64,000 bases of DNA from positions 124,001-188,000 of the forward strand of contig NZ_NNRM01000053.1 in NCBI RefSeq assembly GCF_002252525.1. The letters are read 5' to 3'. The position numbers and the translations under genes were made by a program. The notes beneath the pieces were generated by a model that saw only the letters and a list, made by a program, of their open reading frames with translations, was not told the DNA's origin and searched no databases. Source of the DNA: Brucella pseudogrignonensis. Lineage in GTDB: Bacteria; Pseudomonadota; Alphaproteobacteria; Rhizobiales; Rhizobiaceae. This document shows, piece after piece, positions 1-64,000 of the stretch (its first letter is position 1; the number at the start of each line of letters is the position of its first letter).

Positions 1-603
1 CAGGATGTCATGGACAAGCATGGCTTTTATGGCTTTCTGCAGGGACTGAGCCTGCAAAGCGAACTGAAGCCGGGGCAGGTGATCTGCGGTCCAGTTCATA
101 CTGTTCTCTATGAAAAAAGCACGCGAACCGGCCAGCCGCAGGATGTCTATCACGGCACAATCGACAATGTCGTCGAGGGAGGCATTCTGCTGGTGGACGC
201 ATCCTGTGCTGAAGGTTCTGGCACTGGCGAGCTGATGTCGACTGGTGCGAAAACTGCCGGTGCTGCTGCAACAATCGTCAATGGTACGGTGCGCGATATT
301 GCCGAAGTGAAGAAGCTTGATTACCCGCTTTTTGCGCGTGGCGTTAGCCCGGTCGGGGTTTCTGGACGTATGGAGCCGACCAAGTCGCAGGTCGAGTTGA
401 ACATCAATGGTGTTCGTGTGCGTCCTGGCGATGTGATTTTCGCTGATATTTCGGGTGTAGTGGTCATTCCTGAAGAACTGGTTGCCGTTATCGCCGACGA
501 TGCAGATGCCAATGGTGATGGTGAAATCCAATGCCGCGAACGTATCTTGTCTGGTGAGAAGTTGCAGAGCGTCTGGCCTTTGGGATCAACCGGGCCTGTC
601 TGA
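1..603 (+). CDS. RraA-family protein, 5'-truncated by window edge
   Basis: The frame is open from the first base and stops at 601-603, so the N-terminus lies outside the window; the ATG at 10 is preceded by in-frame codons and is probably internal. The visible part is the RraA / 4-hydroxy-4-methyl-2-oxoglutarate aldolase-like fold: GTIDNVVEGG, a glycine-rich loop GSGTGELMSTGAKTAG, the NGTVRD block with the Arg-Asp pair that in aldolase members serves pyruvate and metal binding, and the closing PGDVIFADISGVVVIP. The family contains aldolases/decarboxylases and the non-enzymatic RNase E regulator RraA, so chemistry cannot be fixed. It ends 55 bp before a sugar isomerase-like gene and a FGGY kinase, which suggests a role in sugar or sugar-acid breakdown rather than RNA turnover (inference). 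Confidence 0.85.
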   Translation, partial: QDVMDKHGFYGFLQGLSLQSELKPGQVICGPVHTVLYEKSTRTGQPQDVYHGTIDNVVEGGILLVDASCAEGSGTGELMSTGAKTAGAAATIVNGTVRDIAEVKKLDYPLFARGVSPVGVSGRMEPTKSQVELNINGVRVRPGDVIFADISGVVVIPEELVAVIADDADANGDGEIQCRERILSGEKLQSVWPLGSTGPV

Positions 604-658
604 TGAGCAGTTGAACTGCTGGTAGAGGACAAGCATCGGTTCTGGAGGAGACGACCAC

Positions 659-2278
659 ATGCAGGATATCATTCTCGTCGCCAATGGCGACTTGCGTGAA
701 AGCGCGAATATTCAATGCTGGCCTGAACAGGCTAATATGGAAAGCCGTCTCATTGCGGCAATCGAGAAACTTGGCAGGAAAGCGGTACGCGGACACGGTA
801 TCGATCCAAAAACCGGCCACGGTTTCATTGCAACGCAAAAGCAGGGCATTGAGGTTTTCGCGAAGATCAATCGCGATGCACCGCTAATTGTTGCGGAAGC
901 GGTCTGGCAATATTCCCAGAATATTCTTGCAGGCCTCATCGCTCATCGTGGTCCGATCCTGACAGTCGCCAACTGGTCGGGAACCTATCCCGGCCTGGTT
1001 GGCCTGCTCAATCTTAACGGCTCACTGACAAAGGCGGGTGTCGAATATGCGTCGCTTTGGAGTGAAGATTTCACCGATCAGTGGTTTCTGAACAAGCTCG
1101 ATGAGTGGCTGAAAACAGGTAAGATTGCTTCACATGATACATCTCATGTGAAGTCGTTTAACCATGCGACTGTGCCGGTGCATCTGGTTGAGCAAGCTTC
1201 GCACATTGCAAAAGACCTTGTCGAAAACAGATCCATCATGGGCATTTTCGATGAGGGGTGCATGGGAATGTATAATGCGATCATTCCCGATGAGCTATTG
1301 TTTCCGATAGGTGTTTTCAAAGAACGCCTCTCGCAGTCGGCGCTCTATCATGCTGCGATCAATGTTTCTCAGGAGGATGCTCGGCAAGCCTATCAATGGT
1401 TGCTCGATGCTGGAATGACGTTTCATCTTGGCAAAGATGAAGCGCAGGAATTGACGGAAGCACAGGTGCTTGGTCAGTGCCAGACCTATATCGCTGCTGT
1501 ACGAATGGCAGAGCAGTTTGGATGCGAGACGATTGGTATCCAGTATCAGCAAGGCTTGAAAGATCTGCTTCCAGCATCCGACCTCGTTGAAGGACTTCTT
1601 AATAACGAGGATCGTCCGCCTGTGCGCAACGCAGAAGGAGAGATCATCCGTGAAGGTAAGGCCGTAGTTCATTTCAATGAAGTGGATGAATGCGCGGGTC
1701 TTGATGCTTTGATGATCAATCGCCTGCATCGTGCGCTTGGTGAGCCGGTCGAGACCACACTTCATGATCTGCGTTGGGGTGATATGGATCGAGGCGGGAC
1801 GACAGATGAATATGTCTGGGTGTTTGAGATTTCAGGTGCAGCGCCGCCTGCTCATCATGAGGGTGGCTATCGAGGATCGGATTCTGTGCGGCAGCCTCCG
1901 ATGTTTTTTGGTAAAGGTGGTGGCACCCTTCGTGGTATCGCAAAACCCGGTGAGCTGGTCTGGTCGCGCATCTATGTGGAAGATGGGCGGCTTAAAATGG
2001 ATATCGGCCGCGGAAAGGCGGTGGCGCTTTCTCCTCAGGAAACTGAGAGACGCTGGAATCTCACCAATCGAGAATGGCCGATGATGCACGGTGTGCTCTA
2101 TGGCGTCACCCGTGATCAGATGATGGCACGTCATAAGGCCAACCATATACAGGTTGTCTATTCGCATGATGTTTCTGCGGCAGACGATGCAATGCTGGCC
2201 AAGGCAAGTCTCGCACACCAGCTGGGCATTGAAGTTCATCTTTGCGGGACGCGCGCCAATGGTGCGCCATTGCAATAG
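659..2278 (+). CDS. L-fucose isomerase-like sugar isomerase family protein
   Basis: A 539-residue cytoplasmic protein of the fucose/arabinose isomerase superfamily. Visible blocks are [17 protein letters not shown] around residue 200, whose Glu matches the position of a metal/catalytic acid in fucose isomerases, [18 protein letters not shown] near 340, and [11 protein letters not shown] near 400. The family interconverts aldoses and ketoses with a divalent metal. The start ATG has GGAGGAG-like purines (ctggaggagacgacc) just upstream. It sits between an RraA-like gene and a FGGY carbohydrate kinase, so a simple reading is isomerisation of an aldose to a ketose that the kinase then phosphorylates. 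The sugar itself cannot be told from the sequence. Confidence 0.8.
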
Positions 2279-2376
2279 AGCAGAAAAAACCGGTTCCGAT
2301 TTTCTAACCGATGTTGTAGCCAAGACGCTGCAAGGAGTGCCGATTTGGCGCAACTTGCCTGCATGGGAGGCATAAG

Positions 2377-4005
2377 GTGGACGTATTTCTGGGTGTTGAT
2401 GTCGGCACGGGCAGCGCGCGGGCAGGGCTGTTTACACGCGATGGAGAGTTGCTGGCGAGTGCCAAGCAAAATATCCGCATGTGGAAGCAGGGTTCGGATA
2501 TTGTCGAGCAATCCTCGGAAGATATCTGGCAGGCCGTTTGCAGCTCAGTGGCAGCAGTATTAGAGCTGGCGAATGTCGCCCCGGAATCCGTCAAAGGCAT
2601 CGGCTTTGATGCGACCTGTTCGCTGGTCATTCTCGACAAAAACGGCAATCCATTGCCTGCGAGCCCTGCCGGTGACGCGGAGCGAAACATCATCGTGTGG
2701 ATGGATCATCGCGCCCGCGAACAAGCCGAACGTATCAATGCGACGGCCCATCCCGTTTTGCGATATGTCGGGGGGCGCATTTCACCAGAAATGGAAACGC
2801 CGAAGCTGCTTTGGTTGAAGGAAAACAACCCTGATACGTTCAACGCCGCCGGTCTCTTCTTCGACTTGCCTGATTATCTGACCTACCGTGCAACCGGAAG
2901 CCACTCACGCTCGCTCTGCACGGTGGTTTGCAAATGGACTTTTCTTGGACACGAAAAGCGATGGGATGAGGATTACTTCCGCACCATTGGCCTCGGTGTT
3001 CTGGCTGATGAAGGTTTTGCCCGTATTGGAACCGACATTGTCGATATCGCCACCCCGTTGGGGCAGGGGTTAACTGAGCAGGCCGCAAAAGAGCTGGGGC
3101 TTGTGCCCGGTACGGCGGTCGGTGCGTCGCTCATCGATGCACATGCCGGCGGCGTCGGCACAATCGCGGGAAGTGCGGATGAGAACAACGCCGTCGATAT
3201 GCGGTCAAGGCTGGCACTGATTATCGGCACTTCTGCCTGCACGATGAGTGTTACCGAGAAACCTGCATTTGTGGATGGTGTCTGGGGGCCTTACTGGGGC
3301 GCCATGATGCCCGGCCTTTGGCTTAATGAAGGTGGGCAGTCGGCATTTGGTGCCGCGACTGATTATCTAGTCGGTATGCATCCCTATAAGGCTGAGGCTG
3401 AGAAGGAAGCGGCAGCCAAAGGCCTGTCACTTCTCGACTACCTTGAACAGCTGGCTATTGATGCGACAGGTGAGCTTTCAAAGACAGCGCTGCTGGCAAA
3501 GGGACTGCATGTTGTGCCGGAGTTTCTGGGCAACCGCGCGCCAGACGCCGATCCTGATGCGACCGGTACCATAACGGGCATCAAGCTCGATGCATCGCGG
3601 GAAAATCTGGTTTGTCTGTTCGTTGCAGGACTTTGTGGTCTGGCCTATGGCACGGCGGATATTCTTGATGCACTGACTGCCAAAGATATTCCAATCCGTA
3701 CAATAATCGTGAGTGGGGGTGCTGCGCGCAGCCCGCTCATGCGTCGGATATTGGCTGATGCGACAGGGCTGGAAGTATCCCTGCCGTCTTCTGCCGAGCC
3801 GGTTCTGCTTGGCTCTGGCATCGCGGGCGCTAGCGCCTTTGAGAAAACGGATCTCGCTCAAATTGCTGCCAGCATGAGCGCAATCGCTGAAACGATTGCG
3901 CCGCAGAAAGGCTTGGTCAGCGAGTTCCATGCTGCGAAACGCGATATCTACAAAAATCTGAAGCGCAGCGAGCTTGCCGCGCGTCGGTTGATGCAGAGGT
4001 TTTAA
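2377..4005 (+). CDS. FGGY-family carbohydrate kinase (ribulokinase-like)
   Basis: A 542-residue ATP-dependent sugar kinase. The N-terminal phosphate loop reads GVDVGTGSARAGLF, and the C-terminal lobe carries VSGGAARSPLM, the adenosine-binding block of the FGGY family. DAHAGGVGT and GNRAPDADP are further conserved pieces. The length and the GTGSARAG signature fit the D-ribulose kinase / YpCarbK-like branch. Translation begins at GTG 2377, with GGGAGG seven bases upstream. A 98-bp gap separates it from the isomerase, with no clear terminator, so the two are probably cotranscribed. The physiological sugar is unknown; a pentulose or 6-deoxy-ketohexose would fit the neighbours. Confidence 0.87.
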   Translation: MDVFLGVDVGTGSARAGLFTRDGELLASAKQNIRMWKQGSDIVEQSSEDIWQAVCSSVAAVLELANVAPESVKGIGFDATCSLVILDKNGNPLPASPAGDAERNIIVWMDHRAREQAERINATAHPVLRYVGGRISPEMETPKLLWLKENNPDTFNAAGLFFDLPDYLTYRATGSHSRSLCTVVCKWTFLGHEKRWDEDYFRTIGLGVLADEGFARIGTDIVDIATPLGQGLTEQAAKELGLVPGTAVGASLIDAHAGGVGTIAGSADENNAVDMRSRLALIIGTSACTMSVTEKPAFVDGVWGPYWGAMMPGLWLNEGGQSAFGAATDYLVGMHPYKAEAEKEAAAKGLSLLDYLEQLAIDATGELSKTALLAKGLHVVPEFLGNRAPDADPDATGTITGIKLDASRENLVCLFVAGLCGLAYGTADILDALTAKDIPIRTIIVSGGAARSPLMRRILADATGLEVSLPSSAEPVLLGSGIAGASAFEKTDLAQIAASMSAIAETIAPQKGLVSEFHAAKRDIYKNLKRSELAARRLMQRF

Positions 4006-4046
4006 AGCATTTCCAGCAAAAGTGCGAAGCGGCTTTGCGTCGGATA
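4005..4046. repeat. Short palindromic repeat remnant
   Basis: The stretch AGCATTTCCAGCAAAAG followed by tgcgaagcgg and CTTTGCGTCGG has GCAAA/TTTGC arms. It closely resembles the scattered intergenic palindrome I remember from Brucella, Ochrobactrum and other Rhizobiales genomes. It lies in the gap between two convergent operons. The assignment is from memory, and only one copy is in this window. Confidence 0.45.
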
Positions 4047-4085
4047 TAGTGGTTCCAATTATCCTGTCTTAACTTTAGACGCAGT

Positions 4086-4107
4086 AAGCGGGTTTATTTA
4101 CCCGCTT
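4086..4107 (-). terminator. Hairpin at the end of the photolyase operon
   Basis: Perfect 8-bp arms AAGCGGGT (4086-4093) and ACCCGCTT (4100-4107) enclose the six bases TTATTT. The hairpin overlaps the stop codon of the photolyase gene. No T-run follows on the minus strand, so this may be an mRNA-stabilising stem rather than an intrinsic terminator. Confidence 0.45.
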
Positions 4108-5482
4108 TGGGTGCCTTGAAAACGGGAAGCGGGTAAGTTTTGCCAAGAACAATGCCCGCTTTCTGCAACACGTCTTCCGGTGCAGCATAGGGTTTATGGA
4201 TCCAACGATCCGGTAATGCGGCGATTTCTGGCACCCATTCGCGCACATATCCGCCGCCGGTATCGAATTTATCGCCTTGCAATACAGGATTGAACACGCG
4301 GAAATAGGGTGCCGCGTCCATGCCGCAACCTGCAACCCATTGCCAGCTCCCTGGATTGCTTGCGATATCTGCATCCACCAGCGTATCCCAGAACCATTTT
4401 TCGCCGTCGCGCCAATCGACCTGCATGTTTTTACTTAGGACTGACGCTACCAGCATCCGCACGCGGTTATGCATCCAGCCAGTAGCCCAGAGCTGGCGCA
4501 TCCCGGCATCAATCATTGGAACGCCGGTATTACCCTTTTTCCAGGCTTCGAACGCTTGTGGATTGCTCTGCCACTGAACGTCAGCCAGCGTATCGCGCAT
4601 ATCATTTTCAGCGATGTCCGGACGATAATAGAGCTGGTGATAGTGAAAATCGCGCCAGATCAGTTCGGAGAGAAATTTTTCACCGCCGGTCTGTGTGTCC
4701 GGATGCTCATCCATCAGCGAAAGCGTAGCATACCATGCCTGTCTTGGGCTGATTTCACCAAAGCGCAGATGCGGCGAAAGTTTCGATGTGCCTTCGACAT
4801 CCGGACGATCACGGTCGCCGGCATAATTGCGGATGGTCTCATCGAAGAAATGATATAACTGATCGATGGCAGCCGCTTCGCCTATCTCCCACAGGCCATT
4901 CATCTTTTTTGACCAGAAAGGCTGCTTGTAAGCTTCGCTTGCCGGTTTGTGCTTGAGGGTCGATGGTTCGGCTCTCCAGTCAGACGAGTGGAGCGGTCGG
5001 TTTACGCCCTGCTGACGCAGCGTTTTGGCATAAGGTGTAAAGACCTGATAAGGACCGCCGCTGCCGGTTTTGATCTCCCAGGGCTCAGCCAGAAGATTGC
5101 CTGCAAAAGACTCTACATTCAGCCCCTTGTCTTTCAACGTGGATTTGACGACTGCATCGACATCACGCTCCTGCGGCGCATAGCGCCGGTTCCAGAACAC
5201 CGTATCGAAGCTGTTTTCTTCAATCAGGCTCTCGATGATATCGAGTGCATCGCCGCGTGCCACCAGCAGCTCGACATTACGGTCGTTGAGGCTTTTTTCG
5301 AGTGAATTGAGACTCTGTTCCAGCCACCAGAGCACGGCACCTCCGGGTGCGCGCAATTGCGGATTGGTTTCATGCACATAAAGCGCTGTGATCTTGCCAC
5401 CCAGCTTAACGGCGGCTTGAAGGGCAGGATTGTCGGCAAGACGCAGATCGTTACGCAACCAGACAAGCGCATTCGCAGTCAT
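4094..5482 (-). CDS. phrB: Deoxyribodipyrimidine photolyase (class I)
   Basis: A 462-residue light-driven repair flavoprotein that splits pyrimidine dimers. The N-terminal antenna domain starts ALVWLRNDLRLADNPAL. The FAD domain shows TSKLSPHLRFGEISPR, LIWRDFHYHQLYYRP, GMRQLWATGWMHNRVRM and SNPGSWQWVAGCGMDAAP, followed by YFRVFNP; these are the flavin and DNA-binding blocks of class I CPD photolyases. Length is typical. It is the last gene of a leftward operon after a DUF1295 protein and a cyclopropane-synthase-like methyltransferase, with only 10 bp to the gene before it and an AAGGA ribosome site in that gap. Photolyase is a classical target of alphaproteobacterial RpoE-ChrR, and that pair is encoded 8 kb away. 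Confidence 0.95.
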   Translation of the reverse strand: MTANALVWLRNDLRLADNPALQAAVKLGGKITALYVHETNPQLRAPGGAVLWWLEQSLNSLEKSLNDRNVELLVARGDALDIIESLIEENSFDTVFWNRRYAPQERDVDAVVKSTLKDKGLNVESFAGNLLAEPWEIKTGSGGPYQVFTPYAKTLRQQGVNRPLHSSDWRAEPSTLKHKPASEAYKQPFWSKKMNGLWEIGEAAAIDQLYHFFDETIRNYAGDRDRPDVEGTSKLSPHLRFGEISPRQAWYATLSLMDEHPDTQTGGEKFLSELIWRDFHYHQLYYRPDIAENDMRDTLADVQWQSNPQAFEAWKKGNTGVPMIDAGMRQLWATGWMHNRVRMLVASVLSKNMQVDWRDGEKWFWDTLVDADIASNPGSWQWVAGCGMDAAPYFRVFNPVLQGDKFDTGGGYVREWVPEIAALPDRWIHKPYAAPEDVLQKAGIVLGKTYPLPVFKAPKAGK

Positions 5483-5492
5483 TGAATGATCC

Positions 5493-6521
5493 TTATTTGA
5501 CGGGCTTTAGGAGGTAATGTCCGACGCCCCAGATATCACCATTTTCGTGGCCGAACAGTCCGGCAGTCGCCAGAAAGAACAGCCGCCAGCGGCGTTCCCA
5601 AAGACTGGCATCCTGCCCATAGACCTGTTGCAGAATTGGCCTGATCTGATCAATCGAATTGTCGAAATTGTTCAGCCAATCCAAAGCTGTTTGCTGATAA
5701 TGGCGTCCAGACCAGCGCCAATCCTGCTCGACGGTGAAAATATCGTCGAAGCGATGCGGCAAGTCGAAGGCAGGCATGATGCCGCCAGTGAAGAAATGAT
5801 GTGCGATCCAGTCGGCAGGATTTTCATGGTTAAAGCGATAGGAACGATCGCGATGCGTGAAGACATGAATGAACAATCGTCCATCTGCATGAAGCCATCC
5901 GCGTACGCGTTCAAACAAGGATTGCCAGTTCGACATATGTTCAAACATTTCCACCGAAACCACACGATCAAAGCGCGGGTCGATGGAAAAATCGTTCATG
6001 TCGGCTGTAATAACGGTGAGGTTCTTAAGACCGCGCGTTGCTGCTTGTGCTTCGATATAGGCGCGCTGTGAGGCGGAGTTTGAAACGGAGACGATCCGCG
6101 CGTTGGGAAATTTTTCAGCGAGATAAAGCGACAATGAACCCCAGCCACAACCAAGCTCAAGAATGTCCATTCCATCGCCGATACCGGCATGGCGCACAGT
6201 TTCGCTGAGCGCATAGGTTTCCGCCTCCTCAAGCGTGGTGTTCTGATCCGGATAAAAGCAGCAGGAATATTTGCGTTGCGGACCCAGTGCCAATTCAAAA
6301 AACTGTGACGGCAGTTCGTAGTGCTGGCGGTTGGCATCATCCGTATGGGTAGCGACCGGGAAATCCTTCATGGTCTTCAGGAAATCCAGCTCGATCTGTT
6401 CAGATGTCCTAGCCAGTCGACGTTTGGTACGGGCGCAAAGATAATCGATACCCGCAAGCGTGATGGTATCGCTCAGAGGAACGCGCTCTGCAGCATTGAT
6501 TGCATATGCCAGCATATTCAT
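5493..6521 (-). CDS. Cyclopropane-fatty-acid-synthase-like SAM methyltransferase (first copy)
   Basis: A 342-residue class I SAM-dependent methyltransferase related to mycolic acid/cyclopropane synthases. HYELPSQFFELALGP and KYSCCFYPD match the substrate-facing entry block. ILELGCGWGSLSLYLAEKFP is motif I for SAM binding, and VVSVEMFEHMSNW is the post-II block with the Glu conserved in the family. It is shorter than true Cfa and lacks the usual N-terminal extension. Its start overlaps the stop of the upstream DUF1295 gene by four bases (ATGA), indicating translational coupling. Enzymes of this type methylate or cyclopropanate double bonds in phospholipid acyl chains. A second, more Cfa-like copy lies in the divergent operon, so the two may act at successive methylation steps (inference). 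Confidence 0.85.
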   Translation of the reverse strand: MNMLAYAINAAERVPLSDTITLAGIDYLCARTKRRLARTSEQIELDFLKTMKDFPVATHTDDANRQHYELPSQFFELALGPQRKYSCCFYPDQNTTLEEAETYALSETVRHAGIGDGMDILELGCGWGSLSLYLAEKFPNARIVSVSNSASQRAYIEAQAATRGLKNLTVITADMNDFSIDPRFDRVVSVEMFEHMSNWQSLFERVRGWLHADGRLFIHVFTHRDRSYRFNHENPADWIAHHFFTGGIMPAFDLPHRFDDIFTVEQDWRWSGRHYQQTALDWLNNFDNSIDQIRPILQQVYGQDASLWERRWRLFFLATAGLFGHENGDIWGVGHYLLKPVK

Positions 6522-7321
6522 GTTGAGGCTCCTGATCTTGCGGGGCTTTTTCGGGGACCGGGGAAAAACGCATTGACCCGGCTTTGCATGGCACGGAATT
6601 TTTCACCGCGCGATTTCAGCATGTGTTCTTCAAGCGGCGGGATGCCGGAGACATGCACCAGCAGCCAGTACATCTGGAGCGGTGCGAGCAGTGACAGCCA
6701 GCTCCATGGCGATGCGGTGATCGCCATCAGCGGCCACGCACACCAGAACAGCCATTCAAAGAAATAGTTCGGATGTCGGGAATAGGCCCAAAGGCCGGTT
6801 TCGCAAATTTCGGTCTTGGCTTCTGGCGTTTTGCGAAACTGCGCGAGCTGCGCGTCTGACAGGGCTTCACCAATCAATGCTATGGCGATGATTACTACCC
6901 CGATTATATCCCATAAAGATGGAAAAGCGGGGCGGCTAACAGCAGCGAGATAGACCGCCAGAACCAGCATGAAGGCTGCGAGAGCCTGTATCTGCAAAAA
7001 CCAGAAAAGGCGGGAAGAAGCATTTTCTCCCCATTCTTTTATCAGCTTTGCATAACGTGGGTCTTCACCATGGCCCATGCTTCGCTGCGCTATGTGTAAG
7101 CCAAGGCGAAGCGACCACGCCAGAATGAGGATCAGTATCGCGGAGCGCCGTTGCCATGTCACATCCGCAAGCATCACAGCTATGACTGAACCTAAACCTA
7201 CAGAGAATGACCAGATGGCATCGATCCAGCCGCTTTTGCCGCTCTTTCTTTCAAGCGCCCACGCGAGAGCCATGATGGCAGACAGGCTGATGGCAACAAT
7301 TAAAAGCAGACCGGGTTGCAT
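6518..7321 (-). CDS. DUF1295 membrane protein, steroid 5-alpha-reductase-like
   Basis: A 267-residue polytopic inner-membrane protein with about seven hydrophobic segments. The C-terminal half holds the DUF1295 / isoprenylcysteine methyltransferase-like signature GLWAYSRHPNYFFEWLFW, and WIDAIWSFSVG lies near the N-terminus. Relatives reduce or modify lipids using membrane-embedded substrates, but no exact reaction is known to me for this branch. It is the first gene of the leftward operon ending in photolyase and overlaps the methyltransferase by four bases. The 5' region faces a divergent operon encoding further lipid-modifying proteins, which supports a role in fatty acid modification. Confidence 0.85.
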   Translation of the reverse strand: MQPGLLLIVAISLSAIMALAWALERKSGKSGWIDAIWSFSVGLGSVIAVMLADVTWQRRSAILILILAWSLRLGLHIAQRSMGHGEDPRYAKLIKEWGENASSRLFWFLQIQALAAFMLVLAVYLAAVSRPAFPSLWDIIGVVIIAIALIGEALSDAQLAQFRKTPEAKTEICETGLWAYSRHPNYFFEWLFWCAWPLMAITASPWSWLSLLAPLQMYWLLVHVSGIPPLEEHMLKSRGEKFRAMQSRVNAFFPGPRKSPARSGAST

Positions 7322-7427
7322 GGTGGACCTTCAGCCGAGAGTTCGCTTTTTCTTCATCCAATACGTTCGGTCCGGCCGTTTGGTTTCGTAAGCAGCTCAA
7401 AAAAATGAAAAAAGTTTGGCCGCCAAT

Positions 7428-7457
7428 TGAACCAAACCCCTTCTCAAAACGTAAAAC
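7428..7457 (+). promoter_or_regulatory. Candidate RpoE (ECF11-type) promoter of the FAD oxidoreductase operon
   Basis: TGAACC (7428-7433), an 18-bp spacer, then TAAAAC (7452-7457). This parallels TGATCC-N18-TATGAG in front of rpoE in this window and the TGATCC-type -35 element I recall for Rhodobacter RpoE. It would start transcription near 7463, about 45 bp before the preferred ATG. I could not find an equally good element for the divergent DUF1295 operon. Confidence 0.45.
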
Positions 7458-7508
7458 GATGAAAATGCAGCAAACACGCGGCCCAAGCATGCGGTGAAGA
7501 GAGGGACT

Positions 7509-8864
7509 ATGGATATCACGAACCACTCGGGCAGCTCTAAACGTCTCAGGGTCGCGATTATCGGCAGCGGGATTTCCGGATTGTCGGCTGCATGGCTGCT
7601 TTCGCAACGCCATGATGTGACTGTGTTCGAAGCATCGGATCGCATCGGCGGCCACAGCAATACTGTTGAGTTTGAGAGCAGCCTCGGTCCGGTCGCGGTC
7701 GATACCGGGTTCATCGTCTATAATGAAGTGACCTATCCAAATCTGACTGCATTGTTTCGCACACTTGAAGTTCCAACCGCGGCATCGAGCATGTCATTTG
7801 CCGTTTCAGTCGGAAATGGTGCTTATGAATATTCGGGCGGCACGGGCCTCGGACTCTTTGCCCAGCGCTCCAATCTGGTTAGCCCGCGCTTCTGGTCGAT
7901 GATCCGTGATCTTTTGCGATTTTATCGCAATGCACCAAAAGACCTCGCCATTATGGGCGGAATTTCTCTGGATGATTATTTAGCACGTAATGGTTATGGC
8001 CGGGCTTTCCGGGAAGATCATCTCTATCCGATGGCGGCGGCGATCTGGTCCACTCCTGCGATGGAAGTGGGGCGATATCCGGCCGCAAGCTTCGTTCGCT
8101 TTTGCTGCAATCATGGTCTTCTGGCTCTTCGTGACAGGCCTATCTGGCGTACGGTATCCGGCGGCAGCCGGGAATATGTAAAGCGTATCACCAAACCCTA
8201 TGCAGACCGGATCAGGCTTTCGACACCGATCAAATCCGTTCGACGCTCTGAAAACTCTGTCGAATTGATTGACGGAAGCGGTATTTGCCATGTCTTCGAC
8301 GATGTCGTGATCGCCACTCATGCCGATCAGGCCTTGCGGATGCTGGCCGATCCGAGCGCGGATGAAAGCCGCATTCTCGGCGCGTTTCAATATTCACGTA
8401 ATGAAGCGGTGTTGCACAGCGATATGTCGCTGATGCCCAAACGCAGGGCGGCGTGGTCGAGCTGGAATTACCTTACCAACGCAGCCAATGGCCCGGCGCA
8501 GCCATCCATCACTTACTGGATGAACCGCCTGCAACCGCTGGGCCAGGCGCCCGAGACTTTTGTGACACTCAATCCATGTCGTGCGCCGCGTGAGGAACTG
8601 GTGATCCGTCGCGAGATCTATGAGCATCCGATTTTCGACATGGCAACGGATCGTGCGCAGAAGGAAATCTGGTCATTGCAGGGACAGCGCCGGACATGGT
8701 TTTGCGGTGCGCATTTCGGCTCCGGCTTTCATGAGGATGGGCTTCAGGCAGGTCTTGCCGTGGCAGAAGATCTCGGCGGCCTGCGCCGCCCGTGGCAGGT
8801 CGAGCAGGAAAGCGCCCGTATCGTTCGCCAGCCTTTGCCGGTCAGGGAAAGGGCGTTGGCATGA
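7509..8864 (+). CDS. FAD-dependent oxidoreductase (COG2907-type, amine-oxidase fold)
   Basis: A 451-residue flavoprotein with an N-terminal dinucleotide-binding motif VAIIGSGISGLSAAWLL, the following acidic residue in VFEASDRIGGHSNTVEF, and VDTGFIVYNEVTYPNL. The C-terminal GLQAGLAVAEDLGG closes the FAD site. The protein belongs to the amine oxidase/phytoene-desaturase-like superfamily. This branch is regularly found beside DUF1365 and cyclopropane synthase genes. A fatty-acyl desaturation or oxidation on phospholipids is a reasonable guess, possibly the step named UfaD in furan fatty acid synthesis. I start at ATG 7509 because AGAGGG precedes it; an in-frame GTG at 7494 would add five residues. 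Confidence 0.85.
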   Translation: MDITNHSGSSKRLRVAIIGSGISGLSAAWLLSQRHDVTVFEASDRIGGHSNTVEFESSLGPVAVDTGFIVYNEVTYPNLTALFRTLEVPTAASSMSFAVSVGNGAYEYSGGTGLGLFAQRSNLVSPRFWSMIRDLLRFYRNAPKDLAIMGGISLDDYLARNGYGRAFREDHLYPMAAAIWSTPAMEVGRYPAASFVRFCCNHGLLALRDRPIWRTVSGGSREYVKRITKPYADRIRLSTPIKSVRRSENSVELIDGSGICHVFDDVVIATHADQALRMLADPSADESRILGAFQYSRNEAVLHSDMSLMPKRRAAWSSWNYLTNAANGPAQPSITYWMNRLQPLGQAPETFVTLNPCRAPREELVIRREIYEHPIFDMATDRAQKEIWSLQGQRRTWFCGAHFGSGFHEDGLQAGLAVAEDLGGLRRPWQVEQESARIVRQPLPVRERALA

Positions 8865-9670
8865 CCGAACGTTTCCAGTCGGCACTGTTCCCCGGGCATG
8901 TGACCCACGCGCGTTTGCGGCCCAAGGTTCACAAGCTGGCCTATAAAATCTACTCGCTCCTGCTTGATCTCGACGAGTTGGAAGCGCTTGACGGTAAATT
9001 GAAGCTGTTCTCTCTCGACCGTTTTAATCTGTTTTCTTTCTACAGAAAAGACAGAGGCGATGGATCGACTGTGTCGCTGCGCGAACAGGTCGAACGTGCC
9101 ATGGATGCAGCCGGAGTAACGCCTGATGGCGGTGCGATCCGCCTGCTCACCATGCCGCGCATTGCAGGCTGGGCTTTCAATCCGCTGAGCGTTTTCTTCT
9201 GCTATAATCGTGGCGGCGAACTCGTGGCGATCCTTTGGGAAGTTGATAACACATTCCGCCAGCGCCACGGTTACATGATCCCCGTCGAGAACGCATCAAG
9301 CGGACGCATCGTGCAAAGCTGTGACAAGGCTTTTTACGTTTCGCCCTTCATGGATATGAAGCTGCTATATGAGTTTGAAGTCACCCCCCCCACAGACAGG
9401 CTCTCCATCCGCATCAACAGTTTTGACGATGAAGGCCTGCTTTTGACGGCTCGTCATCTGGCACGTCGGGTTGAACTGAGCGACGCCGCCCTGTTGAGTG
9501 CCTTCTTCGCAATTCCATTTCTCACCCTGAAAGTGGTGGGCGGTATTCACTGGGAAGCGCTGAAAATCTGGTTGAAGGGCATCGGTTTACGCAAACGACC
9601 CGCAGCGCCTGACACTCCCATCACATCTGTTCGTAACGAGACCGTCCAGCAGAGGAACAAGGCCGCATGA
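8861..9670 (+). CDS. DUF1365 domain protein
   Basis: A 269-residue protein that matches DUF1365 along its whole length: GHVTHARLRPKVHKLAYKIY at the start, FNLFSFYRKDRGDG, then RLLTMPRIAGWAFNPLSVFF, and WEVDNTFRQRHGYMIP. The biochemical role is not known to me; the family is linked to cyclopropane-type lipid modification by gene order and to RpoE control in Rhodobacter. The start is placed at ATG 8861 because it overlaps the upstream stop as ATGA; the longer open frame from 8792 runs inside the neighbour. The stop overlaps the next gene's ATG in the same way, so three proteins are made from one tightly coupled message. Confidence 0.85.
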   Translation: MTERFQSALFPGHVTHARLRPKVHKLAYKIYSLLLDLDELEALDGKLKLFSLDRFNLFSFYRKDRGDGSTVSLREQVERAMDAAGVTPDGGAIRLLTMPRIAGWAFNPLSVFFCYNRGGELVAILWEVDNTFRQRHGYMIPVENASSGRIVQSCDKAFYVSPFMDMKLLYEFEVTPPTDRLSIRINSFDDEGLLLTARHLARRVELSDAALLSAFFAIPFLTLKVVGGIHWEALKIWLKGIGLRKRPAAPDTPITSVRNETVQQRNKAA

Positions 9671-10899
9671 GCCAGCTCGACGAATATCATCCACTATCCG
9701 CATCAAGCCGGATCGAACGACCTGCTTTCAGCCCTTCAGCTATTGTGTTGAAACGGCTGTTGAAACAGGTCCAGCATGGTCGATTGGTGCTTTCGCTGCC
9801 CGGCGGTGAGGTTATTGCTGTCAATGGTCCATCACCCGGACCAGAAGCCAAGATCGCAATCGTTAAATGGAATAGCCTGCGCCGGTTGCTGACGGGTGGG
9901 GATATTGGCTTTGCGCAAGCCTATATCGAAGGCGAATGGACATCACCTGATCTAACCTCAGTCATCCGCTTTGCAGCGCGCAATCGCGATACGCTGCTCT
10001 CCACATTGCGTGGGTCGGGTTGGATGCGGGCGCTAAACCGTATCGGCCATCTGCTCAACGCCAATACACGGCGCGGCAGCCGCCGCAACATCGAAGCGCA
10101 TTACGATCTAGGCAATGATTTCTATGCCCGGTGGCTCGATCCTTCGATGCTTTATTCATCTGCGATCTGGAATGAGACGACGCATAGCCTTGAGAATGCG
10201 CAGGAGCAGAAGTTGCAGTGCATTGCTGAAAAACTGGCGCTTGAGGGCGGCGAAAAGATACTTGAAATCGGTTGCGGCTGGGGCGCCTTGGCGCGCTATC
10301 TCGCAGAATATGGCGACGCGCATGTGACGGGAATAACCCTGTCTCCATCGCAGCTCGCCTGGGCGCAAACTGCGGTTAAAGAGGTTGGGAAAAGCGACGC
10401 CGTTGATCTTCGCCTGCAGGATTACCGTGATGTGCAAGGTCAGTTTGACCGCATCGTATCGATCGAAATGTTTGAGGCCGTTGGCGAAGCCTATTGGCCG
10501 GAATATTTCGCAACCCTGAAGCGATGTCTCAAGCCCGGCGGTCGAGCCGTCTTGCAGGTCATTTCGATAGAAGAAACGCGTTACGAAAACTATCGCCGCA
10601 AAGCCGATTTCATCCAGAAGTTCATCTTTCCGGGCGGCTTTCTTCCGTCAGACAAAGTGCTTGAGCGCGATCTTGTTAAGGCCGGTCTGGTGTTAACGGA
10701 TACCGAGCATTTCGGTCATTCTTATGCGCTGACACTTGCCGAATGGCGTCAGCGCTTCATCGCCAATTGGCCGGAAATCGAAAAGCTTGGCTTTGATGAT
10801 AAATTCCGTAGGCTTTGGGAATACTACCTTTGCTATTGCGAAGGTGGGTTTGAGGAAGGCGCGATCAATGTCGGCCTTTATACGATTGAACATGCTTAG
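9667..10899 (+). CDS. cfa: Cyclopropane-fatty-acyl-phospholipid synthase family methyltransferase (second copy)
   Basis: A 410-residue SAM-dependent enzyme that modifies unsaturated acyl chains in membrane phospholipids. Residues 1-130 form the N-terminal Cfa domain. NIEAHYDLGNDFYARWLDP starts the catalytic domain, MLYSSAIW follows, and LEIGCGWGALARYLAEYG is the SAM loop. VSIEMFEAVGEAYWPEYF carries the conserved Glu, and FIQKFIFPGGFLPS is the substrate gate. All typical Cfa blocks are present, so activity is expected. It follows DUF1365 with an ATGA overlap. Whether it makes cyclopropane rings or adds a methyl branch (UfaM-like) cannot be told from motifs alone. Confidence 0.9.
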   Translation: MSQLDEYHPLSASSRIERPAFSPSAIVLKRLLKQVQHGRLVLSLPGGEVIAVNGPSPGPEAKIAIVKWNSLRRLLTGGDIGFAQAYIEGEWTSPDLTSVIRFAARNRDTLLSTLRGSGWMRALNRIGHLLNANTRRGSRRNIEAHYDLGNDFYARWLDPSMLYSSAIWNETTHSLENAQEQKLQCIAEKLALEGGEKILEIGCGWGALARYLAEYGDAHVTGITLSPSQLAWAQTAVKEVGKSDAVDLRLQDYRDVQGQFDRIVSIEMFEAVGEAYWPEYFATLKRCLKPGGRAVLQVISIEETRYENYRRKADFIQKFIFPGGFLPSDKVLERDLVKAGLVLTDTEHFGHSYALTLAEWRQRFIANWPEIEKLGFDDKFRRLWEYYLCYCEGGFEEGAINVGLYTIEHA

Positions 10900-10929
10900 G
10901 CTCCATACCCACTGACGGAGGAGGCGTCG

Positions 10930-11298
10930 ATGAAATGGATACTGACGATCAGCATGATGACGGTGTTGTTTTCCTTCTCGGCGCATGCGGCTGAGATCAA
11001 CGGCAACTGGGCGCGTGGGGATGGCAACGCGCGGGTAAGAATTGCCGGATGCGGCAAGGATATCTGCGCCACAAACACATGGATCAAGCCTGGAACACCC
11101 AAAGAGAAAACTGGCGACCGGCTGGTGATGAGTATCAACGAGACTGCAGACGGGCGATATTCAGGCACTGCTTTCGACCCGCAACGCAACCTGACCTACA
11201 AGATCAGCGTGAAAGTCGACGGCGATAGTATGACGACCAATGGCTGCGTTTTGGCTGGCCTCCTGTGTCGCAATGTGGGCTGGACCCGCATCAAATAA
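10930..11298 (+). CDS. DUF2147 periplasmic protein
   Basis: A 122-residue secreted protein. A signal peptide of about 20 residues ends at SAHA before AEINGNW. The mature part is DUF2147-like: GNWARGDGNARVRIAGCG at the start and GCVLAGLLCRNVGWTR at the end, with four cysteines (GCGKDIC, GCVL, LLCR) that could form disulfides in the periplasm. Small lipocalin-like beta-barrel proteins of this group have no firmly known ligand. It starts 30 bp after the cyclopropane synthase with GGAGGAGG ahead of its ATG, so it belongs to the same operon. Confidence 0.8.
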   Translation: MKWILTISMMTVLFSFSAHAAEINGNWARGDGNARVRIAGCGKDICATNTWIKPGTPKEKTGDRLVMSINETADGRYSGTAFDPQRNLTYKISVKVDGDSMTTNGCVLAGLLCRNVGWTRIK

Positions 11299-11313
11299 GA
11301 GAGTGAGCGATCG

Positions 11314-11718
11314 ATGAAAGATTATCTCATCGCCTATATGGTGACGGCGGTTGCATTCTTGGCAATCGACTCCGTGTGGTTATCCAACATGGCGAATGTG
11401 TTTTACCGCCCTGTCATGGGCGACATGCTTGCGCCGAGTTTTCGTCTTGCACCGGCTATCGTTTTCTATGTGATCTTCGTGTTCGGACTGATTTTCTTCG
11501 CGGTGAGGCCCGGACTTGTTGCTGGCAGTGGCACAGTTACGCTTGTTCATGGAGCGCTTTTGGGGTTTGTCGCCTATGCGACTTATGATCTGACCAATCA
11601 GGCCACCTTGAAAAACTGGTCGTGGACCCTGACGATTGCAGACCTGATCTGGGGCACTGTTCTGTCTGCAGTGTCAGCCTATATTGGCTATTGGGTTACG
11701 TCGCGGATCAGCGGATAG
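11314..11718 (+). CDS. DUF2177 family membrane protein
   Basis: A 134-residue protein with four hydrophobic segments. It matches DUF2177 in DSVWLSNMANVFYRPVMGDM near the N-terminus and in the GALLGFVAYATYDLTNQAT block at mid-length. No function is known to me. It follows the DUF2147 gene by 15 bp with a GAGAGTGAG ribosome site and precedes tspO by 14 bp. The association of DUF2177 with photolyase and cyclopropane genes is also part of the RpoE-linked neighbourhood in other alphaproteobacteria (recalled, not checked). Confidence 0.8.
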   Translation: MKDYLIAYMVTAVAFLAIDSVWLSNMANVFYRPVMGDMLAPSFRLAPAIVFYVIFVFGLIFFAVRPGLVAGSGTVTLVHGALLGFVAYATYDLTNQATLKNWSWTLTIADLIWGTVLSAVSAYIGYWVTSRISG

Positions 11719-11732
11719 ACTGGAGTAATCAT

Positions 11733-12185
11733 ATGCAAAAATTGGGGCTTCTGGCCGTCTTCGCCTTCGTCATTATTGTTGTCGGAATGGCAATCGGCAT
11801 CGGTTTCCCGCCGGGCGAATGGTATGCATCGCTTCAAAAGCCGTGGTTTACCCCGCCTAACGCCGCCTTTGGCCCCATTTGGACGATACTTTATATCTTC
11901 ATTGCCATTGCAGGCTGGCGTACATGGATAAGTGACAGTGGGTGGCAGCGGCACGGATCATGGTTTGGTCAGATGATTTTAAACTTCATCTGGACGCCTA
12001 TTTTCTTTGGCGCTCATATGACAGTGCTGGGACTTGTCGTAATCATCGGGGTCTGGCTTTGCGTGCTTCTGTTTATTCTTCGCGCATGGCGACCAGATCG
12101 TATCTCGGCGCTACTATTCGTGCCTTATCTCATATGGCTATCGCTGGCGACCGCACTGAACGCGGCAATTGTCGTTTTGAACTAA
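11733..12185 (+). CDS. tspO: TspO/MBR family tryptophan-rich sensory protein
   Basis: A 150-residue five-helix membrane protein of the TspO/peripheral benzodiazepine receptor family. Conserved features are WYASLQKPWFTPPNAAFGPI, WTILYIFIAIAGWRTW, NFIWTPIFFGAHM and the terminal WLSLATALNAAIVVLN. Bacterial TspO binds porphyrins and takes part in oxygen and light stress responses in Rhodobacter. The start is ATG 11733 with TGGAG upstream; a longer frame from 11622 overlaps the preceding gene and is not used. It is the last gene of the rightward lipid operon and is followed directly by a terminator. Confidence 0.92.
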   Translation: MQKLGLLAVFAFVIIVVGMAIGIGFPPGEWYASLQKPWFTPPNAAFGPIWTILYIFIAIAGWRTWISDSGWQRHGSWFGQMILNFIWTPIFFGAHMTVLGLVVIIGVWLCVLLFILRAWRPDRISALLFVPYLIWLSLATALNAAIVVLN

Positions 12186-12188
12186 CAA

Positions 12189-12218
12189 AAAAGGCGGCAT
12201 ATTTGCCGCCTTTTCTTT
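12189..12218. terminator. Bidirectional intrinsic terminator
   Basis: Eleven-base arms AAAAGGCGGCA (12189-12199) and TGCCGCCTTTT (12204-12214) enclose TATT. A-tracts and T-tracts flank both sides, so it should stop transcription of tspO from the left and chrR from the right. Confidence 0.85.
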
Positions 12219-12876
12219 AGATGCCAATCAAGGGCTGAACCAGCCGCATAAGCCAGCTCTGGAATTTGAGCGGAGCGTCAGTCACCGCCAGACAGATGCA
12301 ATCCCCATCGGGTGAGGCAATCGGCTGATGCACAAGATCACCATCCGCTTCCTCAATGTCGCCACGAGCGAAAAGCCCGGTTTCGTCATGGAAACTACCG
12401 CTTAGCACCAATGTCAGTTCGCGACCGCCGTGCCCATGCTCGGGCACTGGCTTCCCCGCTGGAATTTTCAACAAGCGAACCTGTGTTTCGCTATCGCGCG
12501 TTTCGATGGGCACCTGATAAGCGCCTCGACCGAGCGATTTCCATTTCAAATCCGGTAAGTCGCCACCGACATAGGATCGCAGCGGTTCCGGTATCACGGC
12601 AGGCATTTTTATCTCGGCGCGTGGTGCCGAATGCACTGTTGACTGCGGTGCCTTCTGGAGCCTGTCTTTAAAACTATCCCATGTGGAAGCTTCAAGTTTC
12701 GTTGGCTCAACCGTTTCAAGAAGTTGACCACCTATGCACTCGAAATGGTTCAAGCGAGAGCGACACTGAGGGCAGAGTGCAAGATGAGTGGCTACAGCGA
12801 TGCTCCAGCCTTCTGCCAGTGTGCCAGCGGCATAGCTTGAAAGGAGTTCATCGCTCAGATGATGCTTGATATCCAT
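12217..12876 (-). CDS. chrR: Anti-sigma factor ChrR
   Basis: A 219-residue cytoplasmic zinc protein that holds RpoE inactive until singlet oxygen or a related oxidant appears. The anti-sigma domain has the zinc ligands His6, His31, Cys35 and Cys38 (HLALCPQC), at exactly the positions described for Rhodobacter sphaeroides ChrR. The C-terminal half is a cupin whose metal ligands are visible as His147, His149, Glu153 and His183 (PEHGHGGRE and DLVHQP), again matching ChrR with a shift of six. The start overlaps the stop of rpoE by one base, so both are made in fixed ratio. All residues needed for zinc binding and for the response domain are intact. Confidence 0.93.
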   Translation of the reverse strand: MDIKHHLSDELLSSYAAGTLAEGWSIAVATHLALCPQCRSRLNHFECIGGQLLETVEPTKLEASTWDSFKDRLQKAPQSTVHSAPRAEIKMPAVIPEPLRSYVGGDLPDLKWKSLGRGAYQVPIETRDSETQVRLLKIPAGKPVPEHGHGGRELTLVLSGSFHDETGLFARGDIEEADGDLVHQPIASPDGDCICLAVTDAPLKFQSWLMRLVQPLIGI

Positions 12877-13451
12877 CAGTGCGCTCCCGAATTATCGAGC
12901 GCTGCGCGCAATTTGCTGAATGCAAGTCGAAGCCGGGATTTGACGGTGCCAAGCGGAAGGTTAAGCTTCTTTGCGATGGCGCTATGCGTGCTTTCCTCGA
13001 AATAAGCCAGTTCAAGCAGGGTGCATTGTTCCTTCGGTAAGTCAGCCATTGCGGCGCGTAACTGGCTGGCAGATTGCCGCTCGGCAATCCTCAAATCGGC
13101 TGGCTGCTCCTCATCGGGTACGAAGGCCGGATCGGTTGGGTCAAATTCCGGGCGTCGGGCGCGCCGCACTGCATCAATGCGCTGGTTGCGTGCGATGGTG
13201 AAAATCCAGGTCGACAAGGCTCCTTTGGAAAAATCAAACTGATCCGCCTTGTTCCAGACCGTAATCATGGTCTCTTGCATTAATTCTTCCGCTGTTTGCG
13301 TATCGGCAGACAGTTTGGCCATATAGGCCTTCACCCGGGGTGCGAAATGCTTAAAAATCGCCTCGAATGCGTCCACGTCGCGTCGGGAACTGACCGCCAG
13401 CATCAATTCCTCCAATGAGGGCTGATTTTCAGAAGCAGTCCGTTCATTCAT
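12876..13451 (-). CDS. rpoE: ECF sigma factor RpoE (ECF11 type, partner of ChrR)
   Basis: A group IV sigma factor. Region 2 includes AEELMQETMITVWNKADQF and GALSTWIFTIARNQRID; region 4 includes HSAIAKKLNLPLGTVKSRLR. I place the start at ATG 13451 (191 residues), close to the usual length. The frame is open up to an ATG at 13556 (226 residues), but the likely autoregulatory promoter at 13562-13591 would put the transcript start almost on that codon. Together with ChrR it forms the singlet-oxygen response switch. Nearby photolyase, cyclopropane-type and TspO genes are the expected targets. Confidence 0.9.
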   Translation of the reverse strand: MNERTASENQPSLEELMLAVSSRRDVDAFEAIFKHFAPRVKAYMAKLSADTQTAEELMQETMITVWNKADQFDFSKGALSTWIFTIARNQRIDAVRRARRPEFDPTDPAFVPDEEQPADLRIAERQSASQLRAAMADLPKEQCTLLELAYFEESTHSAIAKKLNLPLGTVKSRLRLAFSKLRAALDNSGAH

Positions 13452-13561
13452 CCGTATTGAATCCCGTACGCTCAGATGTGGCGAAGCCAGAAGCAGCAAA
13501 TTGCGCTCTACTTTCTTGTGCCATGTCTGTGAGCCAAAGGAAACGTTTGTATTCATGAAGC

Positions 13562-13591
13562 CTCATACGAAGGCTAGATGAAACTGGATCA
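13562..13591 (-). promoter_or_regulatory. Candidate autoregulated RpoE promoter of rpoE-chrR
   Basis: On the minus strand TGATCC (13591-13586) is followed by 18 bases and TATGAG (13567-13562). TGATCC is the -35 element I recall for ECF11 sigma factors. The spacer equals that of the TGAACC-N18-TAAAAC element before the FAD oxidoreductase operon. Confidence 0.5.
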
Positions 13592-13610
13592 CAGGCCGGG
13601 GTAAAAGGCT

Positions 13611-15449
13611 TCAGTTTTTTGCATTCAACGATTTCGCTTTGACCGTCGGTGCCTGATCTGCGTATTGACCGAGATCCCGCAATAAGACAGTTGCCTTTTC
13701 GTAATTGACGGCCTTGGAGAAGGCATAGCCCTGGCCGAGCTGGCATCCCATCTGCTGCAGCTTTTCAGCAAGGGCCATAGTCTCGACCCCCTCGGCAACG
13801 AGTTTGATCTTCAGGTCTCCGGCAATTTGTACGATACCTTTGACGATTGCGACACTTGGGTCGCCCGGTGCCAACCTGCATACGAACGACTTGTCGATTT
13901 TGATAATATCGACGGGGACCGTGAGGAGATGCGCAAGGGCAGCGAACCCCGTTCCAAAGTCATCAAGAGCAATGCGGACGCCGAGCATTCGGAGGTTTCG
14001 AATGCCAGAAGCCACCACGTCATCGCGTTGACCGATATAGGCGTTTTCCGTCACTTCGATAATCAGATGTCGCAGTGGTACGTCATATTTGGCGAAAGTT
14101 TTAGACACAAAAGCCGCAAGATCGCCGACATAAAAGTCGGCAGCTGTCACGTTCACGCCAATATGTTGCACAGGCAGACCGAGATCGAGCCAGCGCCTAA
14201 TGTCCTGAGCAACGATGGTGAGCATATACTGCGTGATTTCGGATGCGATATGCACATCCGAAAAGGATTCCTGAAATACCGACGCTGGTAGAATATCGCC
14301 CGACGTTGTGGTCATGCGGCTTAGAGCCTCAAAACCTATGACTTCCCTGGTGTCGAGCCGCATTACGGGCTGATAATGCGCAGTGATACGCTTTTGATCG
14401 AGTGCTTCGCGCACTTCTCGGATCGAATTGCGTCGATGGACAATGCGCGTATCAACGTTCGGTTGATAGCGTATAAAGCTGCCGCGCGCATTTTCCTTGG
14501 CGTGGTAAAGCGCAAAGTCTGCATTGCGGCGCACGATCTGCGGCTGTGTATCTTGTGCGGCTAGAACAGCGCCGCCAATAGTCACACGTGGCAGGATTGT
14601 CTGACCGTCAAATTCGACATGCGAGGAAAGTGATTTAAAGATCAACTCCGCCGTGTGGTCGAGATCGTAAAGTGCGCTGTGGCTTTGGATGATGACGGTA
14701 AATTCATCGCCGCCCGTCCGGAAAGTTATGTCCGGTGCCATTGCTACCGAAATGCTGGTTGCGATAGTGTGGATCAGAAAATCTCCGACCTCATGGCCGA
14801 ATGTATCGTTGGTAACTTTGAGATTGTCGATATCGATGACGAACAAGGCCCAGCTGCCAGCCAGTTCGCAGCGCAATTGTGAAAGCGCGTCATCAAATGC
14901 GGCACGATTGGGAAGTCCTGTTTGTTCGTCAACTGTCGCTCTGCGCTCATAGTTGAGAATGCGCATTTCACGCGCCATCGCAAGATTGCAGAGCGTTGCA
15001 CCCGTATTGATCACTTGCTGCTCTTGTGCCGACGGGGTGTGCTTTTTGCTGAAATAGACAGCCAACGCGCCGACGACCTCACCAGTCTCGTTCCGTATAG
15101 GTACAGAACTACAGGCCAGCAAACCAAAGGGCAGCACGCATTTCTTGTAGGTTGCCCACTTCGGATCATTTTCTATATCGGCAACGCTTACAGCGGCGTT
15201 GTGATAGATCGCGCTTCCGCAGGAGCCGACTTCCGGGCCGACCACTGTTCCGTCCAGTATTTTGCCATAGCTTTCAGGGATGCCCGGTGCTGCAAGCAGG
15301 TGCATCATGCCTGCACTATCGACAGAGCAGACCATCACGCTTGCGTCAGCGATCAGCTCCTCCATCTCAAGACAGAGTTGCACAAGTGTCTGCTCCAGAG
15401 GCTTGCCTCTTGCAATCAGCTCAAGAACAATGTTCTGGAATTTAAGCAC
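13611..15449 (-). CDS. GAF-GGDEF-EAL cyclic-di-GMP enzyme
   Basis: A 612-residue soluble signalling protein without membrane segments. An N-terminal GAF domain (about 10-160) is followed by a GGDEF domain with an intact RTGGDEFT site near 245 and an EAL domain from about 345. The EAL domain keeps GFEALSRM, the Asn of NVTAADF, the Glu of EVTENAY, DDFGTGF, the Lys of KIDKSF and EGVET, so both cyclic-di-GMP synthesis and hydrolysis are possible on sequence grounds. The GAF domain contains several cysteines (VGSCGSA, KKCVLPFGLLACSS), which could sense a ligand or redox state. It ends 20 bp before the rpoE promoter on the same strand but is probably separately transcribed. Confidence 0.93.
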   Translation of the reverse strand: MLKFQNIVLELIARGKPLEQTLVQLCLEMEELIADASVMVCSVDSAGMMHLLAAPGIPESYGKILDGTVVGPEVGSCGSAIYHNAAVSVADIENDPKWATYKKCVLPFGLLACSSVPIRNETGEVVGALAVYFSKKHTPSAQEQQVINTGATLCNLAMAREMRILNYERRATVDEQTGLPNRAAFDDALSQLRCELAGSWALFVIDIDNLKVTNDTFGHEVGDFLIHTIATSISVAMAPDITFRTGGDEFTVIIQSHSALYDLDHTAELIFKSLSSHVEFDGQTILPRVTIGGAVLAAQDTQPQIVRRNADFALYHAKENARGSFIRYQPNVDTRIVHRRNSIREVREALDQKRITAHYQPVMRLDTREVIGFEALSRMTTTSGDILPASVFQESFSDVHIASEITQYMLTIVAQDIRRWLDLGLPVQHIGVNVTAADFYVGDLAAFVSKTFAKYDVPLRHLIIEVTENAYIGQRDDVVASGIRNLRMLGVRIALDDFGTGFAALAHLLTVPVDIIKIDKSFVCRLAPGDPSVAIVKGIVQIAGDLKIKLVAEGVETMALAEKLQQMGCQLGQGYAFSKAVNYEKATVLLRDLGQYADQAPTVKAKSLNAKN

Positions 15450-15533
15450 GGGTTCCCCATAGTTTTTTTGCGTGCAATCTTTTAGTGCAAACGCATACAG
15501 CCTTTTTTACAGGTCTGTCTTTAGAGAACGTCT

Positions 15534-15558
15534 ATTATAGTTACTTGTATGTATTATA
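15534..15558 (-). promoter_or_regulatory. Tandem -10-like elements upstream of the GGDEF-EAL gene
   Basis: On the minus strand CTATAATA occurs twice with a 19-bp period (cores at 15558-15553 and 15539-15534). Each contains a perfect TATAAT hexamer. Either could serve as -10 of a sigma-70 promoter giving a leader of roughly 80-100 bases. Confidence 0.4.
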
Positions 15559-15613
15559 GAAGTGCGCAGAATTTATCGAAATCTTGGTTGCTTTTTTATG
15601 TACGCTGATTTCA

Positions 15614-16393
15614 TCAGCTCGGAAACTGTCGATAGCATTCTTCAGCTATCTGCCGTAGCTGGTCTCGGGATATCTCGCCACTTACCGCGTAGCCAAGCTC
15701 GCCATCGATCCAGTAGAAGGTTTCAACGCCGTCACTTGAGGCGAAGCGGAAGCTTGTGTCCCGGTTTTCAGGGTTCCGACCAACTATGACTGAAAGACGC
15801 TTTCCAGCTGCATCTTCATACATGAAAAAGGCGCCGGGTTTGCTGTCGACTGGCAACAGACGACCACCAACCAACTGAAAGCCAAACGTGCTTAGGTCGG
15901 GGATTTTAAGGTCAGGTATATTAAGCCGCTTTCCAAGCCATGTCGCCAGATGAGCTTCTTCTTCTGAGAAGACTTCAACCGGGTGGCGTACTTCGCTTGC
16001 ATAGACCAGATAGGCCGCCTGTGCCTGCTGAGGTAATGCTTCGATACTGGCTATCTGCTGAGGCTGGTCATAAATGCGGGAACCGGCAAAGCCGCCGAGG
16101 CCGCCAATCACCAGTGCGGCGAGAATGGACGCCGCAACAGCCCAGCGATAGCGCCGTTCATGTTGTCTGGTTCTCGCACGGATCAGGTTCGCATCGCTAT
16201 TCTTCTCAAGCGCATAGCCGGAGAAGAGCTGTCTGATGCCTTCATTCTGCTTGCGCCATTCGTCGACGATTGCTGCCTGTTCGGGGTCGTTTTCGAGGAT
16301 CGCTGCGATACGCGCGCTTTCTTCACTGGAAAGGTGACCGTCCACAAAGCCATGCAGTTCCGCTTCTGTAATCGGAGAATTGCGTTTTGTCAT
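15614..16393 (-). CDS. Membrane anti-sigma factor
   Basis: A 259-residue single-pass protein. The cytoplasmic N-terminal part (TEAELHGFVDGHLSSEE) is typical of anti-sigma factors paired with ECF sigma factors. A membrane helix lies at about residues 84-104, and the C-terminal periplasmic domain has no family I can name. It carries no HxxxCxxC zinc motif, unlike ChrR. Its start overlaps the stop of the sigma factor gene by four bases. The signal sensed in the periplasm is unknown. Confidence 0.85.
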   Translation of the reverse strand: MTKRNSPITEAELHGFVDGHLSSEESARIAAILENDPEQAAIVDEWRKQNEGIRQLFSGYALEKNSDANLIRARTRQHERRYRWAVAASILAALVIGGLGGFAGSRIYDQPQQIASIEALPQQAQAAYLVYASEVRHPVEVFSEEEAHLATWLGKRLNIPDLKIPDLSTFGFQLVGGRLLPVDSKPGAFFMYEDAAGKRLSVIVGRNPENRDTSFRFASSDGVETFYWIDGELGYAVSGEISRDQLRQIAEECYRQFPS

Positions 16394-16941
16394 GGGTTTC
16401 TCCGAAGCATTACGACATTTGAGCCGTTCATGTGGTCTGCGAGCCGTTGCCGCGCGCGTGAGAGGCGCGACATTACAGTCCCTATGGGAATATCAAGCAT
16501 GGTTGCTGCTTCGCCATAACTATATCCTTCAACGACGATCAGCATCAGGACCGAGCGATTGTCTTCCGGCAGACTGTTGATGGCTTCTTCAAGCTGTTGC
16601 AACTGAAAAGGATCGCTTTCCGTTGAAGGAGAGCTGATGTTTTCAGCAGCATCCAGCGTTTCGTGCCGGGTGCGTGCTTTGCTTTTATAGCTGTTGCGAT
16701 AAAGATTGGTCATCATCGTGAGTATCCACCCACGCAGATTGAGGCCACGCCACTGGCCGCGGCGGGACAGCGCTTTGGTCACGCAATCCTGCAAAAGATC
16801 CTCGCCTTCGGCATCGGACTTTGCAAGACTGCGCGAATAGCGCCGCATGATCGGCAGGAGGGCCAGAAGCTGGCCCTCGAAACTGTCGGGAGCAGGACGG
16901 CTCACATCGACCTCATGGCTTTGCGACGTGCCAGACTCCAT
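16390..16941 (-). CDS. ECF RNA polymerase sigma factor
   Basis: A 183-residue group IV sigma factor with region 2 blocks EGEDLLQDCVTKALSRR and LRGWILTMMTNLYRN and region 4 SYGEAATMLDIPIGTVMSRL. Its start lies 28 bases inside the end of the upstream secreted-protein gene, which suggests translational coupling; no other usable start codon is near. It pairs with the membrane anti-sigma factor directly downstream. Regulon unknown; the cotranscribed COG4315-type gene is a likely member. Confidence 0.88.
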   Translation of the reverse strand: MESGTSQSHEVDVSRPAPDSFEGQLLALLPIMRRYSRSLAKSDAEGEDLLQDCVTKALSRRGQWRGLNLRGWILTMMTNLYRNSYKSKARTRHETLDAAENISSPSTESDPFQLQQLEEAINSLPEDNRSVLMLIVVEGYSYGEAATMLDIPIGTVMSRLSRARQRLADHMNGSNVVMLRRNP

Positions 16942-17293
16942 TAACGCCGTCTCCAGTCACGTCGCCGGCTTTTTTGTCCTTCATCCAGTAATAAAGCGGC
17001 ATTCCGTCTTTTGCCCATTGCTCGCTGCCATCCTTGCGCTTTACCAGTGTATAGGCGCCAGAAGCCTTGTCACCCTTTGCTGCCATAAAAGGCGGCCAGT
17101 TCGTGGCACAAGTATCATAGCAATTGGACATGCCTTTGCTATCCTTGTCAAAAGTGTAGAGCGTCATATCTTTGGCACCAGCCAACGCCTGACCTTTGGA
17201 TGTTTCCATCGTTTTGACCATGGGCGCTGCGAGCACTGAAGTTGCCGATACTGCTGCAATAGCCAAAACAGACATAAACGTTGCGGTTCTCAT
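16913..17293 (-). CDS. Secreted COG4315-like repeat protein
   Basis: A 126-residue exported protein. The signal peptide starts MRTATFMSVLAIAAVSATS and ends near LAAP. The mature part has the two short repeats of the COG4315 'secreted repeat' family: MTLYTFDKDSKGMSNCYDTC with ATNWPPFMA, and MPLYYWMKDKKAGDVTGDG with the final GVWHVAKP. Two cysteines in NCYDTC could bind a cofactor or form a disulfide. The start at 17293 is preferred because a signal peptide and GTGAGGC fall there; the open frame reaches 17419. It is the first gene of the sigma/anti-sigma operon. Function unknown. Confidence 0.8.
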   Translation of the reverse strand: MRTATFMSVLAIAAVSATSVLAAPMVKTMETSKGQALAGAKDMTLYTFDKDSKGMSNCYDTCATNWPPFMAAKGDKASGAYTLVKRKDGSEQWAKDGMPLYYWMKDKKAGDVTGDGVNGVWHVAKP

Positions 17294-17313
17294 GGTTTGC
17301 CTCACACGGGTTC

Positions 17314-17351
17314 CAATCGCGACATGCGATATGACGTAAGACAATCGCGAC
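17314..17351. promoter_or_regulatory. Direct repeat in the ECF operon promoter region
   Basis: The decamer CAATCGCGAC occurs at 17314-17323 and again at 17342-17351, spaced 28 bp start to start. Both lie within 60 bp upstream of the secreted-protein start. It could be a regulator site; no known consensus was recognised. Confidence 0.3.
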
Positions 17352-17465
17352 ACCCATTTTATTCCCGCATTTCGGAAAAAATATTCATTTGACTGGGTAA
17401 TGTTTTCGTTAGCTGACACAACATTAGAGCATTATTGATTGTTGCCCGATTGTGCACTATATATG

Positions 17466-17490
17466 TAGCTACTCATATTATAGATAGCTA
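17466..17490. promoter_or_regulatory. Candidate MarR operator
   Basis: Two TAGCTA hexamers (17466-17471 and 17485-17490) sit 19 bp apart in an AT-rich, roughly symmetric stretch that ends four bases before the ATG of the MarR-type gene. MarR proteins usually bind such dyads over their own promoters. No clear ribosome site is seen before the ATG. Confidence 0.4.
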
Positions 17491-17494
17491 TACA

Positions 17495-17953
17495 ATGTCT
17501 CAGTCCAAACTAGAATTAGAAGCCGCATTCACGATGGGCCTTTCAACCGCCGCTCGAAAAATGCGCAATCTTTTTGACTCTCGTGTTCGCGAACGCGGGC
17601 TGACGCTTGCGCGCGCTCGCGTATTGCTGCTGCTTGCCGAGCAGCGAGACTGGAACCAGCGTGAACTTGCCGATGCTCTTGAGATTGAGCATCCGTCTGT
17701 TGTGCGTCTCCTTGATGGTCTTGAAAAGCAGCAGCTTATCTATCGCGCGGCTGTGGAGGGCGACCGTCGTGCCAAGCGCATTGAACTGACTGAAGAGGCA
17801 CAGGCTCAGGTCAAGCAACTTCAGGAAATCACACAAGCCATCCGCGCGGAGCTTCTGCAAAAGATTGATCAGAAGTCGCTCGAAACAGCGCTAACCGTCC
17901 TTCAGGAAATCAGCCAGACCGTTGAAGCAACGCTGGCTGATAAAGACAGGTGA
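17495..17953 (+). CDS. MarR-family transcriptional regulator
   Basis: A 152-residue winged-helix regulator. The recognition region reads NQRELADALEIEHPSVVRLL, followed by the wing GDRRAKRIELTEEA, which is typical of MarR/SlyA proteins. The start is ATG 17495 (MSQSKLE), since the upstream open frame from 17435 would use a TTG and cover the promoter. It is the first gene of a three-gene unit with an EmrB-like exporter and an EmrA-like adaptor, the same order as mprA(emrR)-emrAB control systems. It is therefore likely a drug-responsive repressor of this operon. Confidence 0.9.
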   Translation: MSQSKLELEAAFTMGLSTAARKMRNLFDSRVRERGLTLARARVLLLLAEQRDWNQRELADALEIEHPSVVRLLDGLEKQQLIYRAAVEGDRRAKRIELTEEAQAQVKQLQEITQAIRAELLQKIDQKSLETALTVLQEISQTVEATLADKDR

Positions 17954-17959
17954 TGCGCT

Positions 17960-19609
17960 ATGTCCGAGAGAGGCGATGATAAACCGATAGCAGCAAAAGA
18001 GCCTGTCGCTCCGACACAGGTTGCAACGCCTGCCGTTCCGCATATGCCGGTTTACATGTCTGCAATCTATATAGCAGCGTCTGTTCTCATGTGGTCGACG
18101 CGCGGCCTCAGCATGTATTTCATCTCGGCAAACACGCAGCAGATTCAAGGTTCGCTCGGCGCGACCTTGACCGAAACCTCATGGGTGATTGCCGCCTACA
18201 TGGCGCCCTATGCGAGCCTCACCATTCTTCTGGTAAAGATCCGCACGCAGTTTGGTCTACGCCGCTTTGCAGAAATCGCGATTGCAATCTTTCTGGTATC
18301 TTCGCTGCTGCATCTGTTGGTCTATGACATCTGGTCAGCGATCCCCATCCGCTTCATCGCCGGTGCTGCCGCCGCACCCGTTTCGACCATCGGCTTTCTC
18401 TATATGCTGGAAGCTTTTCCGCCAGCAAAGAAGATGACCTGGGGACTTAGCCTCGCGCTCACCTGTTCTGCGGCGGCTGGTCCATTTGCGCGTGTAATCT
18501 CGCCGATGTTGTTTGATATTGGACAGTGGCAGCAGCTCTATATGGTCGAGATTGGCCTGTCGCTGGCGGCTTTTGCCGTTGTTTATGTACTGCCAATGAC
18601 ACAGGTTCCGCGTGCCAAAGTTCTGCATTGGCTCGATTTTGTGGCCTATGGGCTGATCGCTATCGGCTTTGGCCTTCTGGCTGTCATTCTGGTTCAGGGC
18701 AAAAACTATTGGTGGTTTGAAGCACCATGGATTGGCGTGTGCCTTGCGGTATCAATCGCGGCGTTGGCTTGCGCCGCAGCGATAGAACTAAACCGCGAAC
18801 AACCGCTGATGAATTTGCATTGGCTGTTTTCGCCGGAAATCCTGCGTTTTACGCTGATCCTCTTTGTATTCCGCATTGTGCTTGCGGAACAGACAACTGG
18901 TGCTGTGGGGTTGTTTCAGGCTTTCGGTTTGCAGGATGGGCAAAGTCAGGGACTATATCTCATCATTCTCGCCGCATCACTGGCGGGTGGCCTTGTTTGT
19001 GGTATGTGGATGAGCCTAGAACGCGTCTCGACCATCTTCGGGCTGGCGCTGATTTTCATCGCGATGGGTGCCTATATGGATAGTCACGCGACCAATCTCA
19101 CGCGTCCGCACAATGCTTATCTTAGTCAGGCGCTGATTGCCTTTGGTGGCGCGTTGTTCCTGCCACCTGCCATGTTGACGGGCATCACGAAGGCGCTCAA
19201 ACAGGGTCCGACCTATATGACGAGCTTCATCGTCATCTTCCTGTTTACGCAGAATATTGGCGGGCTGATCGGCTCGGCAGTCTTCAGCACCTTCATTGCG
19301 ATCCGCGAGAAATATCATTCGGCTCATCTGGTCGAACAGCTCGTGATGTCCAACCCGTTGGTCGCACAACGCGTTCAGGCACTTTCGGGTACTTACTCGA
19401 AGGTGCTGGCCGATCAGGGGCTAACCAAGGCTGAAGGGCTTGCTCTGCTCGGGAAACAGGTTACGCGTGAGGCAACAGTGATGGCTTACAATGATGCCTT
19501 TCTGGCAATCTCGGTAATCGCTGTCGTCTCGCTTGGCTGTCTGATCGCCTATCGCATTTATGAAAGTATGCAAATCCGTCGTCATCCAGAAGTGACGACT
19601 GTTCGTTAA
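17960..19609 (+). CDS. DHA2-family MFS multidrug exporter (EmrB-like)
   Basis: A 549-residue inner-membrane transporter with about 14 hydrophobic helices, the size of EmrB/QacA proteins. After a hydrophilic N-terminus, the first conserved stretch is QQIQGSLGATLTETSWV, followed by SWVIAAYMAPYA in helix 2. It lies 6 bp after the MarR regulator and 17 bp before an HlyD-type adaptor. It should exchange protons for drugs or other amphiphiles and export them across the envelope with the adaptor and a TolC-type channel encoded elsewhere. The substrate is unknown. Confidence 0.9.
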   Translation: MSERGDDKPIAAKEPVAPTQVATPAVPHMPVYMSAIYIAASVLMWSTRGLSMYFISANTQQIQGSLGATLTETSWVIAAYMAPYASLTILLVKIRTQFGLRRFAEIAIAIFLVSSLLHLLVYDIWSAIPIRFIAGAAAAPVSTIGFLYMLEAFPPAKKMTWGLSLALTCSAAAGPFARVISPMLFDIGQWQQLYMVEIGLSLAAFAVVYVLPMTQVPRAKVLHWLDFVAYGLIAIGFGLLAVILVQGKNYWWFEAPWIGVCLAVSIAALACAAAIELNREQPLMNLHWLFSPEILRFTLILFVFRIVLAEQTTGAVGLFQAFGLQDGQSQGLYLIILAASLAGGLVCGMWMSLERVSTIFGLALIFIAMGAYMDSHATNLTRPHNAYLSQALIAFGGALFLPPAMLTGITKALKQGPTYMTSFIVIFLFTQNIGGLIGSAVFSTFIAIREKYHSAHLVEQLVMSNPLVAQRVQALSGTYSKVLADQGLTKAEGLALLGKQVTREATVMAYNDAFLAISVIAVVSLGCLIAYRIYESMQIRRHPEVTTVR

Positions 19610-19626
19610 TCAATGAGTGTTTGAAA

Positions 19627-20667
19627 ATGTCTGTTGGAAAGCAATATATTCGCGGCGGCTTAGCCCTTATCATCGGCCTTGCAGGCGTTCTGATGGTTCT
19701 CTGGGCGTGGCAATTGCCGCCCTTCAAGCACAGCATTGAGACAACCGACAATGCTTATGTCCGGGGGCAGGTCACGGTCATAAGCCCGCAGGTTGCGGGC
19801 TATGTTACCAAGGTCGATGTAACCGACTATCAAACGGTCAAACAGGGACAGCTTCTGTTTGAAATCGATAGTCGCAGCTATCAACAGAAGCTGGATCAGG
19901 CAGAGGCTTCGCTTGCCAGCAAAAAGGCAGCACTGGCCAATTCCGAGCAGAGCCAGCGTTCTGCGGAAGCAACGATCCAGTCGCGGCAGGCACAGATTTC
20001 AGGTGCTAATGCAGCGCTGGAAGTGGCGCAGGCCAATGCGAAGCGCGTAGAGGCTTTGCTGCCGCGCGGTGTTACAACGCAAAGCTCGGCTGACACAGCG
20101 CATGGTACGTTGTTGCAGGCGCAGGCTTCCGTTGAAGAGGCGCAGGCAGCTCTTGCTGTTGCAAAGCAGGATCTCCAATCCATTATCGTCAATCGAGACA
20201 GCTTGAATGCGGATATAGCCAATGCGGAGGCAACAGTAGAACTGGCAAAGATTGACTTACAAAACACCAGGATCTTGGCTCCGCGTGATGGCAAACTCGG
20301 CGAGGTTGGCGTGCGGCTGGGGCAATATGTGACGGCAGGCACTCAGCTTGTCTCGCTTGTTCCCAACACCAAATGGGTTGTTGCGAATTTCAAGGAAACC
20401 CAGCTTTACGGCATGAAGGTTGGTCAGCCGGTGACGTTCACTGTTGATGCACTTCGCCACGCTGAGTTGAAAGGCCATATCGAGGCGTTTTCACCAGCTG
20501 CGGGTTCTGAGTTCAGTGTTATCAAATCCGATAATGCAACTGGCAACTTCACCAAGATCACACAACGTTTATCGGTCCGCATCGCCATCGATGAGGGGCA
20601 GCCGGATGCTGATTTGCTTGCACCCGGCATGTCTGTTGTGGTTCGGGTTGATACGGCTGCGAATTAA
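19627..20667 (+). CDS. HlyD/EmrA-family membrane fusion protein
   Basis: A 346-residue adaptor. One N-terminal membrane anchor (about 10-32) is followed by TDNAYVRGQVTVISPQVAGY, the barrel-sandwich half that opens EmrA-like proteins. A long alanine/glutamine-rich coiled-coil hairpin (about 90-200) follows, then the second lipoyl half LQNTRILAPRDGKLGEVGVR. It links the EmrB-like pump to the outer membrane. I use ATG 19627; a TTG at 19621 in frame is possible. It is the last gene of the MarR operon, and the DMT gene beyond it is convergent. Confidence 0.9.
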   Translation: MSVGKQYIRGGLALIIGLAGVLMVLWAWQLPPFKHSIETTDNAYVRGQVTVISPQVAGYVTKVDVTDYQTVKQGQLLFEIDSRSYQQKLDQAEASLASKKAALANSEQSQRSAEATIQSRQAQISGANAALEVAQANAKRVEALLPRGVTTQSSADTAHGTLLQAQASVEEAQAALAVAKQDLQSIIVNRDSLNADIANAEATVELAKIDLQNTRILAPRDGKLGEVGVRLGQYVTAGTQLVSLVPNTKWVVANFKETQLYGMKVGQPVTFTVDALRHAELKGHIEAFSPAAGSEFSVIKSDNATGNFTKITQRLSVRIAIDEGQPDADLLAPGMSVVVRVDTAAN

Positions 20668-20680
20668 CAGGCCTTAAAGA

Positions 20681-21598
20681 TCAACCATGGCTGGCATCAT
20701 TTGGAACGAGGGGTTCTGTCTTTTTCACCTTGTCACGGTGGAAGATGAACAGACCAGCCAGAACAATGATGGCAGCCCCAAAGAGGGTTTGGCGATCCGG
20801 TAGATCGTTGAAGAACATCCAACCGAACACGATCGCCCACAGCAATAGCGTGTATTGTAGTGGCGCCAATACCGATGCCGGTGCGAGCTTGAGTGCCCGG
20901 GTAATCAGCAGATGTGCAAGGCAGGCAACGATACCAAGCAGAAGCAAAGCCAGCAATTCACCTGTGGTAAACGGCGTCCAATGTCCGATACTCAGAACAC
21001 CACCAACAACAAGACAGCCCAACGTCTGCCAGGTTACGAGCGTCGCGTCTGGTGTGGAGCGCAGAACACGTCCTAGTACCAGTGTCATCGCGAAGGAAAT
21101 ACTGCCCAAAAGGCCGAAAACAGAAGGCCATGACAGCATCGCTGAAGATGGACGCAGCGCGATGATAACGCCGATAAAACCAATGAAGACAGCAAGCCAG
21201 CGCCGCCAGCCGATGCGTTCACCAAGCAGGAAGTGCGAGAGAGCTGCGACGTAGATTGGGCCTGCCATGTAGAAGGTCATCACGTCTGCTAGCGGAAGGA
21301 AAGTAACCGCCGCATAGAAAAGGCCTGTATCTGCAGTTGCCAGAACTACGCGCGCCAATTGAAGCGAAGGCTTTTCAACTTGAAACAACGCGCTTGCCGG
21401 CTGGCGCGATAACATCAGGCCGAGCACAAAGAAGGCACCAAACGAGCGGATCAACAAAACTTGACCAACTGAGAAACTGGCTACAAGCCATTTGCCCATG
21501 GCATCGTTCAAAGCGAACATGAAATCGCCAAGCAGCATCAGAAGGATGCCGGCCAATACAGCGTTGCCGCCCACGGCAAGTGCCGCTTTCTTATTCAT
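20681..21598 (-). CDS. EamA/DMT-family exporter
   Basis: A 305-residue protein with ten hydrophobic helices arranged as two EamA repeats. FALNDAMGKWLVASFSVGQV near the N-terminus and LLLWAIVFGWMFFNDLPDR near the C-terminus are typical of drug/metabolite exporters of the RhaT/EamA group. Substrate unknown. It is transcribed away from a second EamA gene 215 bp upstream; the two are paralogous (both carry an N-terminal VKWLV or GKWLV block). Confidence 0.88.
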   Translation of the reverse strand: MNKKAALAVGGNAVLAGILLMLLGDFMFALNDAMGKWLVASFSVGQVLLIRSFGAFFVLGLMLSRQPASALFQVEKPSLQLARVVLATADTGLFYAAVTFLPLADVMTFYMAGPIYVAALSHFLLGERIGWRRWLAVFIGFIGVIIALRPSSAMLSWPSVFGLLGSISFAMTLVLGRVLRSTPDATLVTWQTLGCLVVGGVLSIGHWTPFTTGELLALLLLGIVACLAHLLITRALKLAPASVLAPLQYTLLLWAIVFGWMFFNDLPDRQTLFGAAIIVLAGLFIFHRDKVKKTEPLVPNDASHG

Positions 21599-21813
21599 AA
21601 TTTATGGGTGCCCCGACCACTGGTTCAACGCGTTCTCGTGCGCAAATCCATTGCTGAAGTTTGCCGGATAATCTCGCTGCATGTTTGAATAGAATCTGCT
21701 TACTCCTCGCTTCATGCCTTTGCAAGATGCTCGGTGGCCTACGTACATCAGAACAAGCCTTCTCAAGTCACTCGTCCTGAGCTATAGCGGCTTCGCTTCA
21801 CTGTGAGGTCATC

Positions 21814-22710
21814 ATGGATTCTGGAAACGCTGAGTCGAAACCGATTTTCGGGATCGCGCTTGCCTCTGCAGGTTATGCCTGCTTCGCCTTGCAAGATGCC
21901 ATTGTTAAATGGCTAGTTGCAGATTATGCGGTTCCGCAAATTCTATTCATGCGAAGCCTCGTGATTGTAGTCATTACCGGTGGGCTTGCGTGGCGGCTTC
22001 GCCATTCCTCAATTTTCAAGAGCAAGTATCGCGGCACACTCGTGCTGCGCGCTGGTCTGATGCTCTTGGCTTGGCTTCTGTTCTATAATGCCGCCCGCCA
22101 TCTTGGCCTTGCCGAGCTCACAACACTTTACTTCTCAGCGCCGATCATGGTGATGTTTCTGTCGATCTTTATTCTCAAGGAGAAGATCGGGGCAGGGCGC
22201 TGGGTCGCGTGTATGGGCGGCTTCGTCGGTGTGTTGATTGCGGCCAACCCAACCCATACTCCAAACCTGATACCCGCTATTATGTGCGTGATTGCAGGCT
22301 TTTGCTGGGCTCTGAGCACGATTTTGATCCGCCTCGTTAGTCGGACCGAAACGACTTTGACCCAGATGTGGGCCACAAGCCTTCTTTTTGGTATTGCCTG
22401 CGCTGTGTCCTTCCCTTGGGTGTGGAAGACGCCTGACGCATCGGCATGGGTATTGATGATTGGCCTTGGCCTTGTTGCAACGATTGGACAATATCTTCTT
22501 TATGAAGGTTTTCGTCACGCACCCGCCTCTGCGCTCGCGCCGACAGAGTTTACTGGCCTCATTTGGGCGTTCCTCTATGGTTACGCAATCTGGGCGGAAA
22601 TCCCGGCTTCAAATGTCGCTTTCGGCGCTGTGCTGATTGTTTGTTCGAGCCTTGTTTTGGTTGCCTGGGAGAAGAGCACGGCACGAGCACGGGCAGTACA
22701 ACCTGGTTGA
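21814..22710 (+). CDS. EamA/DMT-family exporter (second)
   Basis: A 298-residue, ten-helix EamA-type transporter with ACFALQDAIVKWLVADYAVP at the start, and ASALAPTEFTGLIWAFLYGY in the last repeat. GTGAGG precedes the ATG. It may be cotranscribed with the RpiR-type regulator 99 bp downstream. No substrate can be inferred; relatives export amino acids, nucleosides or other metabolites. Confidence 0.88.
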   Translation: MDSGNAESKPIFGIALASAGYACFALQDAIVKWLVADYAVPQILFMRSLVIVVITGGLAWRLRHSSIFKSKYRGTLVLRAGLMLLAWLLFYNAARHLGLAELTTLYFSAPIMVMFLSIFILKEKIGAGRWVACMGGFVGVLIAANPTHTPNLIPAIMCVIAGFCWALSTILIRLVSRTETTLTQMWATSLLFGIACAVSFPWVWKTPDASAWVLMIGLGLVATIGQYLLYEGFRHAPASALAPTEFTGLIWAFLYGYAIWAEIPASNVAFGAVLIVCSSLVLVAWEKSTARARAVQPG

Positions 22711-22809
22711 GTGTTGTGATCTCTGATCTGCTTTCGGGTTGATATTTAAAGAGGAATGCTTTTCGGTTGTGAAAGTTTGATGTATCGACGGGCATCACTG
22801 GAGACCGAA

Positions 22810-23679
22810 ATGCTAACCACATCTTCTCAAGATTCGGTATTGAGACAGCGCTTTGAAAAGCACCGTTCGGAGCTGACACGCTCCGAGCTGGCGGTCATCG
22901 AGTATCTTTTGTCGATGCCCGTTGAAGAAATGATCTTTCAGAATGCTGAGGACATAGCTGCAAAGAGCGGAACCAGTGACGCGACGGTAATTCGTGCGGC
23001 ACGTCGGCTGGGTTTCAGCGGTCTGCCGGAGCTCAAGCGGCTTTGCAGCCGTCCCATAGCAAAGGCACAGCCAACGACTGAAAGGCTGTCCCAACGGTTT
23101 CGCGCAACTGGCGATGACCTCTCGGTCGTCAAAAAGCGGGTTTTTGAAACAGCCCGCGAAATTGTAACCTCCACTGAAGAAAAGCTCGAAGCGGATGCCC
23201 TTGCGCAAGCTATGCAAGTGCTCGAACAGGCTGACACCATTTGGTGCATCGGCATTGGCCGCTCCGAAGTTGAAGCGAAACACTGTTCCATCGCGTTGAG
23301 CCGCGTCGGGCTGCGGACAAGGTTTAGCGGTGAAGCCGGTTTTTCGCTCGCCAACGAGCTCATTGATCTGCGTTCGGGCGATGTCATTGTGCTTTTTCAT
23401 GCAGCGCGCGAGACCAAAGAATTTAAACTCATTCTGGATCAGTTTGCGGCCATTGGCTGCCACGTTATACTCGTATGCGGCGCGCAGCTTAGGGATGCTT
23501 ATCAGGATAAAGTGGCGGCAGTTTTGTGCTGCGTCGGCTCTGCGACAGGACTTGCCAGCTGGACGGTCGGTGCCATTGTCGTTTCTGAGACTCTGGCTTA
23601 CAGCATCGCAACAAAAAATCAGCAACGCGCCCTCGATACAAAAAAGAAGCTCGCTGATTTCAGGAGCCGCCTAGCGTAG
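22810..23679 (+). CDS. MurR/RpiR-family transcriptional regulator
   Basis: A 289-residue regulator with an N-terminal HTH_6 domain (ELTRSELAVIEYLL, then KSGTSDATVIRAARRLGF) and a C-terminal SIS sugar-phosphate-binding domain (about 130-270, with GIGRSEVEAKHCSIALSRVG). RpiR proteins control sugar or amino-sugar catabolism according to sugar-phosphate levels. I start at ATG 22810, which has GGAGA five bases upstream; an in-frame ATG at 22756 would add 18 residues. No sugar gene adjoins it, so its target is unclear; the upstream EamA exporter is the only close partner. Confidence 0.87.
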   Translation: MLTTSSQDSVLRQRFEKHRSELTRSELAVIEYLLSMPVEEMIFQNAEDIAAKSGTSDATVIRAARRLGFSGLPELKRLCSRPIAKAQPTTERLSQRFRATGDDLSVVKKRVFETAREIVTSTEEKLEADALAQAMQVLEQADTIWCIGIGRSEVEAKHCSIALSRVGLRTRFSGEAGFSLANELIDLRSGDVIVLFHAARETKEFKLILDQFAAIGCHVILVCGAQLRDAYQDKVAAVLCCVGSATGLASWTVGAIVVSETLAYSIATKNQQRALDTKKKLADFRSRLA

Positions 23680-23699
23680 TTGATCGGACTCGTTGTGTC

Positions 23700-23726
23700 T
23701 GATAACTAAAAAACCTTTTAGTATCA
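23700..23726. promoter_or_regulatory. Dyad overlapping the ferric chelate operon promoter
   Basis: Arms TGATA and CTAAAA (23700-23704, 23706-23711) pair with TTTTAG and TATCA (23716-23726) around AACC; one A is unpaired. The element directly precedes a TATAAT-rich stretch. Palindromes with TGA...TCA ends and an AT-rich core are typical for iron regulators (RirA, Irr, Fur) in Rhizobiales; which one binds is not decided. Confidence 0.45.
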
Positions 23727-24010
23727 TATAATTATAATGGTATGCTCTCCGTATCTCTTTCTTCAAAAATAGAAATTCGATCCTCATCGAAAAAAGATGA
23801 GGGTTATGGTAATGTTTATTGAAATTCTCACTTCAGTAATGTAGTAGTCACAACATTGCCGCAATCGGCGGTGACCCAATTTCTGTTTTTGAGGCGCAGC
23901 AGATGAAATCCATTCCTGAGATATTGTTCTGACAATAGGTCATGACGGCAGGGTCGCCTTCATCTGACCTGCACCGCTTTCTGTCTTCCTTTCCGAGCAC
24001 AATGCCAAAA

Positions 24011-24030
24011 TGCGAAATGACATTTTCGCA
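24011..24030. promoter_or_regulatory. Perfect 20-bp dyad before the TonB receptor
   Basis: Arms TGCGAAA (24011-24017) and TTTCGCA (24024-24030) are separated by six bases and lie 39 bp before the receptor ATG. It may be a regulator site or an mRNA hairpin that controls translation of the receptor. Confidence 0.4.
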
Positions 24031-24069
24031 GCGGCTCAGTGCAACTTTTTTCCGCCCTGAGGAACTTCC

Positions 24070-26241
24070 ATGGTTCGCCATCGCATTATCGCCACGTCCG
24101 CTCTGCTGGCTTCCGTTGCCATCCTGCCTTTTCATGCTTTCGCTCAGGATGCTGAGAGCAGCCAGAAAATTGATGCTGATCGTGGAATTGTCCTGGACGC
24201 GATTACCGTTGTGGGCAACTGGCTTGATGCGCCCAATAAGGAAAAGATGCTCAAGCATCCTGGCGCACGAACAATCGTGGATCGCAAGGAGTTCGAGGAA
24301 CGCGGCGCGCAGGATATTCGCGACGCGCTTAATCAAATTCCAGGCGTACAAGTGCAGGAAAGCAATGGCACCGGCGGCAGCGATGTTTCTTTGAACCTCG
24401 GTGTTCGCGGTCTGACATCCCGCCTGTCGCCACGTTCGACGGTACTGATGGACGGTATTCCTCTGTCTTACGCACCCTACGGGCAGCCGCAGTTGTCTCT
24501 GTTTCCGCTGACTTTAGGCAATGTGGAAACCATCGACGTGGTTCGTGGCGCAGGGTCGGTGCGGTATGGTCCGCAAAATGTGGGCGGCATCATCAATTTT
24601 GCTACCCACCCAATTCCTGAAGATTTCACAGCACGTTTCTCGGCGGGTGCTGAAATGAATGGCGGCACCAAAGCAACGCCTAGTGCGCTTATCGGTGGCA
24701 CGAATGCTGACGGTTTTGGCGCAGCGCTTCTGTATTCAGGCATTCATGGCACTGGTTATCGCGACAGCAACGATCGGACTGATATTGATGACCTTATCCT
24801 GAAGGGCAAATACGAACTCTCGGATACGGATACATTAAGCGTTCAGTACCATCACTATACTGGCAAAGGTAAAATGCCGGGTGGGCTTACAACCGCTGAA
24901 TTTGCAGAAGATCCGTTCCAGTCCACGCGCCGCTACGACGAATTCACTGGGCGACGTAACGATATTTCGCTGCGTTATCAGCACAATGACGGTGTCAACA
25001 ATCTGGAAATTCTTGGCTATTACGTCAGCTCATTCCGAGGCAGCCATGTCGAACAGCAGGGCACCGGGGCGAATGCAGGACGCTATCGTCTGACATCGGC
25101 ACCGCGTGATTACTCCTATTATGGCATCGAGCCGCGGTATTCGCGTGTGATTGAGCTGGGAGAAACCACCCATGAAGTCACTGTAGGCTATCGGTATCTT
25201 TCGGAAGAAAGTTCGGAGGTCGCAGCGAGAACGGCATTCTATAACCGTGCCTCGGGCGTTAATCCTTATGCGCTTCCGATGAACACCTATCAGACGAGCG
25301 ATGGCGGAACGACTGCTCATGCCGTCTATATCGATGACAAGATTCAGTATGGAAACTGGACGATTACACCGGGTGTTCGTTATGAAATAATCAACACCAA
25401 CAACACAGTAACCGATTTCAGTAATGGTGCAGTGACTGGGCAGAAATCACCGGAACTTGATGCAAAAGAAGCCCTGCCGACCATTTCTGTTGCTTATCAG
25501 GTCAATGATGTCTGGAGTGTTTTTGCCAATGCGGGTGTATCGTTTGGCCCGCAACAATATAGCCACCTCGCTTCGACGACCGAAGGTCTTCAGCCTGAGA
25601 AAGCGAAGACCTATGAAGTTGGCACGCACTATGAGGGCGACAGCCTGAGTGCTGAGTTCACGGCTTTCTATATCGATTTCGACAAGGAGCTTTATCTGGG
25701 GCGCACGATTGTCGGTGAAGGCATCTGGACCAATCTCGGCGCAACTGAACATAAGGGCATTGAAGCGGCCGCTCGGTACGATCTTGGTGGGGTATCACAA
25801 GCGCTGGAAGGCTTGTCCATCTATGGCAATTATACCTATACGCAGGCGACCTACAGCGCTGGAGCGTTCAAGGGTAAGGATTTGCCGTTCTACTCGCGCC
25901 ACACAGGAATGATCGGTGCGAGCTATCGTTATGCTGATTGGTTGTTCAATGCCGATGTTACAGCACAGTCCAAGCAACGTTCGCCGGGTAATGCTACCGA
26001 TGGCGCGACCTATGTGACAGAAGAGGACGTGACCGGCCGTCTGGGTGATATTCCCGGTTATGGGCTCGTTAATCTTCGGGTTGCTTATCAGCCTGAAGAC
26101 ATGAAATACGCCCCGAAATTTGCCTTCGGTGTTAAAAACCTGTTTGACAAAGAGTATTTCACGAGGGCGACCGATAACAATGGCGGCAAATTTGTTGGCC
26201 AGCCACGGACGTTCTTTGTGAATGCATCGGTTACGTTTTAA
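24070..26241 (+). CDS. TonB-dependent outer membrane receptor, FecA-like
   Basis: A 723-residue outer-membrane gate for a ferric chelate. A signal peptide ends at about residue 26 (HAFA-QDAES). The TonB-box region is near VLDAITVVGNW, the plug holds GVRGLTSRLSPRSTVLMDGI and GSVRYGPQNVGGIINF, and the barrel ends NASVTF with the expected terminal Phe. The sequence is of the FecA/ferric dicitrate type, but it lacks the N-terminal signalling domain of FecA and no fecIR genes adjoin, so it does not self-induce through a sigma factor. GAGGAA precedes the ATG. The downstream binding protein, permeases and ATPase complete the import route. Confidence 0.92.
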   Translation: MVRHRIIATSALLASVAILPFHAFAQDAESSQKIDADRGIVLDAITVVGNWLDAPNKEKMLKHPGARTIVDRKEFEERGAQDIRDALNQIPGVQVQESNGTGGSDVSLNLGVRGLTSRLSPRSTVLMDGIPLSYAPYGQPQLSLFPLTLGNVETIDVVRGAGSVRYGPQNVGGIINFATHPIPEDFTARFSAGAEMNGGTKATPSALIGGTNADGFGAALLYSGIHGTGYRDSNDRTDIDDLILKGKYELSDTDTLSVQYHHYTGKGKMPGGLTTAEFAEDPFQSTRRYDEFTGRRNDISLRYQHNDGVNNLEILGYYVSSFRGSHVEQQGTGANAGRYRLTSAPRDYSYYGIEPRYSRVIELGETTHEVTVGYRYLSEESSEVAARTAFYNRASGVNPYALPMNTYQTSDGGTTAHAVYIDDKIQYGNWTITPGVRYEIINTNNTVTDFSNGAVTGQKSPELDAKEALPTISVAYQVNDVWSVFANAGVSFGPQQYSHLASTTEGLQPEKAKTYEVGTHYEGDSLSAEFTAFYIDFDKELYLGRTIVGEGIWTNLGATEHKGIEAAARYDLGGVSQALEGLSIYGNYTYTQATYSAGAFKGKDLPFYSRHTGMIGASYRYADWLFNADVTAQSKQRSPGNATDGATYVTEEDVTGRLGDIPGYGLVNLRVAYQPEDMKYAPKFAFGVKNLFDKEYFTRATDNNGGKFVGQPRTFFVNASVTF

Positions 26242-26252
26242 GAGCATACATT

Positions 26253-26279
26253 GCTACGCTGGGATTTCCCTGGCGTAGC
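26253..26279 (+). terminator. Intercistronic hairpin after the TonB receptor gene
   Basis: Outer arms GCTACGC (26253-26259) and GCGTAGC (26273-26279) contain an inner GGGA/TCCC pairing. No T-run follows, so it may reduce rather than abolish readthrough into the binding-protein gene, or protect the receptor mRNA. Confidence 0.4.
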
Positions 26280-26341
26280 TACCTACTGTGAGAGCTTTTC
26301 TCGGGCGCGCCGGGTAATGGCTCAAAACTTCGGATGAGTAC

Positions 26342-27271
26342 ATGGCAGGCATCAACCGTCGCGAATTCAATTTAGCGTTCATGAGCATGATCGTAGCGGA
26401 GGCCTGTGTGGCGTCTGTACCGGCATTGGCAGGTGACGACATTCGCTCAATAAAGCATGAACTTGGAACAACTGAGATTACGGGCAAGCCAACGCGTGTC
26501 GTTGCGCTTGAATTTTCGTTTTTACAGACCCTTGATGTATTGGGCGTTGTTCCGGTTGGTATATCGGACGACAATCAGTCAGCACGCGTCGAGCAACTGC
26601 TTGGCAAGAAGATTGATTATGCGTCTGTCGGTACACGTCTGGAGCCCAATCTTGAGCTGATCAGCACGCTCTCGCCCGATTTGATCATCGCCGATGTGAC
26701 TAGACATTCTGCCGTTTATCAGCAATTGAGTTCCATTGCGCCGACCATTGTACTCAATAGTTGGGAAGGGGACTACGACACCATCAAGTCTTCGGTTATT
26801 ACAATTGCCGAAGCGCTCGGTGAGCGCGCCAAAGGTGATGAAGCGATTGCGCGACATTCAGAAGTTATGTCGAAAATTATCGCTCGGATTCCGACCACTG
26901 AACAGCGACGTATCCTGCTTGCAGTGGCGACACCGGATTCGCTAAGTCTGCACACATCTTCTTCGTTCACAGGTTCCGTCTTTAAAGCGATGGGACTAAC
27001 GCCTGCCATACAGTCGGATAAGCCTGTAGAGAGTGGTGCAAATCTTGAGCGCCTGATTGCCGTAAGCCCAGAGATTCTACTCATTGGTGTCGATTCCGGC
27101 GGCACGATTGTCGATCAGTGGAAAGATAACACTGCATGGACCAATATTCCTGCCGTTCAAAACCATATGGCGTTTGAAATAGACCGCACGCAGTTCGTGC
27201 GTTTCCGCGGGCTGAAAATCGCAGAATTGCTCGCTCAGGAAGTGCTTTCAAAAGTCTATGGCGGAAAGTAA
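26342..27271 (+). CDS. Periplasmic ferric chelate-binding protein, FecB-like
   Basis: A 309-residue class III periplasmic binding protein. The N-terminus carries a twin-arginine-like signal (NRREFN, cleavage near PALA-GDD), so export may be by Tat. The mature part begins with GKPTRVVALEFSFLQTLDVL and contains LELISTLSPDLIIAD and PAVQNHMAFEIDRTQF, typical of FecB/FhuD proteins. It lies between the outer-membrane receptor and the permease genes. The ligand is probably ferric citrate or a hydroxycarboxylate siderophore (inference from FecA-like receptor). Confidence 0.9.
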   Translation: MAGINRREFNLAFMSMIVAEACVASVPALAGDDIRSIKHELGTTEITGKPTRVVALEFSFLQTLDVLGVVPVGISDDNQSARVEQLLGKKIDYASVGTRLEPNLELISTLSPDLIIADVTRHSAVYQQLSSIAPTIVLNSWEGDYDTIKSSVITIAEALGERAKGDEAIARHSEVMSKIIARIPTTEQRRILLAVATPDSLSLHTSSSFTGSVFKAMGLTPAIQSDKPVESGANLERLIAVSPEILLIGVDSGGTIVDQWKDNTAWTNIPAVQNHMAFEIDRTQFVRFRGLKIAELLAQEVLSKVYGGK

Positions 27272-27277
27272 GTAACT

Positions 27278-28291
27278 GTGACAATGGAGGCCGGGCATAA
27301 GCAGACATCAGGTTTGATCAACCCTGTTCTTTTGGGCGCGATCCTGCTGGCTGTCTTTTGTGTGGTGCTTCTGGCAAGCATTGCCTTTGGCGTATCTGAT
27401 CTTTCTATCGGTCGTGCGTTACAACTCCTGTTTCAACCAGATGGCTCAGCACAAAGCGCGCTTGTGTGGGATATACGTTTGCCGCGTGCCGTGCTCGCAA
27501 CGCTGGTCGGCGCTAACCTCGCGGTTGCGGGTGTGCTGATCCAGACGCTGACCCGTAATCCGCTGGCCTCACCACAAACATTCGGCATTAATGCCGGCGC
27601 ATCACTTGCAATCGTGATCTGCCTTATCGCTTTTCCGTCATTTCGTGGTGTTGGAACTGTCTGGCTTGCTTTTTTTGGCGCGGCAATCGTCGGTTTTGCG
27701 ATGTGGATGCTGGCGATCTCCGGACGCATGAGCGATATAAAACTGGCTCTTGCCGGTATTTCGATCCAGCTCGTCCTCTCTGCTCTGGTTCAGGCGATTT
27801 TGATTGCCAACAACTCCGCGCAGGACATCGTCTATTGGCTTGCCGGTTCGCTCAACGCGGCCCAATGGGCAAAGGCTTGGATTATTCTGCCATTCTCGCT
27901 CTTGGGCGGATGCATTGCGCTTCTTGGTTCACGGCATTTTGCCATTCTGGCGCTCGATCAGAATACCGGCGCTTCACTTGGGCAAAATGCTCAGCGTGTA
28001 GGTGGTCTTGCTGCGCTGCTTATTGTCATTCTGGCCGGTTCCGCAGTGGCCGTCAGTGGACCAATCGGTTTCGTCGGATTGCTTGTACCTCATGCTATGC
28101 GGCGTTTGGTCGGCGCGGATCAGACGAGTGTCATTGCCCTTTCAGCCATTGCTGGACCGTTGTTGTTGAATGCTTCTGATTTGCTAGGGCGTGTTCTCGC
28201 TTTTCCAGCCGAAGTGCCGGTTGGTATTGTGACGGCACTGATTGGGGCCCCTGCTTTTCTGTTCATTCTTTATGGCAGGCGGCTTAAATGA
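27278..28291 (+). CDS. FecCD-family iron chelate permease (first)
   Basis: A 337-residue inner-membrane permease with about nine or ten helices. DIRLPRAVLATLVGANLAVA, LTRNPLASPQTFGINAGAS and GPIGFVGLLVPHAMRRLVG are the hallmark FecCD blocks; the last is the ATPase-contact loop. I keep GTG 27278 because GGAAAG lies about ten bases upstream; ATG 27284 would shorten it by two residues. Four-base ATGA overlap with the next permease indicates coupled synthesis and a heterodimeric channel. Confidence 0.9.
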   Translation: MTMEAGHKQTSGLINPVLLGAILLAVFCVVLLASIAFGVSDLSIGRALQLLFQPDGSAQSALVWDIRLPRAVLATLVGANLAVAGVLIQTLTRNPLASPQTFGINAGASLAIVICLIAFPSFRGVGTVWLAFFGAAIVGFAMWMLAISGRMSDIKLALAGISIQLVLSALVQAILIANNSAQDIVYWLAGSLNAAQWAKAWIILPFSLLGGCIALLGSRHFAILALDQNTGASLGQNAQRVGGLAALLIVILAGSAVAVSGPIGFVGLLVPHAMRRLVGADQTSVIALSAIAGPLLLNASDLLGRVLAFPAEVPVGIVTALIGAPAFLFILYGRRLK

Positions 28292-29295
28292 AGACGTCTG
28301 CCGAACATCAGGCTAACCGAAGCGCATTTGTAACATGCAGCTTTATTTTTGCGCTGCTTGTCGCGATTTCCATTCTTAGTATCATGGTTGGCGCGGTGCG
28401 TTTGAGCCTGTCCGACATCATAACCGCAATCAGCGGCGGCAAAAACGCTTTCATCGTCATGCAATACCGCCTGCCGCGCCTCGGAGTCAGTATAATGGCC
28501 GGAGGTGCATTCGGATTGGCAGGGGCTTTCCTGCAGGGTGCATTGCGTAATCCGCTCGCTTCGCCCGATGTCGTTGGCATTACGAAATGGGCCGGTCTTG
28601 GCGCATTTTGTGCTGCGATGTTGGCGCCAGCTGCCTGGAGTGTTTGGGCCATTCCGCTTGGTGTAGTTTTAGGTGCCTTGCTGGGTGCCGCGACACTGTT
28701 TCTGATTGCACGACAGTTCGGTGGAAGCATTACTGCACTGGTTCTGACAGGTGTTGCGGCAGGCATGATGGCGCACGCATTAATGCAATATATGATGGTC
28801 TTGTTTCCGACACGCGCTGATCAGTCCATGATCTGGCTTGCAGGTAGTGTTTATGGGCGAACGCTGAATGATGTCGTCATCCTCGCGGTCTGGCTTCTTG
28901 CCTGCCTGCCATTGGTGGTCCTTGCTGCGAGCAAGCTTGACGCCAGCGGCTTTGGCGACGACACGTTGAACAGCATCGGTTTGCCGCCTACCATTTTACG
29001 AGGCGGGCTCGTTCTCACATCCGTATTGCTTTCCGCCGGTGCGGTTGCGGCTGTAGGCAGTATGGGATTTCTCGGTCTGTTGGCGCCGCATATTGGCCGC
29101 TTGATGGTTGGTTCTCGCAGTCGCTATTTGGTTCCGGCAAGCGCTTTGCTGGGAGCTTTGGCGCTATGTCTCGCGGATTTGATCGGGCGCGTGATTGCAC
29201 TACCCAATGAGATACCAGCAGGCATCATTGCTGCAGTTGTCGGCGGGCCGTATCTCGTTTTTCTCCTTTTCAAGGAAGCAGGTCGAAATGGCTGA
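28288..29295 (+). CDS. FecCD-family iron chelate permease (second)
   Basis: A 335-residue permease paralogous to its neighbour, with YRLPRLGVSIMAGGAFGLAG, LRNPLASPDVVGITK and GSMGFLGLLAPHIGRLMVG. It should form the second half of the membrane channel. Its last eight bases overlap the ATPase gene, whose AAGGA ribosome site lies inside this coding sequence. Confidence 0.9.
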   Translation: MKTSAEHQANRSAFVTCSFIFALLVAISILSIMVGAVRLSLSDIITAISGGKNAFIVMQYRLPRLGVSIMAGGAFGLAGAFLQGALRNPLASPDVVGITKWAGLGAFCAAMLAPAAWSVWAIPLGVVLGALLGAATLFLIARQFGGSITALVLTGVAAGMMAHALMQYMMVLFPTRADQSMIWLAGSVYGRTLNDVVILAVWLLACLPLVVLAASKLDASGFGDDTLNSIGLPPTILRGGLVLTSVLLSAGAVAAVGSMGFLGLLAPHIGRLMVGSRSRYLVPASALLGALALCLADLIGRVIALPNEIPAGIIAAVVGGPYLVFLLFKEAGRNG

Positions 29296-30085
29296 TATCC
29301 ATCCTTCTCGGCTATATGCCCGCAACATCACGGTTGGCTATGCGCAAGCCGAAGTTCTGAAGGATGTTGATGTAACTATTCCTAACGGCCAGATCACGGC
29401 TGTTGTCGGTGCTAATGGTTGCGGAAAATCCACCTTATTACGTGCACTCGCGCGCCTTATTCAGCCGACAGAAGGTACCATTCATCTAGGTGGAAAACCT
29501 ATTGCGTCGATGACGAGCAAATCTGTAGCACAACAACTCGCTTTTCTGCCACAAAATCCTGTTTCGCCTGATGGCTTGACTGTGCGGCAACTGTGTCGGT
29601 TTGGGCGCCATCCGCATAAAGGTTTTCTGTCGCCTCTCACGAAAGACGATGACAAGCTGGTTGAGCAGGCACTGGCAGCAACGGGATTGATCGATTTTGC
29701 GGAGCGCCAGCTTGATCAGCTTTCAGGCGGTCAGCGGCAGCGAGCATGGATTGCCATGGCGTTGGTTCAGGAAACGCCACTACTGTTGCTGGATGAGCCG
29801 ACGACCTATCTTGATATTGCTCACCAGCTTGAAGTTCTTGAGCTTTTAAAAAAGCTTAATCAGGAGCGTGGACGTACCATCGTCATGGTTGTGCACGATC
29901 TTAATCACGCCGCTCTATATGCGCATCATCTGATCGCGATCAGCGAGGGCCGCGTTTATGCTTCGGGTTCACCAGCGCAGCTTTTGACACCGAAACTGGT
30001 GAAGGACGTGTTTGGGATTGAGGCGCTGGTCGTGCCACACCCGCTCTATGAAACCCCATATTGCTTTCCAATCGCGGCTCGATAA
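29288..30085 (+). CDS. Iron chelate ABC transporter ATP-binding protein (FecE-like)
   Basis: A 265-residue ATPase. Walker A is GANGCGKST, the Q-loop is AFLPQNP, the signature is LSGGQRQRAWIAMALVQ, Walker B is LLLLDEPTTYLDI, and the switch His is in MVVHDLNHA. The DEPTTYLDIAHQ variant is typical for siderophore importers. The start is ATG 29288 (MADIHPS); the open frame runs further upstream within the permease gene. It is the last gene of the five-gene uptake operon. Confidence 0.93.
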   Translation: MADIHPSRLYARNITVGYAQAEVLKDVDVTIPNGQITAVVGANGCGKSTLLRALARLIQPTEGTIHLGGKPIASMTSKSVAQQLAFLPQNPVSPDGLTVRQLCRFGRHPHKGFLSPLTKDDDKLVEQALAATGLIDFAERQLDQLSGGQRQRAWIAMALVQETPLLLLDEPTTYLDIAHQLEVLELLKKLNQERGRTIVMVVHDLNHAALYAHHLIAISEGRVYASGSPAQLLTPKLVKDVFGIEALVVPHPLYETPYCFPIAAR

Positions 30086-30196
30086 GCGGCTGCGACTAAC
30101 ATTTGGCGACTCTAACTGTCTGTCTGCGCATGTTTAAAGCGACACCTGTTCCCACTTTTATCGGGATAGTTTAATGTGTCCGATAATCAGCCTATA

Positions 30197-30227
30197 TTAC
30201 ATAAAAGAGACATTTTACGTCATTGAG
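30197..30227. promoter_or_regulatory. Candidate AraC/GlxA box, copy 1
   Basis: TTACATAA (30197-30204) and TACGTCATTGAG (30216-30227) lie just before the regulator gene. TTACGTAA and TACGTCATTTGAG recur before the dehydrogenase gene at 31214-31238. The shared words suggest a common operator, though the spacing between them differs (11 and 4 bases). Confidence 0.35.
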
Positions 30228-30237
30228 GCATAGTGAG

Positions 30238-31182
30238 ATGCAAACAATAGCTTTTGTGGTCTTCGACGGGTTTTCATCAATGGCTCTGGCAGCGCAGCCG
30301 GTTTTCGAGGCAGCCAACTCGATTTTGGGTGAGGAGAAGTATCACGCGGCTGTCTTCTCAGAGCATGGCGGGCTTGTCAGTTCGTCTGGTGGTCTTTCGA
30401 TCATGACCGCTCCTTTGGAAGACAATAAATTTGATACGGTGATCATCGCTGGTGGTACGACGGCTTTTGAGGACGCTTCCGAAGGGCTGATCCGCTTTGT
30501 GCGCAGCAGTTTTGAATCGTCGCGTCGTGTCGCTTCCATCTGTACTGGCGCTTTTGTTCTGGCACAGGCAGGACTTCTAGATGGCCGAAGGGTGACGACC
30601 CATTGGGCTTGTGCGCGCAGCCTGAAAGAACGTTTCCCAACCGTCATTCTGGATGAAGACCGCATCTTTGTGAAAGACGACAAAGTCTGGACATCAGCGG
30701 GTATGACTGCGGGTATTGATCTGGCACTTGCTATGGTGGAGGAAGATCATGGCCCGGATGTTGCCCGCCGCGTTGCGCAGGCTCTTGTGATGTACCACAG
30801 GCGTGCTGGCGGTCAGTCGCAGCATTCTGCTCTGCTTGATATGGGCGCAAAGTCGGATCGTATCCAAACAGCCCTTACATATGCACGCGCAAATCTCTCG
30901 CGGGCTTTAACGGTTGAAGATCTGGCTGAGGTTGCAAGGCTTAGTCCGCGGCAGTTCAGCCGCGCCTTCAAGGCGGAAACCGGACATTCTCCTGCGAAGG
31001 CAGTTGAAAATCTTCGCCTTGAAGCCGCGCGTCTTATGATGGAGCAAAGCCGACACAGCATTGATGAGATCGCCGGACAAACCGGTTTCCTTGACCGGCG
31101 GCGGATGCGTGAAGCTTTTCTTCGCGGTTTCGGCCAACCACCTCAGGTCATCCGTCGTAATGCGCGGCAAGGGGCGATCTAG
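30238..31182 (+). CDS. GlxA-type AraC-family regulator with DJ-1/PfpI domain
   Basis: A 314-residue regulator. The N-terminal domain (about 1-180) is a DJ-1/PfpI fold with AFVVFDGFSSMALAAQPVFE and the nucleophile-elbow region VASICTGAFVLAQAGLLDG, followed by TTHWACARSL. The C-terminal AraC domain has two helix-turn-helix units, TVEDLAEVARLSPRQFSRAF and SIDEIAGQTGFLDRRRMREA. The start is ATG 30238 with TTGAGG about ten bases upstream. Proteins of this kind often control an adjacent enzyme gene, here the short-chain dehydrogenase, which shares an upstream motif. Confidence 0.9.
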   Translation: MQTIAFVVFDGFSSMALAAQPVFEAANSILGEEKYHAAVFSEHGGLVSSSGGLSIMTAPLEDNKFDTVIIAGGTTAFEDASEGLIRFVRSSFESSRRVASICTGAFVLAQAGLLDGRRVTTHWACARSLKERFPTVILDEDRIFVKDDKVWTSAGMTAGIDLALAMVEEDHGPDVARRVAQALVMYHRRAGGQSQHSALLDMGAKSDRIQTALTYARANLSRALTVEDLAEVARLSPRQFSRAFKAETGHSPAKAVENLRLEAARLMMEQSRHSIDEIAGQTGFLDRRRMREAFLRGFGQPPQVIRRNARQGAI

Positions 31183-31213
31183 TCGCACTTTTGTGTAATA
31201 GGAAATGTCCTAA

Positions 31214-31238
31214 TTACGTAATATATACGTCATTTGAG
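31214..31238. promoter_or_regulatory. Candidate AraC/GlxA box, copy 2
   Basis: TTACGTAA (31214-31221), four bases, then TACGTCATTTGAG (31226-31238), about 60 bp before the dehydrogenase start. It matches the words found before the GlxA-type regulator gene. Confidence 0.35.
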
Positions 31239-31299
31239 ACGTGAGACATCTAGCTTATTTTTCAGATATCGGGTCGTTCCGACCATCTGGAGAACTAGA

Positions 31300-32091
31300 A
31301 TGTCTGCGAATTCATTAGGTAAAGCCCTCATAACTGGTGCCTCAACTGGCATCGGTGCTGTCTATGCCGATCGTCTTGCCAAACAAGGCTACGACCTCAT
31401 CCTCGTGGCGCGAAGTGCGGATAAACTCGAAGCTCTTTCGAAGAAACTCATCGCTGCGACAGGGCGATCAGTTGAAGTGCTTCCAGCGGATCTGACGAAC
31501 GTTCATGATGTCCGCGCCGTGGAAGATGTACTTAAATCTGACAAGAACATCAGTCTTTTGATCAACAATGCTGGCGCGGGTGGCGTGAAGCCGCTGCTCG
31601 ATAGCGATGTGGACGATATGGAGAAGATGATTACGCTCAATATCACCGCACTGACACGGCTGACTTATGCCGCCGTACCTGGGTTTATCGCGCGGGGGCG
31701 TGGGACAATCATCAACATCGCGTCAGTTGTTGCGATAGCACCAGAGCTATTGAATGGCGTCTATGGCAGCTCGAAATCGTATGTTTTGAGCTTCAGCCAT
31801 TCCGTCAACCATGAGCTGGCAGACAAGGGTATTCGTGTTCAAGCAGTTCTACCGGGCGCGACGGCCACCGACTTCTGGAGCATTGCTGGTAAACCAGTGG
31901 AAGAGCTGCCGCAAAGCATTGTGATGTCAACGGATGATATGGTCGATGCTGCACTTGCCGGTCTCAAAAACGGTGAGCGCGTTACCATTCCAGGGCTGCA
32001 TGATGTTGAGAAATGGACAGGTTTTGAAGCTGCGCGCGGTGAACTATCCACGTTGTTTGGCAATTCAAAGCCAGCTGCGCGATACCTTTAA
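31300..32091 (+). CDS. Short-chain dehydrogenase/reductase
   Basis: A 263-residue classical SDR. The cofactor loop is TGASTGIGAVYADRLAKQG, followed by LVARSADKL, where the Arg after the second strand suggests NADP(H). NNAG, the catalytic Ser in INIASVVA and the YGSSK (YxxxK) motif are all present, so activity is expected. The start is ATG 31300, with TGGAGAA upstream; the frame is open to 31234. The substrate is unknown. It follows the GlxA regulator by 117 bp and is likely its target. Confidence 0.9.
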   Translation: MSANSLGKALITGASTGIGAVYADRLAKQGYDLILVARSADKLEALSKKLIAATGRSVEVLPADLTNVHDVRAVEDVLKSDKNISLLINNAGAGGVKPLLDSDVDDMEKMITLNITALTRLTYAAVPGFIARGRGTIINIASVVAIAPELLNGVYGSSKSYVLSFSHSVNHELADKGIRVQAVLPGATATDFWSIAGKPVEELPQSIVMSTDDMVDAALAGLKNGERVTIPGLHDVEKWTGFEAARGELSTLFGNSKPAARYL

Positions 32092-32111
32092 ACATACTCC
32101 GAAAACTGTGA

Positions 32112-32135
32112 TGCTGGGCGAGAAATCGCCCAGCA
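32112..32135 (+). terminator. Hairpin after the dehydrogenase gene
   Basis: Ten-base perfect arms TGCTGGGCGA and TCGCCCAGCA close a GAAA tetraloop 20 bp after the stop codon. The T-run is weak, but the stem is strong and well placed. Confidence 0.65.
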
Positions 32136-32176
32136 CATTCACCAAATTAGGTGATCGCATATCGTGATATGAAATA

Positions 32177-33196
32177 TCATTCATGCACGATAAGCTGGAA
32201 CCAGGTGTCGAGAAAACGACTGCGCTTTAGCCCGTCTAGATAAACAAGAAGCTCCGGTCCAAGCTCGACAGGTTGCAGTGATGCAACGTCCGACGGACTC
32301 GTTTCTGATACAAGACCAGTTTCTTGAAGGATCGCCTGACCGTTAGAAGACAGTAGAAATGTGATCGCCTGCTCGGCGATGTTTGCGTGTTTGCTTCGAT
32401 CCGGGATGAGCGCGGTCCAGGGCAGGGCGACAACGTAATCCTGTGGTACGATGACTGCAAAATCCCGGGCGTCATATTGCCATTTGCTTACGTCTGACAA
32501 CGGCACATTATAGGCGAGATCGATGTTGCCAGCCGACAACGCCTGTAATAGCTCCTCACTTGTATCGAAAATTCGCGCTTGTGACGCGCCGAAAGCGCGG
32601 ACGATACGCCAGAATAGTGGCGATCGGATCGAATCCTGAGCAGCCAATGTGTAACTGACATTATCAATGCCAATATTGACGACCCCGACACGCCGTTGAA
32701 AACGCGCAGCGTTTTGCTCCAGCAGTCGTGCGAGTTCGATGCGTGTCGTTGGCAGTTCATTGTCGAGTGCGCGGCGTTTGACAACACTCACCGCTGGATC
32801 GAAACCGATGCTGAACAATTCGCTGCGCCAGTGAGCTTGTGGTGCTAATCCGGCATTGCGGACAATTCCATTTCTTGGCTGCGCGCCGCCTTCATTTGCG
32901 ATGAGTACCGCAAGATCGGGTGTCGAGAGGATAACAAGATCGGCGGCACTCGCTTCTGCGGCACCAGCTAGAAGCCGCGAGGTCCATTCGCCCGGTCTGA
33001 TCTGTCGATAAGCAATATTGACGCCAGGCAACTGACGGGCCAGACCAGCTTGTACGGGGGCTATGGTTTCGGGTGCGATGTCACCGACAATCTGAAACTC
33101 GGGCTTTGATGCCGGGTCATTTTGCGCATGCGTGTTATGCCATGAAGGAACAATCAATATTAGGACGGCACAGAATTGCAGGATGATACGTTTCAT
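32177..33196 (-). CDS. Periplasmic solute-binding protein linked to a two-component system
   Basis: A 339-residue exported protein with a signal peptide ending near NTHAQ. The mature part resembles type II extracellular binding proteins of the iron/phosphonate/phosphoglycerate group (WRSELFSIGFDPAVSVV, the hinge ARDFAVIVPQDYVVALPWTA, the C-terminal SSNGQAILQETGLV). No permease or ATPase follows it on this strand. It overlaps the histidine kinase gene by four bases and is therefore probably a sensory partner of the kinase, like PgtC in the PgtABC phosphoglycerate system or the binding protein of Tct-type sensors. Ligand unknown. Confidence 0.8.
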   Translation of the reverse strand: MKRIILQFCAVLILIVPSWHNTHAQNDPASKPEFQIVGDIAPETIAPVQAGLARQLPGVNIAYRQIRPGEWTSRLLAGAAEASAADLVILSTPDLAVLIANEGGAQPRNGIVRNAGLAPQAHWRSELFSIGFDPAVSVVKRRALDNELPTTRIELARLLEQNAARFQRRVGVVNIGIDNVSYTLAAQDSIRSPLFWRIVRAFGASQARIFDTSEELLQALSAGNIDLAYNVPLSDVSKWQYDARDFAVIVPQDYVVALPWTALIPDRSKHANIAEQAITFLLSSNGQAILQETGLVSETSPSDVASLQPVELGPELLVYLDGLKRSRFLDTWFQLIVHE

Positions 33197-34596
33197 GTGC
33201 GCTGCTCCGGTGTCGTTGCGGGCAATGTCACCAGCACGCTTGTTCCACCACCTTCGCGGTCACGCAGTTCGATCTGGCCGCCTAGTGCTTCCACAACCAT
33301 TTTTGCTATCGACAAACCAAGGCCGGAACCGGGCTTTGACTGATCCACTCGGACAAAACGCTCGAAGACACGGTCTTTCATGTCGGTCGCAAGCCCAGCG
33401 CCTCTGTCATGAACGCCAAGCGTGATCGTAGTCCCATTCTGGCTAAGGCTGATAGTCAAAGGGCCAGGTGCATGAACGAGTGCGTTTTCGACGATATTGC
33501 GGATCATTTCTCTGAGGCTGATGGTTTCGCCACTCACATAGAGCGGCTCATCAGGCACATCAAAGCTGATGGTTTGTTGCAGATCAGAATAACTGCCTTC
33601 AGCGCGCAGTCTCCGTACCGCTTCCTGTGTAACCTGCCGCAGATCGAGCGTTTCGAGCTTTCGCGACTGAATACTGTGCAATGTCGTCGCTTCAGACAGA
33701 AGCTGATTTGCGAGAAGGCTTGCGCTTATGGAATTGGCATGGACACGGGCAAGGATTTCCTTTTGCCGGTCAGGATCAGTTTCTTCGAGCGACAGTTCAG
33801 TCAGGGCACGTAAGGCGGTAAGTGGAGTGCGCATCTGATGCGCTGCATCAGCTGTGACCAGCTTCAATCCTGCAAGCACATTGTTCAGACGTCCCATGAA
33901 GTCATTGAGTGCTGCGACAAGCGCGCTGACTTCCTTAGGAATAGGACCGGCCAGCGGATTGAGATCGGATGTGGAACGCTGGCGCAGATCAGATTCAACC
34001 GTCCGCAGCGGTCTGAATGCAAATCGAATTGCGAGCCAGATAAGGACCAGTGCAAGCAAAGCCACTCCAAGCGCAGGCAAGAGAGTGTTGAGGCTTAGTT
34101 GCAAGGTCAGCTGTCTCCGTGCTTCGCGCGTTTCCCCAACCAGAACGTCGACCCAGCCGCCGCCTTTTGCGTCGCTGTGATAGCGTGCGACTGCAGCAAT
34201 TCGTACTTTTTCCCCGCGATAAATACTGTCGCTGAGGCGAACGCGGCTATTATTGCCATGCGGAATTTCTAGCCCGAGAATGGGCGAACCAGTCAGGAGG
34301 CTGCCATCAGGTGCGACGACACGATAGAAAATGCGATTGAGCCGTGAGGTGCCCAGAATGGAAAAGGCGGAGTGTGGAAGATCGACGCTGAGCGCACCAT
34401 CCTGCAGAGTTATCGTGTCTGCGATGGATAGGGCAGCTGCACCAAGAACACGATCAAATGCTTCATCGGCCGCACGATGCGCATACCAGCGGCCTAGAAA
34501 GAAGAGCAGAACGGTGACAGCAAGCAGCGTCAATCCACTGCCCACCAGAATGCGGCGCTGGATTGAATATTCCCTGTTTGCTGCTCCTTTGACCAT
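33193..34596 (-). CDS. Sensor histidine kinase (TctE-like)
   Basis: A 467-residue membrane kinase. Two helices (about 17-38 and 170-192) flank a periplasmic domain. The H-box is AAHQMRTPLTALRALTE, the N-box MIRNIVENALVHAPGPL, and the G-boxes DRGAGLATDMK and GSGLGLSIAKMVVEALGG. All catalytic blocks are intact. It overlaps the response regulator gene by one base upstream and the binding-protein gene by four downstream, giving the order regulator-kinase-binding protein. It lies divergent from an ABC importer that it probably controls. Confidence 0.92.
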   Translation of the reverse strand: MVKGAANREYSIQRRILVGSGLTLLAVTVLLFFLGRWYAHRAADEAFDRVLGAAALSIADTITLQDGALSVDLPHSAFSILGTSRLNRIFYRVVAPDGSLLTGSPILGLEIPHGNNSRVRLSDSIYRGEKVRIAAVARYHSDAKGGGWVDVLVGETREARRQLTLQLSLNTLLPALGVALLALVLIWLAIRFAFRPLRTVESDLRQRSTSDLNPLAGPIPKEVSALVAALNDFMGRLNNVLAGLKLVTADAAHQMRTPLTALRALTELSLEETDPDRQKEILARVHANSISASLLANQLLSEATTLHSIQSRKLETLDLRQVTQEAVRRLRAEGSYSDLQQTISFDVPDEPLYVSGETISLREMIRNIVENALVHAPGPLTISLSQNGTTITLGVHDRGAGLATDMKDRVFERFVRVDQSKPGSGLGLSIAKMVVEALGGQIELRDREGGGTSVLVTLPATTPEQRT

Positions 34597-35273
34597 CAGA
34601 GTTGCGGCGCTTTGAGCCTGAGCAGATAGCCCACGCCGCGTTGTGTGACAATTTCAACTGTGCTGTTCTCGAGCTTCTTCCGCACGCGTGAAACCAGCAG
34701 TTCGATAGCATTGGGTGTGCCGGTATCTTCGTGGCCAAACAGTTTCAGAACCAGCATATCTTTTGGGACCGTGACATTGAAACGGGTGGCAAGCATTTCC
34801 AGAACGTCGAATTCGCGCCGCCCGAAATCCAGTGGCTCGTCACCCTGCATCACTGATCTTTGTGTCAGGTTGATCGATAGTTCGCCGATCCGCAAAACCG
34901 GCTGCGCCACGCCCATATGCCGTCTTGCGACAGCTCTGATACGGGCAACAAGCTCCCTGAGATCGAAGGGTTTGACTAGATAGTCATCAGCGCCAAGCTC
35001 GAGAAGGTCGATCTTGTCGGCAATCTGATTGCGAGCGGTGATTACCAATACCGGACACGACAAGGATTGTTCGCGCATACTGCGCAGGACGGCAAAACCG
35101 TCACGTCCCGGAAGGTTGATGTCGAGTACGACCAGATCAAAGGAGCCATTTACAGCCAGATCTTCCCCCTGCACGCCATCATAGACAGTCGTGACAGAGT
35201 GGCCTTCCTTTTCAAGCTTTGAAGCAATAGCAAACGCAATATCGATTGTGTCTTCTACAAGAAGGATACGCAT
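34596..35273 (-). CDS. OmpR-family response regulator (TctD-like)
   Basis: A 225-residue regulator. The receiver begins MRILLVEDT and has the phospho-acceptor Asp in LVVLDINLPGRDG and the conserved Lys in LVKPFDLREL. The winged-helix output domain has DFGRREFDVLEMLATR and ELLVSRVRKKLEN. The start is ATG 35273; the frame stays open to 35438 but would enter the divergent promoter. It shares the 130-bp intergenic region with a PhnD-like binding-protein gene, its most likely target. Confidence 0.92.
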   Translation of the reverse strand: MRILLVEDTIDIAFAIASKLEKEGHSVTTVYDGVQGEDLAVNGSFDLVVLDINLPGRDGFAVLRSMREQSLSCPVLVITARNQIADKIDLLELGADDYLVKPFDLRELVARIRAVARRHMGVAQPVLRIGELSINLTQRSVMQGDEPLDFGRREFDVLEMLATRFNVTVPKDMLVLKLFGHEDTGTPNAIELLVSRVRKKLENSTVEIVTQRGVGYLLRLKAPQL

Positions 35274-35315
35274 GTTGTGTTCGACGATTCTACTCAAGGT
35301 TTTCGGGACGACAGG

Positions 35316-35332
35316 ATTCTGACAGTTAGAAT
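35316..35332. promoter_or_regulatory. Short dyad between regulator and PhnD-like gene
   Basis: ATTCT (35316-35320) and AGAAT (35328-35332) are separated by GACAGTT in the 130-bp divergent promoter region. It is a candidate site for the response regulator; short dyads occur often by chance. Confidence 0.25.
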
Positions 35333-35403
35333 TGCTAGTATCTGGGACAATACTGGATGAGGCTGCGGCGCTTGTATCATAGCAAGTGTCCAGGGAGGAA
35401 AAA

Positions 35404-36372
35404 ATGTTCTGGCGCGGGTTGGCATGTCGTATCGGCATGACCTTGTTTGGGCTTCAGCTGTGCATCGCTTATGCGAATGCCGCTGATGCGGCTTGCGCTT
35501 ATCGCGGTGCGCTGGATGAGCGTTATTGCGACGAGAACCGCGACCTTGTCGCAGATACTCCCAAAGACGCTTCCCAGTGGCGTGATCCGCAAACACTCGT
35601 ATGGGCTTATTCGCCCATCGAAGATCCGGCGGTTTATGCGCGGCTTTTCAAGCCGTTCACCCAGCATCTTGAGGCCTGCCTTGGACGGCAGATCGTTTAT
35701 TATCCGATTCAGTCCAGTGCCGATGAAGTTGAGGCGATGCGTTCAGGACGTCTGCATTTTGCGGGCTTCTCGACAGGGCCGACAATTGAGGCGGTCAATC
35801 GCGCAGGTGCTGTTCCTTTTGCCGCCAAAGGCACTGGCGATCAGATGCGCGGCTATCGGCTGGTGGCGGTCGTGCGCGCGGAATCGCCCTATGAAAAATT
35901 GGGTGATCTTAAAGGGCATCGCGTCGCCCATGCGTCATTGTTCTCAAATTCTGGCAATGTCGCGCCACGCGCTCTCTTTCCAAAAGAAGATCTCACGCCG
36001 GGGCAGGACTATGCGCCTATCATGTCGGGCGGACACGATAAATCGATCCTCGGTGTTGTCGCCGGTGATTACGATATGGCGGCGGTTGCCTCCGATGTGC
36101 TTGAACGCATGATCGAGCGGGGGCTTGTGAAGCGTGATGCCGTTCGTCTGATTTATCAGAGCGATCTGTTTCCGACCTCTTCATTTGCCTATGCTCACAA
36201 TCTTGCGCCGTCGCTCGTGGCGGAGATGAAGCGCTGCTTCTTCAATTTCACATTCACGCCTGAAATGAGAGCCGAGTTTCAGGGCGACGACCACTTCATT
36301 CCCATAGATTATGCAGCCGCGTGGTCCGTGGTGCGCGAGGTGAGCGAGAAGGCTGGCGCACCGCCTCCATAA
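35404..36372 (+). CDS. PhnD-like phosphate/phosphonate-binding protein
   Basis: A 322-residue periplasmic binding protein. The signal peptide ends near ANAADA. LVWAYSPIEDPAVYARLFKP opens the family domain, and LHFAGFSTGPTIEAVNRAG and KGHRVAHASLFSNSGN form the ligand cleft seen in PhnD/PtxB-type proteins. The start is ATG 35404 with GGAGG six bases upstream; a GTG at 35386 is also in frame. No phnC or phnE follows; the next gene, 133 bp on, encodes a permease of another family. It may feed that importer or act as an extra sensor. Confidence 0.88.
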   Translation: MFWRGLACRIGMTLFGLQLCIAYANAADAACAYRGALDERYCDENRDLVADTPKDASQWRDPQTLVWAYSPIEDPAVYARLFKPFTQHLEACLGRQIVYYPIQSSADEVEAMRSGRLHFAGFSTGPTIEAVNRAGAVPFAAKGTGDQMRGYRLVAVVRAESPYEKLGDLKGHRVAHASLFSNSGNVAPRALFPKEDLTPGQDYAPIMSGGHDKSILGVVAGDYDMAAVASDVLERMIERGLVKRDAVRLIYQSDLFPTSSFAYAHNLAPSLVAEMKRCFFNFTFTPEMRAEFQGDDHFIPIDYAAAWSVVREVSEKAGAPPP

Positions 36373-36505
36373 TTCGCTTCACAGCAAGCTATCAATTCGC
36401 ATGGCATTTCTCTGAGTGCCAGCTCCCGCAGCAAGCCAGAACACAGTCAACTGCAACCCGATTGGGTTTCGGTCGGAGTCTCTTCGGCTCAAAGTGGATA
36501 AAATA

Positions 36506-38302
36506 ATGAGTTTTTACAAGCAACTAACCTACAAATATAAGGTCTATAATGCAGACCCCACAACACTGATCGGGGTTATGCTGGCAATCGTTTTTGCCTA
36601 TCTGATTGCAGCGCCAATCGTGCTGCTTTTGTCGGATGCAGTGATTGTCCAATTTGCTGATCGGGCGCGCTCGGGCCAGCAGATTGGTGAATTGACCTTT
36701 TATTATCTCAACCGTGCGTTCTTCTCGGCGATTTCGACCGATGTGTTCTGGCGTCCGCTTTGGAACACAGCAATCATCGCACTTGGTTCGATTGCCTTTG
36801 CGCTTGTCACAGGCATTCCACTGGCATGGCTTTTAAGCCGCACAAATTTGCCGGGCAAGAAGTGGTTCTCGACAGCGTTGATCGTTCCTTACATGCTGCC
36901 TTCGTGGACCTTCGCACTGGCTTGGCTGACCCTGTTTAAAAACCGCACCACCGGTGGTCAGCCAAGCTGGATGGAAGCTTTGGGCTTCTCGCCACCTGAT
37001 TGGCTTGCTTACGGCATGTTGCCAATCACGCTCATTCTGGCCATGCACTATACGCCATTCGTGATCCTGCTTTTCGGTAATGCGTTGCGGCAGTTTGATT
37101 CCACGCTTGAAGATTCAGCCCGTGTCATGGGCGCAGGCAAATTGCTGATCGCGCGCCGTATCATTCTTCCCTTGATGCTGCCCTCGCTAGTGTCGGCTTC
37201 AACGCTGATTTTCGCCAAGTGCCTCGGCGACTTTGGTGTTGCGTATATTCTTGGTGTGCCGGTTGGTTTTGACGTTCTGGCGACGTCTCTTTTCCGCGCA
37301 ATTTCGACCAGCCAGGCTGGCATGAGTGCCGTTCTTGCGGCAACCATTGTCGTGCTTGGTAGCATTTCAATCTTCCTCGATATGTATCTGCTCAAGGAAG
37401 CGCGCCGTTTCGTCACTATTGGCAACAAGGGTTCTATGAACCGCGAGACAGACCTCGGTCGTTTCCGAGTGCCTGCATTCAGCTTCGCCGCACTCATGTT
37501 CGTTGTCAGCGCGTTCATTCCGCTGATGGCGCTTCTGCTGACGACGGTTATGCGCGTGCCGGGCGTTTTCACGCTGGATAATTTCACGCTGGATTTCTGG
37601 ATCGGCACCGATCTTAACACCACTGCAATGAGCAATGGCATCCTCCTGACAGGCGAGTTCTGGAAAGCGACCTGGAACACGTTGTGGATCGTCGGCTCGG
37701 CTGCATTGGGTGCAGGTCTGCTTGGTCTTCTGGTCGGCTATGTCGTGGCTCGTACGCCTGTTTCGCTTGTTGGCACGTTTCTGCGTCAGGTGACATTCCT
37801 GCCTTATCTGGTTCCGGGCATTGCCTTTGCTGCGGCCTATCTCACGATGTTTGCAGTGCAGCGTGGTCCGCTTCCGGCCCTTTACGGAACGCCGATCCTG
37901 CTGGTTCTAGCGATCCTTGCTGATCAGATGCCGTTCGCATCGCGTGCGGGTATCTCTGCAATGATGCAACTTGGCAAAGCGCCTGAAGAAGCGGCCCAGA
38001 TCGTCGGTGCCGGTTTCTGGCGTCGTCTGGTTTCGATTGTCGCGCCGATCCAGAAAGGCTCTCTGGTTTCAGGTATTCTGCTGCCGTTTATCTCTGGCAT
38101 CAAAGGCTTGAGCCTCGTCGTCGTGCTGGCTGTGCCGGGCACGGATGTTCTCACCACCTATGCATTGCGCCTCGTCGATTACAGCTATAGCCAGGCCGCA
38201 AATGCAGTCGTTTTGATGATCTGCGTCATCGCCTTTGGCGGCACGGTCATCGTTCAAAAACTCACCAACAGCAAATTGTCTGACGGATTGGGAGGCAAAT
38301 AA
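36506..38302 (+). CDS. ABC importer permease, two fused domains (FbpB/PhnUV type)
   Basis: A 598-residue inner-membrane protein with about twelve helices that carries both halves of the channel. The two ATPase-contact loops are EDSARVMGAGKLLIARRI (about 197) and EEAAQIVGAGFWRRLVSI (about 495). Fused permeases of this kind serve ferric iron (FbpB, SfuB) or, as separate chains, 2-aminoethylphosphonate (PhnU/PhnV). The start at ATG 36506 avoids a less likely upstream extension. The stop shares its final A with the ATG of the ATPase gene. Confidence 0.9.
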   Translation: MSFYKQLTYKYKVYNADPTTLIGVMLAIVFAYLIAAPIVLLLSDAVIVQFADRARSGQQIGELTFYYLNRAFFSAISTDVFWRPLWNTAIIALGSIAFALVTGIPLAWLLSRTNLPGKKWFSTALIVPYMLPSWTFALAWLTLFKNRTTGGQPSWMEALGFSPPDWLAYGMLPITLILAMHYTPFVILLFGNALRQFDSTLEDSARVMGAGKLLIARRIILPLMLPSLVSASTLIFAKCLGDFGVAYILGVPVGFDVLATSLFRAISTSQAGMSAVLAATIVVLGSISIFLDMYLLKEARRFVTIGNKGSMNRETDLGRFRVPAFSFAALMFVVSAFIPLMALLLTTVMRVPGVFTLDNFTLDFWIGTDLNTTAMSNGILLTGEFWKATWNTLWIVGSAALGAGLLGLLVGYVVARTPVSLVGTFLRQVTFLPYLVPGIAFAAAYLTMFAVQRGPLPALYGTPILLVLAILADQMPFASRAGISAMMQLGKAPEEAAQIVGAGFWRRLVSIVAPIQKGSLVSGILLPFISGIKGLSLVVVLAVPGTDVLTTYALRLVDYSYSQAANAVVLMICVIAFGGTVIVQKLTNSKLSDGLGGK

Positions 38303-39387
38303 TGTCGAGCATTACTATTCGCGATGTCAGAAAGAGCTACGGCAAAGCCGCCCGCGCCGCAGTTGAAAAGCTTTCACTCGAAATTCCAAAGTCGGAGTTT
38401 CTCTGCCTGCTTGGACCTTCGGGCTGCGGCAAGACGACGACGCTCCGCATGATTGCGGGTCTTGAATATCCAACCGAAGGTCAGATCCTCGTCGATGGTC
38501 AGAAGATCGTGTCGGTTGATGACGGCATTTATGTACCACCAGAAAAGCGTGGCATGGGGCTGGTGTTCCAGAACTATGCCCTTTGGCCACATATGACGGT
38601 CGAACAGAATGTCGAGTTCGGCTTGAAGTTGCATAAGGTCGCCAAGGCTGAGCGTCAGCGTATTATAGATGACGTTCTGCAGAAGCTTGGCATCGAGCGT
38701 TATCGCGACCGTTTGCCAGCACAGATGTCTGGCGGTCAGCAGCAGCGCGTAGCGCTTGCGCGTATGCTGGCGCTTAAGCCCGATATTATTCTGCTCGATG
38801 AACCACTTTCCAATCTCGATGCGAAACTGCGTCTCGAAATGCGCGCGGAGCTTAAGCGTATTCATCAGGAAATGGGCTCGACTGTCGTATTCGTAACCCA
38901 CGATCAGTGGGAGGCCATGACTTTGGCAACCACGATTGCGGTGATGAGCGAAGGCGAGTTGCAGCAGCTCGGCACGCCTGACGACATCTACGAGCGCCCG
39001 GCCAATCGCTTTGTGGCTGAATTCATAGGCAATCTGCCGATCAATATCATCGAGCTAAATGACAGCAATAACGGCGCGTTGGCGACATGGGCACGCGATT
39101 ATCTCAAGGCGCAGAGCATTGCGGCAAGAGATATCGGTTCCGTCGGTATCCGGCCGGAATCCGTGCGTCTCAACGATACGCCTGTTGAGCAGGGATGTGT
39201 GGCCAAAGTGATGGATATCGTGCCCACCGGCGGTAGCTGGATCGTCGAAATGTCAGTTCATGGCGACCAGTTTTTTGCAATCGCAGCAGATGCTCCAGCC
39301 CAGAAGGCTGGCGATGAAATCTGGTTCCATGTCGACCGCAGTCACGTCCATGTGTTCGACAAAGAAGGCAAGCGCATCAGCCACTAA
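38302..39387 (+). CDS. ABC importer ATP-binding protein (FbpC/PhnT-like)
   Basis: A 361-residue ATPase. Walker A is GPSGCGKTTTLRMIAGLE, the Q-loop is VFQNYALWPHMTV, the signature is MSGGQQQRVALARML, Walker B is IILLDEPLSNLDAKL, and the switch is VTHDQWEAM. A C-terminal TOBE-type domain (about 240-361) follows, including VGIRPESVRLND. It follows the permease without a gap. Sequence alone cannot separate iron from phosphonate or polyamine-type substrates. Confidence 0.93.
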   Translation: MSSITIRDVRKSYGKAARAAVEKLSLEIPKSEFLCLLGPSGCGKTTTLRMIAGLEYPTEGQILVDGQKIVSVDDGIYVPPEKRGMGLVFQNYALWPHMTVEQNVEFGLKLHKVAKAERQRIIDDVLQKLGIERYRDRLPAQMSGGQQQRVALARMLALKPDIILLDEPLSNLDAKLRLEMRAELKRIHQEMGSTVVFVTHDQWEAMTLATTIAVMSEGELQQLGTPDDIYERPANRFVAEFIGNLPINIIELNDSNNGALATWARDYLKAQSIAARDIGSVGIRPESVRLNDTPVEQGCVAKVMDIVPTGGSWIVEMSVHGDQFFAIAADAPAQKAGDEIWFHVDRSHVHVFDKEGKRISH

Positions 39388-39456
39388 AAAGCGGCGCATC
39401 AAATGCGCGTCGATGCTTTCGCTTTCAAACAATAATTATCAACGTTGGAGGAAATA

Positions 39457-40602
39457 ATGAGTTCAACCCTTCGCAAATATGCGGCCCTTTCATTGAGCGC
39501 CGCACTTCTGGCAAGCACGGCTGCCTTCGCAGAGCCTGTCGCTGAAATCGGCATCAAGGATGCGGATTACTCGCTCGAAGCGCTGATTGAAGCGGCCAAG
39601 AAAGAGCCAGGCATTACCGTTGTGGACGCCACTGGCAAGATCGTCACCATGGCTGAAGCTTTCACCGCAAAATACGGTGTGAAGGCTACAGGCGTGAAGA
39701 TGAACGGCCAGAATCAGGAACAGGTCATTCTGCGTGAAGCTGCTGCGAACAATGTTCGCACAGACGTCTTCAACATGAGCAATCTGCCATCAGTTACGTC
39801 GGAAATCATTGTTCAGGGCGCAGGTCTCAGCTGGCTTCCCGTCGATCTCAAGGATCAGGTGCCTGCGGAATATCAGAATCCGGCCATCACCAGCCTTAAC
39901 CCATGGGTTTGGGCTTATAACTCAGATGTCCATGGCGATAAGTGCCCGATCGACAATATCTGGGCATTGACCACGGAAGAATGGAAGGGCCGCATTGCTA
40001 TCCCTGATCCGCTTCTGCGCAACGAAACCATGTTCTGGTTCAATCAGATTGCCGAGCATGATGATGAAGCCATGCGCAAGGCATATGAAGAGTTCTTCGG
40101 TGAGCCACTGAAAACCGATGAAGCAAGCGCGACTGCTGAGTGGGTCAAGCGCTTCGCCAAGAACCGCCCGAGCGTTACGCGGAGCGATACGGAGGTCGGT
40201 CCGATCATTGGTGCAAAGGGACAGGAAAAGCCATTCATGGGCTTCCTCAGCACCTCGATTTTCCGTGATGCCAAGAAGAATGGCTACACGATGGGCATTT
40301 GTGCAGGCATGAAGCCCTGGGCCGGACAGCTGACGCCACGCGTTGCCGTTATCGCATCCGGTACGAAAAGCCCGAATGCATCGAAGCTCTTCGTGCATTA
40401 CATGATGACGGAAGAGGGCATGGCTCCGCAGTTGGCAGACGGAAAAATTTCGTCGAACAAGGGCGCCAAGATTCCAGAAAGCGAAGTGTCTGGCATCGTG
40501 AAAGTCATCGACCAGCTCTATGTTCCACATTCTGAGACCGCTGAAAGCGACTATTCAAAGCTTCAGGATTGGCAGGATTTCTGGACCATCAATTCGCGCT
40601 AA
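39457..40602 (+). CDS. Extracellular solute-binding protein of the Fbp/Phn-type importer
   Basis: A 381-residue exported protein with a signal peptide ending TAAFA before EPVAE. The mature protein has the type II binding fold: LEALIEAAKKEPGITVVDAT, then ILREAAANNVRTDVFNMSN, SLNPWVWAYNSDV and VAVIASGTKSPNASKLFVHY. GGAGG stands eight bases before ATG 39457. It lies 69 bp after the ATPase behind a small GCGCAT/ATGCGC hairpin (39394-39408), which may allow higher expression of the binding protein. It is the presumed main ligand receptor of this importer. Confidence 0.9.
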   Translation: MSSTLRKYAALSLSAALLASTAAFAEPVAEIGIKDADYSLEALIEAAKKEPGITVVDATGKIVTMAEAFTAKYGVKATGVKMNGQNQEQVILREAAANNVRTDVFNMSNLPSVTSEIIVQGAGLSWLPVDLKDQVPAEYQNPAITSLNPWVWAYNSDVHGDKCPIDNIWALTTEEWKGRIAIPDPLLRNETMFWFNQIAEHDDEAMRKAYEEFFGEPLKTDEASATAEWVKRFAKNRPSVTRSDTEVGPIIGAKGQEKPFMGFLSTSIFRDAKKNGYTMGICAGMKPWAGQLTPRVAVIASGTKSPNASKLFVHYMMTEEGMAPQLADGKISSNKGAKIPESEVSGIVKVIDQLYVPHSETAESDYSKLQDWQDFWTINSR

Positions 40603-40766
40603 GTCGTGATTGAGTTCGTCTAACCGGCAGAAGGGCGGTGAGCGCCCTCCTGCAACCATTGCCTTGTTTGCGGCTTATTCATTGTTAGAAATGTTAGAGC
40701 CGACAGCCTATTCAATGTGCGATACTGATCGGCAAGCAATAACTATCCTGCTTGAAAGGTCTCTCA

Positions 40767-41075
40767 ATGAAGACGGTAGCATTTACACTTACTGCGTTTG
40801 CTTTTTGCGTTGGCTCTGCTCATGCATCCAGTCCGGCTGCTTGGGAGGCGCTTCATACCAAAGTTGTCAGTTCATGCATGGCGAAATCATCCATGGTGAG
40901 TCCATTTGTTTCCGAGCCTGTCGACTTTGATGATAGCGTTGGGAAAGTAGCTTTGCTTTTGCGTGAAGGATCGACCCGCAATCGCAAGCAACCCAAAGAT
41001 ACGACGGTTATTTGCCTCTACGACAAGCGTTCAGGTAAAGTCGCGATTGAAGAGGTTCAGTGGAAGAAGAACTGA
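40767..41075 (+). CDS. Small secreted hypothetical protein
   Basis: A 102-residue protein with a clear signal peptide (KTVAFTLTAFAFCVGSAHA-SSPAA). The mature 80 residues contain two cysteines (SSCMAKSS and VICLYDKRSG) that could form one disulfide. The start is ATG 40767 with GAAAGG upstream. I do not recognise a family. It stands alone between the ABC operon and a strong terminator. Confidence 0.7.
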   Translation: MKTVAFTLTAFAFCVGSAHASSPAAWEALHTKVVSSCMAKSSMVSPFVSEPVDFDDSVGKVALLLREGSTRNRKQPKDTTVICLYDKRSGKVAIEEVQWKKN

Positions 41076-41122
41076 TCGGGTTTTGCTTTTGCAGCTGCAT
41101 CAGGCCGTTGCCATAATTACCA

Positions 41123-41166
41123 GGCTTTCGATGCTATAATGTGTCGAAAGCCTTAGTTTTTTAAAC
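41123..41166 (+). terminator. Intrinsic terminator
   Basis: Arms GGCTTTCGA (41123-41131) and TCGAAAGCC (41144-41152) are followed by TTAGTTTTTT. It lies 47 bp after the small secreted protein gene. Confidence 0.8.
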
Positions 41167-41205
41167 TATCAGTCTTCGTCAGGATGCGCGAACAACACTT
41201 TGAAA

Positions 41206-41592
41206 TCATTCGCATTGTAGCGATGGTTGTCGGAAACTTGTTACCAACCAATCGGGGCCTGATCTTCGGGTAAAGAAGGTGTAGAAGCACTCGGTATGTT
41301 CGACATATCCGGGAGTTTCAGTTCCTTTATAACGTTCTCCGCGACGTGTTTCTTGTACCTCTCCGTTATATTCACCAGCAACGGCTTGCGTTTTGGTTCG
41401 ACTCCATTGATAGGCTTGCTCGTTTGCGCTCAGCTTATAGATATTATCGGGAGGGCCGTAATCGAGCATGACGCTACTGATGGGTGCGCCAATATAGTTT
41501 TTCATGATTTGCGAAGCACAGCCTGTCAGCATTACAGCTGTGCCAAGAGCGGCTATTCCCCAGTGGGAGGCAGGAAATAATCTGATTGCCAT
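41206..41592 (-). CDS. Small lipoprotein, unknown family
   Basis: A 128-residue protein whose hydrophobic leader ends in a lipobox LTGC (Cys25), so it is predicted to be lipid-anchored. The segment GAPISSVMLDYGPPDNIYKL followed by YQWSRTK resembles the alpha/beta core of SmpA/BamE-like lipoproteins (a G-x-V-xx-xGPP-xx-Y-xx-W pattern), but the match is weak. One pair of cysteines (HTECFY and LQCE) near the C-terminus could be disulfide-bonded. It is convergent with the small secreted protein gene. Confidence 0.65.
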   Translation of the reverse strand: MAIRLFPASHWGIAALGTAVMLTGCASQIMKNYIGAPISSVMLDYGPPDNIYKLSANEQAYQWSRTKTQAVAGEYNGEVQETRRGERYKGTETPGYVEHTECFYTFFTRRSGPDWLVTSFRQPSLQCE

Positions 41593-41818
41593 TATTGTTC
41601 CTATCGGTTGCTATTGGCAGCAACGATATGAGCCAAGATTGCAAGTACATTGCACGTTTTGGTTGTTCAGAGATGCCCTTAGCCACTGTTTAACAATGCC
41701 GCTCGGAAAGCTTATTGCAAGGTGCTAAATAGTAAGGGATGCCAATTGCAATGTAGTCGCAATGTTCGATGGCTAGTTGGGGGAATGAGGGCAAGAACTG
41801 GCCTCTGAGGGAAAATCA

Positions 41819-42493
41819 TTGCGTATCCTGCTTCTTGAAGATGAACCTGAAATGGCGCGCGCTTTACTTGAAGCGTTGAGGCGACATGAAGTGCTGGTTG
41901 ATCATGTCAGCACCATTGCCGATGCCGATGCTCTGGCGCGTGATGGCAATTACGATGTGCTGGTTTTTGACCGTCGTCTGCCTGACGGAGAGGGGCTCAA
42001 TCTGGTCGCAGCGCTGCGCAAGAGTAAGCTCTCCGTACCCATTCTTGTTTTGACTGCGTTGGGAAGCGTCGATCACCGCGTCGATGGGCTAGATGCAGGT
42101 GCAGATGATTATCTTGCCAAGCCTTTTGCCATTGAAGAGCTGCTTGCACGACTGCGCGCACTTAGAAGACGGGGAACTTCGTTGTCAGATAAGTTTATGA
42201 GTTTCGGAAACCTTATCATTGACCCTCGGACCAATCAGGTCACTGTGCTTGATGCGGTTATTGATTTTCCGCGGCGAGAATATCTGGCACTGGAAGCGTT
42301 AATGCGGCGACCAAACCGTATTGTGACCCGTTCCAACCTCGTCGAAGCCGTTTACACGCTTGATGATGAGATTGAATCAAACGCTCTTGATGCTCACATT
42401 TCCCGTATTCGGAAGAAACTGGCTCAAGCCGAAGCGACCGTTGAAATTAGGGCGGTGCGAAACATTGGTTATTTGATCCGGTCAAAAGCATGA
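41819..42493 (+). CDS. OmpR-family response regulator (second system)
   Basis: A 224-residue regulator that starts at TTG 41819, with GAGGGA seven bases before it and no ATG nearby. The receiver has LLLEDEPEMARALLEAL, the acceptor Asp in VLVFDRRLPDGEG, and YLAKPFAIEELLARL. The DNA-binding domain has DFPRREYLALEALMRRPNR and ALDAHISRIRKKLAQA. The stop overlaps the kinase start as ATGA. Related to TctD/QseB-type regulators. The rare start codon may keep its level low. Confidence 0.9.
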   Translation: MRILLLEDEPEMARALLEALRRHEVLVDHVSTIADADALARDGNYDVLVFDRRLPDGEGLNLVAALRKSKLSVPILVLTALGSVDHRVDGLDAGADDYLAKPFAIEELLARLRALRRRGTSLSDKFMSFGNLIIDPRTNQVTVLDAVIDFPRREYLALEALMRRPNRIVTRSNLVEAVYTLDDEIESNALDAHISRIRKKLAQAEATVEIRAVRNIGYLIRSKA

Positions 42494-43935
42494 AAAAGAT
42501 GCGTAGCCAATCGCTGCGATGGAGTCTGATGAAACGCCTGTTCGTACTGCAGGCGTTTTTACTTGTGCTTTTCGTCATTTTGCTCGTCGGATGGATTTGG
42601 ATCATCAACCCCGAGCTGGAAGATGCCAATGAAGAAGCAGTGCGCGTCGTTGCCGAAAGTGTGATGAAAGACGGTCAGGGCCATGTTCAGTTATTAGAGA
42701 CGCCGCAGTTTACGCAGCTCAAACAACGGTATCCTGATCTGTGGTTCATCGTGAGAAATGAAAATGCGATTGTCTTGCAATATGGAAAGATACCGTGGGC
42801 CGGTCTTGATGCGACCTTCCCGTGGACCATTGACCGTGCGCGTGTGCAAACGGCCAATACGACGCGTGCTACAGTAGAAAATCGCAATACCTCCGTTGGC
42901 AAACTTCAAGTGATAGCGGCCACGGAAAAGGGGTTTGAAAACGACGGGATCAGCCTTTGGATCAGCATGCAGGTGGATCTCGCAAAATATCCTGATGGGG
43001 AAATCCATTGGTCCAATGTGTTGCCGGGCCTGGGTATCATCGTCCTGATCGCTGTCGTGCCAATGTTGATCCTGACTAGCATTGCGACATTGATCGTGAC
43101 GCCACGGGCTGTTGGCCGCTCCCTTCGCGGTCTCATGGAAACTGTGAAACAAGCGCAGGCTATCAATTTTGAGAACCGTTCTGCACGGATTGACCGGTCC
43201 AAGGTTCCGCAGGAAATCATTCCGCTGGTCGATGCCTTCAACACCGCGCTTTCGAAACTTGATGAAGGTTATAATCGCCGAAACCGCTTTCTTGCAGACG
43301 CTGCCCACGAGCTTAGAACACCAATCGCCATAGCTCGCACACGAGCTGATCTTCTAGCCGATGATGATGTAAGCAAGCAGTTGCGATCCGATATTGATCG
43401 TCTGTCTCGTGTGGCACATCAGTTGCTTGAAATGCAGGCTATTGGTGTTGTTGAACTGCGTGCTGAACGCCAGGATTTGAATGTGCTTGTTCAGCGACTG
43501 GCTGCTGATCTTGCACCGCTGGCGCTCGACGCCGGTTATGATTTTGATTTCGAGCCGAGCAGCGAAGAAGCTATTTTCACCGTTCAGACTTCGGTTATCG
43601 AGATGGCAGTCGTTAATCTGATCCGCAATGCGATCGACCATGCGGGCGGTAAAGGGGCTATCGTCATCAAAGTCGGCGCTTCTGGCATTATCGATGTTTG
43701 TGATGAGGGTTCTGGTATTCCTCTTTCTGAGCGCGAGCATGTGTTTGAGCCATTTCGGCGCATTAATACACATTCATCGGGTGCCGGACTTGGATTGAAC
43801 CTTGTCCAAAAGGCTGCAGAAATTCACGGAGGAAAAGTCATGTTTTTTGATTTGAAGCCTGGCTTTTGCGTGCGTCTACAGATTCACTCAGTCGCGGCGA
43901 GATCAGGCCCGGATCTAAACAAGAAACAGCATTGA
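42490..43935 (+). CDS. Sensor histidine kinase (second system)
   Basis: A 481-residue membrane kinase with helices at about 17-38 and 180-202 around a periplasmic domain of roughly 140 residues. A HAMP-like segment precedes the H-box AAHELRTPIAIARTRADLL. The N-box is LIRNAIDHAGGKGAI, and the G-boxes are DEGSGIPLSER and GAGLGLNLVQKAAEIHGG. All catalytic blocks are intact. An Omp25-like gene follows 269 bp downstream on the same strand and could be regulated by it, but there is no direct evidence. Confidence 0.9.
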   Translation: MKKMRSQSLRWSLMKRLFVLQAFLLVLFVILLVGWIWIINPELEDANEEAVRVVAESVMKDGQGHVQLLETPQFTQLKQRYPDLWFIVRNENAIVLQYGKIPWAGLDATFPWTIDRARVQTANTTRATVENRNTSVGKLQVIAATEKGFENDGISLWISMQVDLAKYPDGEIHWSNVLPGLGIIVLIAVVPMLILTSIATLIVTPRAVGRSLRGLMETVKQAQAINFENRSARIDRSKVPQEIIPLVDAFNTALSKLDEGYNRRNRFLADAAHELRTPIAIARTRADLLADDDVSKQLRSDIDRLSRVAHQLLEMQAIGVVELRAERQDLNVLVQRLAADLAPLALDAGYDFDFEPSSEEAIFTVQTSVIEMAVVNLIRNAIDHAGGKGAIVIKVGASGIIDVCDEGSGIPLSEREHVFEPFRRINTHSSGAGLGLNLVQKAAEIHGGKVMFFDLKPGFCVRLQIHSVAARSGPDLNKKQH

Positions 43936-44204
43936 GCGGTTCATGTTTCAAAGCATAATTGCTTACTATTTAGTTAAAGAAATACGTGTAAATATATAAA
44001 AATAATAAATAAATTTTATGAAATGCATGTTCCTGCAATCTAGACGCAACTCTCGCGAGGAGAATGCCAGCATCTTCTGAGTTAGTCAGCGCACATTGTT
44101 GATTGGGTTGGGAGATCAATAGGAGCCTGATTCTGGCTCTCCAACGCGAACTGAAGCTTTGTAAGCGTCAATGAATGATGCGCTGGCTTCGTCTGGAGTT
44201 ATAC

Positions 44205-44828
44205 ATGTCTTTTATCGCAAAAACCCTTGCGACCGCGACCGCTGCCCTGGCGCTCGCAACGAACGCATATGCAGCTGATCTCAACTACAATTCAGGATCC
44301 TACGATTACGAAACCCCGCCAGCATTTTCATGGGGCGGCGCATATATCGGTGCTCATGGTGGTTTGGCTTCGCCGAAGATTAATCCGTTTACTGGCGGCA
44401 AGGGCATGACCGGCGGTGTGCAGGCTGGTTACAATTTCCAGTTTGGCCCTGCTGTTCTTGGTGCTGAACTTGAAGGTTCGTACATGGGAAATGAAGCGCG
44501 TGTACCGCATGGCCGGTTGAAAGAGCGGTTTCGTGGTGCAGCGAAGGCCAAAGCTGGTCTCTCGTTTGATCGGTCATTGGTTTACGGCACAGCAGGTTTG
44601 ACCATGACGAAATTCAAAGACGGCGATGACGTTACCGGCCCTAACGGCTGGAAATCTGGTTATCTTCTGGGCGGTGGTATCGAACAGGGATTTGGCGGCG
44701 GTCTGTCGGCAAAAATCGAGTATAACTACGTGACAACCAAGGACGTCTCGAGCACGACATCATATGGTACCACCAAGACGAACGTGCATGACCATGTCAT
44801 AAAGGCAGGCGTAAACTACCGCTTCTGA
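44205..44828 (+). CDS. Omp25/Omp31-family outer membrane protein
   Basis: A 207-residue eight-stranded beta-barrel protein. The signal peptide ends at NAYA before ADLNYN. The mature N-terminus with SWGGAYIGAHGGLASPKI, the GGVQAGYNFQFGPAVLGAE block and the final VIKAGVNYRF with terminal Phe are hallmarks of the Brucella Omp25/Omp31 family. Brucella relatives tie the outer membrane to peptidoglycan and affect host interaction. The start is ATG 44205; the frame is open ten codons upstream. It is monocistronic, with an AT-rich region before it. Confidence 0.92.
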   Translation: MSFIAKTLATATAALALATNAYAADLNYNSGSYDYETPPAFSWGGAYIGAHGGLASPKINPFTGGKGMTGGVQAGYNFQFGPAVLGAELEGSYMGNEARVPHGRLKERFRGAAKAKAGLSFDRSLVYGTAGLTMTKFKDGDDVTGPNGWKSGYLLGGGIEQGFGGGLSAKIEYNYVTTKDVSSTTSYGTTKTNVHDHVIKAGVNYRF

Positions 44829-44841
44829 TGAAGTTATTCTG

Positions 44842-44863
44842 ACGCCTATAACAGGGAAGGCGT
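44842..44863 (+). terminator. Possible terminator after the Omp25-like gene
   Basis: Six-base arms ACGCCT and AGGCGT around ten bases, 13 bp after the stop. No clear T-run, so only a weak call. Confidence 0.3.
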
Positions 44864-45084
44864 TCAAACCAGTTCTGCAGCATTAGTTTCGAAGGCGATA
44901 ATTCCCCCGCCAGTCGCCAATGTGGAACGATATGTCATTTGAGAAAACACTTAAGATAGGCCGTTCTCATTCCGAAAGTTCATATGGCTCAAGCTCAACT
45001 TGTGCTGCGTAAGCCCGAGCGCGTGAACGAATGAAAGCCATTGAGAAAGGCTTTGGGTTACACGATTAGTCATTCATATGCAGA

Positions 45085-45111
45085 AAGGCCGGAGGTTTTG
45101 CCTCCGGCCTT
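45085..45111 (-). terminator. Terminator of the RND efflux operon
   Basis: Eleven-base perfect arms AAGGCCGGAGG (45085-45095) and CCTCCGGCCTT (45101-45111) lie 14 bp after the RND pump stop codon and run into TTTC on the minus strand. Confidence 0.85.
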
Positions 45112-45124
45112 AATGTTTTAGACT

Positions 45125-48100
45125 TCAGTGAGCATCCAGTATTTCTACTTTCGGTCCAGCATGTTTCAATGGACGTTCGCCGGTCAATTTGCGGATCAGT
45201 ACATAAAACACCGGCGTCATGAAGATACCGAAGGCCGTCACGCCGATCATTCCTGCAAACACTGCGATACCCATTGCCGAGCGCATTTCCGCACCAGCCC
45301 CTGTCGATATGACAAGCGGCACGACGCCCATGATGAAAGCCATCGAAGTCATGAGGATCGGACGCAGACGCAGCCGGCTTGCCTCGATAGCTGCTTGAAC
45401 TGCCGTTCTTCCAGATAGTTCCAGCTCACGGGCAAACTCAACGATCAGGATCGCATTCTTGGCGGACAGCCCCACCAGAACGATCAAACCAATTTGGGTG
45501 AAGACATTGTTATCACCTCCTGTCAGCCAGACGCCGATCAGTGCGGCCATGATGCCCATTGGTACGATCAGGATGATCGAGAGTGGCAGAGTGAGACTTT
45601 CATACTGCGCAGCCAGCACGAGATACACCAGCAGCAGCGCCAGCGGGAAGACAAGGAAACCCGAATTGCCAGCCAGAATTTGCTGATATGTCAGGTCGGT
45701 CCATTCATAGGCAATGCCTGCAGGCAAGGTCTCTTCCGCAATCCGCTCAATGGCAGCCTGCGCCTGACCGGATGAAAAGCCGGGAGCCGGGTTGCCGTTG
45801 ATGTCGGCTGAAAGGAAGCCGTTATAACGGATTGCGCGCTCTGCCCCCACGGTCTGCTCAACTTTAAGAAGGGCGGACAATGGGATCATCTCGCCAGCCT
45901 GCGAACGAACCTTCAGCTTGCCGATATCTTCGGCATGGCTGCGATAATTCGCGTCTGCCTGAATACGCACGCTGTAAGTGCGGCCAAAGGCATTGAAGTC
46001 GTTGACGTAAAGCGAACCAAGATAGATTTGCAAAGTTTCGAAAACATCCGTGACGGCCACGCCCAGCTGGCGTGCCTTCACGCGGTCAATGTCAGCGAAA
46101 AGTTGCGGAACGTTGATCTGATAGCTCGAGTACAGCCCCGCCAGTTCCGGTGTCTGATACGCCTTGGCAAGAAATGCCTTGGTTGCATCGTCAAGCGCGC
46201 GGAAGCCTAAACCATTGCGATCTTCCAGCTGAAGCTTGAAGCCGCCGGTAGTACCCAGTCCCTGTACGGGAGGGGGTGGGAACATGGCGATGAAGGCATC
46301 CTGAATGGATCCAAACTGCTGGTTGAGCTGCATGGTAATAGCATTTGCAGAGAGTTCAGCTGTCTTGCGCTCTTCAAACGGCTTCAAGGTTACAAACACA
46401 ATGCCGGAGTTCGACGAGTTGGTGAAACCATTGATCGACAAGCCCGGGAAGGCGATAGCATTGGCGACGCCAGGCTGCTTGAGTGCAATGTCCGTCATCC
46501 GGCGGATAACATCTTCCGAACGGTCGAGTGTCGCGGCATCCGGCAATTGTGCAAAGCCGATCAGATATTGCTTGTCCTGCGCCGGAACGAAGCCGCCGGG
46601 CACCGCACGGAACAGAACGAAGGTGACGCCGAGCAACACGACATAGAGGCCCATCACAAGCGACTTGCGTGTGAGAATACCACCAACACCGCGACCATAG
46701 GCATTTGAACTTGCACCAAAGAAGCGATTAAAGCCACGGAAGAACCAGCCAAACAGCTTGTCCATAACGCGGGTCAGCCGGTCTTTCGGTGCATTGTGGC
46801 CGCGCAGCAGCAAAGCTGCCAACGCTGGTGACAGTGTCAACGAGTTAAACGCCGAGATCACGGTCGATATGGCGATAGTCAGCGCAAACTGACGATAAAA
46901 CTGGCCAGTCAGGCCGGTAATGAAGGCCAGCGGTACGAAAACTGCCACCAGCACCAGTGCAATGGCGATAATCGGGCCGGACACTTCCTGCATGGCGCGA
47001 TAGGTCGCCTCAATCGGAGAGAGGCCCTGTTCAATATTGCGCTCGACATTTTCCACCACCACGATCGCATCATCGACGACGATGCCGATCGCAAGCACGA
47101 GGCCGAAGAGGCTTAGTGCATTGATGGAGAAGCCAAATACATACATCACCGCAAAGGTGCCGACGATGGACACGGGAACAGCTACGAGAGGAATGATCGA
47201 GGCTCGCCATGTCTGCAGGAACATGATGACCACGATTACCACCAGAACGATGGCTTCAAGCAGAGTGTGAATAACTGACTCGATAGAGGCTTTAACAAAC
47301 GCCGTTGTGTCATAGACGATATCGAAGTCCACGCCTTCCGGCATGGTTTTCTTCAGATCAGCCATGGCAGCATGGACGTTTGCGGAAATATCAAGGGCAT
47401 TGGAACCGGGCGCTTGAAAAACACCCATACCGACGGCTGATTTATTATCGAGCAGCGAGCGCAACGAGTAGTCCGCTGCCCCCATTTCAACGCGCGCAAC
47501 GTCGCCAAGGCGTGTAACTTCACCCTGGCTGCCGGATTTCACAACGATATCGGCAAAGTCTTCAGGTGTTTGGAGACGTCCCTGAGCATTAACTGAAAGC
47601 TGCAGATCGAGACCTGAAACCGATGGGGAAGCGCCAATAACACCAGCTGCGGCCTGAACGTTCTGCTGGCGGATAGCGTTGGCAATGTCTCCGGCCGAAA
47701 GTCCGCGTTCAGCGGCCTTTTGTGGATCAATCCAGACGCGCATCGAATAGTCGCCACCGCCGAAAATCTGCACCTGACCGACGCCTGGAATACGAGCAAT
47801 ACGATCCTTGACGTTGAGAACAGCATAGTTGCGCAAGTAGTTCACGTCATATCGGCCATCAGGCGATATCAGGTGAACAACAAGCGTAAGATCGGGCGAG
47901 CTCTTAGCTGTCGTGACACCGAGCGTGCGTACTTCTTCCGGCAGGCGTGGCTCGGCCTGCGAAATACGGTTTTGCACCAGCTGCTGGGCCTGATCGGGAT
48001 CTGTGCCGAGTGCGAAAGTGACGGTCAGGGTCATGACACCATCAGCGGTCGCCTGGCTTTGCATATAGAGCATACCTTCGACACCGTTGATCTGCTCTTC

Positions 48101-48301
48101 AAGCGGTGTTGCGACAGTTTCTGAAATAACGGCTGGATTGGCGCCCGGATATTGTGCACGCACCACGATCTGTGGTGGCACGACTTCCGGATATTCCGAG
48201 ATCGGCAAACCTGTCATGCCGATCAGACCGGCAACAAAGATCAGAACCGACAAAACGCCAGCGAAGACCGGTCGGTCTACGAAAAAGCGTGAAAAATTCA
48301 T
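45125..48301 (-). CDS. HAE1-family RND multidrug efflux pump
   Basis: A 1058-residue inner-membrane pump of AcrB type. It starts MNFSRFFVDRPVFAGVLSVL, and the porter domain contains TVTFALGTDPDQAQQLVQN. Helix 4 carries the proton-relay Asp pair in GIVVDDAIVVVENVER. A second internal repeat has IGLIVLVGLSAKNAILIVEF with the conserved Lys. The length and order fit a working trimeric exporter like Brucella BepE/BepG. The start at 48301 follows GGGGGA; the upstream extension to 48358 is not used. It follows its adaptor gene by 124 bp with a strong hairpin between them. No outer-membrane channel gene is adjacent, so a shared TolC-type protein is assumed. Confidence 0.94.
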   Translation of the reverse strand: MNFSRFFVDRPVFAGVLSVLIFVAGLIGMTGLPISEYPEVVPPQIVVRAQYPGANPAVISETVATPLEEQINGVEGMLYMQSQATADGVMTLTVTFALGTDPDQAQQLVQNRISQAEPRLPEEVRTLGVTTAKSSPDLTLVVHLISPDGRYDVNYLRNYAVLNVKDRIARIPGVGQVQIFGGGDYSMRVWIDPQKAAERGLSAGDIANAIRQQNVQAAAGVIGASPSVSGLDLQLSVNAQGRLQTPEDFADIVVKSGSQGEVTRLGDVARVEMGAADYSLRSLLDNKSAVGMGVFQAPGSNALDISANVHAAMADLKKTMPEGVDFDIVYDTTAFVKASIESVIHTLLEAIVLVVIVVIMFLQTWRASIIPLVAVPVSIVGTFAVMYVFGFSINALSLFGLVLAIGIVVDDAIVVVENVERNIEQGLSPIEATYRAMQEVSGPIIAIALVLVAVFVPLAFITGLTGQFYRQFALTIAISTVISAFNSLTLSPALAALLLRGHNAPKDRLTRVMDKLFGWFFRGFNRFFGASSNAYGRGVGGILTRKSLVMGLYVVLLGVTFVLFRAVPGGFVPAQDKQYLIGFAQLPDAATLDRSEDVIRRMTDIALKQPGVANAIAFPGLSINGFTNSSNSGIVFVTLKPFEERKTAELSANAITMQLNQQFGSIQDAFIAMFPPPPVQGLGTTGGFKLQLEDRNGLGFRALDDATKAFLAKAYQTPELAGLYSSYQINVPQLFADIDRVKARQLGVAVTDVFETLQIYLGSLYVNDFNAFGRTYSVRIQADANYRSHAEDIGKLKVRSQAGEMIPLSALLKVEQTVGAERAIRYNGFLSADINGNPAPGFSSGQAQAAIERIAEETLPAGIAYEWTDLTYQQILAGNSGFLVFPLALLLVYLVLAAQYESLTLPLSIILIVPMGIMAALIGVWLTGGDNNVFTQIGLIVLVGLSAKNAILIVEFARELELSGRTAVQAAIEASRLRLRPILMTSMAFIMGVVPLVISTGAGAEMRSAMGIAVFAGMIGVTAFGIFMTPVFYVLIRKLTGERPLKHAGPKVEILDAH

Positions 48302-48344
48302 CTTATTATCCCCCTTTAGGCGGATGAGCAAAAGACTCTCCCGT

Positions 48345-48372
48345 TCCCGCGAAAACATGTGTTCTCGCGGGA
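48345..48372 (-). other. Intercistronic hairpin between adaptor and pump genes
   Basis: Arms TCCCGCGA (48345-48352) and TCGCGGGA (48365-48372), with AAC/GTT pairing and an ACATGT core inside, lie in the 124-bp gap. No T-run follows. It may be a processing or stabilising stem that sets the adaptor-to-pump ratio. Confidence 0.5.
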
Positions 48373-48425
48373 TGAATAGGCTGAGCTTTTTGCGTTTGCG
48401 CGCGCCGACAGACGCGCCGTTTCAA

Positions 48426-49616
48426 TTAATTCTTGGCAAGTGTTTCGGTTACGGGCTGCGGTGCAACGACTACGCCTGGGCGAATACGCTGCAGGCCGTT
48501 GACGACGATGTTTTCGCCGGGCTTCAACCCGCTTTCGACAATACGCAGGCCGTCATAGTTGCGACCAAGCACCACCTGCCGATATTCAACCTTGTTGTCC
48601 GGACCTACTACGAAGACGAATTTCTTGTCCTGATCCGACGAAATTGCGCGATCACTTACCACGAGCTTCTGATCAGGGTCCGGTTCGCCAAAGCGAATGC
48701 GGACAAACTGTCCTGGAATGAGCCTTCCATCCGGATTATCGATGGCTGCACGAACACGGATCGTGCCTGTCGTGGCATCCACCTCGTTGTTGATGAGCTG
48801 AATATGTCCTGAAATCGGTGTGCCATTATCCGCCGCTGTTCCTATCTGCACGGGGATGCGCTCGATGGAATTGCCGCCGGGGGAAGTCGCGAGCTTGGCA
48901 AGCGCTTTGGTGACAACTTCTTCATTGGCGCTGAAGCTTGCATAGATCGGGTCGACCGATACGAGTGTCGTTAGTACCGGTGAAGCTGAACTTGCTGCAA
49001 CCAGATTACCAGCCGTTACTTCCAGACGTCCGACACGACCGGAGATAGGCGCGCGTACCTCGGTATATTGGAGGTCAAGTTCAGACGAGCGTAGTGCTGC
49101 CTTTGCAGAACGAAGGCTTGCCTGTGCTTCATCAAAGGCGCTTGAACGCTGATCAAGGCCGCTTTGTGCAATGGTACGGGTTGTCACCAGCTGGCGTCCG
49201 CGTTCCAGTTCAGCTTTGGCGAGTGCTACACGCGCTTCTTCTGCTGAAACCTGTGCCCTGGCCTTTTCAACGGCAGCGGCATAAGGTTCCGGATCGATTG
49301 TGACGAGCAGATCGCCCTGCTTTACCAAAGCACCTTCGCGGAAATGTGCTTTCAAGATTGCGCCGCCGACACGCGGACGAATTTCAACGCGGTCAATGGC
49401 TTCCAAACGACCGGAGAATTCTTCCCAACTGTTGATGGCGCGCTGTTCAGCTGCTGCAACTGAAACCGGAACTGCGGGTGGTGGAGCAGATACATCGGTT
49501 GCGGCGTCGGCTTTCAGGTGCGGCATACCGAAAAGAATGGCACCACCACCTGCTGCAGACAATAGGATACTAAGGCCGGCGCCCCATAGGGCCCGGCGGG
49601 CAATGTTCGATGTCAT
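48426..49616 (-). CDS. RND efflux periplasmic adaptor (AcrA/BepD-like)
   Basis: A 396-residue membrane fusion protein. It has an N-terminal hydrophobic segment (about 10-32) without a lipobox. EEFSGRLEAIDRVEIRPRVG starts the beta-barrel/lipoyl region, residues 110-180 form the coiled-coil hairpin with AQSGLDQRSSAFDEAQASL, and LDLQYTEVRAPISGRVGRLE is the second lipoyl half. It partners the pump encoded next. It lies 77 bp after the hydrolase-like gene on the same strand, so an operon of three genes is likely. Confidence 0.92.
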   Translation of the reverse strand: MTSNIARRALWGAGLSILLSAAGGGAILFGMPHLKADAATDVSAPPPAVPVSVAAAEQRAINSWEEFSGRLEAIDRVEIRPRVGGAILKAHFREGALVKQGDLLVTIDPEPYAAAVEKARAQVSAEEARVALAKAELERGRQLVTTRTIAQSGLDQRSSAFDEAQASLRSAKAALRSSELDLQYTEVRAPISGRVGRLEVTAGNLVAASSASPVLTTLVSVDPIYASFSANEEVVTKALAKLATSPGGNSIERIPVQIGTAADNGTPISGHIQLINNEVDATTGTIRVRAAIDNPDGRLIPGQFVRIRFGEPDPDQKLVVSDRAISSDQDKKFVFVVGPDNKVEYRQVVLGRNYDGLRIVESGLKPGENIVVNGLQRIRPGVVVAPQPVTETLAKN

Positions 49617-49693
49617 GTTGTATCTCCTAACCGGTGGGGGCCGGCTTCATATTGAGCGTCAGGCCAAAGGTTGGGAGACCGTTCGAGCTGACG

Positions 49694-50509
49694 TTATGCT
49701 TCGATTTGCTTTGCACCTGCTCGCCGGAAGAAATCCGAAAACAGATCGATCAGTGTCTTTTCCTGCGGCGTCCAGTCCGTGCGCGTGACATTGTTCTCGG
49801 GTATCCAGCCGGCTTGTCCGGGCAGGACATGCGACTGAACCTTGACGCCGGCCTGACGAAGACGCTCTGCATAGGCCCGCGTTTCGTCACGCATTGGACA
49901 TTGGGCACTGGTGACGAGCAGAGTTGGCACCAAACCACCAAGCCGCGTACAAAGGGCGGGCGCGGCATAAGGGTGGGTGAACCCTGCACATTCGCCAAGA
50001 TAGTTCTGCCAGCCGTCTGCAATCGTCTGAACGGCACTTTCCGGACAATATTTGCGGAAAGATGCCGTGGCGAGGCAGGGATCAAGCATGGGCGAAAGCA
50101 ATATCTGGCCCTTAAGGTCTGCCAGATGCTGATCGCGCGCCATGAGTGCCACGCCGGCTGCAATATTACCGCCCGCCTCTTCACCGGCGACGAACAGCAT
50201 CGACTTCTTGTGCGCAAACTCCGGGCAACGCGCGCGCATTGAGGTCATTATCGAATAAGCCACATCCAGTGCCGCCGGAAACGGGTTGAGACAGGCCGAT
50301 GAATATTCAGGCGACACGACCACCGCACCTGCCTCGGCAAGTGTTTCGGCAACGCGTTCGCAGGCACCAAGACAGCTGTTTGAGAACGCTCCCCCATGCA
50401 GGTGTAAAACCACTGGTGGCGGTGAAAGCAACTTGGCACCGCGATAAATGCGTGCCGTGCAGGTGGCATCACCAGCCTGCATTGTTCCAACCGTAAATTT
50501 CTCGCACAT
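49694..50509 (-). CDS. Alpha/beta hydrolase-fold protein (HSL type) without catalytic triad
   Basis: A 271-residue protein of the hormone-sensitive-lipase group: the oxyanion motif HGGA (38-41), the PEYSSACLNPFPAALDVAYS block and HPYAAP are preserved. The nucleophile elbow, normally GDSAGG, reads GEEAGG, so Ser is replaced by Glu111. The usual Asp of DPLRDE is Cys204 in CPMRDE, and the usual His-Gly-Phe is replaced by GQAGW (232-235). All three triad residues are thus lost while the fold is kept. It is the first gene of the RND operon and divergent from a LysR regulator. It may bind an ester-like ligand or act on another protein; hydrolysis by the normal mechanism is not expected. Confidence 0.82.
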   Translation of the reverse strand: MCEKFTVGTMQAGDATCTARIYRGAKLLSPPPVVLHLHGGAFSNSCLGACERVAETLAEAGAVVVSPEYSSACLNPFPAALDVAYSIMTSMRARCPEFAHKKSMLFVAGEEAGGNIAAGVALMARDQHLADLKGQILLSPMLDPCLATASFRKYCPESAVQTIADGWQNYLGECAGFTHPYAAPALCTRLGGLVPTLLVTSAQCPMRDETRAYAERLRQAGVKVQSHVLPGQAGWIPENNVTRTDWTPQEKTLIDLFSDFFRRAGAKQIEA

Positions 50510-50525
50510 CTTTCTTGCTTTCGTG

Positions 50526-50604
50526 ACTAGCGGTCATTTGATTCTGACATTTGTTCGACCTTTGTAACTCGTAAGAGCAAATGTCGGAATCAAACCACTA
50601 GCGG
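50526..50604. repeat. Palindromic element flanked by 8-bp direct repeats (MITE-like)
   Basis: Arms TTTGATTCTGACATTTG (50537-50553) and CAAATGTCGGAATCAAA (50578-50594) match at 16 of 17 positions around a 24-base loop. ACTAGCGG occurs in direct orientation on both sides (50526-50533 and 50597-50604), like a target-site duplication. It sits in the promoter region between the hydrolase-like and LysR genes. Similar words seem familiar from Brucellaceae intergenic repeats, but only one copy is present here. Confidence 0.6.
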
Positions 50605-50704
50605 CAAACTGCCATGTTGAGATATTATCATTGTCTATTATCTGGAATAGTCCCCATGTATTGGTTACACTATCCCAAATTTCGAACAATGATGGCTATT
50701 GAAA

Positions 50705-51640
50705 ATGGATCAGCTCTCCGCCATGCGCGCATTTCTCCGGGTCGTCGAAACCGGTAACTTCACGCGCGCGTCTGCTTCTCTCAATGTGCCGAAGGCAACA
50801 ATCAGCAATCTTATTCAAGGATTGGAAGCCCATCTTCGTACAAAACTCCTCAATCGTACGACCCGCCGTGTTCTCGTAACACCGGATGGCGCACTTTACT
50901 ATGAGCGCGCTGCACGCTTGCTTTCCGATCTCGAAGAACTGGACGGCAGCCTCTCAAGCGCCCAAACACTGCCCAAAGGCCGCCTGCGCGTAGAAATGGC
51001 GAGTGCGGTTGCCAATCTGATTATCATCCCGGCACTAATCGAGTTCCATCAACGCTATCCCGATATTCAGATTGATCTTGGCGTATCAGACCGCCCTGTC
51101 GATTATGTGGCGGAAAACGTCGACTGTGCGATTCGGATCGGCGAGTTGAGCGATCAGTCGCTGATTGCGCGCCGGATAGGTGATATGCATTTTATCGCCT
51201 GTGCGTCTGCGGAATATCTTGATCGGTGCTTCACACCTAAACATCCATCCGACCTGAGCAATAATTGTCATGTAGTGGGTTATTTCCGGCCTTCAACCGG
51301 CCAGCAAATGCCATTTCACTTCAAACGAGGTACAGAAGAAGTCGAGGTCAATGGACGCTATGTTGTCGCGGCTAATGAATCGACCACCTATCTTGCCGCT
51401 GCGCGTGCTGGCTTAGGCGTGGTGCAGGCGCCCTTATTCATGGTGCAGGAGGATATAGCGAACGGCACCTTGCGCCCGGTATTGCAGGACTGGCAGATCG
51501 AACCGATGCCGATCCATCTCGTCTACCCACCCAATCGCCATTTGAGCAATCGCCTCCGCGTTTTTGCTGATTGGGTCGTTAAAGTCGTTGCGCGATCTCA
51601 GAATCTTGCACCGAACGGGACGAATGGATCAGCAAAGTAG
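50705..51640 (+). CDS. LysR-family transcriptional regulator
   Basis: A 311-residue regulator with an N-terminal winged helix ([20 protein letters not shown], then [17 protein letters not shown]) and a LysR substrate domain from about residue 90. ATG 50705 is preferred over the in-frame TTG at 50699. It is transcribed away from the RND operon, whose first gene is 195 bp off, and is the only regulator beside it, so control of efflux is likely. The effector is not known. An inserted palindromic element lies between the two promoters. Confidence 0.9.
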
Positions 51641-51653
51641 GTGATTCATGGCT

Positions 51654-52493
51654 TCATGCTTCCATATTTGCCAAAACGACAGGGATGTTCGCTGTTGCAA
51701 GCAAGGTGGATAAAACTGGGGCTGGCATCTCGTTGGTTATGACGGCGGTAATGTCGTGAACCGATCCAAGCCTGACCATCGCTCTTTTGCCAAATTTTGA
51801 GCTGTCCACTGCGAGCAGTTTGTGTGCCGCTTGTCGCAATGCTGCTGAAACGACGGCCACTTCCGTATGGTCGTCGTCACAAAGATCACCATCATCATCA
51901 ACGCCGCTGACCGAAATGATTGCATAGTCGAACTTGAAGCGTCGGATGAATTCCGGTGTATCTTCCTGAAACATCCCGCCATCGATAGGTCGAACAAAGC
52001 CACCAGGAACTGCTAAAGTGAAATCCGTTTTCTCACTAATAATGGCGGCGGATCTTAGGCTATATGTGACAACATGCAGGCGTTCTCTGCTTACAAGCGC
52101 ATTGGCAATCGCTTCGCATGTGGTGCCGGTGTCAAGAAAAATAGTGGCGTTATCGGGAATGAGCGCGACCACTGCTTCAGCAATTCGAGCCTTTTCATCT
52201 GCCCTATCATGCCTGCGCTGACGATAGGTGATGGGGTCCAGCGGAGCTAGCTGTGATACGCCACCATGTAACCTTCTGACTTTGCCCTGATGCTCCAGAT
52301 CCGCAATGTCACGTCGGGCTGTTTGCGTGGTAACGCGGAATCGTTCAGCGATCTCCTCCAGCGAAACATAATGGCTGTTCTCAATCCACTGAAGCAGCAT
52401 TTGCTGCCGTATTTCTTTCTTTTTGCCACCGGAACCAGAAAGTTCGCTCATATTTGCTGTCGCATCCTTATGCGCGTGGTTGCTCAGATCCAT
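51654..52493 (-). CDS. DeoR/GlpR-family transcriptional regulator
   Basis: A 279-residue repressor-type protein. The N-terminal helix-turn-helix reads VSLEEIAERFRVTTQTARRD, followed by VRRLHGGVSQL, the DeoR wing. The C-terminal sugar-phosphate sensor (about 85-260) has IFLDTGTTCEAIANAL, VVTYSLRSA and KLLAVDSSKFGKRAMV, the last being the ligand-loop Lys block of DeoR sensors. The frame also has an ATG at 52451, which would lose a short acidic/serine-rich lead. It is divergent from the nuclease autotransporter with two matching boxes in between, so it probably regulates that gene and itself in response to a phosphorylated metabolite. Confidence 0.9.
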   Translation of the reverse strand: MDLSNHAHKDATANMSELSGSGGKKKEIRQQMLLQWIENSHYVSLEEIAERFRVTTQTARRDIADLEHQGKVRRLHGGVSQLAPLDPITYRQRRHDRADEKARIAEAVVALIPDNATIFLDTGTTCEAIANALVSRERLHVVTYSLRSAAIISEKTDFTLAVPGGFVRPIDGGMFQEDTPEFIRRFKFDYAIISVSGVDDDGDLCDDDHTEVAVVSAALRQAAHKLLAVDSSKFGKRAMVRLGSVHDITAVITNEMPAPVLSTLLATANIPVVLANMEA

Positions 52494-52570
52494 CTCTCAT
52501 TCCCAGGTTGAAATAGGCAAGGAAATTGTGGGCTTAGGCCACAAGAACTCCCAGAGGCGATAGCAAATAA

Positions 52571-52591
52571 AAATGTAATATTAATGACATT
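52571..52591. promoter_or_regulatory. Candidate DeoR operator, box 1
   Basis: A 21-bp box with AATGTAATA at the left and TGACATT at the right. It is imperfectly palindromic (AATGT...ACATT) and matches box 2 at 52642-52662 in 18 of 21 positions. DeoR/GlpR operators often have this AATGT/ACATT frame. Confidence 0.5.
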
Positions 52592-52641
52592 TACTGTTCA
52601 TGGGGCGAAAGAATTGAGTCTTCCAAAGTCGCTCTAGAGTA

Positions 52642-52662
52642 AAATGTAATAAAAGTGACATT
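52642..52662. promoter_or_regulatory. Candidate DeoR operator, box 2
   Basis: A second copy of the AATGTAATA...TGACATT box, 71 bp from the first in the same orientation and 95 bp before the autotransporter start. Two boxes at this distance could support looping between the divergent promoters. Confidence 0.5.
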
Positions 52663-52756
52663 GAACTCTGTCATTTCAGCATCAGGTGAAGTTGGATGAT
52701 CAATCCGGCTGTCACATTGATGAAATGGATGCATTTTCCAAGAAAAGGACTGAGGG

Positions 52757-55700
52757 ATGGTACCGGGGACAACCAAACGTAACCGAAAACTTCTGGCTTT
52801 AACTGCGCAGCTTTTATGTGGTGTTGCAGTTGCAGGAATAGCCGCGGCTCCGGCACGCGCGGCCGATAGCTATGACATTCGTGTCATGACGCTCAATATC
52901 TGGAACAAGTTCAAACAGAACCCGGAACTGACCGCGGATTTTATGGCAGCCGCCAATTTTGATGTCCTCGGTATGCAGGAAGTCAACGGTAGTACTTATG
53001 TTACGCGTATCCCCGATTTCCTCCAAACCGCTGGTCGTGGCACTTACGGCAACGTGCAGGTCGGCGATGTGGGTATTATTTCGCGTCTACCAGGCACGTT
53101 TGGAACACTTAATCTGGGTGGATCGACGCAGGGGCGCTATGTCAGCTACACTCAACTGGATGCCCAAGGTTCCCGCCCGCAGACAATGATCGGTACGGTT
53201 CATCTTGATTATGCAGACGGTTCAACTGGTCGCCTGAACGAAGCCAAAGCCCTCAATACATGGGCAAAAGGATTTAACCAGCCAATCATCGTTCTTGGCG
53301 ATTTCAATGCTGGTGATGTTTCTGAGCGTGGTCTTCATCACATTGATGCACAAATTAGGCTGATGCAGCAGTCTGACGGCAATACATTTTACCGCGACCT
53401 GACACGGCAATATGTTCTCAACGCCAATCAGCAGACTATGCGCGCGGTCATACAGGAAGCATATGCTGGACAAAACATCGACAGCCTGTCGTGGAAGCAA
53501 TGGGGTGACGCTCTTTCGGCCGCCTACAGAGCTGGTAAGGATGTTGGTCTGCAAGAAGAAACCTATGCGGTTGATAACAACACGCCGGTTACCATGAATG
53601 TTCTCAAGAAGCAGTATATGCTGCTTCAGACTGATGCGGCCCGTGAAGGTTTCAAGCCACATGATCTCAACGATGGTAGCACCACATGGCCATCGGCAGG
53701 CGAAGACGCAACCAATACCTGGGCGAGCTGGGACCGTGCCAAGATCGACCATTTCCTCGTCTCGCGACCATTCGGGAAGTGGTATGAGATTGTAGATGAT
53801 CCCAATGATCCCTACACCGGGGTGATTAAAGACGTAAAAGTCACGCGGCCGGGCCGCCAGCCAGAAGCAATCTCGGATCATGAACCCGTTGCGCACGATT
53901 TCCGCTGGGTCGGGCCTCAGTTGCAGACCTATTCGGAGAACCAAGTTGATAAAACACGCCTCGTTTGGGGTGCCAATGCTTATGGTTTTGCGGACAAGAA
54001 CAAGGAATTTGTTCTAACGCGAAACAACCATCGTACAGATCTCTATCTTGGCCAGATTTCGGATGCCAATGGCAAACCAATCCTGAACGATCTGACGCTT
54101 GAAGAGAAGAAGACATTGCTCAACTGCGATAGCACCGATGCGCGCTTCCAGCAGGCCATCAAAGACTATTGTATTGATGATCATTCCTTCATTGGTGAAA
54201 CAGCAGTCACCGACGGCGGAACGATCCTCGTCAGCGAAGATGCAGCTCTTGGCAATGCCGCTGCTCGCCTGCGTCTCATTGATGGCGGTTTGCGCATAAC
54301 CGGCAGCGATATGAAAACGCTGGATCGCACCGTATCGCTTGAAGGGCTTGGATGGATCGACATTGCTGATGCAAACAACCGTGTGACGTTGTTGCAGCAA
54401 GCCACGGGCGAGGGCGCTCTGCTCAAGCGTGGAGCCGGTACGCTCGTACTGGGGCAGGCAAACAACTATACGGGCGGAACCTTGGTTGAAGGCGGTGTTC
54501 TTCAGGCTGGTATAGATGGTGCATTCGTCAACAACACGGCTTTCGCCGTGAATGGTGGCAAGCTTGATCTCAATAATTTCAATGTGAGCATGTCGTCACT
54601 GATGGGTGAGGGCGGAACATTGAGCCTTGGTTCTGCAGCTTTGACCGTAAACCAGTCTGCCAATACGCGTTTTGACGGCAACATTGACGGTACTGGCAGC
54701 CTTACGAAGTCCGGCTCAGGTGTTCTGGTTCTTAATGGTGCCAACACCTATACAGGTGGTACAACTGTAAAAGAAGGCGGTCTGGTCATCGGTGATGCAT
54801 CCCATTCAGGTGCATTCCTTGGCGGCACGGTTAGCGTTGAAAATGGCGCACATCTTAGTGGCGCAGGCTTCATCGGCGGACTTTACGCCGGTGCTGGCAG
54901 TATCATAGCGCCGGGCAATTCTATTGGCACGCTGAAGGTTGCCGGCAACCTGGCATTTGATGCGGGAGCTACTTATGTTGCTGAAATTGATGCCGCCGGT
55001 AAAAGTGACCGTATCGATGTGAGTGGAACGGCAGCGCTTGGTGGCGCTAAGGTTTATGTAGAAAAGGCTGCTGGCACCTATATGCCGGGCAAGCGTTACA
55101 CCATTCTGAGTGCTGAAGGCGGCATCACAGGTACATTTGGCGATATGAGCCAGAACATGCCTTTCGTAGATCTCGGTTTGGCTTATGACGCCAATGCGGT
55201 TTACCTCGATATCGCTCGTAACGATGTCGACTTCATTGCTACAGCAAAGACAAGTAATCAGAAGTCGGTAGCCCTCGCTGTGGAAGAGCTTGGTGCTGGC
55301 AACGCTGTTTACGACACGGTCGTCATGCAGGACAGCGAAGACAATGCGCGCCGCGCATTCAATGCTCTTTCGGGTGAAGTTCATGCTTCAACGCGAACTG
55401 CGATCATCAATGACAGTTCCATTGTTCGAAATGCAGTTATGGACCGCATTGGTGCAGCATTTGGTGGTGAGCGAAATGCTGCATCCTCGTCGGTCGCAAC
55501 GGATGCTGATTCAGCTCAGATTTCCGCACCGCGCGCAGCAATCTGGGGACAGGCGCTCGGTCAATGGAGTGAAACCGGAGCTGACGGAAATGCCGGTAAG
55601 TTGAAGCAATCCACGGGTGGCTTCGTTGCAGGTTATGATGCGGAAGTTGTCGAAAACTGGAGGCTGGGTGCTCTCGCAGGATATAGCCGCACCAACTTCG

Positions 55701-56353
55701 ATGTGAATGATCGCAACTCATCGGGCCACAGCGATAATTATCATCTGGGTATCTATGGTGGCACTCAATGGGACGCGACACTGCTCAAAGCAGGCGTTGC
55801 CTATAGCTGGCACAAAATCGAAACTGATCGTTTTGTCGCCTTCCCAGGCTTTTCAGAGAGTCTTGATGCGGATTACAGCGCAAATACCTTCCAGGCTTTT
55901 GGTGAACTCTCACATCGTTTCGATCTGAATGGAACAGCGATTGAGCCATTTGCGAATGTTGCTGTGGTACGTCTGCAAACAGACCGCTTTAACGAGCATG
56001 GTGGCAATGCTGCGCTGCAGATTGGAAAAGAAACAACGACAACTACGTTCACTACGCTTGGTCTTCGTGCTTCTGCTCCTGTCGTGTTTGGTAGCATAAA
56101 TGCCAAGCTCAACGGAACAGTCGGCTGGCAGCACGCCTATGGCGACACTATACCGACTGCAGCTGCTGCATTTGATGCTGGAACAGTATTTGAAGTGGTT
56201 GGTGCACCAATTGCCAAGGATACTGCGATTATCAAGGCTGGTTTTGATATTGATCTCGGCAACCAGACGACCTTGGGTCTTGAATATTCTGGTCAGTATG
56301 GTTCGAGCTTTAATCAGAATTCGGGTAAGGCCAAGCTTAGCGTAAAGTTCTAA
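52757..56353 (+). CDS. Autotransporter with endonuclease/exonuclease/phosphatase passenger
   Basis: A 1198-residue type V secreted protein. The signal peptide runs to about residue 36 (APARA-ADSY). Residues 38-380 form a complete EEP domain: RVMTLNIWN, GMQEVNG, GTVHLDY, VLGDFNAGD, KIDHFLVS and ISDHEPVAHDF supply the metal-binding Asn/Glu, the two His and the Asp-x-Asn pair of DNase I-like and sphingomyelinase-like enzymes. A linker with two Cys (NCDST, DYCID) follows. Passenger helix repeats of the autotransporter type come next (GAGTLVLGQANNYTGGTLVE and GSGVLVLNGANTYTGGTTVK, about 552-670), then a beta-barrel from about 915 with terminal KLSVKF. It should display a nuclease or phosphodiesterase on the cell surface. 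All active-site residues look intact. Substrate (DNA, phospholipid head group, sugar phosphate) unknown. Confidence 0.92.
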   Translation: MVPGTTKRNRKLLALTAQLLCGVAVAGIAAAPARAADSYDIRVMTLNIWNKFKQNPELTADFMAAANFDVLGMQEVNGSTYVTRIPDFLQTAGRGTYGNVQVGDVGIISRLPGTFGTLNLGGSTQGRYVSYTQLDAQGSRPQTMIGTVHLDYADGSTGRLNEAKALNTWAKGFNQPIIVLGDFNAGDVSERGLHHIDAQIRLMQQSDGNTFYRDLTRQYVLNANQQTMRAVIQEAYAGQNIDSLSWKQWGDALSAAYRAGKDVGLQEETYAVDNNTPVTMNVLKKQYMLLQTDAAREGFKPHDLNDGSTTWPSAGEDATNTWASWDRAKIDHFLVSRPFGKWYEIVDDPNDPYTGVIKDVKVTRPGRQPEAISDHEPVAHDFRWVGPQLQTYSENQVDKTRLVWGANAYGFADKNKEFVLTRNNHRTDLYLGQISDANGKPILNDLTLEEKKTLLNCDSTDARFQQAIKDYCIDDHSFIGETAVTDGGTILVSEDAALGNAAARLRLIDGGLRITGSDMKTLDRTVSLEGLGWIDIADANNRVTLLQQATGEGALLKRGAGTLVLGQANNYTGGTLVEGGVLQAGIDGAFVNNTAFAVNGGKLDLNNFNVSMSSLMGEGGTLSLGSAALTVNQSANTRFDGNIDGTGSLTKSGSGVLVLNGANTYTGGTTVKEGGLVIGDASHSGAFLGGTVSVENGAHLSGAGFIGGLYAGAGSIIAPGNSIGTLKVAGNLAFDAGATYVAEIDAAGKSDRIDVSGTAALGGAKVYVEKAAGTYMPGKRYTILSAEGGITGTFGDMSQNMPFVDLGLAYDANAVYLDIARNDVDFIATAKTSNQKSVALAVEELGAGNAVYDTVVMQDSEDNARRAFNALSGEVHASTRTAIINDSSIVRNAVMDRIGAAFGGERNAASSSVATDADSAQISAPRAAIWGQALGQWSETGADGNAGKLKQSTGGFVAGYDAEVVENWRLGALAGYSRTNFDVNDRNSSGHSDNYHLGIYGGTQWDATLLKAGVAYSWHKIETDRFVAFPGFSESLDADYSANTFQAFGELSHRFDLNGTAIEPFANVAVVRLQTDRFNEHGGNAALQIGKETTTTTFTTLGLRASAPVVFGSINAKLNGTVGWQHAYGDTIPTAAAAFDAGTVFEVVGAPIAKDTAIIKAGFDIDLGNQTTLGLEYSGQYGSSFNQNSGKAKLSVKF

Positions 56354-56375
56354 GCCCTGTTGAGCAAAGTTGTGG

Positions 56376-56412
56376 CCGGTGAGACAGTCATTTCTCGCCG
56401 GGCATTTTGTTT
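56376..56412 (+). terminator. Terminator of the autotransporter gene
   Basis: Arms CCGGTGAGA (56376-56384) and TCTCGCCGG (56393-56401) with one G-T pair are followed by GCATTTTGTTTT. It lies between convergent genes and touches the tctA stop. Confidence 0.75.
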
Positions 56413-57932
56413 TAGGAACTAAGAGTTTGCGCAGCCAGCACACGCTGATTGCGGCGGCGATACGCTGACCATGTTCCCCACACGAGTAGTGCGGCTGTGA
56501 CGGCGAGAACCGTGGCACTGATTGGACGGTCGATGAATGTGGAGAACGAGCCACGCGACATCAACATCGCCCGACGGAAGTGTTCCTCCATAAGCGGTCC
56601 GAGCACAAAGCCGAGCAACAGGGGTGCGGCGGGGAAGTTGAAGATACGCATGAGGTATCCGGCAAAGCCAAAGAACACCACGAGCCAAACTTCAAATGCA
56701 CTGTTGTTGACCGAATAGGTTCCGATGCAGATGAACATGAGAACGGCAGGAAACAGCAGGTGATACGGGATAGTTAGCAATCTCACCCAGACGCCAATCA
56801 GGGGAATATTGAGGATCACCAGCAAGAGATTGCCGATCCAGAAACTCATGATCAGACCCCAGAACAGAGATGGCTGATCGGTCATGAGAGTAGGGCCAGG
56901 CGCAATGCCGTGGATCATCAGAGCGCCCAGCATCAGCGCCATGGTCGGACTGCCTGGAATGCCCAGTGAAAGCGTGGGAATGAACGAGGTCTGATCTGCG
57001 GAATTATTGGCAGACTCCGGCGCCATGATGCCTTCGATCGCACCTTTGCCGAAGCGCTCCGGTTCTTTTGCCACGCGCTTTTCGACAGCATAAGCCATGA
57101 AAGCTGCCACCGATGGTCCGGTGCCCGGCAATGTGCCGAAGAAGGCGCCGATTGACGATCCACGTAGCATCGGGAACCATGACCGGCTTACGTCCTCGCG
57201 GGATGGTTTCATGGCCTTGAGTTTAACACTCTCTGGGTCAATGTCACCGACATTGACTTTACGCACACTGGCAATCACTTCGGATACGCCGAAAATGCCC
57301 ATGGCAAGCGCGATCAGGCTGATGGCGTCGGTCAGTTCGAGTACGCCAAACGAAAAGCGCGCAGTGCCGGTGTAGATATCAGCCCCTACTGTGCCAAACA
57401 TGATGCCGAGAACAACCATTGCGAGGCCCTTCGCCAGCGAGCCATCCGATATTGTGGACGCAGCAACCAGCCCCAGAACCATTAGTGAGAAATAGTCCGC
57501 CGAGCCAAAGCTCAACGCATATTTTGCGATGATAGGTGAGAACAACATCAGCAAAACAATACCAATGGAACCACCAACGAAAGAGGCGACCGTGGTCATC
57601 AGAAGCGCGATACCGCCGCGCCCTTGACGCGCCATCGGATACCCGTCGAGGCAGGTGACAGCATTGGCAGGCGTTCCGGGGATATTGAGCAGAATGGAGG
57701 CTGTGTTCCCTCCATAAGACGTGCCGTACCAGATACCTGCCAGCATGATGAGAGCAGTAGTAGGCTCTAGATAGAAGGTGATCGGGAAAAGCATCGAAAT
57801 GGCTGAAAGCACGCCGATACCTGGAATAACGCCAATCAGAGTTCCCAGAAACACGCCCAGAAAACAATAGAACAGATTGTTAAGCGTCAGAGCTGTTTCC
57901 AGGCCAATCGCGATATTGGAGAATATGTCCAT
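56412..57932 (-). CDS. tctA: Tripartite tricarboxylate transporter permease TctA
   Basis: A 506-residue inner-membrane protein with about twelve helices. The family signature is full: GVIPGIGVLSAISMLFPITF, WYGTSYGGNTASILLNIPGT, ANAVTCLDGYPMARQGRGG and FGTLPGTGPSVAAFMAYAVE. The start is ATG 57932, which shares one base with the tctB stop (TGATG). It forms the large channel subunit for citrate or related organic acids with TctB and the binding protein TctC. Confidence 0.95.
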   Translation of the reverse strand: MDIFSNIAIGLETALTLNNLFYCFLGVFLGTLIGVIPGIGVLSAISMLFPITFYLEPTTALIMLAGIWYGTSYGGNTASILLNIPGTPANAVTCLDGYPMARQGRGGIALLMTTVASFVGGSIGIVLLMLFSPIIAKYALSFGSADYFSLMVLGLVAASTISDGSLAKGLAMVVLGIMFGTVGADIYTGTARFSFGVLELTDAISLIALAMGIFGVSEVIASVRKVNVGDIDPESVKLKAMKPSREDVSRSWFPMLRGSSIGAFFGTLPGTGPSVAAFMAYAVEKRVAKEPERFGKGAIEGIMAPESANNSADQTSFIPTLSLGIPGSPTMALMLGALMIHGIAPGPTLMTDQPSLFWGLIMSFWIGNLLLVILNIPLIGVWVRLLTIPYHLLFPAVLMFICIGTYSVNNSAFEVWLVVFFGFAGYLMRIFNFPAAPLLLGFVLGPLMEEHFRRAMLMSRGSFSTFIDRPISATVLAVTAALLVWGTWSAYRRRNQRVLAAQTLSS

Positions 57933-58381
57933 CAGAACGGCCACCGGAACATTGCAACAGGAAGCCCAAGTCCGACACGGAAGACCAGCCAGGCGATAAG
58001 GCAAAGTGCGATTGAAAGAATGGTCAGGCTAAGTGGCTTCACACGCAACTCTGCGAAGGACGAAATCACGACAACGCTCAGCACTGCCGGGATCAAGCCA
58101 AAGGGCCGGATCGTGAGCGCGAAAGCACCGACGCCCAACAGAACATAAATTGGTGTCCAGACACGAATTTCCGGCATAACGCCCGGGCGGAAGAAAGCTG
58201 GTATGGCTATCACCAGACCAAAGCCAGCCAGTACAACGCCAAGTGATGTCGGGAACATACCCGGTCCCATGCGCCGCAACGTGCCAAGCTCGTAGTTTGC
58301 AGCCGCATACCAGGAGAAAGCGAGACCGAGGGCAACCAGCATGATGCCCCCAACGATATCTCTATAATCTCGGGACAGCAT
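57932..58381 (-). CDS. tctB: Tripartite tricarboxylate transporter small subunit TctB
   Basis: A 149-residue protein with four hydrophobic helices and the TctB look: LGLAFSWYAAANYELGTLRR, then MGPGMFPTSLGVVLAGFGLV near the N-terminus. ATG 58381 is used, with GGGG nine bases upstream; the frame extends to a TTG at 58396. It lies between tctC and tctA. Confidence 0.9.
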   Translation of the reverse strand: MLSRDYRDIVGGIMLVALGLAFSWYAAANYELGTLRRMGPGMFPTSLGVVLAGFGLVIAIPAFFRPGVMPEIRVWTPIYVLLGVGAFALTIRPFGLIPAVLSVVVISSFAELRVKPLSLTILSIALCLIAWLVFRVGLGLPVAMFRWPF

Positions 58382-58422
58382 TTTGCGATACCCCAATGAA
58401 ATGGATTTGATTTTGTCAGTTT

Positions 58423-59391
58423 TTAGTTCGCGTAAACGCCTGCTTCTTCAATGACGGGGCGCCAGAGCTCGATTTCACTTTCAAGCTTCGCCTTGAGTGC
58501 AGTCGGTGTCGCGTCTTCCTCTGACGACGGTACCGTGCCGAGATCCGCGAAGCGTGCTATGACGGTTTCATCCTTGAGTGCGACCTGAAGAGCTTTGCTC
58601 AGGCGCTCAACCACAGCTTCGTCCGTTCCGGCCGGAGCATAAAGGCCATGCCAGATACTGACATTAAAATCTGGGAATCCCTTTTCCGCGATGGTCGGCA
58701 GATCCGGCAGACTTGCAACGCGTTCCGGTACCGTGACAGCGAAAGCCTTTACCGACTTGTCACGAATTTGGTTGGTGGTATTTGTTGTCTGGTCACACAT
58801 CAGATCAACCTGTCCACCCATAACGTCAGTCATTGCAGGACCGGTGCCCTGATAAGGAATTGTGGTCATCTGGGTGCCAAGCGCGTTCATCAGCAATAGG
58901 CCACAAAGATGCGACGCCGCACCAATGCCCGCATTGGCATACATAACCTCTTCGCCATTGGTCTTGATGTATTCGATAACTTCCTCAACCGAATTGGCTT
59001 CAAGATCTGAGCGACCGATGATGGTCATCGGTACTTCCGTAACCAGACCGACATAGGAAAATGCTTCGAGCGGTTTGTATGGAAGTTCACGGTAAAGAGT
59101 GGCCGATGTCGCCATACCGATATGATGAAGCAGCAGCGTGTGACCATCATTTTTTGCTTGAGCAGCCCTTGCGGCGCCGAGCGTTCCGCCTGCACCACCA
59201 ACGTTTTCAACGACAATCTGACTGCCCAGGTCGCGGCTCATGGCCTGCGCAACAAGACGTGTCACAGTATCGGTCGGCCCACCTGCAGTGAATGGCACAA
59301 TGATCGTGATCGGCTGGCTTGGAAAGGATTGCGCAAACGCGGTTGCAGTAAGAGCGGTGAATGTCAAAGCAGTGAGAATTGCTTTTTTCAA
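58423..59391 (-). CDS. tctC: Tripartite tricarboxylate transporter binding protein TctC
   Basis: A 322-residue periplasmic binding protein. The signal peptide ends TATAFAQ. PSQPITIIVPFTAGGPTDTV opens the Bug/TctC domain, and MYANAGIGAASHLCGLLLMN, TIPYQGTGPAMTDVMGGQVD and GFPDFNVSIWHGLYAPAGT are its cleft. No ATG fits; translation starts at TTG 59391, which has a strong GGGAGG seven bases upstream. It is the first gene of tctCBA. The ligand is a tri- or dicarboxylate in relatives, though this family binds many small molecules. Confidence 0.93.
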   Translation of the reverse strand: MKKAILTALTFTALTATAFAQSFPSQPITIIVPFTAGGPTDTVTRLVAQAMSRDLGSQIVVENVGGAGGTLGAARAAQAKNDGHTLLLHHIGMATSATLYRELPYKPLEAFSYVGLVTEVPMTIIGRSDLEANSVEEVIEYIKTNGEEVMYANAGIGAASHLCGLLLMNALGTQMTTIPYQGTGPAMTDVMGGQVDLMCDQTTNTTNQIRDKSVKAFAVTVPERVASLPDLPTIAEKGFPDFNVSIWHGLYAPAGTDEAVVERLSKALQVALKDETVIARFADLGTVPSSEEDATPTALKAKLESEIELWRPVIEEAGVYAN

Positions 59392-59528
59392 TTGAATTCC
59401 TCCCGGATGTCTTTTGCCCCTGATGCCCTGAAAAGGCTCGCGGTGTGGACGGGCGGAATAGAGCAAGCGGACACGATATGCCCGCTCACGCCGTGGTTCC
59501 TCCCAGACCACTTAATGCGATAACGCGG

Positions 59529-59542
59529 GCTGATCATTTGCC
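59529..59542 (-). promoter_or_regulatory. Weak sigma-54 promoter candidate before tctC
   Basis: On the minus strand GG (59542-59541), ten bases and GC (59530-59529) occur within CGGCAA-N5-CAGC. This keeps the invariant GG-N10-GC spacing of sigma-54 promoters but matches the rest of TGGCAC-N5-TTGC only in part. It lies 138 bp before the tctC start and just downstream of a dyad. Confidence 0.3.
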
Positions 59543-59560
59543 GTGCAAGGAAAAGCTCAG

Positions 59561-59589
59561 CACAAACATGCGGTTTTTGCCAGTTTGTG
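59561..59589. promoter_or_regulatory. Dyad, possible DctD-type activator site
   Basis: CACAAAC (59561-59567) and GTTTGTG (59583-59589) are perfect arms with an extra GC/GC pairing inside. The site is upstream of the possible sigma-54 element and in front of tctC, where an enhancer for the adjacent sigma-54 activator would be expected. Confidence 0.45.
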
Positions 59590-59626
59590 GATGGCCATGG
59601 GTGGAAATGGTAACGTCGGCGTAAAT

Positions 59627-59650
59627 AGATGGGTGGATTTCCACCCATCT
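59627..59650 (-). terminator. Hairpin after the sigma-54 activator gene
   Basis: Ten-base arms AGATGGGTGG and CCACCCATCT with four loop bases, six bases after the stop codon, run into ATTTAC on the minus strand. It should separate dctBD-like from tctCBA transcription. Confidence 0.65.
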
Positions 59651-59656
59651 CGGCGT

Positions 59657-61009
59657 TCAGTCTTCTTGTGAGCTGATGAAGTTCTGCTTGTCCAAGCCGA
59701 ACTTCTGCATCTTTTCGTAAAGTGATTTGCGCGATAGCCCGAGCGTTTCGTAGACGGGTTTAAGGCTTCCGCGATGCATCACAAGCTCACTTGCAATGAT
59801 GCTTTTTTCAAATGCAGCAACGCGGTCAGCAAGACGCATCGGGCGTGTCTGATGTTTGCGATCATCATCAAATTGCAGACCAAGTCCAAGCCCGAAACGG
59901 TCGGCCGCATTGCGCAGCTCGCGGACATTTCCCGGCCATTCACGCTCCGTAAGCGTGGTGATCAGGTGAGGCGGAACAGGGGTCGGGTCGTTGCGATAGC
60001 GTGCAGCTGCTTCGTTGACGAGTTTGAGGAAAAGCACCGGAACATCTTCTCGCCGCTCTGCGAGCGATGGCACTTTAATCGTCACGACATTGAGCCTGTA
60101 AAGCAGGTCGGCACGGAAGCGGCCAGCAGCCACTTCATCTTCCAGATTGGCTTTGCTGGTCGCGATGAAGCGAACATCCAACGGATAAACTTCGTTCGAT
60201 CCCAGCCGCGTGATTGTACGCTCCTGAATAACGCGCAGTAATTTTGCCTGCGTGTCGATGGGCATGGTTGCGATTTCATCAAGAAGAATGGTTCCTCCTT
60301 GTGCGAGTTCAAACTTGCCAAAGCGGGCCCGCATCGCACCGGGGAAAGCACCCGGTTCATGGCCGAATAATTCGCTTTCAATGAGATTACTCGGAAGTGC
60401 GGCACAGTTAATCGCGATAAAAGGTTTGTCGGCGCGGGTGCTCAGATCATGCAACGTCCGCGCGACGACTTCCTTGCCTGTGCCCGTTGCACCGACGATC
60501 AGAACATCGGCGTCTGTAGGGCCGACGGCGCGGACATGATAACGCAAATCAATCATGACCTGTGTTCGCCCGACAAGTCGTTGCTCGATGTCGTCTTTTT
60601 GTCCGGCAGCTGCACGAAGGAGGCGGTTCTCCATGACCAGTTGCCGGCGGTCGAGTGCGCGTCCGACCGTCTCTGCCAGTTGCTGCATGGCAAAAGGCTT
60701 TTCGAGAAAATCATATGCGCCGTCACGCATCGCACGTACTGCCAATTGCACATCGCCATGACCTGTAAACACAATGACGGGCGTTTCCGGATCCAGCTCA
60801 TGAATGCGTGACATGAGTGTCAGACCATCCATGCCGGGCATACGTATATCGGTGACGACAATGCCTTTAAAACCAAAGCCGACCAGTTCAAGCGCACGTT
60901 CCGCATTCGACAATTGGCGCACGCGATATCCCATGAATTTAAGCCCAAGTGCTATCGCTTCTCGGGTCTCTTCTTCGTCATCAATCAGGAGGATTTCGCC
61001 AACACTCAT
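59657..61009 (-). CDS. Sigma-54-dependent response regulator (DctD-like)
   Basis: A 450-residue activator. The receiver begins EILLIDDEEETREAIALGL with the acceptor Asp in VVTDIRMPGMDG. The AAA+ domain has Walker A GATGTGKEVVART, Walker B GGTILLDEIATM and the Arg-finger region FRADLLYRLNVVTI. The sigma-54 contact loop, normally GAFTGA, reads GAFPGA. The C-terminal Fis-type helix-turn-helix is VYETLGLSRKSLYEKMQKFG. It is cotranscribed with the kinase upstream (ATGA overlap) and lies 266 bp before tctC, the probable target. Confidence 0.92.
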   Translation of the reverse strand: MSVGEILLIDDEEETREAIALGLKFMGYRVRQLSNAERALELVGFGFKGIVVTDIRMPGMDGLTLMSRIHELDPETPVIVFTGHGDVQLAVRAMRDGAYDFLEKPFAMQQLAETVGRALDRRQLVMENRLLRAAAGQKDDIEQRLVGRTQVMIDLRYHVRAVGPTDADVLIVGATGTGKEVVARTLHDLSTRADKPFIAINCAALPSNLIESELFGHEPGAFPGAMRARFGKFELAQGGTILLDEIATMPIDTQAKLLRVIQERTITRLGSNEVYPLDVRFIATSKANLEDEVAAGRFRADLLYRLNVVTIKVPSLAERREDVPVLFLKLVNEAAARYRNDPTPVPPHLITTLTEREWPGNVRELRNAADRFGLGLGLQFDDDRKHQTRPMRLADRVAAFEKSIIASELVMHRGSLKPVYETLGLSRKSLYEKMQKFGLDKQNFISSQED

Positions 61010-62853
61010 ATGTCTTTTCCAGTTTCTTGGTTGGTTGGAGCAGTCGCCTTATAGAGGCTGATGCAAAACTCGGCACCACCCCCGATCAGATTTTTCACGG
61101 CGAGGTCCCCATCAAAATCTTTGACGATGTTGTAGGAAATAGAGAGACCCAGACCCAAGCCTTTGCCCACGCCCTTGGTCGAGAAAAACGGATCATAAAT
61201 GCGGGCCGCTATAGCATCCGGAACGCCTGGGCCATTATCTGTGATCGCGATCTGAACCTTTTCAGGCTCTGCCTTGATTTCAATACCAATAAACCGGCTC
61301 GCTTGACCTTCAACGGCATCAGCTGCATTTGAGATGATGTTGACGAGCACCTGCTGCAGACGCACCGAATCCGCTACCACCCAGGTCTCTTCGTCTTGCT
61401 GGTTGAAGGAGAGATCAACCTTCGCGACGCTCAGACGCCATGAAATGATTTCCTTCGTATCACGTATGACATCCTGCACTTTCACAGCGCGTAGCTTTTT
61501 GTTGGGTCGTCGGGCAAAGTTGCGCAGATGTTTGCTGATGCTCGTCATGCGCTCGACGACCTTTAATATCCGGTCCAACCCCGCTTTAGCATCGCGCTCG
61601 CGCCCCTGATCGAGCATCAGGCCAGAAACTTCGGCATAAGCGCGGACTGCGGCCAGCGGTTGATTGAACTCATGCGATAGCGCCGCTGACATCTGCCCAA
61701 GTGCCGCAAGTTTTCCGGCGTGAACTAGTTCGACCTGTGTTCGCCGCAACTGCCGCTCGGTTGCTCTGCGTTCTTCGACTTCGCTTGCCAGTTTGTCGTT
61801 TGCCGTCGCCAGTTCAACCGTACGTGCCGCAACACGAAACTCCAGTTGCTCTTTGATTTCACGCTGGGCTGCGAGACGTTCGGCAAGCCGTGTGCGGTTC
61901 TGCAGAAAGACAGCAATGGCCATTGCGCCAAGCCCAACCAGCAGCAAGAGGGCAAGCACGGAGGTATAAGCCTGGTTTCGGGCCGGGCGCGTCGCCTGCA
62001 ACACGCTGACGGTCCAACCGGCATCGACCATTTCTTCCGATAGGATCAGATATTCAATGGTGCGCTCTGCGTCATCCATCTCAAGCAAAGTGTCACCACG
62101 ATCCGTTTGCGTGCTGCGGACCGGTATTTCGATCAGCGGTGTTTCCGCATAGCGACGGGTGTGAGCCGTGCGAGCAATCTGATCAGCGGTGAGGGGGCCT
62201 ATACTTTTAAACAGCCAATCGGGTCGCCCCGACATGAAGATGATGCCTTCGGGATCAGTCACGATGATTTCGAAATCATTGCCATGCCATGACCGCTCAA
62301 TCACATCCATGTCGACTTTGAAAGCAAGAACACCGCGTGCTTGACCATCGACCATTACTGGGGCGCTGAAATAGTAGCCGCGTTTTCCGGATGTTGTGCC
62401 GAGTGCGAAGAACCTGCCGCTATCCCCCGCAATTGCATCGAAGAAATAGGGACGATAACTGAAATTCTCTCCGACAAAAGGCCTTTGTTCATTGTAGTTT
62501 GAGGCGGCAATTGTCACGCCTTCATCGTTCATCAGATAGATGTCTGAGGATTCGAGCAGATTATTGATGGATTGCAGATACTGATTCACTGCCGTCACAT
62601 TTTGAGCTGCAGGATTGCGTACCAGATTTTGAATGGTGTCGTGTTCAGCAATGAGCGCCGGTAGCTTTTCATAGCGGGCCAATTGGCCGCCAAGCGCCGA
62701 TGAAGCTAGACCCAAAGTGTTGGCACCACGCTGATGCAACCCATTTAGTGCGATAGACATCATATGATTGGTGCCGAAAACGGCAATCAAGACCGATAAC
62801 AAAAAGGCTAGTATAGCCAAAGTCATCCAGTCAAATCGCCAATGCCATCTCAT
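61006..62853 (-). CDS. Sensor histidine kinase (DctB-like)
   Basis: A 615-residue membrane kinase with helices at about 10-30 and 298-320 bounding a periplasmic double-PAS (dCache-type) sensor that includes SSDIYLMNDEGVTIAASNYN and GKRGYYFSAPVMVDGQARGV. A coiled coil leads to the H-box ALSHEFNQPLAAVRAYAEVS, the N-box VLVNIISNAADAVEGQASR, then ITDNGPGVPDA and GKGLGLGLSISYNIVKDFDG. This is the DctB type, which senses C4-dicarboxylates in rhizobia. Here the linked transporter is of the Tct type, so the ligand may be a different organic acid. Confidence 0.93.
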   Translation of the reverse strand: MRWHWRFDWMTLAILAFLLSVLIAVFGTNHMMSIALNGLHQRGANTLGLASSALGGQLARYEKLPALIAEHDTIQNLVRNPAAQNVTAVNQYLQSINNLLESSDIYLMNDEGVTIAASNYNEQRPFVGENFSYRPYFFDAIAGDSGRFFALGTTSGKRGYYFSAPVMVDGQARGVLAFKVDMDVIERSWHGNDFEIIVTDPEGIIFMSGRPDWLFKSIGPLTADQIARTAHTRRYAETPLIEIPVRSTQTDRGDTLLEMDDAERTIEYLILSEEMVDAGWTVSVLQATRPARNQAYTSVLALLLLVGLGAMAIAVFLQNRTRLAERLAAQREIKEQLEFRVAARTVELATANDKLASEVEERRATERQLRRTQVELVHAGKLAALGQMSAALSHEFNQPLAAVRAYAEVSGLMLDQGRERDAKAGLDRILKVVERMTSISKHLRNFARRPNKKLRAVKVQDVIRDTKEIISWRLSVAKVDLSFNQQDEETWVVADSVRLQQVLVNIISNAADAVEGQASRFIGIEIKAEPEKVQIAITDNGPGVPDAIAARIYDPFFSTKGVGKGLGLGLSISYNIVKDFDGDLAVKNLIGGGAEFCISLYKATAPTNQETGKDI

Positions 62854-63088
62854 TCCACCTCCTCCAAAACAGGTATAGAAATATATACTCTGCTGAAAAA
62901 TCCTATATGGAAAATTTCATCATCAAAAACATTACGGGCGTATAACCATAATATTCGATGCTCAGTGGTTGAAAAAATTAATATTTGATAATCTCAGCTT
63001 TGGAGACTGGATATTCTTTTGAGGCATCAAAAGGCAATTTAAATGCAAGCTTTTATCCATGATACGAGATAAAAAATTTAGTTGTAAA

Positions 63089-63125
63089 AAGGGTCTGGTG
63101 GTGCATTACGCACCACCAGACCCTT
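63089..63125 (-). terminator. Strong intrinsic terminator of the partial autotransporter
   Basis: Sixteen-base perfect arms (63089-63104 and 63110-63125; AAGGGTCTGGTGGTGC and its complement) with loop ATTAC continue into TTTTTAC on the minus strand, 20 bp after the stop codon. Confidence 0.9.
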
Positions 63126-63144
63126 AAGTTGTAAATTGGCTGAT

Positions 63145-64000
63145 TTAAAACGAAACAGCCAGTTTTACATTGAAACCGTTCTGCTTCACATCCTTGGCAA
63201 ACTGACCGGTGTAGGCGACCCCAAGAACTGTCGATGGCAGCAGATTGAAGTCCAGCCCTGCCTCAAGCGTAGCGACGTCTTTTGCCACGGGAGTTCCCCC
63301 AACAGTGAAGATGTCGGAACCTGTGAAACGCGCGGAGGATTCTGAATCAACGTCACCATAAGCGTGTCGCCAACCAATGTCGGCTCTTGCTTTCGGTGAA
63401 ATGTTGCCCAGATCAAGCGTCGTCGCCGCGCGCAGACCAAGTGTTGTAAAGACGGTGTTGGTCTTGTCGGAATCTACATTCAACGCAGCAAGTGTATTGC
63501 CGGTTTCATTAAAACCATTGGTCTTGTGATAGACATTCGTCAAATTGGCATAAGGCTCAAAAGTGCTTCTGCCAGCTGCGATTTTGTAGCCAAGTTCACC
63601 AAAGGCAACCAGGCTGCCAGCATCATAATCCGCGTTTAGACGATCGGAGAACCCGTTAAAAGCAACAGATCGCTCTGTTTCCAGCTGATGCCAAGTGTAA
63701 GCGATGCCGGAACTGAACGCGAGCACGCCATGCGACATCGCCCATTGCGATCCTGCATAGGCTCCAAGCGTATAATTGTCGCTATTGCCCGATGAAGCAC
63801 GGTCATTGCTGTGAAAGCTTGTCTGTCCATAGCCTGCCAGCACGCCGACACGCCAGCTATCAGCGATAGTATTGTCTATACCTGCCACGAAACCGCCTGA
63901 CGAAGCGCTGAATTCGCCGACATTGCTATTGCCGTCCTGTTTAAGCCAGTGGCCATAGGCTTGCGCCCACCCACCATAAGTCGCGGCTACTCTGTCTTTA
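63145..64000 (-). CDS. Autotransporter beta-barrel, 5'-truncated by window edge
   Basis: The C-terminal 284 residues of an autotransporter; the frame has no stop up to the last base of the window, so the passenger lies outside. The barrel starts YGGWAQAYGHWLKQDG, continues SSGGFVAGID, AYTWHQLETERSVAFNGF, and ends KLAVSF with terminal Phe. It is related to the barrel of the nuclease autotransporter at 52757, which shares the TGGFVAGYD-, SDNYxLGxYxG- and YSWHKIETDRFVAF-type blocks, so the two are paralogues. The GTG at 63888 is internal and not a start. Nothing can be said of its passenger. Confidence 0.9.
   Translation of the reverse strand, partial: KDRVAATYGGWAQAYGHWLKQDGNSNVGEFSASSGGFVAGIDNTIADSWRVGVLAGYGQTSFHSNDRASSGNSDNYTLGAYAGSQWAMSHGVLAFSSGIAYTWHQLETERSVAFNGFSDRLNADYDAGSLVAFGELGYKIAAGRSTFEPYANLTNVYHKTNGFNETGNTLAALNVDSDKTNTVFTTLGLRAATTLDLGNISPKARADIGWRHAYGDVDSESSARFTGSDIFTVGGTPVAKDVATLEAGLDFNLLPSTVLGVAYTGQFAKDVKQNGFNVKLAVSF

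What the first reader, a model, noticed from the sequence alone, without database searches (positions are those of the whole stretch)
4094..13556. RpoE-ChrR-linked lipid-modification island, possibly a furan fatty acid pathway
Two divergent, translationally coupled operons carry two cyclopropane-synthase-like methyltransferases, a COG2907-type FAD oxidoreductase, DUF1365, DUF1295, photolyase, DUF2147, DUF2177 and TspO, and end at the rpoE-chrR pair. In Rhodobacter, RpoE-ChrR answers singlet oxygen and controls photolyase, cyclopropane-type and related genes. In Rhodobacter sphaeroides and Rhodopseudomonas palustris, methylated furan fatty acids are made by UfaM (methylase), UfaD (desaturase), UfaO (oxygen-adding) and FufM (second methylase). 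The two methylases and the flavoprotein here would fit UfaM/FufM and UfaD, and DUF1365 or DUF1295 could take the UfaO place. A non-phototroph having the complete unit would be notable: photo-oxidative lipid chemistry without photosynthesis.
Basis: partly seen in the sequence, partly recalled or inferred. Interest (0 to 1): 0.72.

Follow-up and report, generated by a model that had tools for sequence, protein, structure and literature searches.

The report
Complete furan fatty acid gene island
A bacterium without photosynthesis genes carries, beside a singlet-oxygen alarm switch, the full gene set predicted to turn membrane fats into oxygen-quenching furan fats, together with two uncharacterised partner genes whose families are also switched on by singlet oxygen in a green alga.

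Summary
The island is real and the furan fatty acid (FuFA) reading holds. Window 7509-10899 is ufaD-ufaO-ufaM in the Rhodopseudomonas palustris order (47/44/44% identity). UfaO is DUF1365, not DUF1295 (PMC7380195). The short methyltransferase at 5493-6521 is FufM: 57% identical over its length to the R. palustris protein and in one clade with it. RpoE-ChrR match the solved Rhodobacter pair. Promoter-like sites precede three operons (motif chosen post hoc) and recur in three congeners and Cereibacter.

'Non-phototroph' is not the news: the core sigmaE-ChrR/FuFA regulon is known in non-phototrophs (PMC6852236), and 159 of 297 sampled family genomes have DUF1365.

New here: (i) in that sample FufM never occurs without DUF1365 (38 of 38), yet three congeners keep the island without fufM, a natural experiment; (ii) a second island in the genome; (iii) DUF1295 and DUF2177 track the pathway, and both families, with CFA1, CFA2 and DUF1365, are SAK1-dependent singlet-oxygen genes in Chlamydomonas (PMC4067076), suggesting an ancient shared module. 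Chemistry is untested.

The parts
4094..5482 (-). class I DNA photolyase (phr), last gene of the minus operon
   Evidence: Pfam FAD_binding_7 1.7e-80 and DNA_photolyase 1.7e-47; the C. johrii photolyase lies next to ufaM there
5493..6521 (-). fufM, FuFA C-methyltransferase (9M5 to 9D5 furan acid, predicted)
   Evidence: 57.5% identical over 341 aa to R. palustris XCP FufM; FufM clade 99/99; nearest solved relatives coclaurine N-methyltransferases 6gkv 1.4e-61 against Cfa 7qos 1.7e-27
6518..7321 (-). DUF1295 membrane protein related to steroid 5-alpha-reductase, translationally coupled partner of fufM
   Evidence: PF06966 1.8e-69, Steroid_dh 2.4e-9; immediately upstream of fufM in 37 of 37 other loci of the family; profile hits 7c83 E 0.0035 and 7bw1 E 0.016
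7362..7387 (-). RpoE(ECF11)-type promoter-like site of the DUF1295-fufM-phr operon: GAAACC-N16-CGTA
   Evidence: present before DUF1295 in three congeners
7428..7453 (+). RpoE(ECF11)-type promoter-like site of the ufaD operon: TGAACC-N16-CGTA
   Evidence: present before ufaD in three congeners; strict motif upstream of 28 of 81 ufaD reading frames, 0.15 expected from shuffles
7509..8864 (+). ufaD, flavin desaturase of 11-methyl-octadecenoyl chains (predicted)
   Evidence: 47% over 428 aa to R. palustris UfaD, 45% over 413 to C. johrii; Amino_oxidase and NAD_binding_8
8861..9670 (+). ufaO (DUF1365), O2-dependent furan-forming enzyme (predicted)
   Evidence: PF07103 2.9e-75; 44% over 239 aa to R. 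palustris UfaO; R. palustris XCP has only this one DUF1365; DUF1365 named as the UfaO domain in PMC7380195
9667..10899 (+). ufaM, SAM-dependent methylase of cis-vaccenoyl chains (predicted)
   Evidence: 44% over 403 aa to R. palustris UfaM, 46% over 380 to C. johrii; UfaM clade separate from Cfa at 100/99
10930..11298 (+). DUF2147 small protein with a signal-like start
   Evidence: PF09917 1.4e-12; recurrent in the islands; signal-like start read by eye
11314..11718 (+). DUF2177 membrane protein
   Evidence: PF09945 8.6e-44; 135 of 139 DUF2177 genomes of the family sample also have DUF1365
11733..12185 (+). TspO/MBR family membrane protein
   Evidence: PF03073 4e-38
12193..12207 (.). terminator-like stem between the convergent tspO and chrR ends
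   Evidence: 1 found, mean 0.2 in shuffles
12217..12876 (-). chrR, zinc anti-sigma factor
   Evidence: best solved match R. sphaeroides ChrR 2z2s 6.8e-56; H6, H31, C35, C38 and the cupin HxH-x3-E...H aligned (the ligand roles are recalled)
12876..13556 (-). rpoE, ECF11-type sigma factor
   Evidence: best solved match R. sphaeroides RpoE 2q1z_A 8.4e-41, next 1.1e-18
13566..13591 (-). autoregulatory RpoE-type promoter-like site TGATCC-N16-CGTA
   Evidence: same type of site before rpoE in three congeners and in C. johrii

Best explanation
A consolidated singlet-oxygen defence island. When ChrR is destroyed, RpoE reads three promoters: its own, the ufaD operon and the DUF1295 operon. UfaM methylates cis-vaccenoyl chains of phospholipids, UfaD desaturates the product to the 10,12-diene, UfaO inserts O2-derived oxygen to close the furan ring (9M5-FuFA), and FufM adds a second ring methyl (9D5-FuFA). 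The furan chains quench singlet oxygen in the membrane and, as in Rhodobacter, probably help trigger ChrR turnover; photolyase repairs DNA. Shown here: gene identity, order, orthology to tested enzymes, promoter-like sites and their recurrence. Inferred: the chemistry and regulation in this organism. DUF1295 and DUF2177 are most likely accessory proteins of the same pathway; their reactions are unknown, and for DUF1295 an NADPH-dependent double-bond reductase is favoured by its relatives.
For: Identity and synteny with Rhodopseudomonas and C. johrii; tree; fufM also directly preceded by DUF1295 in 4 of 4 Rhodopseudomonas genomes; the R. palustris XCP FufM and its Cfa-like gene are 28% and 37% identical to C. 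johrii UfaM, fitting the 26% and 38% given for RPA0924 and RPA3082 against R. sphaeroides UfaM (PMC7380195); experimental functions in R. sphaeroides and R. palustris (PMC7380195); RpoE/ChrR to solved structures; promoter-like sites; in the family sample FufM only with DUF1365: 38 of 38 (own genome included), against 121 of 259 without FufM; ufaD in the stretch in 39 of 39 FufM-less ufaO loci (39 of the 40 best-scoring such DUF1365 hits); no reaction-centre match in the genome.
Against: No lipid or expression data. Identities of 44-47% would allow a change in chain-length or product specificity. UfaO to C. johrii is only 34%. The window motif was written down after seeing the three sites, so '3 found, 0.40 expected' is partly circular; 53 of 81 ufaD upstream regions lack the strict form. 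On three of the four annotated rhizobial plasmid islands looked at, ufaO is missing while DUF1295-fufM stays; whether ufaO lies elsewhere in those strains was not tested. In three of nine other class genomes fufM has no ufaD or ufaO in the fetched 19 kb (L028, L029, L030), and those genomes were not searched for DUF1365.
Confidence: 0.86

Rival explanations
1. Ordinary cyclopropane island: both methyltransferases are cyclopropane synthases and the flavoprotein, DUF1365 and DUF1295 are bystanders.
For: Pfam and NCBIfam name both as CMAS/Cfa-like; Cfa induction in oxidative stress is common (general knowledge).
Against: Both score under the nearest Cfa equivalog cut-off (286 and 148 bits against 400); the genome has two further full-length CMAS genes, one of them grouping with a second R. 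palustris CMAS gene; UfaM falls with the orthologues of tested UfaM proteins apart from Cfa at 100/99 and FufM with that of tested FufM; FufM is nearer to coclaurine methyltransferases than to Cfa.
Confidence: 0.05
2. Monomethyl pathway only: UfaM, UfaD and UfaO work as in Rhodobacter, but the window FufM has moved to another substrate such as the 11-methyl diene.
For: FufM is 57% identical, not nearly identical, to the orthologue of the tested enzyme; DUF1295-fufM modules stay on three rhizobial plasmids where ufaO is gone from the island, and no ufaD lies in the fetched stretch in 16 of 37 family loci, one of them on a 5.4-kb contig.
Against: At genome level FufM never occurs without DUF1365 in the family sample (38 of 38), as expected if it needs the furan product; the window FufM lies in one supported clade with R. 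palustris FufM.
Confidence: 0.12
3. DUF1295 and DUF2177 are only passengers of a mobile stress island, with no part in the furan pathway.
For: Single deletions of other genes of the ufa operon, RSP1087, 1088 and 1089, did not change the R. sphaeroides lipids (PMC7380195), so passengers occur; Lactococcus lactis rings for both families but not for DUF1365; 14 of 28 FufM-less genomes with both DUF1295 and DUF1365 have them more than 10 kb apart or on different contigs (two further genomes could not be placed because the match list was cut).
Against: DUF1295 precedes fufM in 37 of 37 loci and 68 of 71 DUF1295 genomes have DUF1365; dN/dS 0.17-0.19 between congeners that lack fufM; both families are among the 104 SAK1-dependent singlet-oxygen genes of Chlamydomonas together with CFA1, CFA2 and DUF1365 (PMC4067076).
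Confidence: 0.3

Closest known systems
RPA2571-2570-2569 (ufaD-ufaO-ufaM) plus RPA0923-0924 (fufM) of Rhodopseudomonas palustris
   Same: same enzymes, same ufaD-ufaO-ufaM order, and a DUF1295 gene directly before fufM in the strains compared
   Different: two separate loci there, one island beside rpoE-chrR here; no reaction-centre match in this genome
RpoE-ChrR core regulon of Rhodobacter sphaeroides (rpoE-chrR, RSP1087, 1088, 1090, 1091, photolyase RSP2143, cfaS/ufaM RSP2144)
   Same: rpoE, chrR, ufaD, ufaO, ufaM and photolyase; C. johrii shows the TGATCC-N16-CGTA type of site (gene list from PMC5507510)
   Different: one locus here; adds fufM, DUF1295, DUF2147, DUF2177 and TspO; no short-chain dehydrogenase (RSP1087 type) among the island's proteins
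Island on Rhizobium tropici CIAT 899 plasmid pRtrCIAT899a (annotated as cyclopropane synthases and DUFs)
   Same: the island's gene families except photolyase, 60-79% identical for ufaD/O/M, fufM and DUF1295
   Different: plasmid-borne; its rpoE and chrR are more distant (39% and 37%); carries a further small gene after fufM where the window has photolyase
SAK1-dependent singlet-oxygen genes of Chlamydomonas reinhardtii
   Same: CFA1, CFA2 (named coclaurine N-methyltransferase in that paper's Table 9), DUF1365, DUF2177 and DUF1295 all in the first 25 rows of its Table 5 (PMC4067076)
   Different: eukaryotic regulator, genes not in one locus by their identifiers; sequences could not be compared here; furan acids not shown there (PMC8491031 says it is under study)

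Membership tests
UfaM-UfaD-UfaO furan fatty acid pathway | orthologues of all three tested enzymes | tested here: met
   UfaM/UfaD/UfaO 44/47/44% to R. palustris XCP, 46/45/34% to C. johrii, conserved order, UfaM clade 100/99. Strains compared are relatives of the tested strains, not CGA009 or 2.4.1
UfaM-UfaD-UfaO furan fatty acid pathway | UfaO is a DUF1365 protein | tested here: met
   PF07103 2.9e-75; a single DUF1365 in each of four Rhodopseudomonas genomes and C. johrii
UfaM-UfaD-UfaO furan fatty acid pathway | production of 11-methyl-octadecenoate, the methyl diene and 9M5-FuFA | not testable with these tools
   needs lipid analysis
FufM | orthology to RPA0924 | tested here: met
   57.5% over 341 aa to the R. 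palustris XCP homologue; clade 99/99. The XCP protein is taken as RPA0924-type because it is 28% identical to C. johrii UfaM, its sister gene 37%, against 26% and 38% in PMC7380195; CGA009 itself was not compared
FufM | methylates 9M5-FuFA to 9D5-FuFA | not testable with these tools
   needs an enzyme assay
ECF11 RpoE-ChrR pair | sigma factor and zinc cupin anti-sigma factor most like the R. sphaeroides pair | tested here: met
   2q1z_A 8.4e-41 and 2z2s 6.8e-56 among solved proteins
ECF11 RpoE-ChrR regulon | RpoE-type promoters before the target operons | tested here: inconclusive
   three sites, recurring in three congeners and C. johrii, but the motif was fitted to the window sites and transcription was not measured
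cyclopropane fatty acid synthase (Cfa) | reaches the curated Cfa equivalog score | tested here: not met
   286 and 148 bits against a cut-off of 400 for the best-scoring model
steroid 5-alpha-reductase superfamily (DUF1295) | sequence relation to solved members and conserved NADPH-contact positions | tested here: inconclusive
   Steroid_dh 2.4e-9; 7c83 E 0.0035, 7bw1 E 0.016; D156 and N185 invariant in 15 of 15, the roles of the SRD5A2 counterparts recalled; the structure job did not finish

The most novel reading that the evidence does not exclude
The island is one form of an ancient singlet-oxygen module shared by proteobacteria and green algae: UfaM/UfaD, UfaO, FufM, DUF1295 and DUF2177. 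In it DUF1295 is an NADPH-dependent membrane reductase that recycles spent furan acids. Oxidised furan acids become dioxoenes (enediones); a 5-alpha-reductase-type enzyme would reduce the enedione to a 1,4-diketone, which can lose water and close to the furan again, with DUF2177 possibly assisting. The membrane antioxidant would then be catalytic rather than consumed. Membership of DUF1295 and DUF2177 in the module alone I put near 0.55; the recycling chemistry is the bold part.
Probability: 0.1. Interest if true: 0.85.

Novelty: new member of a known kind. Interest (0 to 1): 0.52.

Why it matters
The bacterial furan fatty acid pathway was worked out in two phototrophs (PMC7380195). A one-locus set with both methylases in a non-phototroph, plus congeners that keep the rest but lack fufM, gives a clean natural comparison of mono- and dimethyl furan acids. 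It also supplies two concrete candidates, DUF1295 and DUF2177, for missing steps or upkeep of the pathway, and ties their families to an algal singlet-oxygen response whose lipid products were still under study in 2021 (PMC8491031). If either proves to act on furan lipids, it would bear on how membranes survive singlet oxygen in bacteria, algae and, by the Arabidopsis homologues (PMC10940516), perhaps plants.

Tried and rejected
Rejected: DUF1295 as UfaO (UfaO is DUF1365, PMC7380195). Rejected: a recurrent DUF1295-FufM gene fusion. Long open frames reported for several genomes proved not to be in-frame fusions (37 loci); only the C38 copy reads through as one frame, and its DUF1295 part lacks a stretch. 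Set aside: FufM working without UfaO; plasmid islands suggested it, but all 38 FufM genomes of the family sample have DUF1365; it is not excluded for three class genomes (L028-L030).

My own notes corrected: the note that fufM lies next to ufaD in 7 of 9 other class genomes was wrong; one search shows ufaD in 6 of 9 fetched stretches. The note that the C38 island has no RpoE site holds for the strict motif; a one-mismatch form lies before its ufaD.

Led nowhere: naming the organism (16S search found none and rang in only 9 of 14 controls; no near plasmid match for 20 kb); a structure of DUF1295 (not finished); literature on 11-methyl acids in one suspected related genus (listing only, nothing usable). 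The other nine exact TGATCC-N16-CGTA sites of the genome were not followed up. An unannotated plasmid record was opened without use.

Counts: Fisher values ignore relatedness of genomes. The FufM-less sample of 39 loci was the 40 best-scoring DUF1365 hits in FufM-less genomes less one: G374, at a contig end, was left out, and by the coordinates it has DUF1295 within 3 kb, so '5 of 39 with DUF1295' would be 6 of 40. The 81 ufaD frames count L035 twice (split gene). The tree used 20 of 56 UfaM and 18 of 56 FufM frames. Plasmid islands: 5 records opened (one unannotated, not analysed) of 84 with at least 80% coverage.
Full report
What is there. The window is C48:124001-188000 of a 5.53-Mb assembly. 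Between 4094 and 13556 lie two divergent operons and the rpoE-chrR pair. Minus strand: DUF1295 (6518-7321), a CMAS-type methyltransferase (5493-6521, 4-nt overlap), photolyase (4094-5482). Plus strand: flavoprotein (7509-8864), DUF1365 (8861-9670) and full-length CMAS (9667-10899) with 4-nt overlaps, then DUF2147, DUF2177 and TspO. rpoE (12876-13556) and chrR (12217-12876) run towards TspO, with a terminator-like stem between.

Test against the known enzymes. In PMC7380195 (parts 1-4 of 7 read; passages) UfaM, UfaD and UfaO convert cis-vaccenoyl chains to 9M5-FuFA; UfaO is a DUF1365 protein; FufM (RPA0924) makes 9D5-FuFA; in R. palustris the first three are RPA2569, 2571 and 2570. I reached named Rhodopseudomonas genomes and Cereibacter johrii through a RubisCO scan, searched five of them for CMAS and DUF1365 and fetched 11 stretches. 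Window proteins against R. palustris XCP: UfaD 47% over 428 aa, UfaO 44% over 239, UfaM 44% over 403, FufM 57.5% over 341, DUF1295 45% over 271; against C. johrii UfaD 45%, UfaO 34%, UfaM 46%. The order ufaD-ufaO-ufaM is the same in all four Rhodopseudomonas genomes, and DUF1295 stands directly before fufM in all four. The XCP FufM is 28% and its Cfa-like gene 37% identical to C. johrii UfaM, near the 26% and 38% that the paper gives for RPA0924 and RPA3082. A 43-row tree puts the window UfaM in a 20-row clade with Rhodopseudomonas and C. johrii UfaM (100/99), apart from four Cfa-like rows, and the window FufM in a 15-row clade with Rhodopseudomonas FufM (99/99); the coclaurine methyltransferase and one own CMAS row have long branches of unsure place. 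Both proteins miss the Cfa equivalog cut-off. FufM is nearer to plant coclaurine N-methyltransferases (6gkv, 1.4e-61) than to Cfa (7qos, 1.7e-27) among solved proteins.

Regulation. RpoE and ChrR match the R. sphaeroides pair best among solved proteins (2q1z_A 8.4e-41, next 1.1e-18; 2z2s 6.8e-56). Sites of the form KRAWCC-N16-CGTA occur three times in 64 kb, before rpoE, ufaD and DUF1295; 0.40 expected, 0 of 100 shuffles with three or more. I fitted the degenerate form to these sites, so the number overstates the case. Less circular: in three congeners the same three promoters are kept while spacers differ, and C. johrii has TGATCC-N16-CGTA before rpoE, ufaD and the photolyase. The strict motif lies within 250 nt upstream of 28 of 81 ufaD frames (0.15 expected from shuffles, 0 for the backward pattern), 16 of 62 DUF1295 frames, and almost never before inner genes: fufM 1 of 56, ufaM 0 of 56, ufaO 1 of 76. 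53 of 81 ufaD regions lack the strict form.

Distribution. Of 289 sampled genomes of the class, 10, own genome included, have FufM (E at most 1e-60). In the family sample of 297, 38 have FufM (E at most 1e-80), 159 DUF1365, 71 DUF1295, 139 DUF2177. All 38 FufM genomes have DUF1365, against 121 of 259 others; all 38 have DUF1295, against 33 of 259; 68 of 71 DUF1295 genomes and 135 of 139 DUF2177 genomes have DUF1365, while 24 of 159 DUF1365 genomes lack DUF2177 (relatedness not corrected). In the 37 other FufM loci of the family DUF1295 is directly upstream each time; in 16 of the 37 no ufaD lies in the fetched stretch. In 39 FufM-less loci ufaD is in the stretch in 39 and DUF1295 in 5 (one more locus, left out, has DUF1295 within 3 kb). 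In the nine other class loci ufaD is in the stretch in 6 and DUF1295 in 7, directly upstream of fufM in 5; the three without ufaD were not searched for DUF1365. So within the family FufM comes only with UfaO, and DUF1295 is tied to FufM, less so outside it.

A natural experiment. Of five other sampled species of the genus, none has FufM; two lack DUF1365 and three have it. Those three carry the same island at 81-94% protein identity, with DUF1295 and the same promoters, but no fufM. In two of them DUF1295 is followed by a few bases like the start of fufM and then photolyase; in the third no photolyase lies in the fetched stretch (one remnant was found by BLAST over 18 nt, the other by eye). 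This reads as loss of an ancestral fufM. DUF1295 stays under purifying selection between fufM-less species (dN/dS 0.17-0.19, against 0.06-0.10 for ufaD and ufaM), so it probably has a role beyond serving FufM. Prediction: monomethyl furan acids in these three, dimethyl in the window's species.

A second island. The genome has another ufaD-ufaO-ufaM set on C38 (77, 66 and 63% identical), divergent from one open frame holding DUF1295 and FufM (74% for the FufM part), beside a different sigma/anti-sigma pair of the RskA type. Its G+C is 59% against 53% for the window, and its FufM groups with the R. tropici plasmid copy (100/98). It looks acquired; its DUF2147 appears frame-shifted, and its DUF2177 and DUF1295 are shortened. 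Similar islands lie on rhizobial plasmids, of which I looked at four with annotation: with all families but photolyase on R. tropici pRtrCIAT899a, partly eroded on R. johnstonii 3841 pRL12, Rhizobium sp. C104 and Sinorhizobium sp. B11.

The wider link. PMC4067076 (passages, and part 1 of 4 of one section) lists 104 SAK1-dependent singlet-oxygen genes of Chlamydomonas. They include CFA1, CFA2 (called coclaurine N-methyltransferase in its Table 9), DUF1365, DUF2177 and DUF1295, all in the first 25 rows of its Table 5; these are families of this island. A 2021 review (PMC8491031, passages) connects the CFA genes with furan acids, does not name DUF1365, DUF1295 or DUF2177, and says the question is under study. 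Searches of the held open-access library for DUF1365 with DUF1295 (1 paper, PMC4067076), furan fatty acid with Chlamydomonas (2 papers, one opened) and DUF1295 with fatty acid (6 papers, one opened, the others seen as a listing) showed me no statement that DUF1295 or DUF2177 belongs to the furan pathway. Arabidopsis homologues of UfaM/UfaD, UfaO and FufM have been named (PMC10940516, passages; PMC12712439, passages). I could not compare algal sequences.

What DUF1295 may do. Pfam links it to steroid 5-alpha-reductase (2.4e-9); a 15-row profile finds 7c83 (E 0.0035), 7bw1 (0.016) and an isoprenylcysteine methyltransferase (0.12). Two positions aligned with NADPH-contact residues of SRD5A2 (roles recalled) are invariant in 15 of 15 rows. 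Furan acids oxidise to dioxoenes (PMC12595405 and PMC2914009, passages, radical route). A reductase of that enedione would fit, and ring re-closure is known chemistry of 1,4-diketones (recalled). This is conjecture. FufM made 9D5-FuFA when added to R. sphaeroides and in vitro (PMC7380195), so DUF1295 does not seem to be needed for that step.

Known or new. The core regulon, in photosynthetic and non-photosynthetic species, is in print (PMC6852236 and PMC5507510, passages; 45 of 73 species per the latter). The genome has no reaction-centre match, so 'non-phototroph' is right but not surprising. The island is a new, unusually complete member of a known kind; the accessory pair and the algal parallel are the part worth pursuing.

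Noticed in passing
L011 (G000:C38:174001-193500), 3267-12929: Second, higher-G+C ufa island with DUF1295 and FufM in one open frame, a seemingly frame-shifted DUF2147 and a shortened DUF2177, next to an ECF sigma / RskA-type anti-sigma pair; a fasciclin-domain gene lies nearby (3267-3911), and a fasciclin-like gene is also in the algal SAK1 list.
   Followed up: partly
L033 (R. johnstonii 3841 pRL12), 8805-9405: ufaM is in pieces and ufaO is absent from the island while DUF1295, fufM, rpoE and chrR remain; ufaO is also missing from the islands of L032 and L035, and ufaD of L035 is split.
   Followed up: no
L032 13041-13583 and counterparts in other loci: A small gene annotated as hypothetical (about 180 aa) follows fufM in 32 of 37 family loci; the window has photolyase in that place.
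   Followed up: no
window 15614-16941: A second ECF sigma gene (16390-16941) overlapping a 259-aa protein without any Pfam match, possibly an unusual anti-sigma factor.
   Followed up: no
window 13611-15449: GAF-GGDEF-EAL protein directly upstream of rpoE on the same strand.
   Followed up: no
own genome, nine other sites: Exact TGATCC-N16-CGTA occurs ten times (1 for the backward control); only the rpoE site was examined, the rest may include further regulon members.
   Followed up: no
window 10-4005: RraA-like, distant fucose-isomerase-like and FGGY pentulose-kinase genes in a row, a probable sugar pathway beside the island.
   Followed up: no
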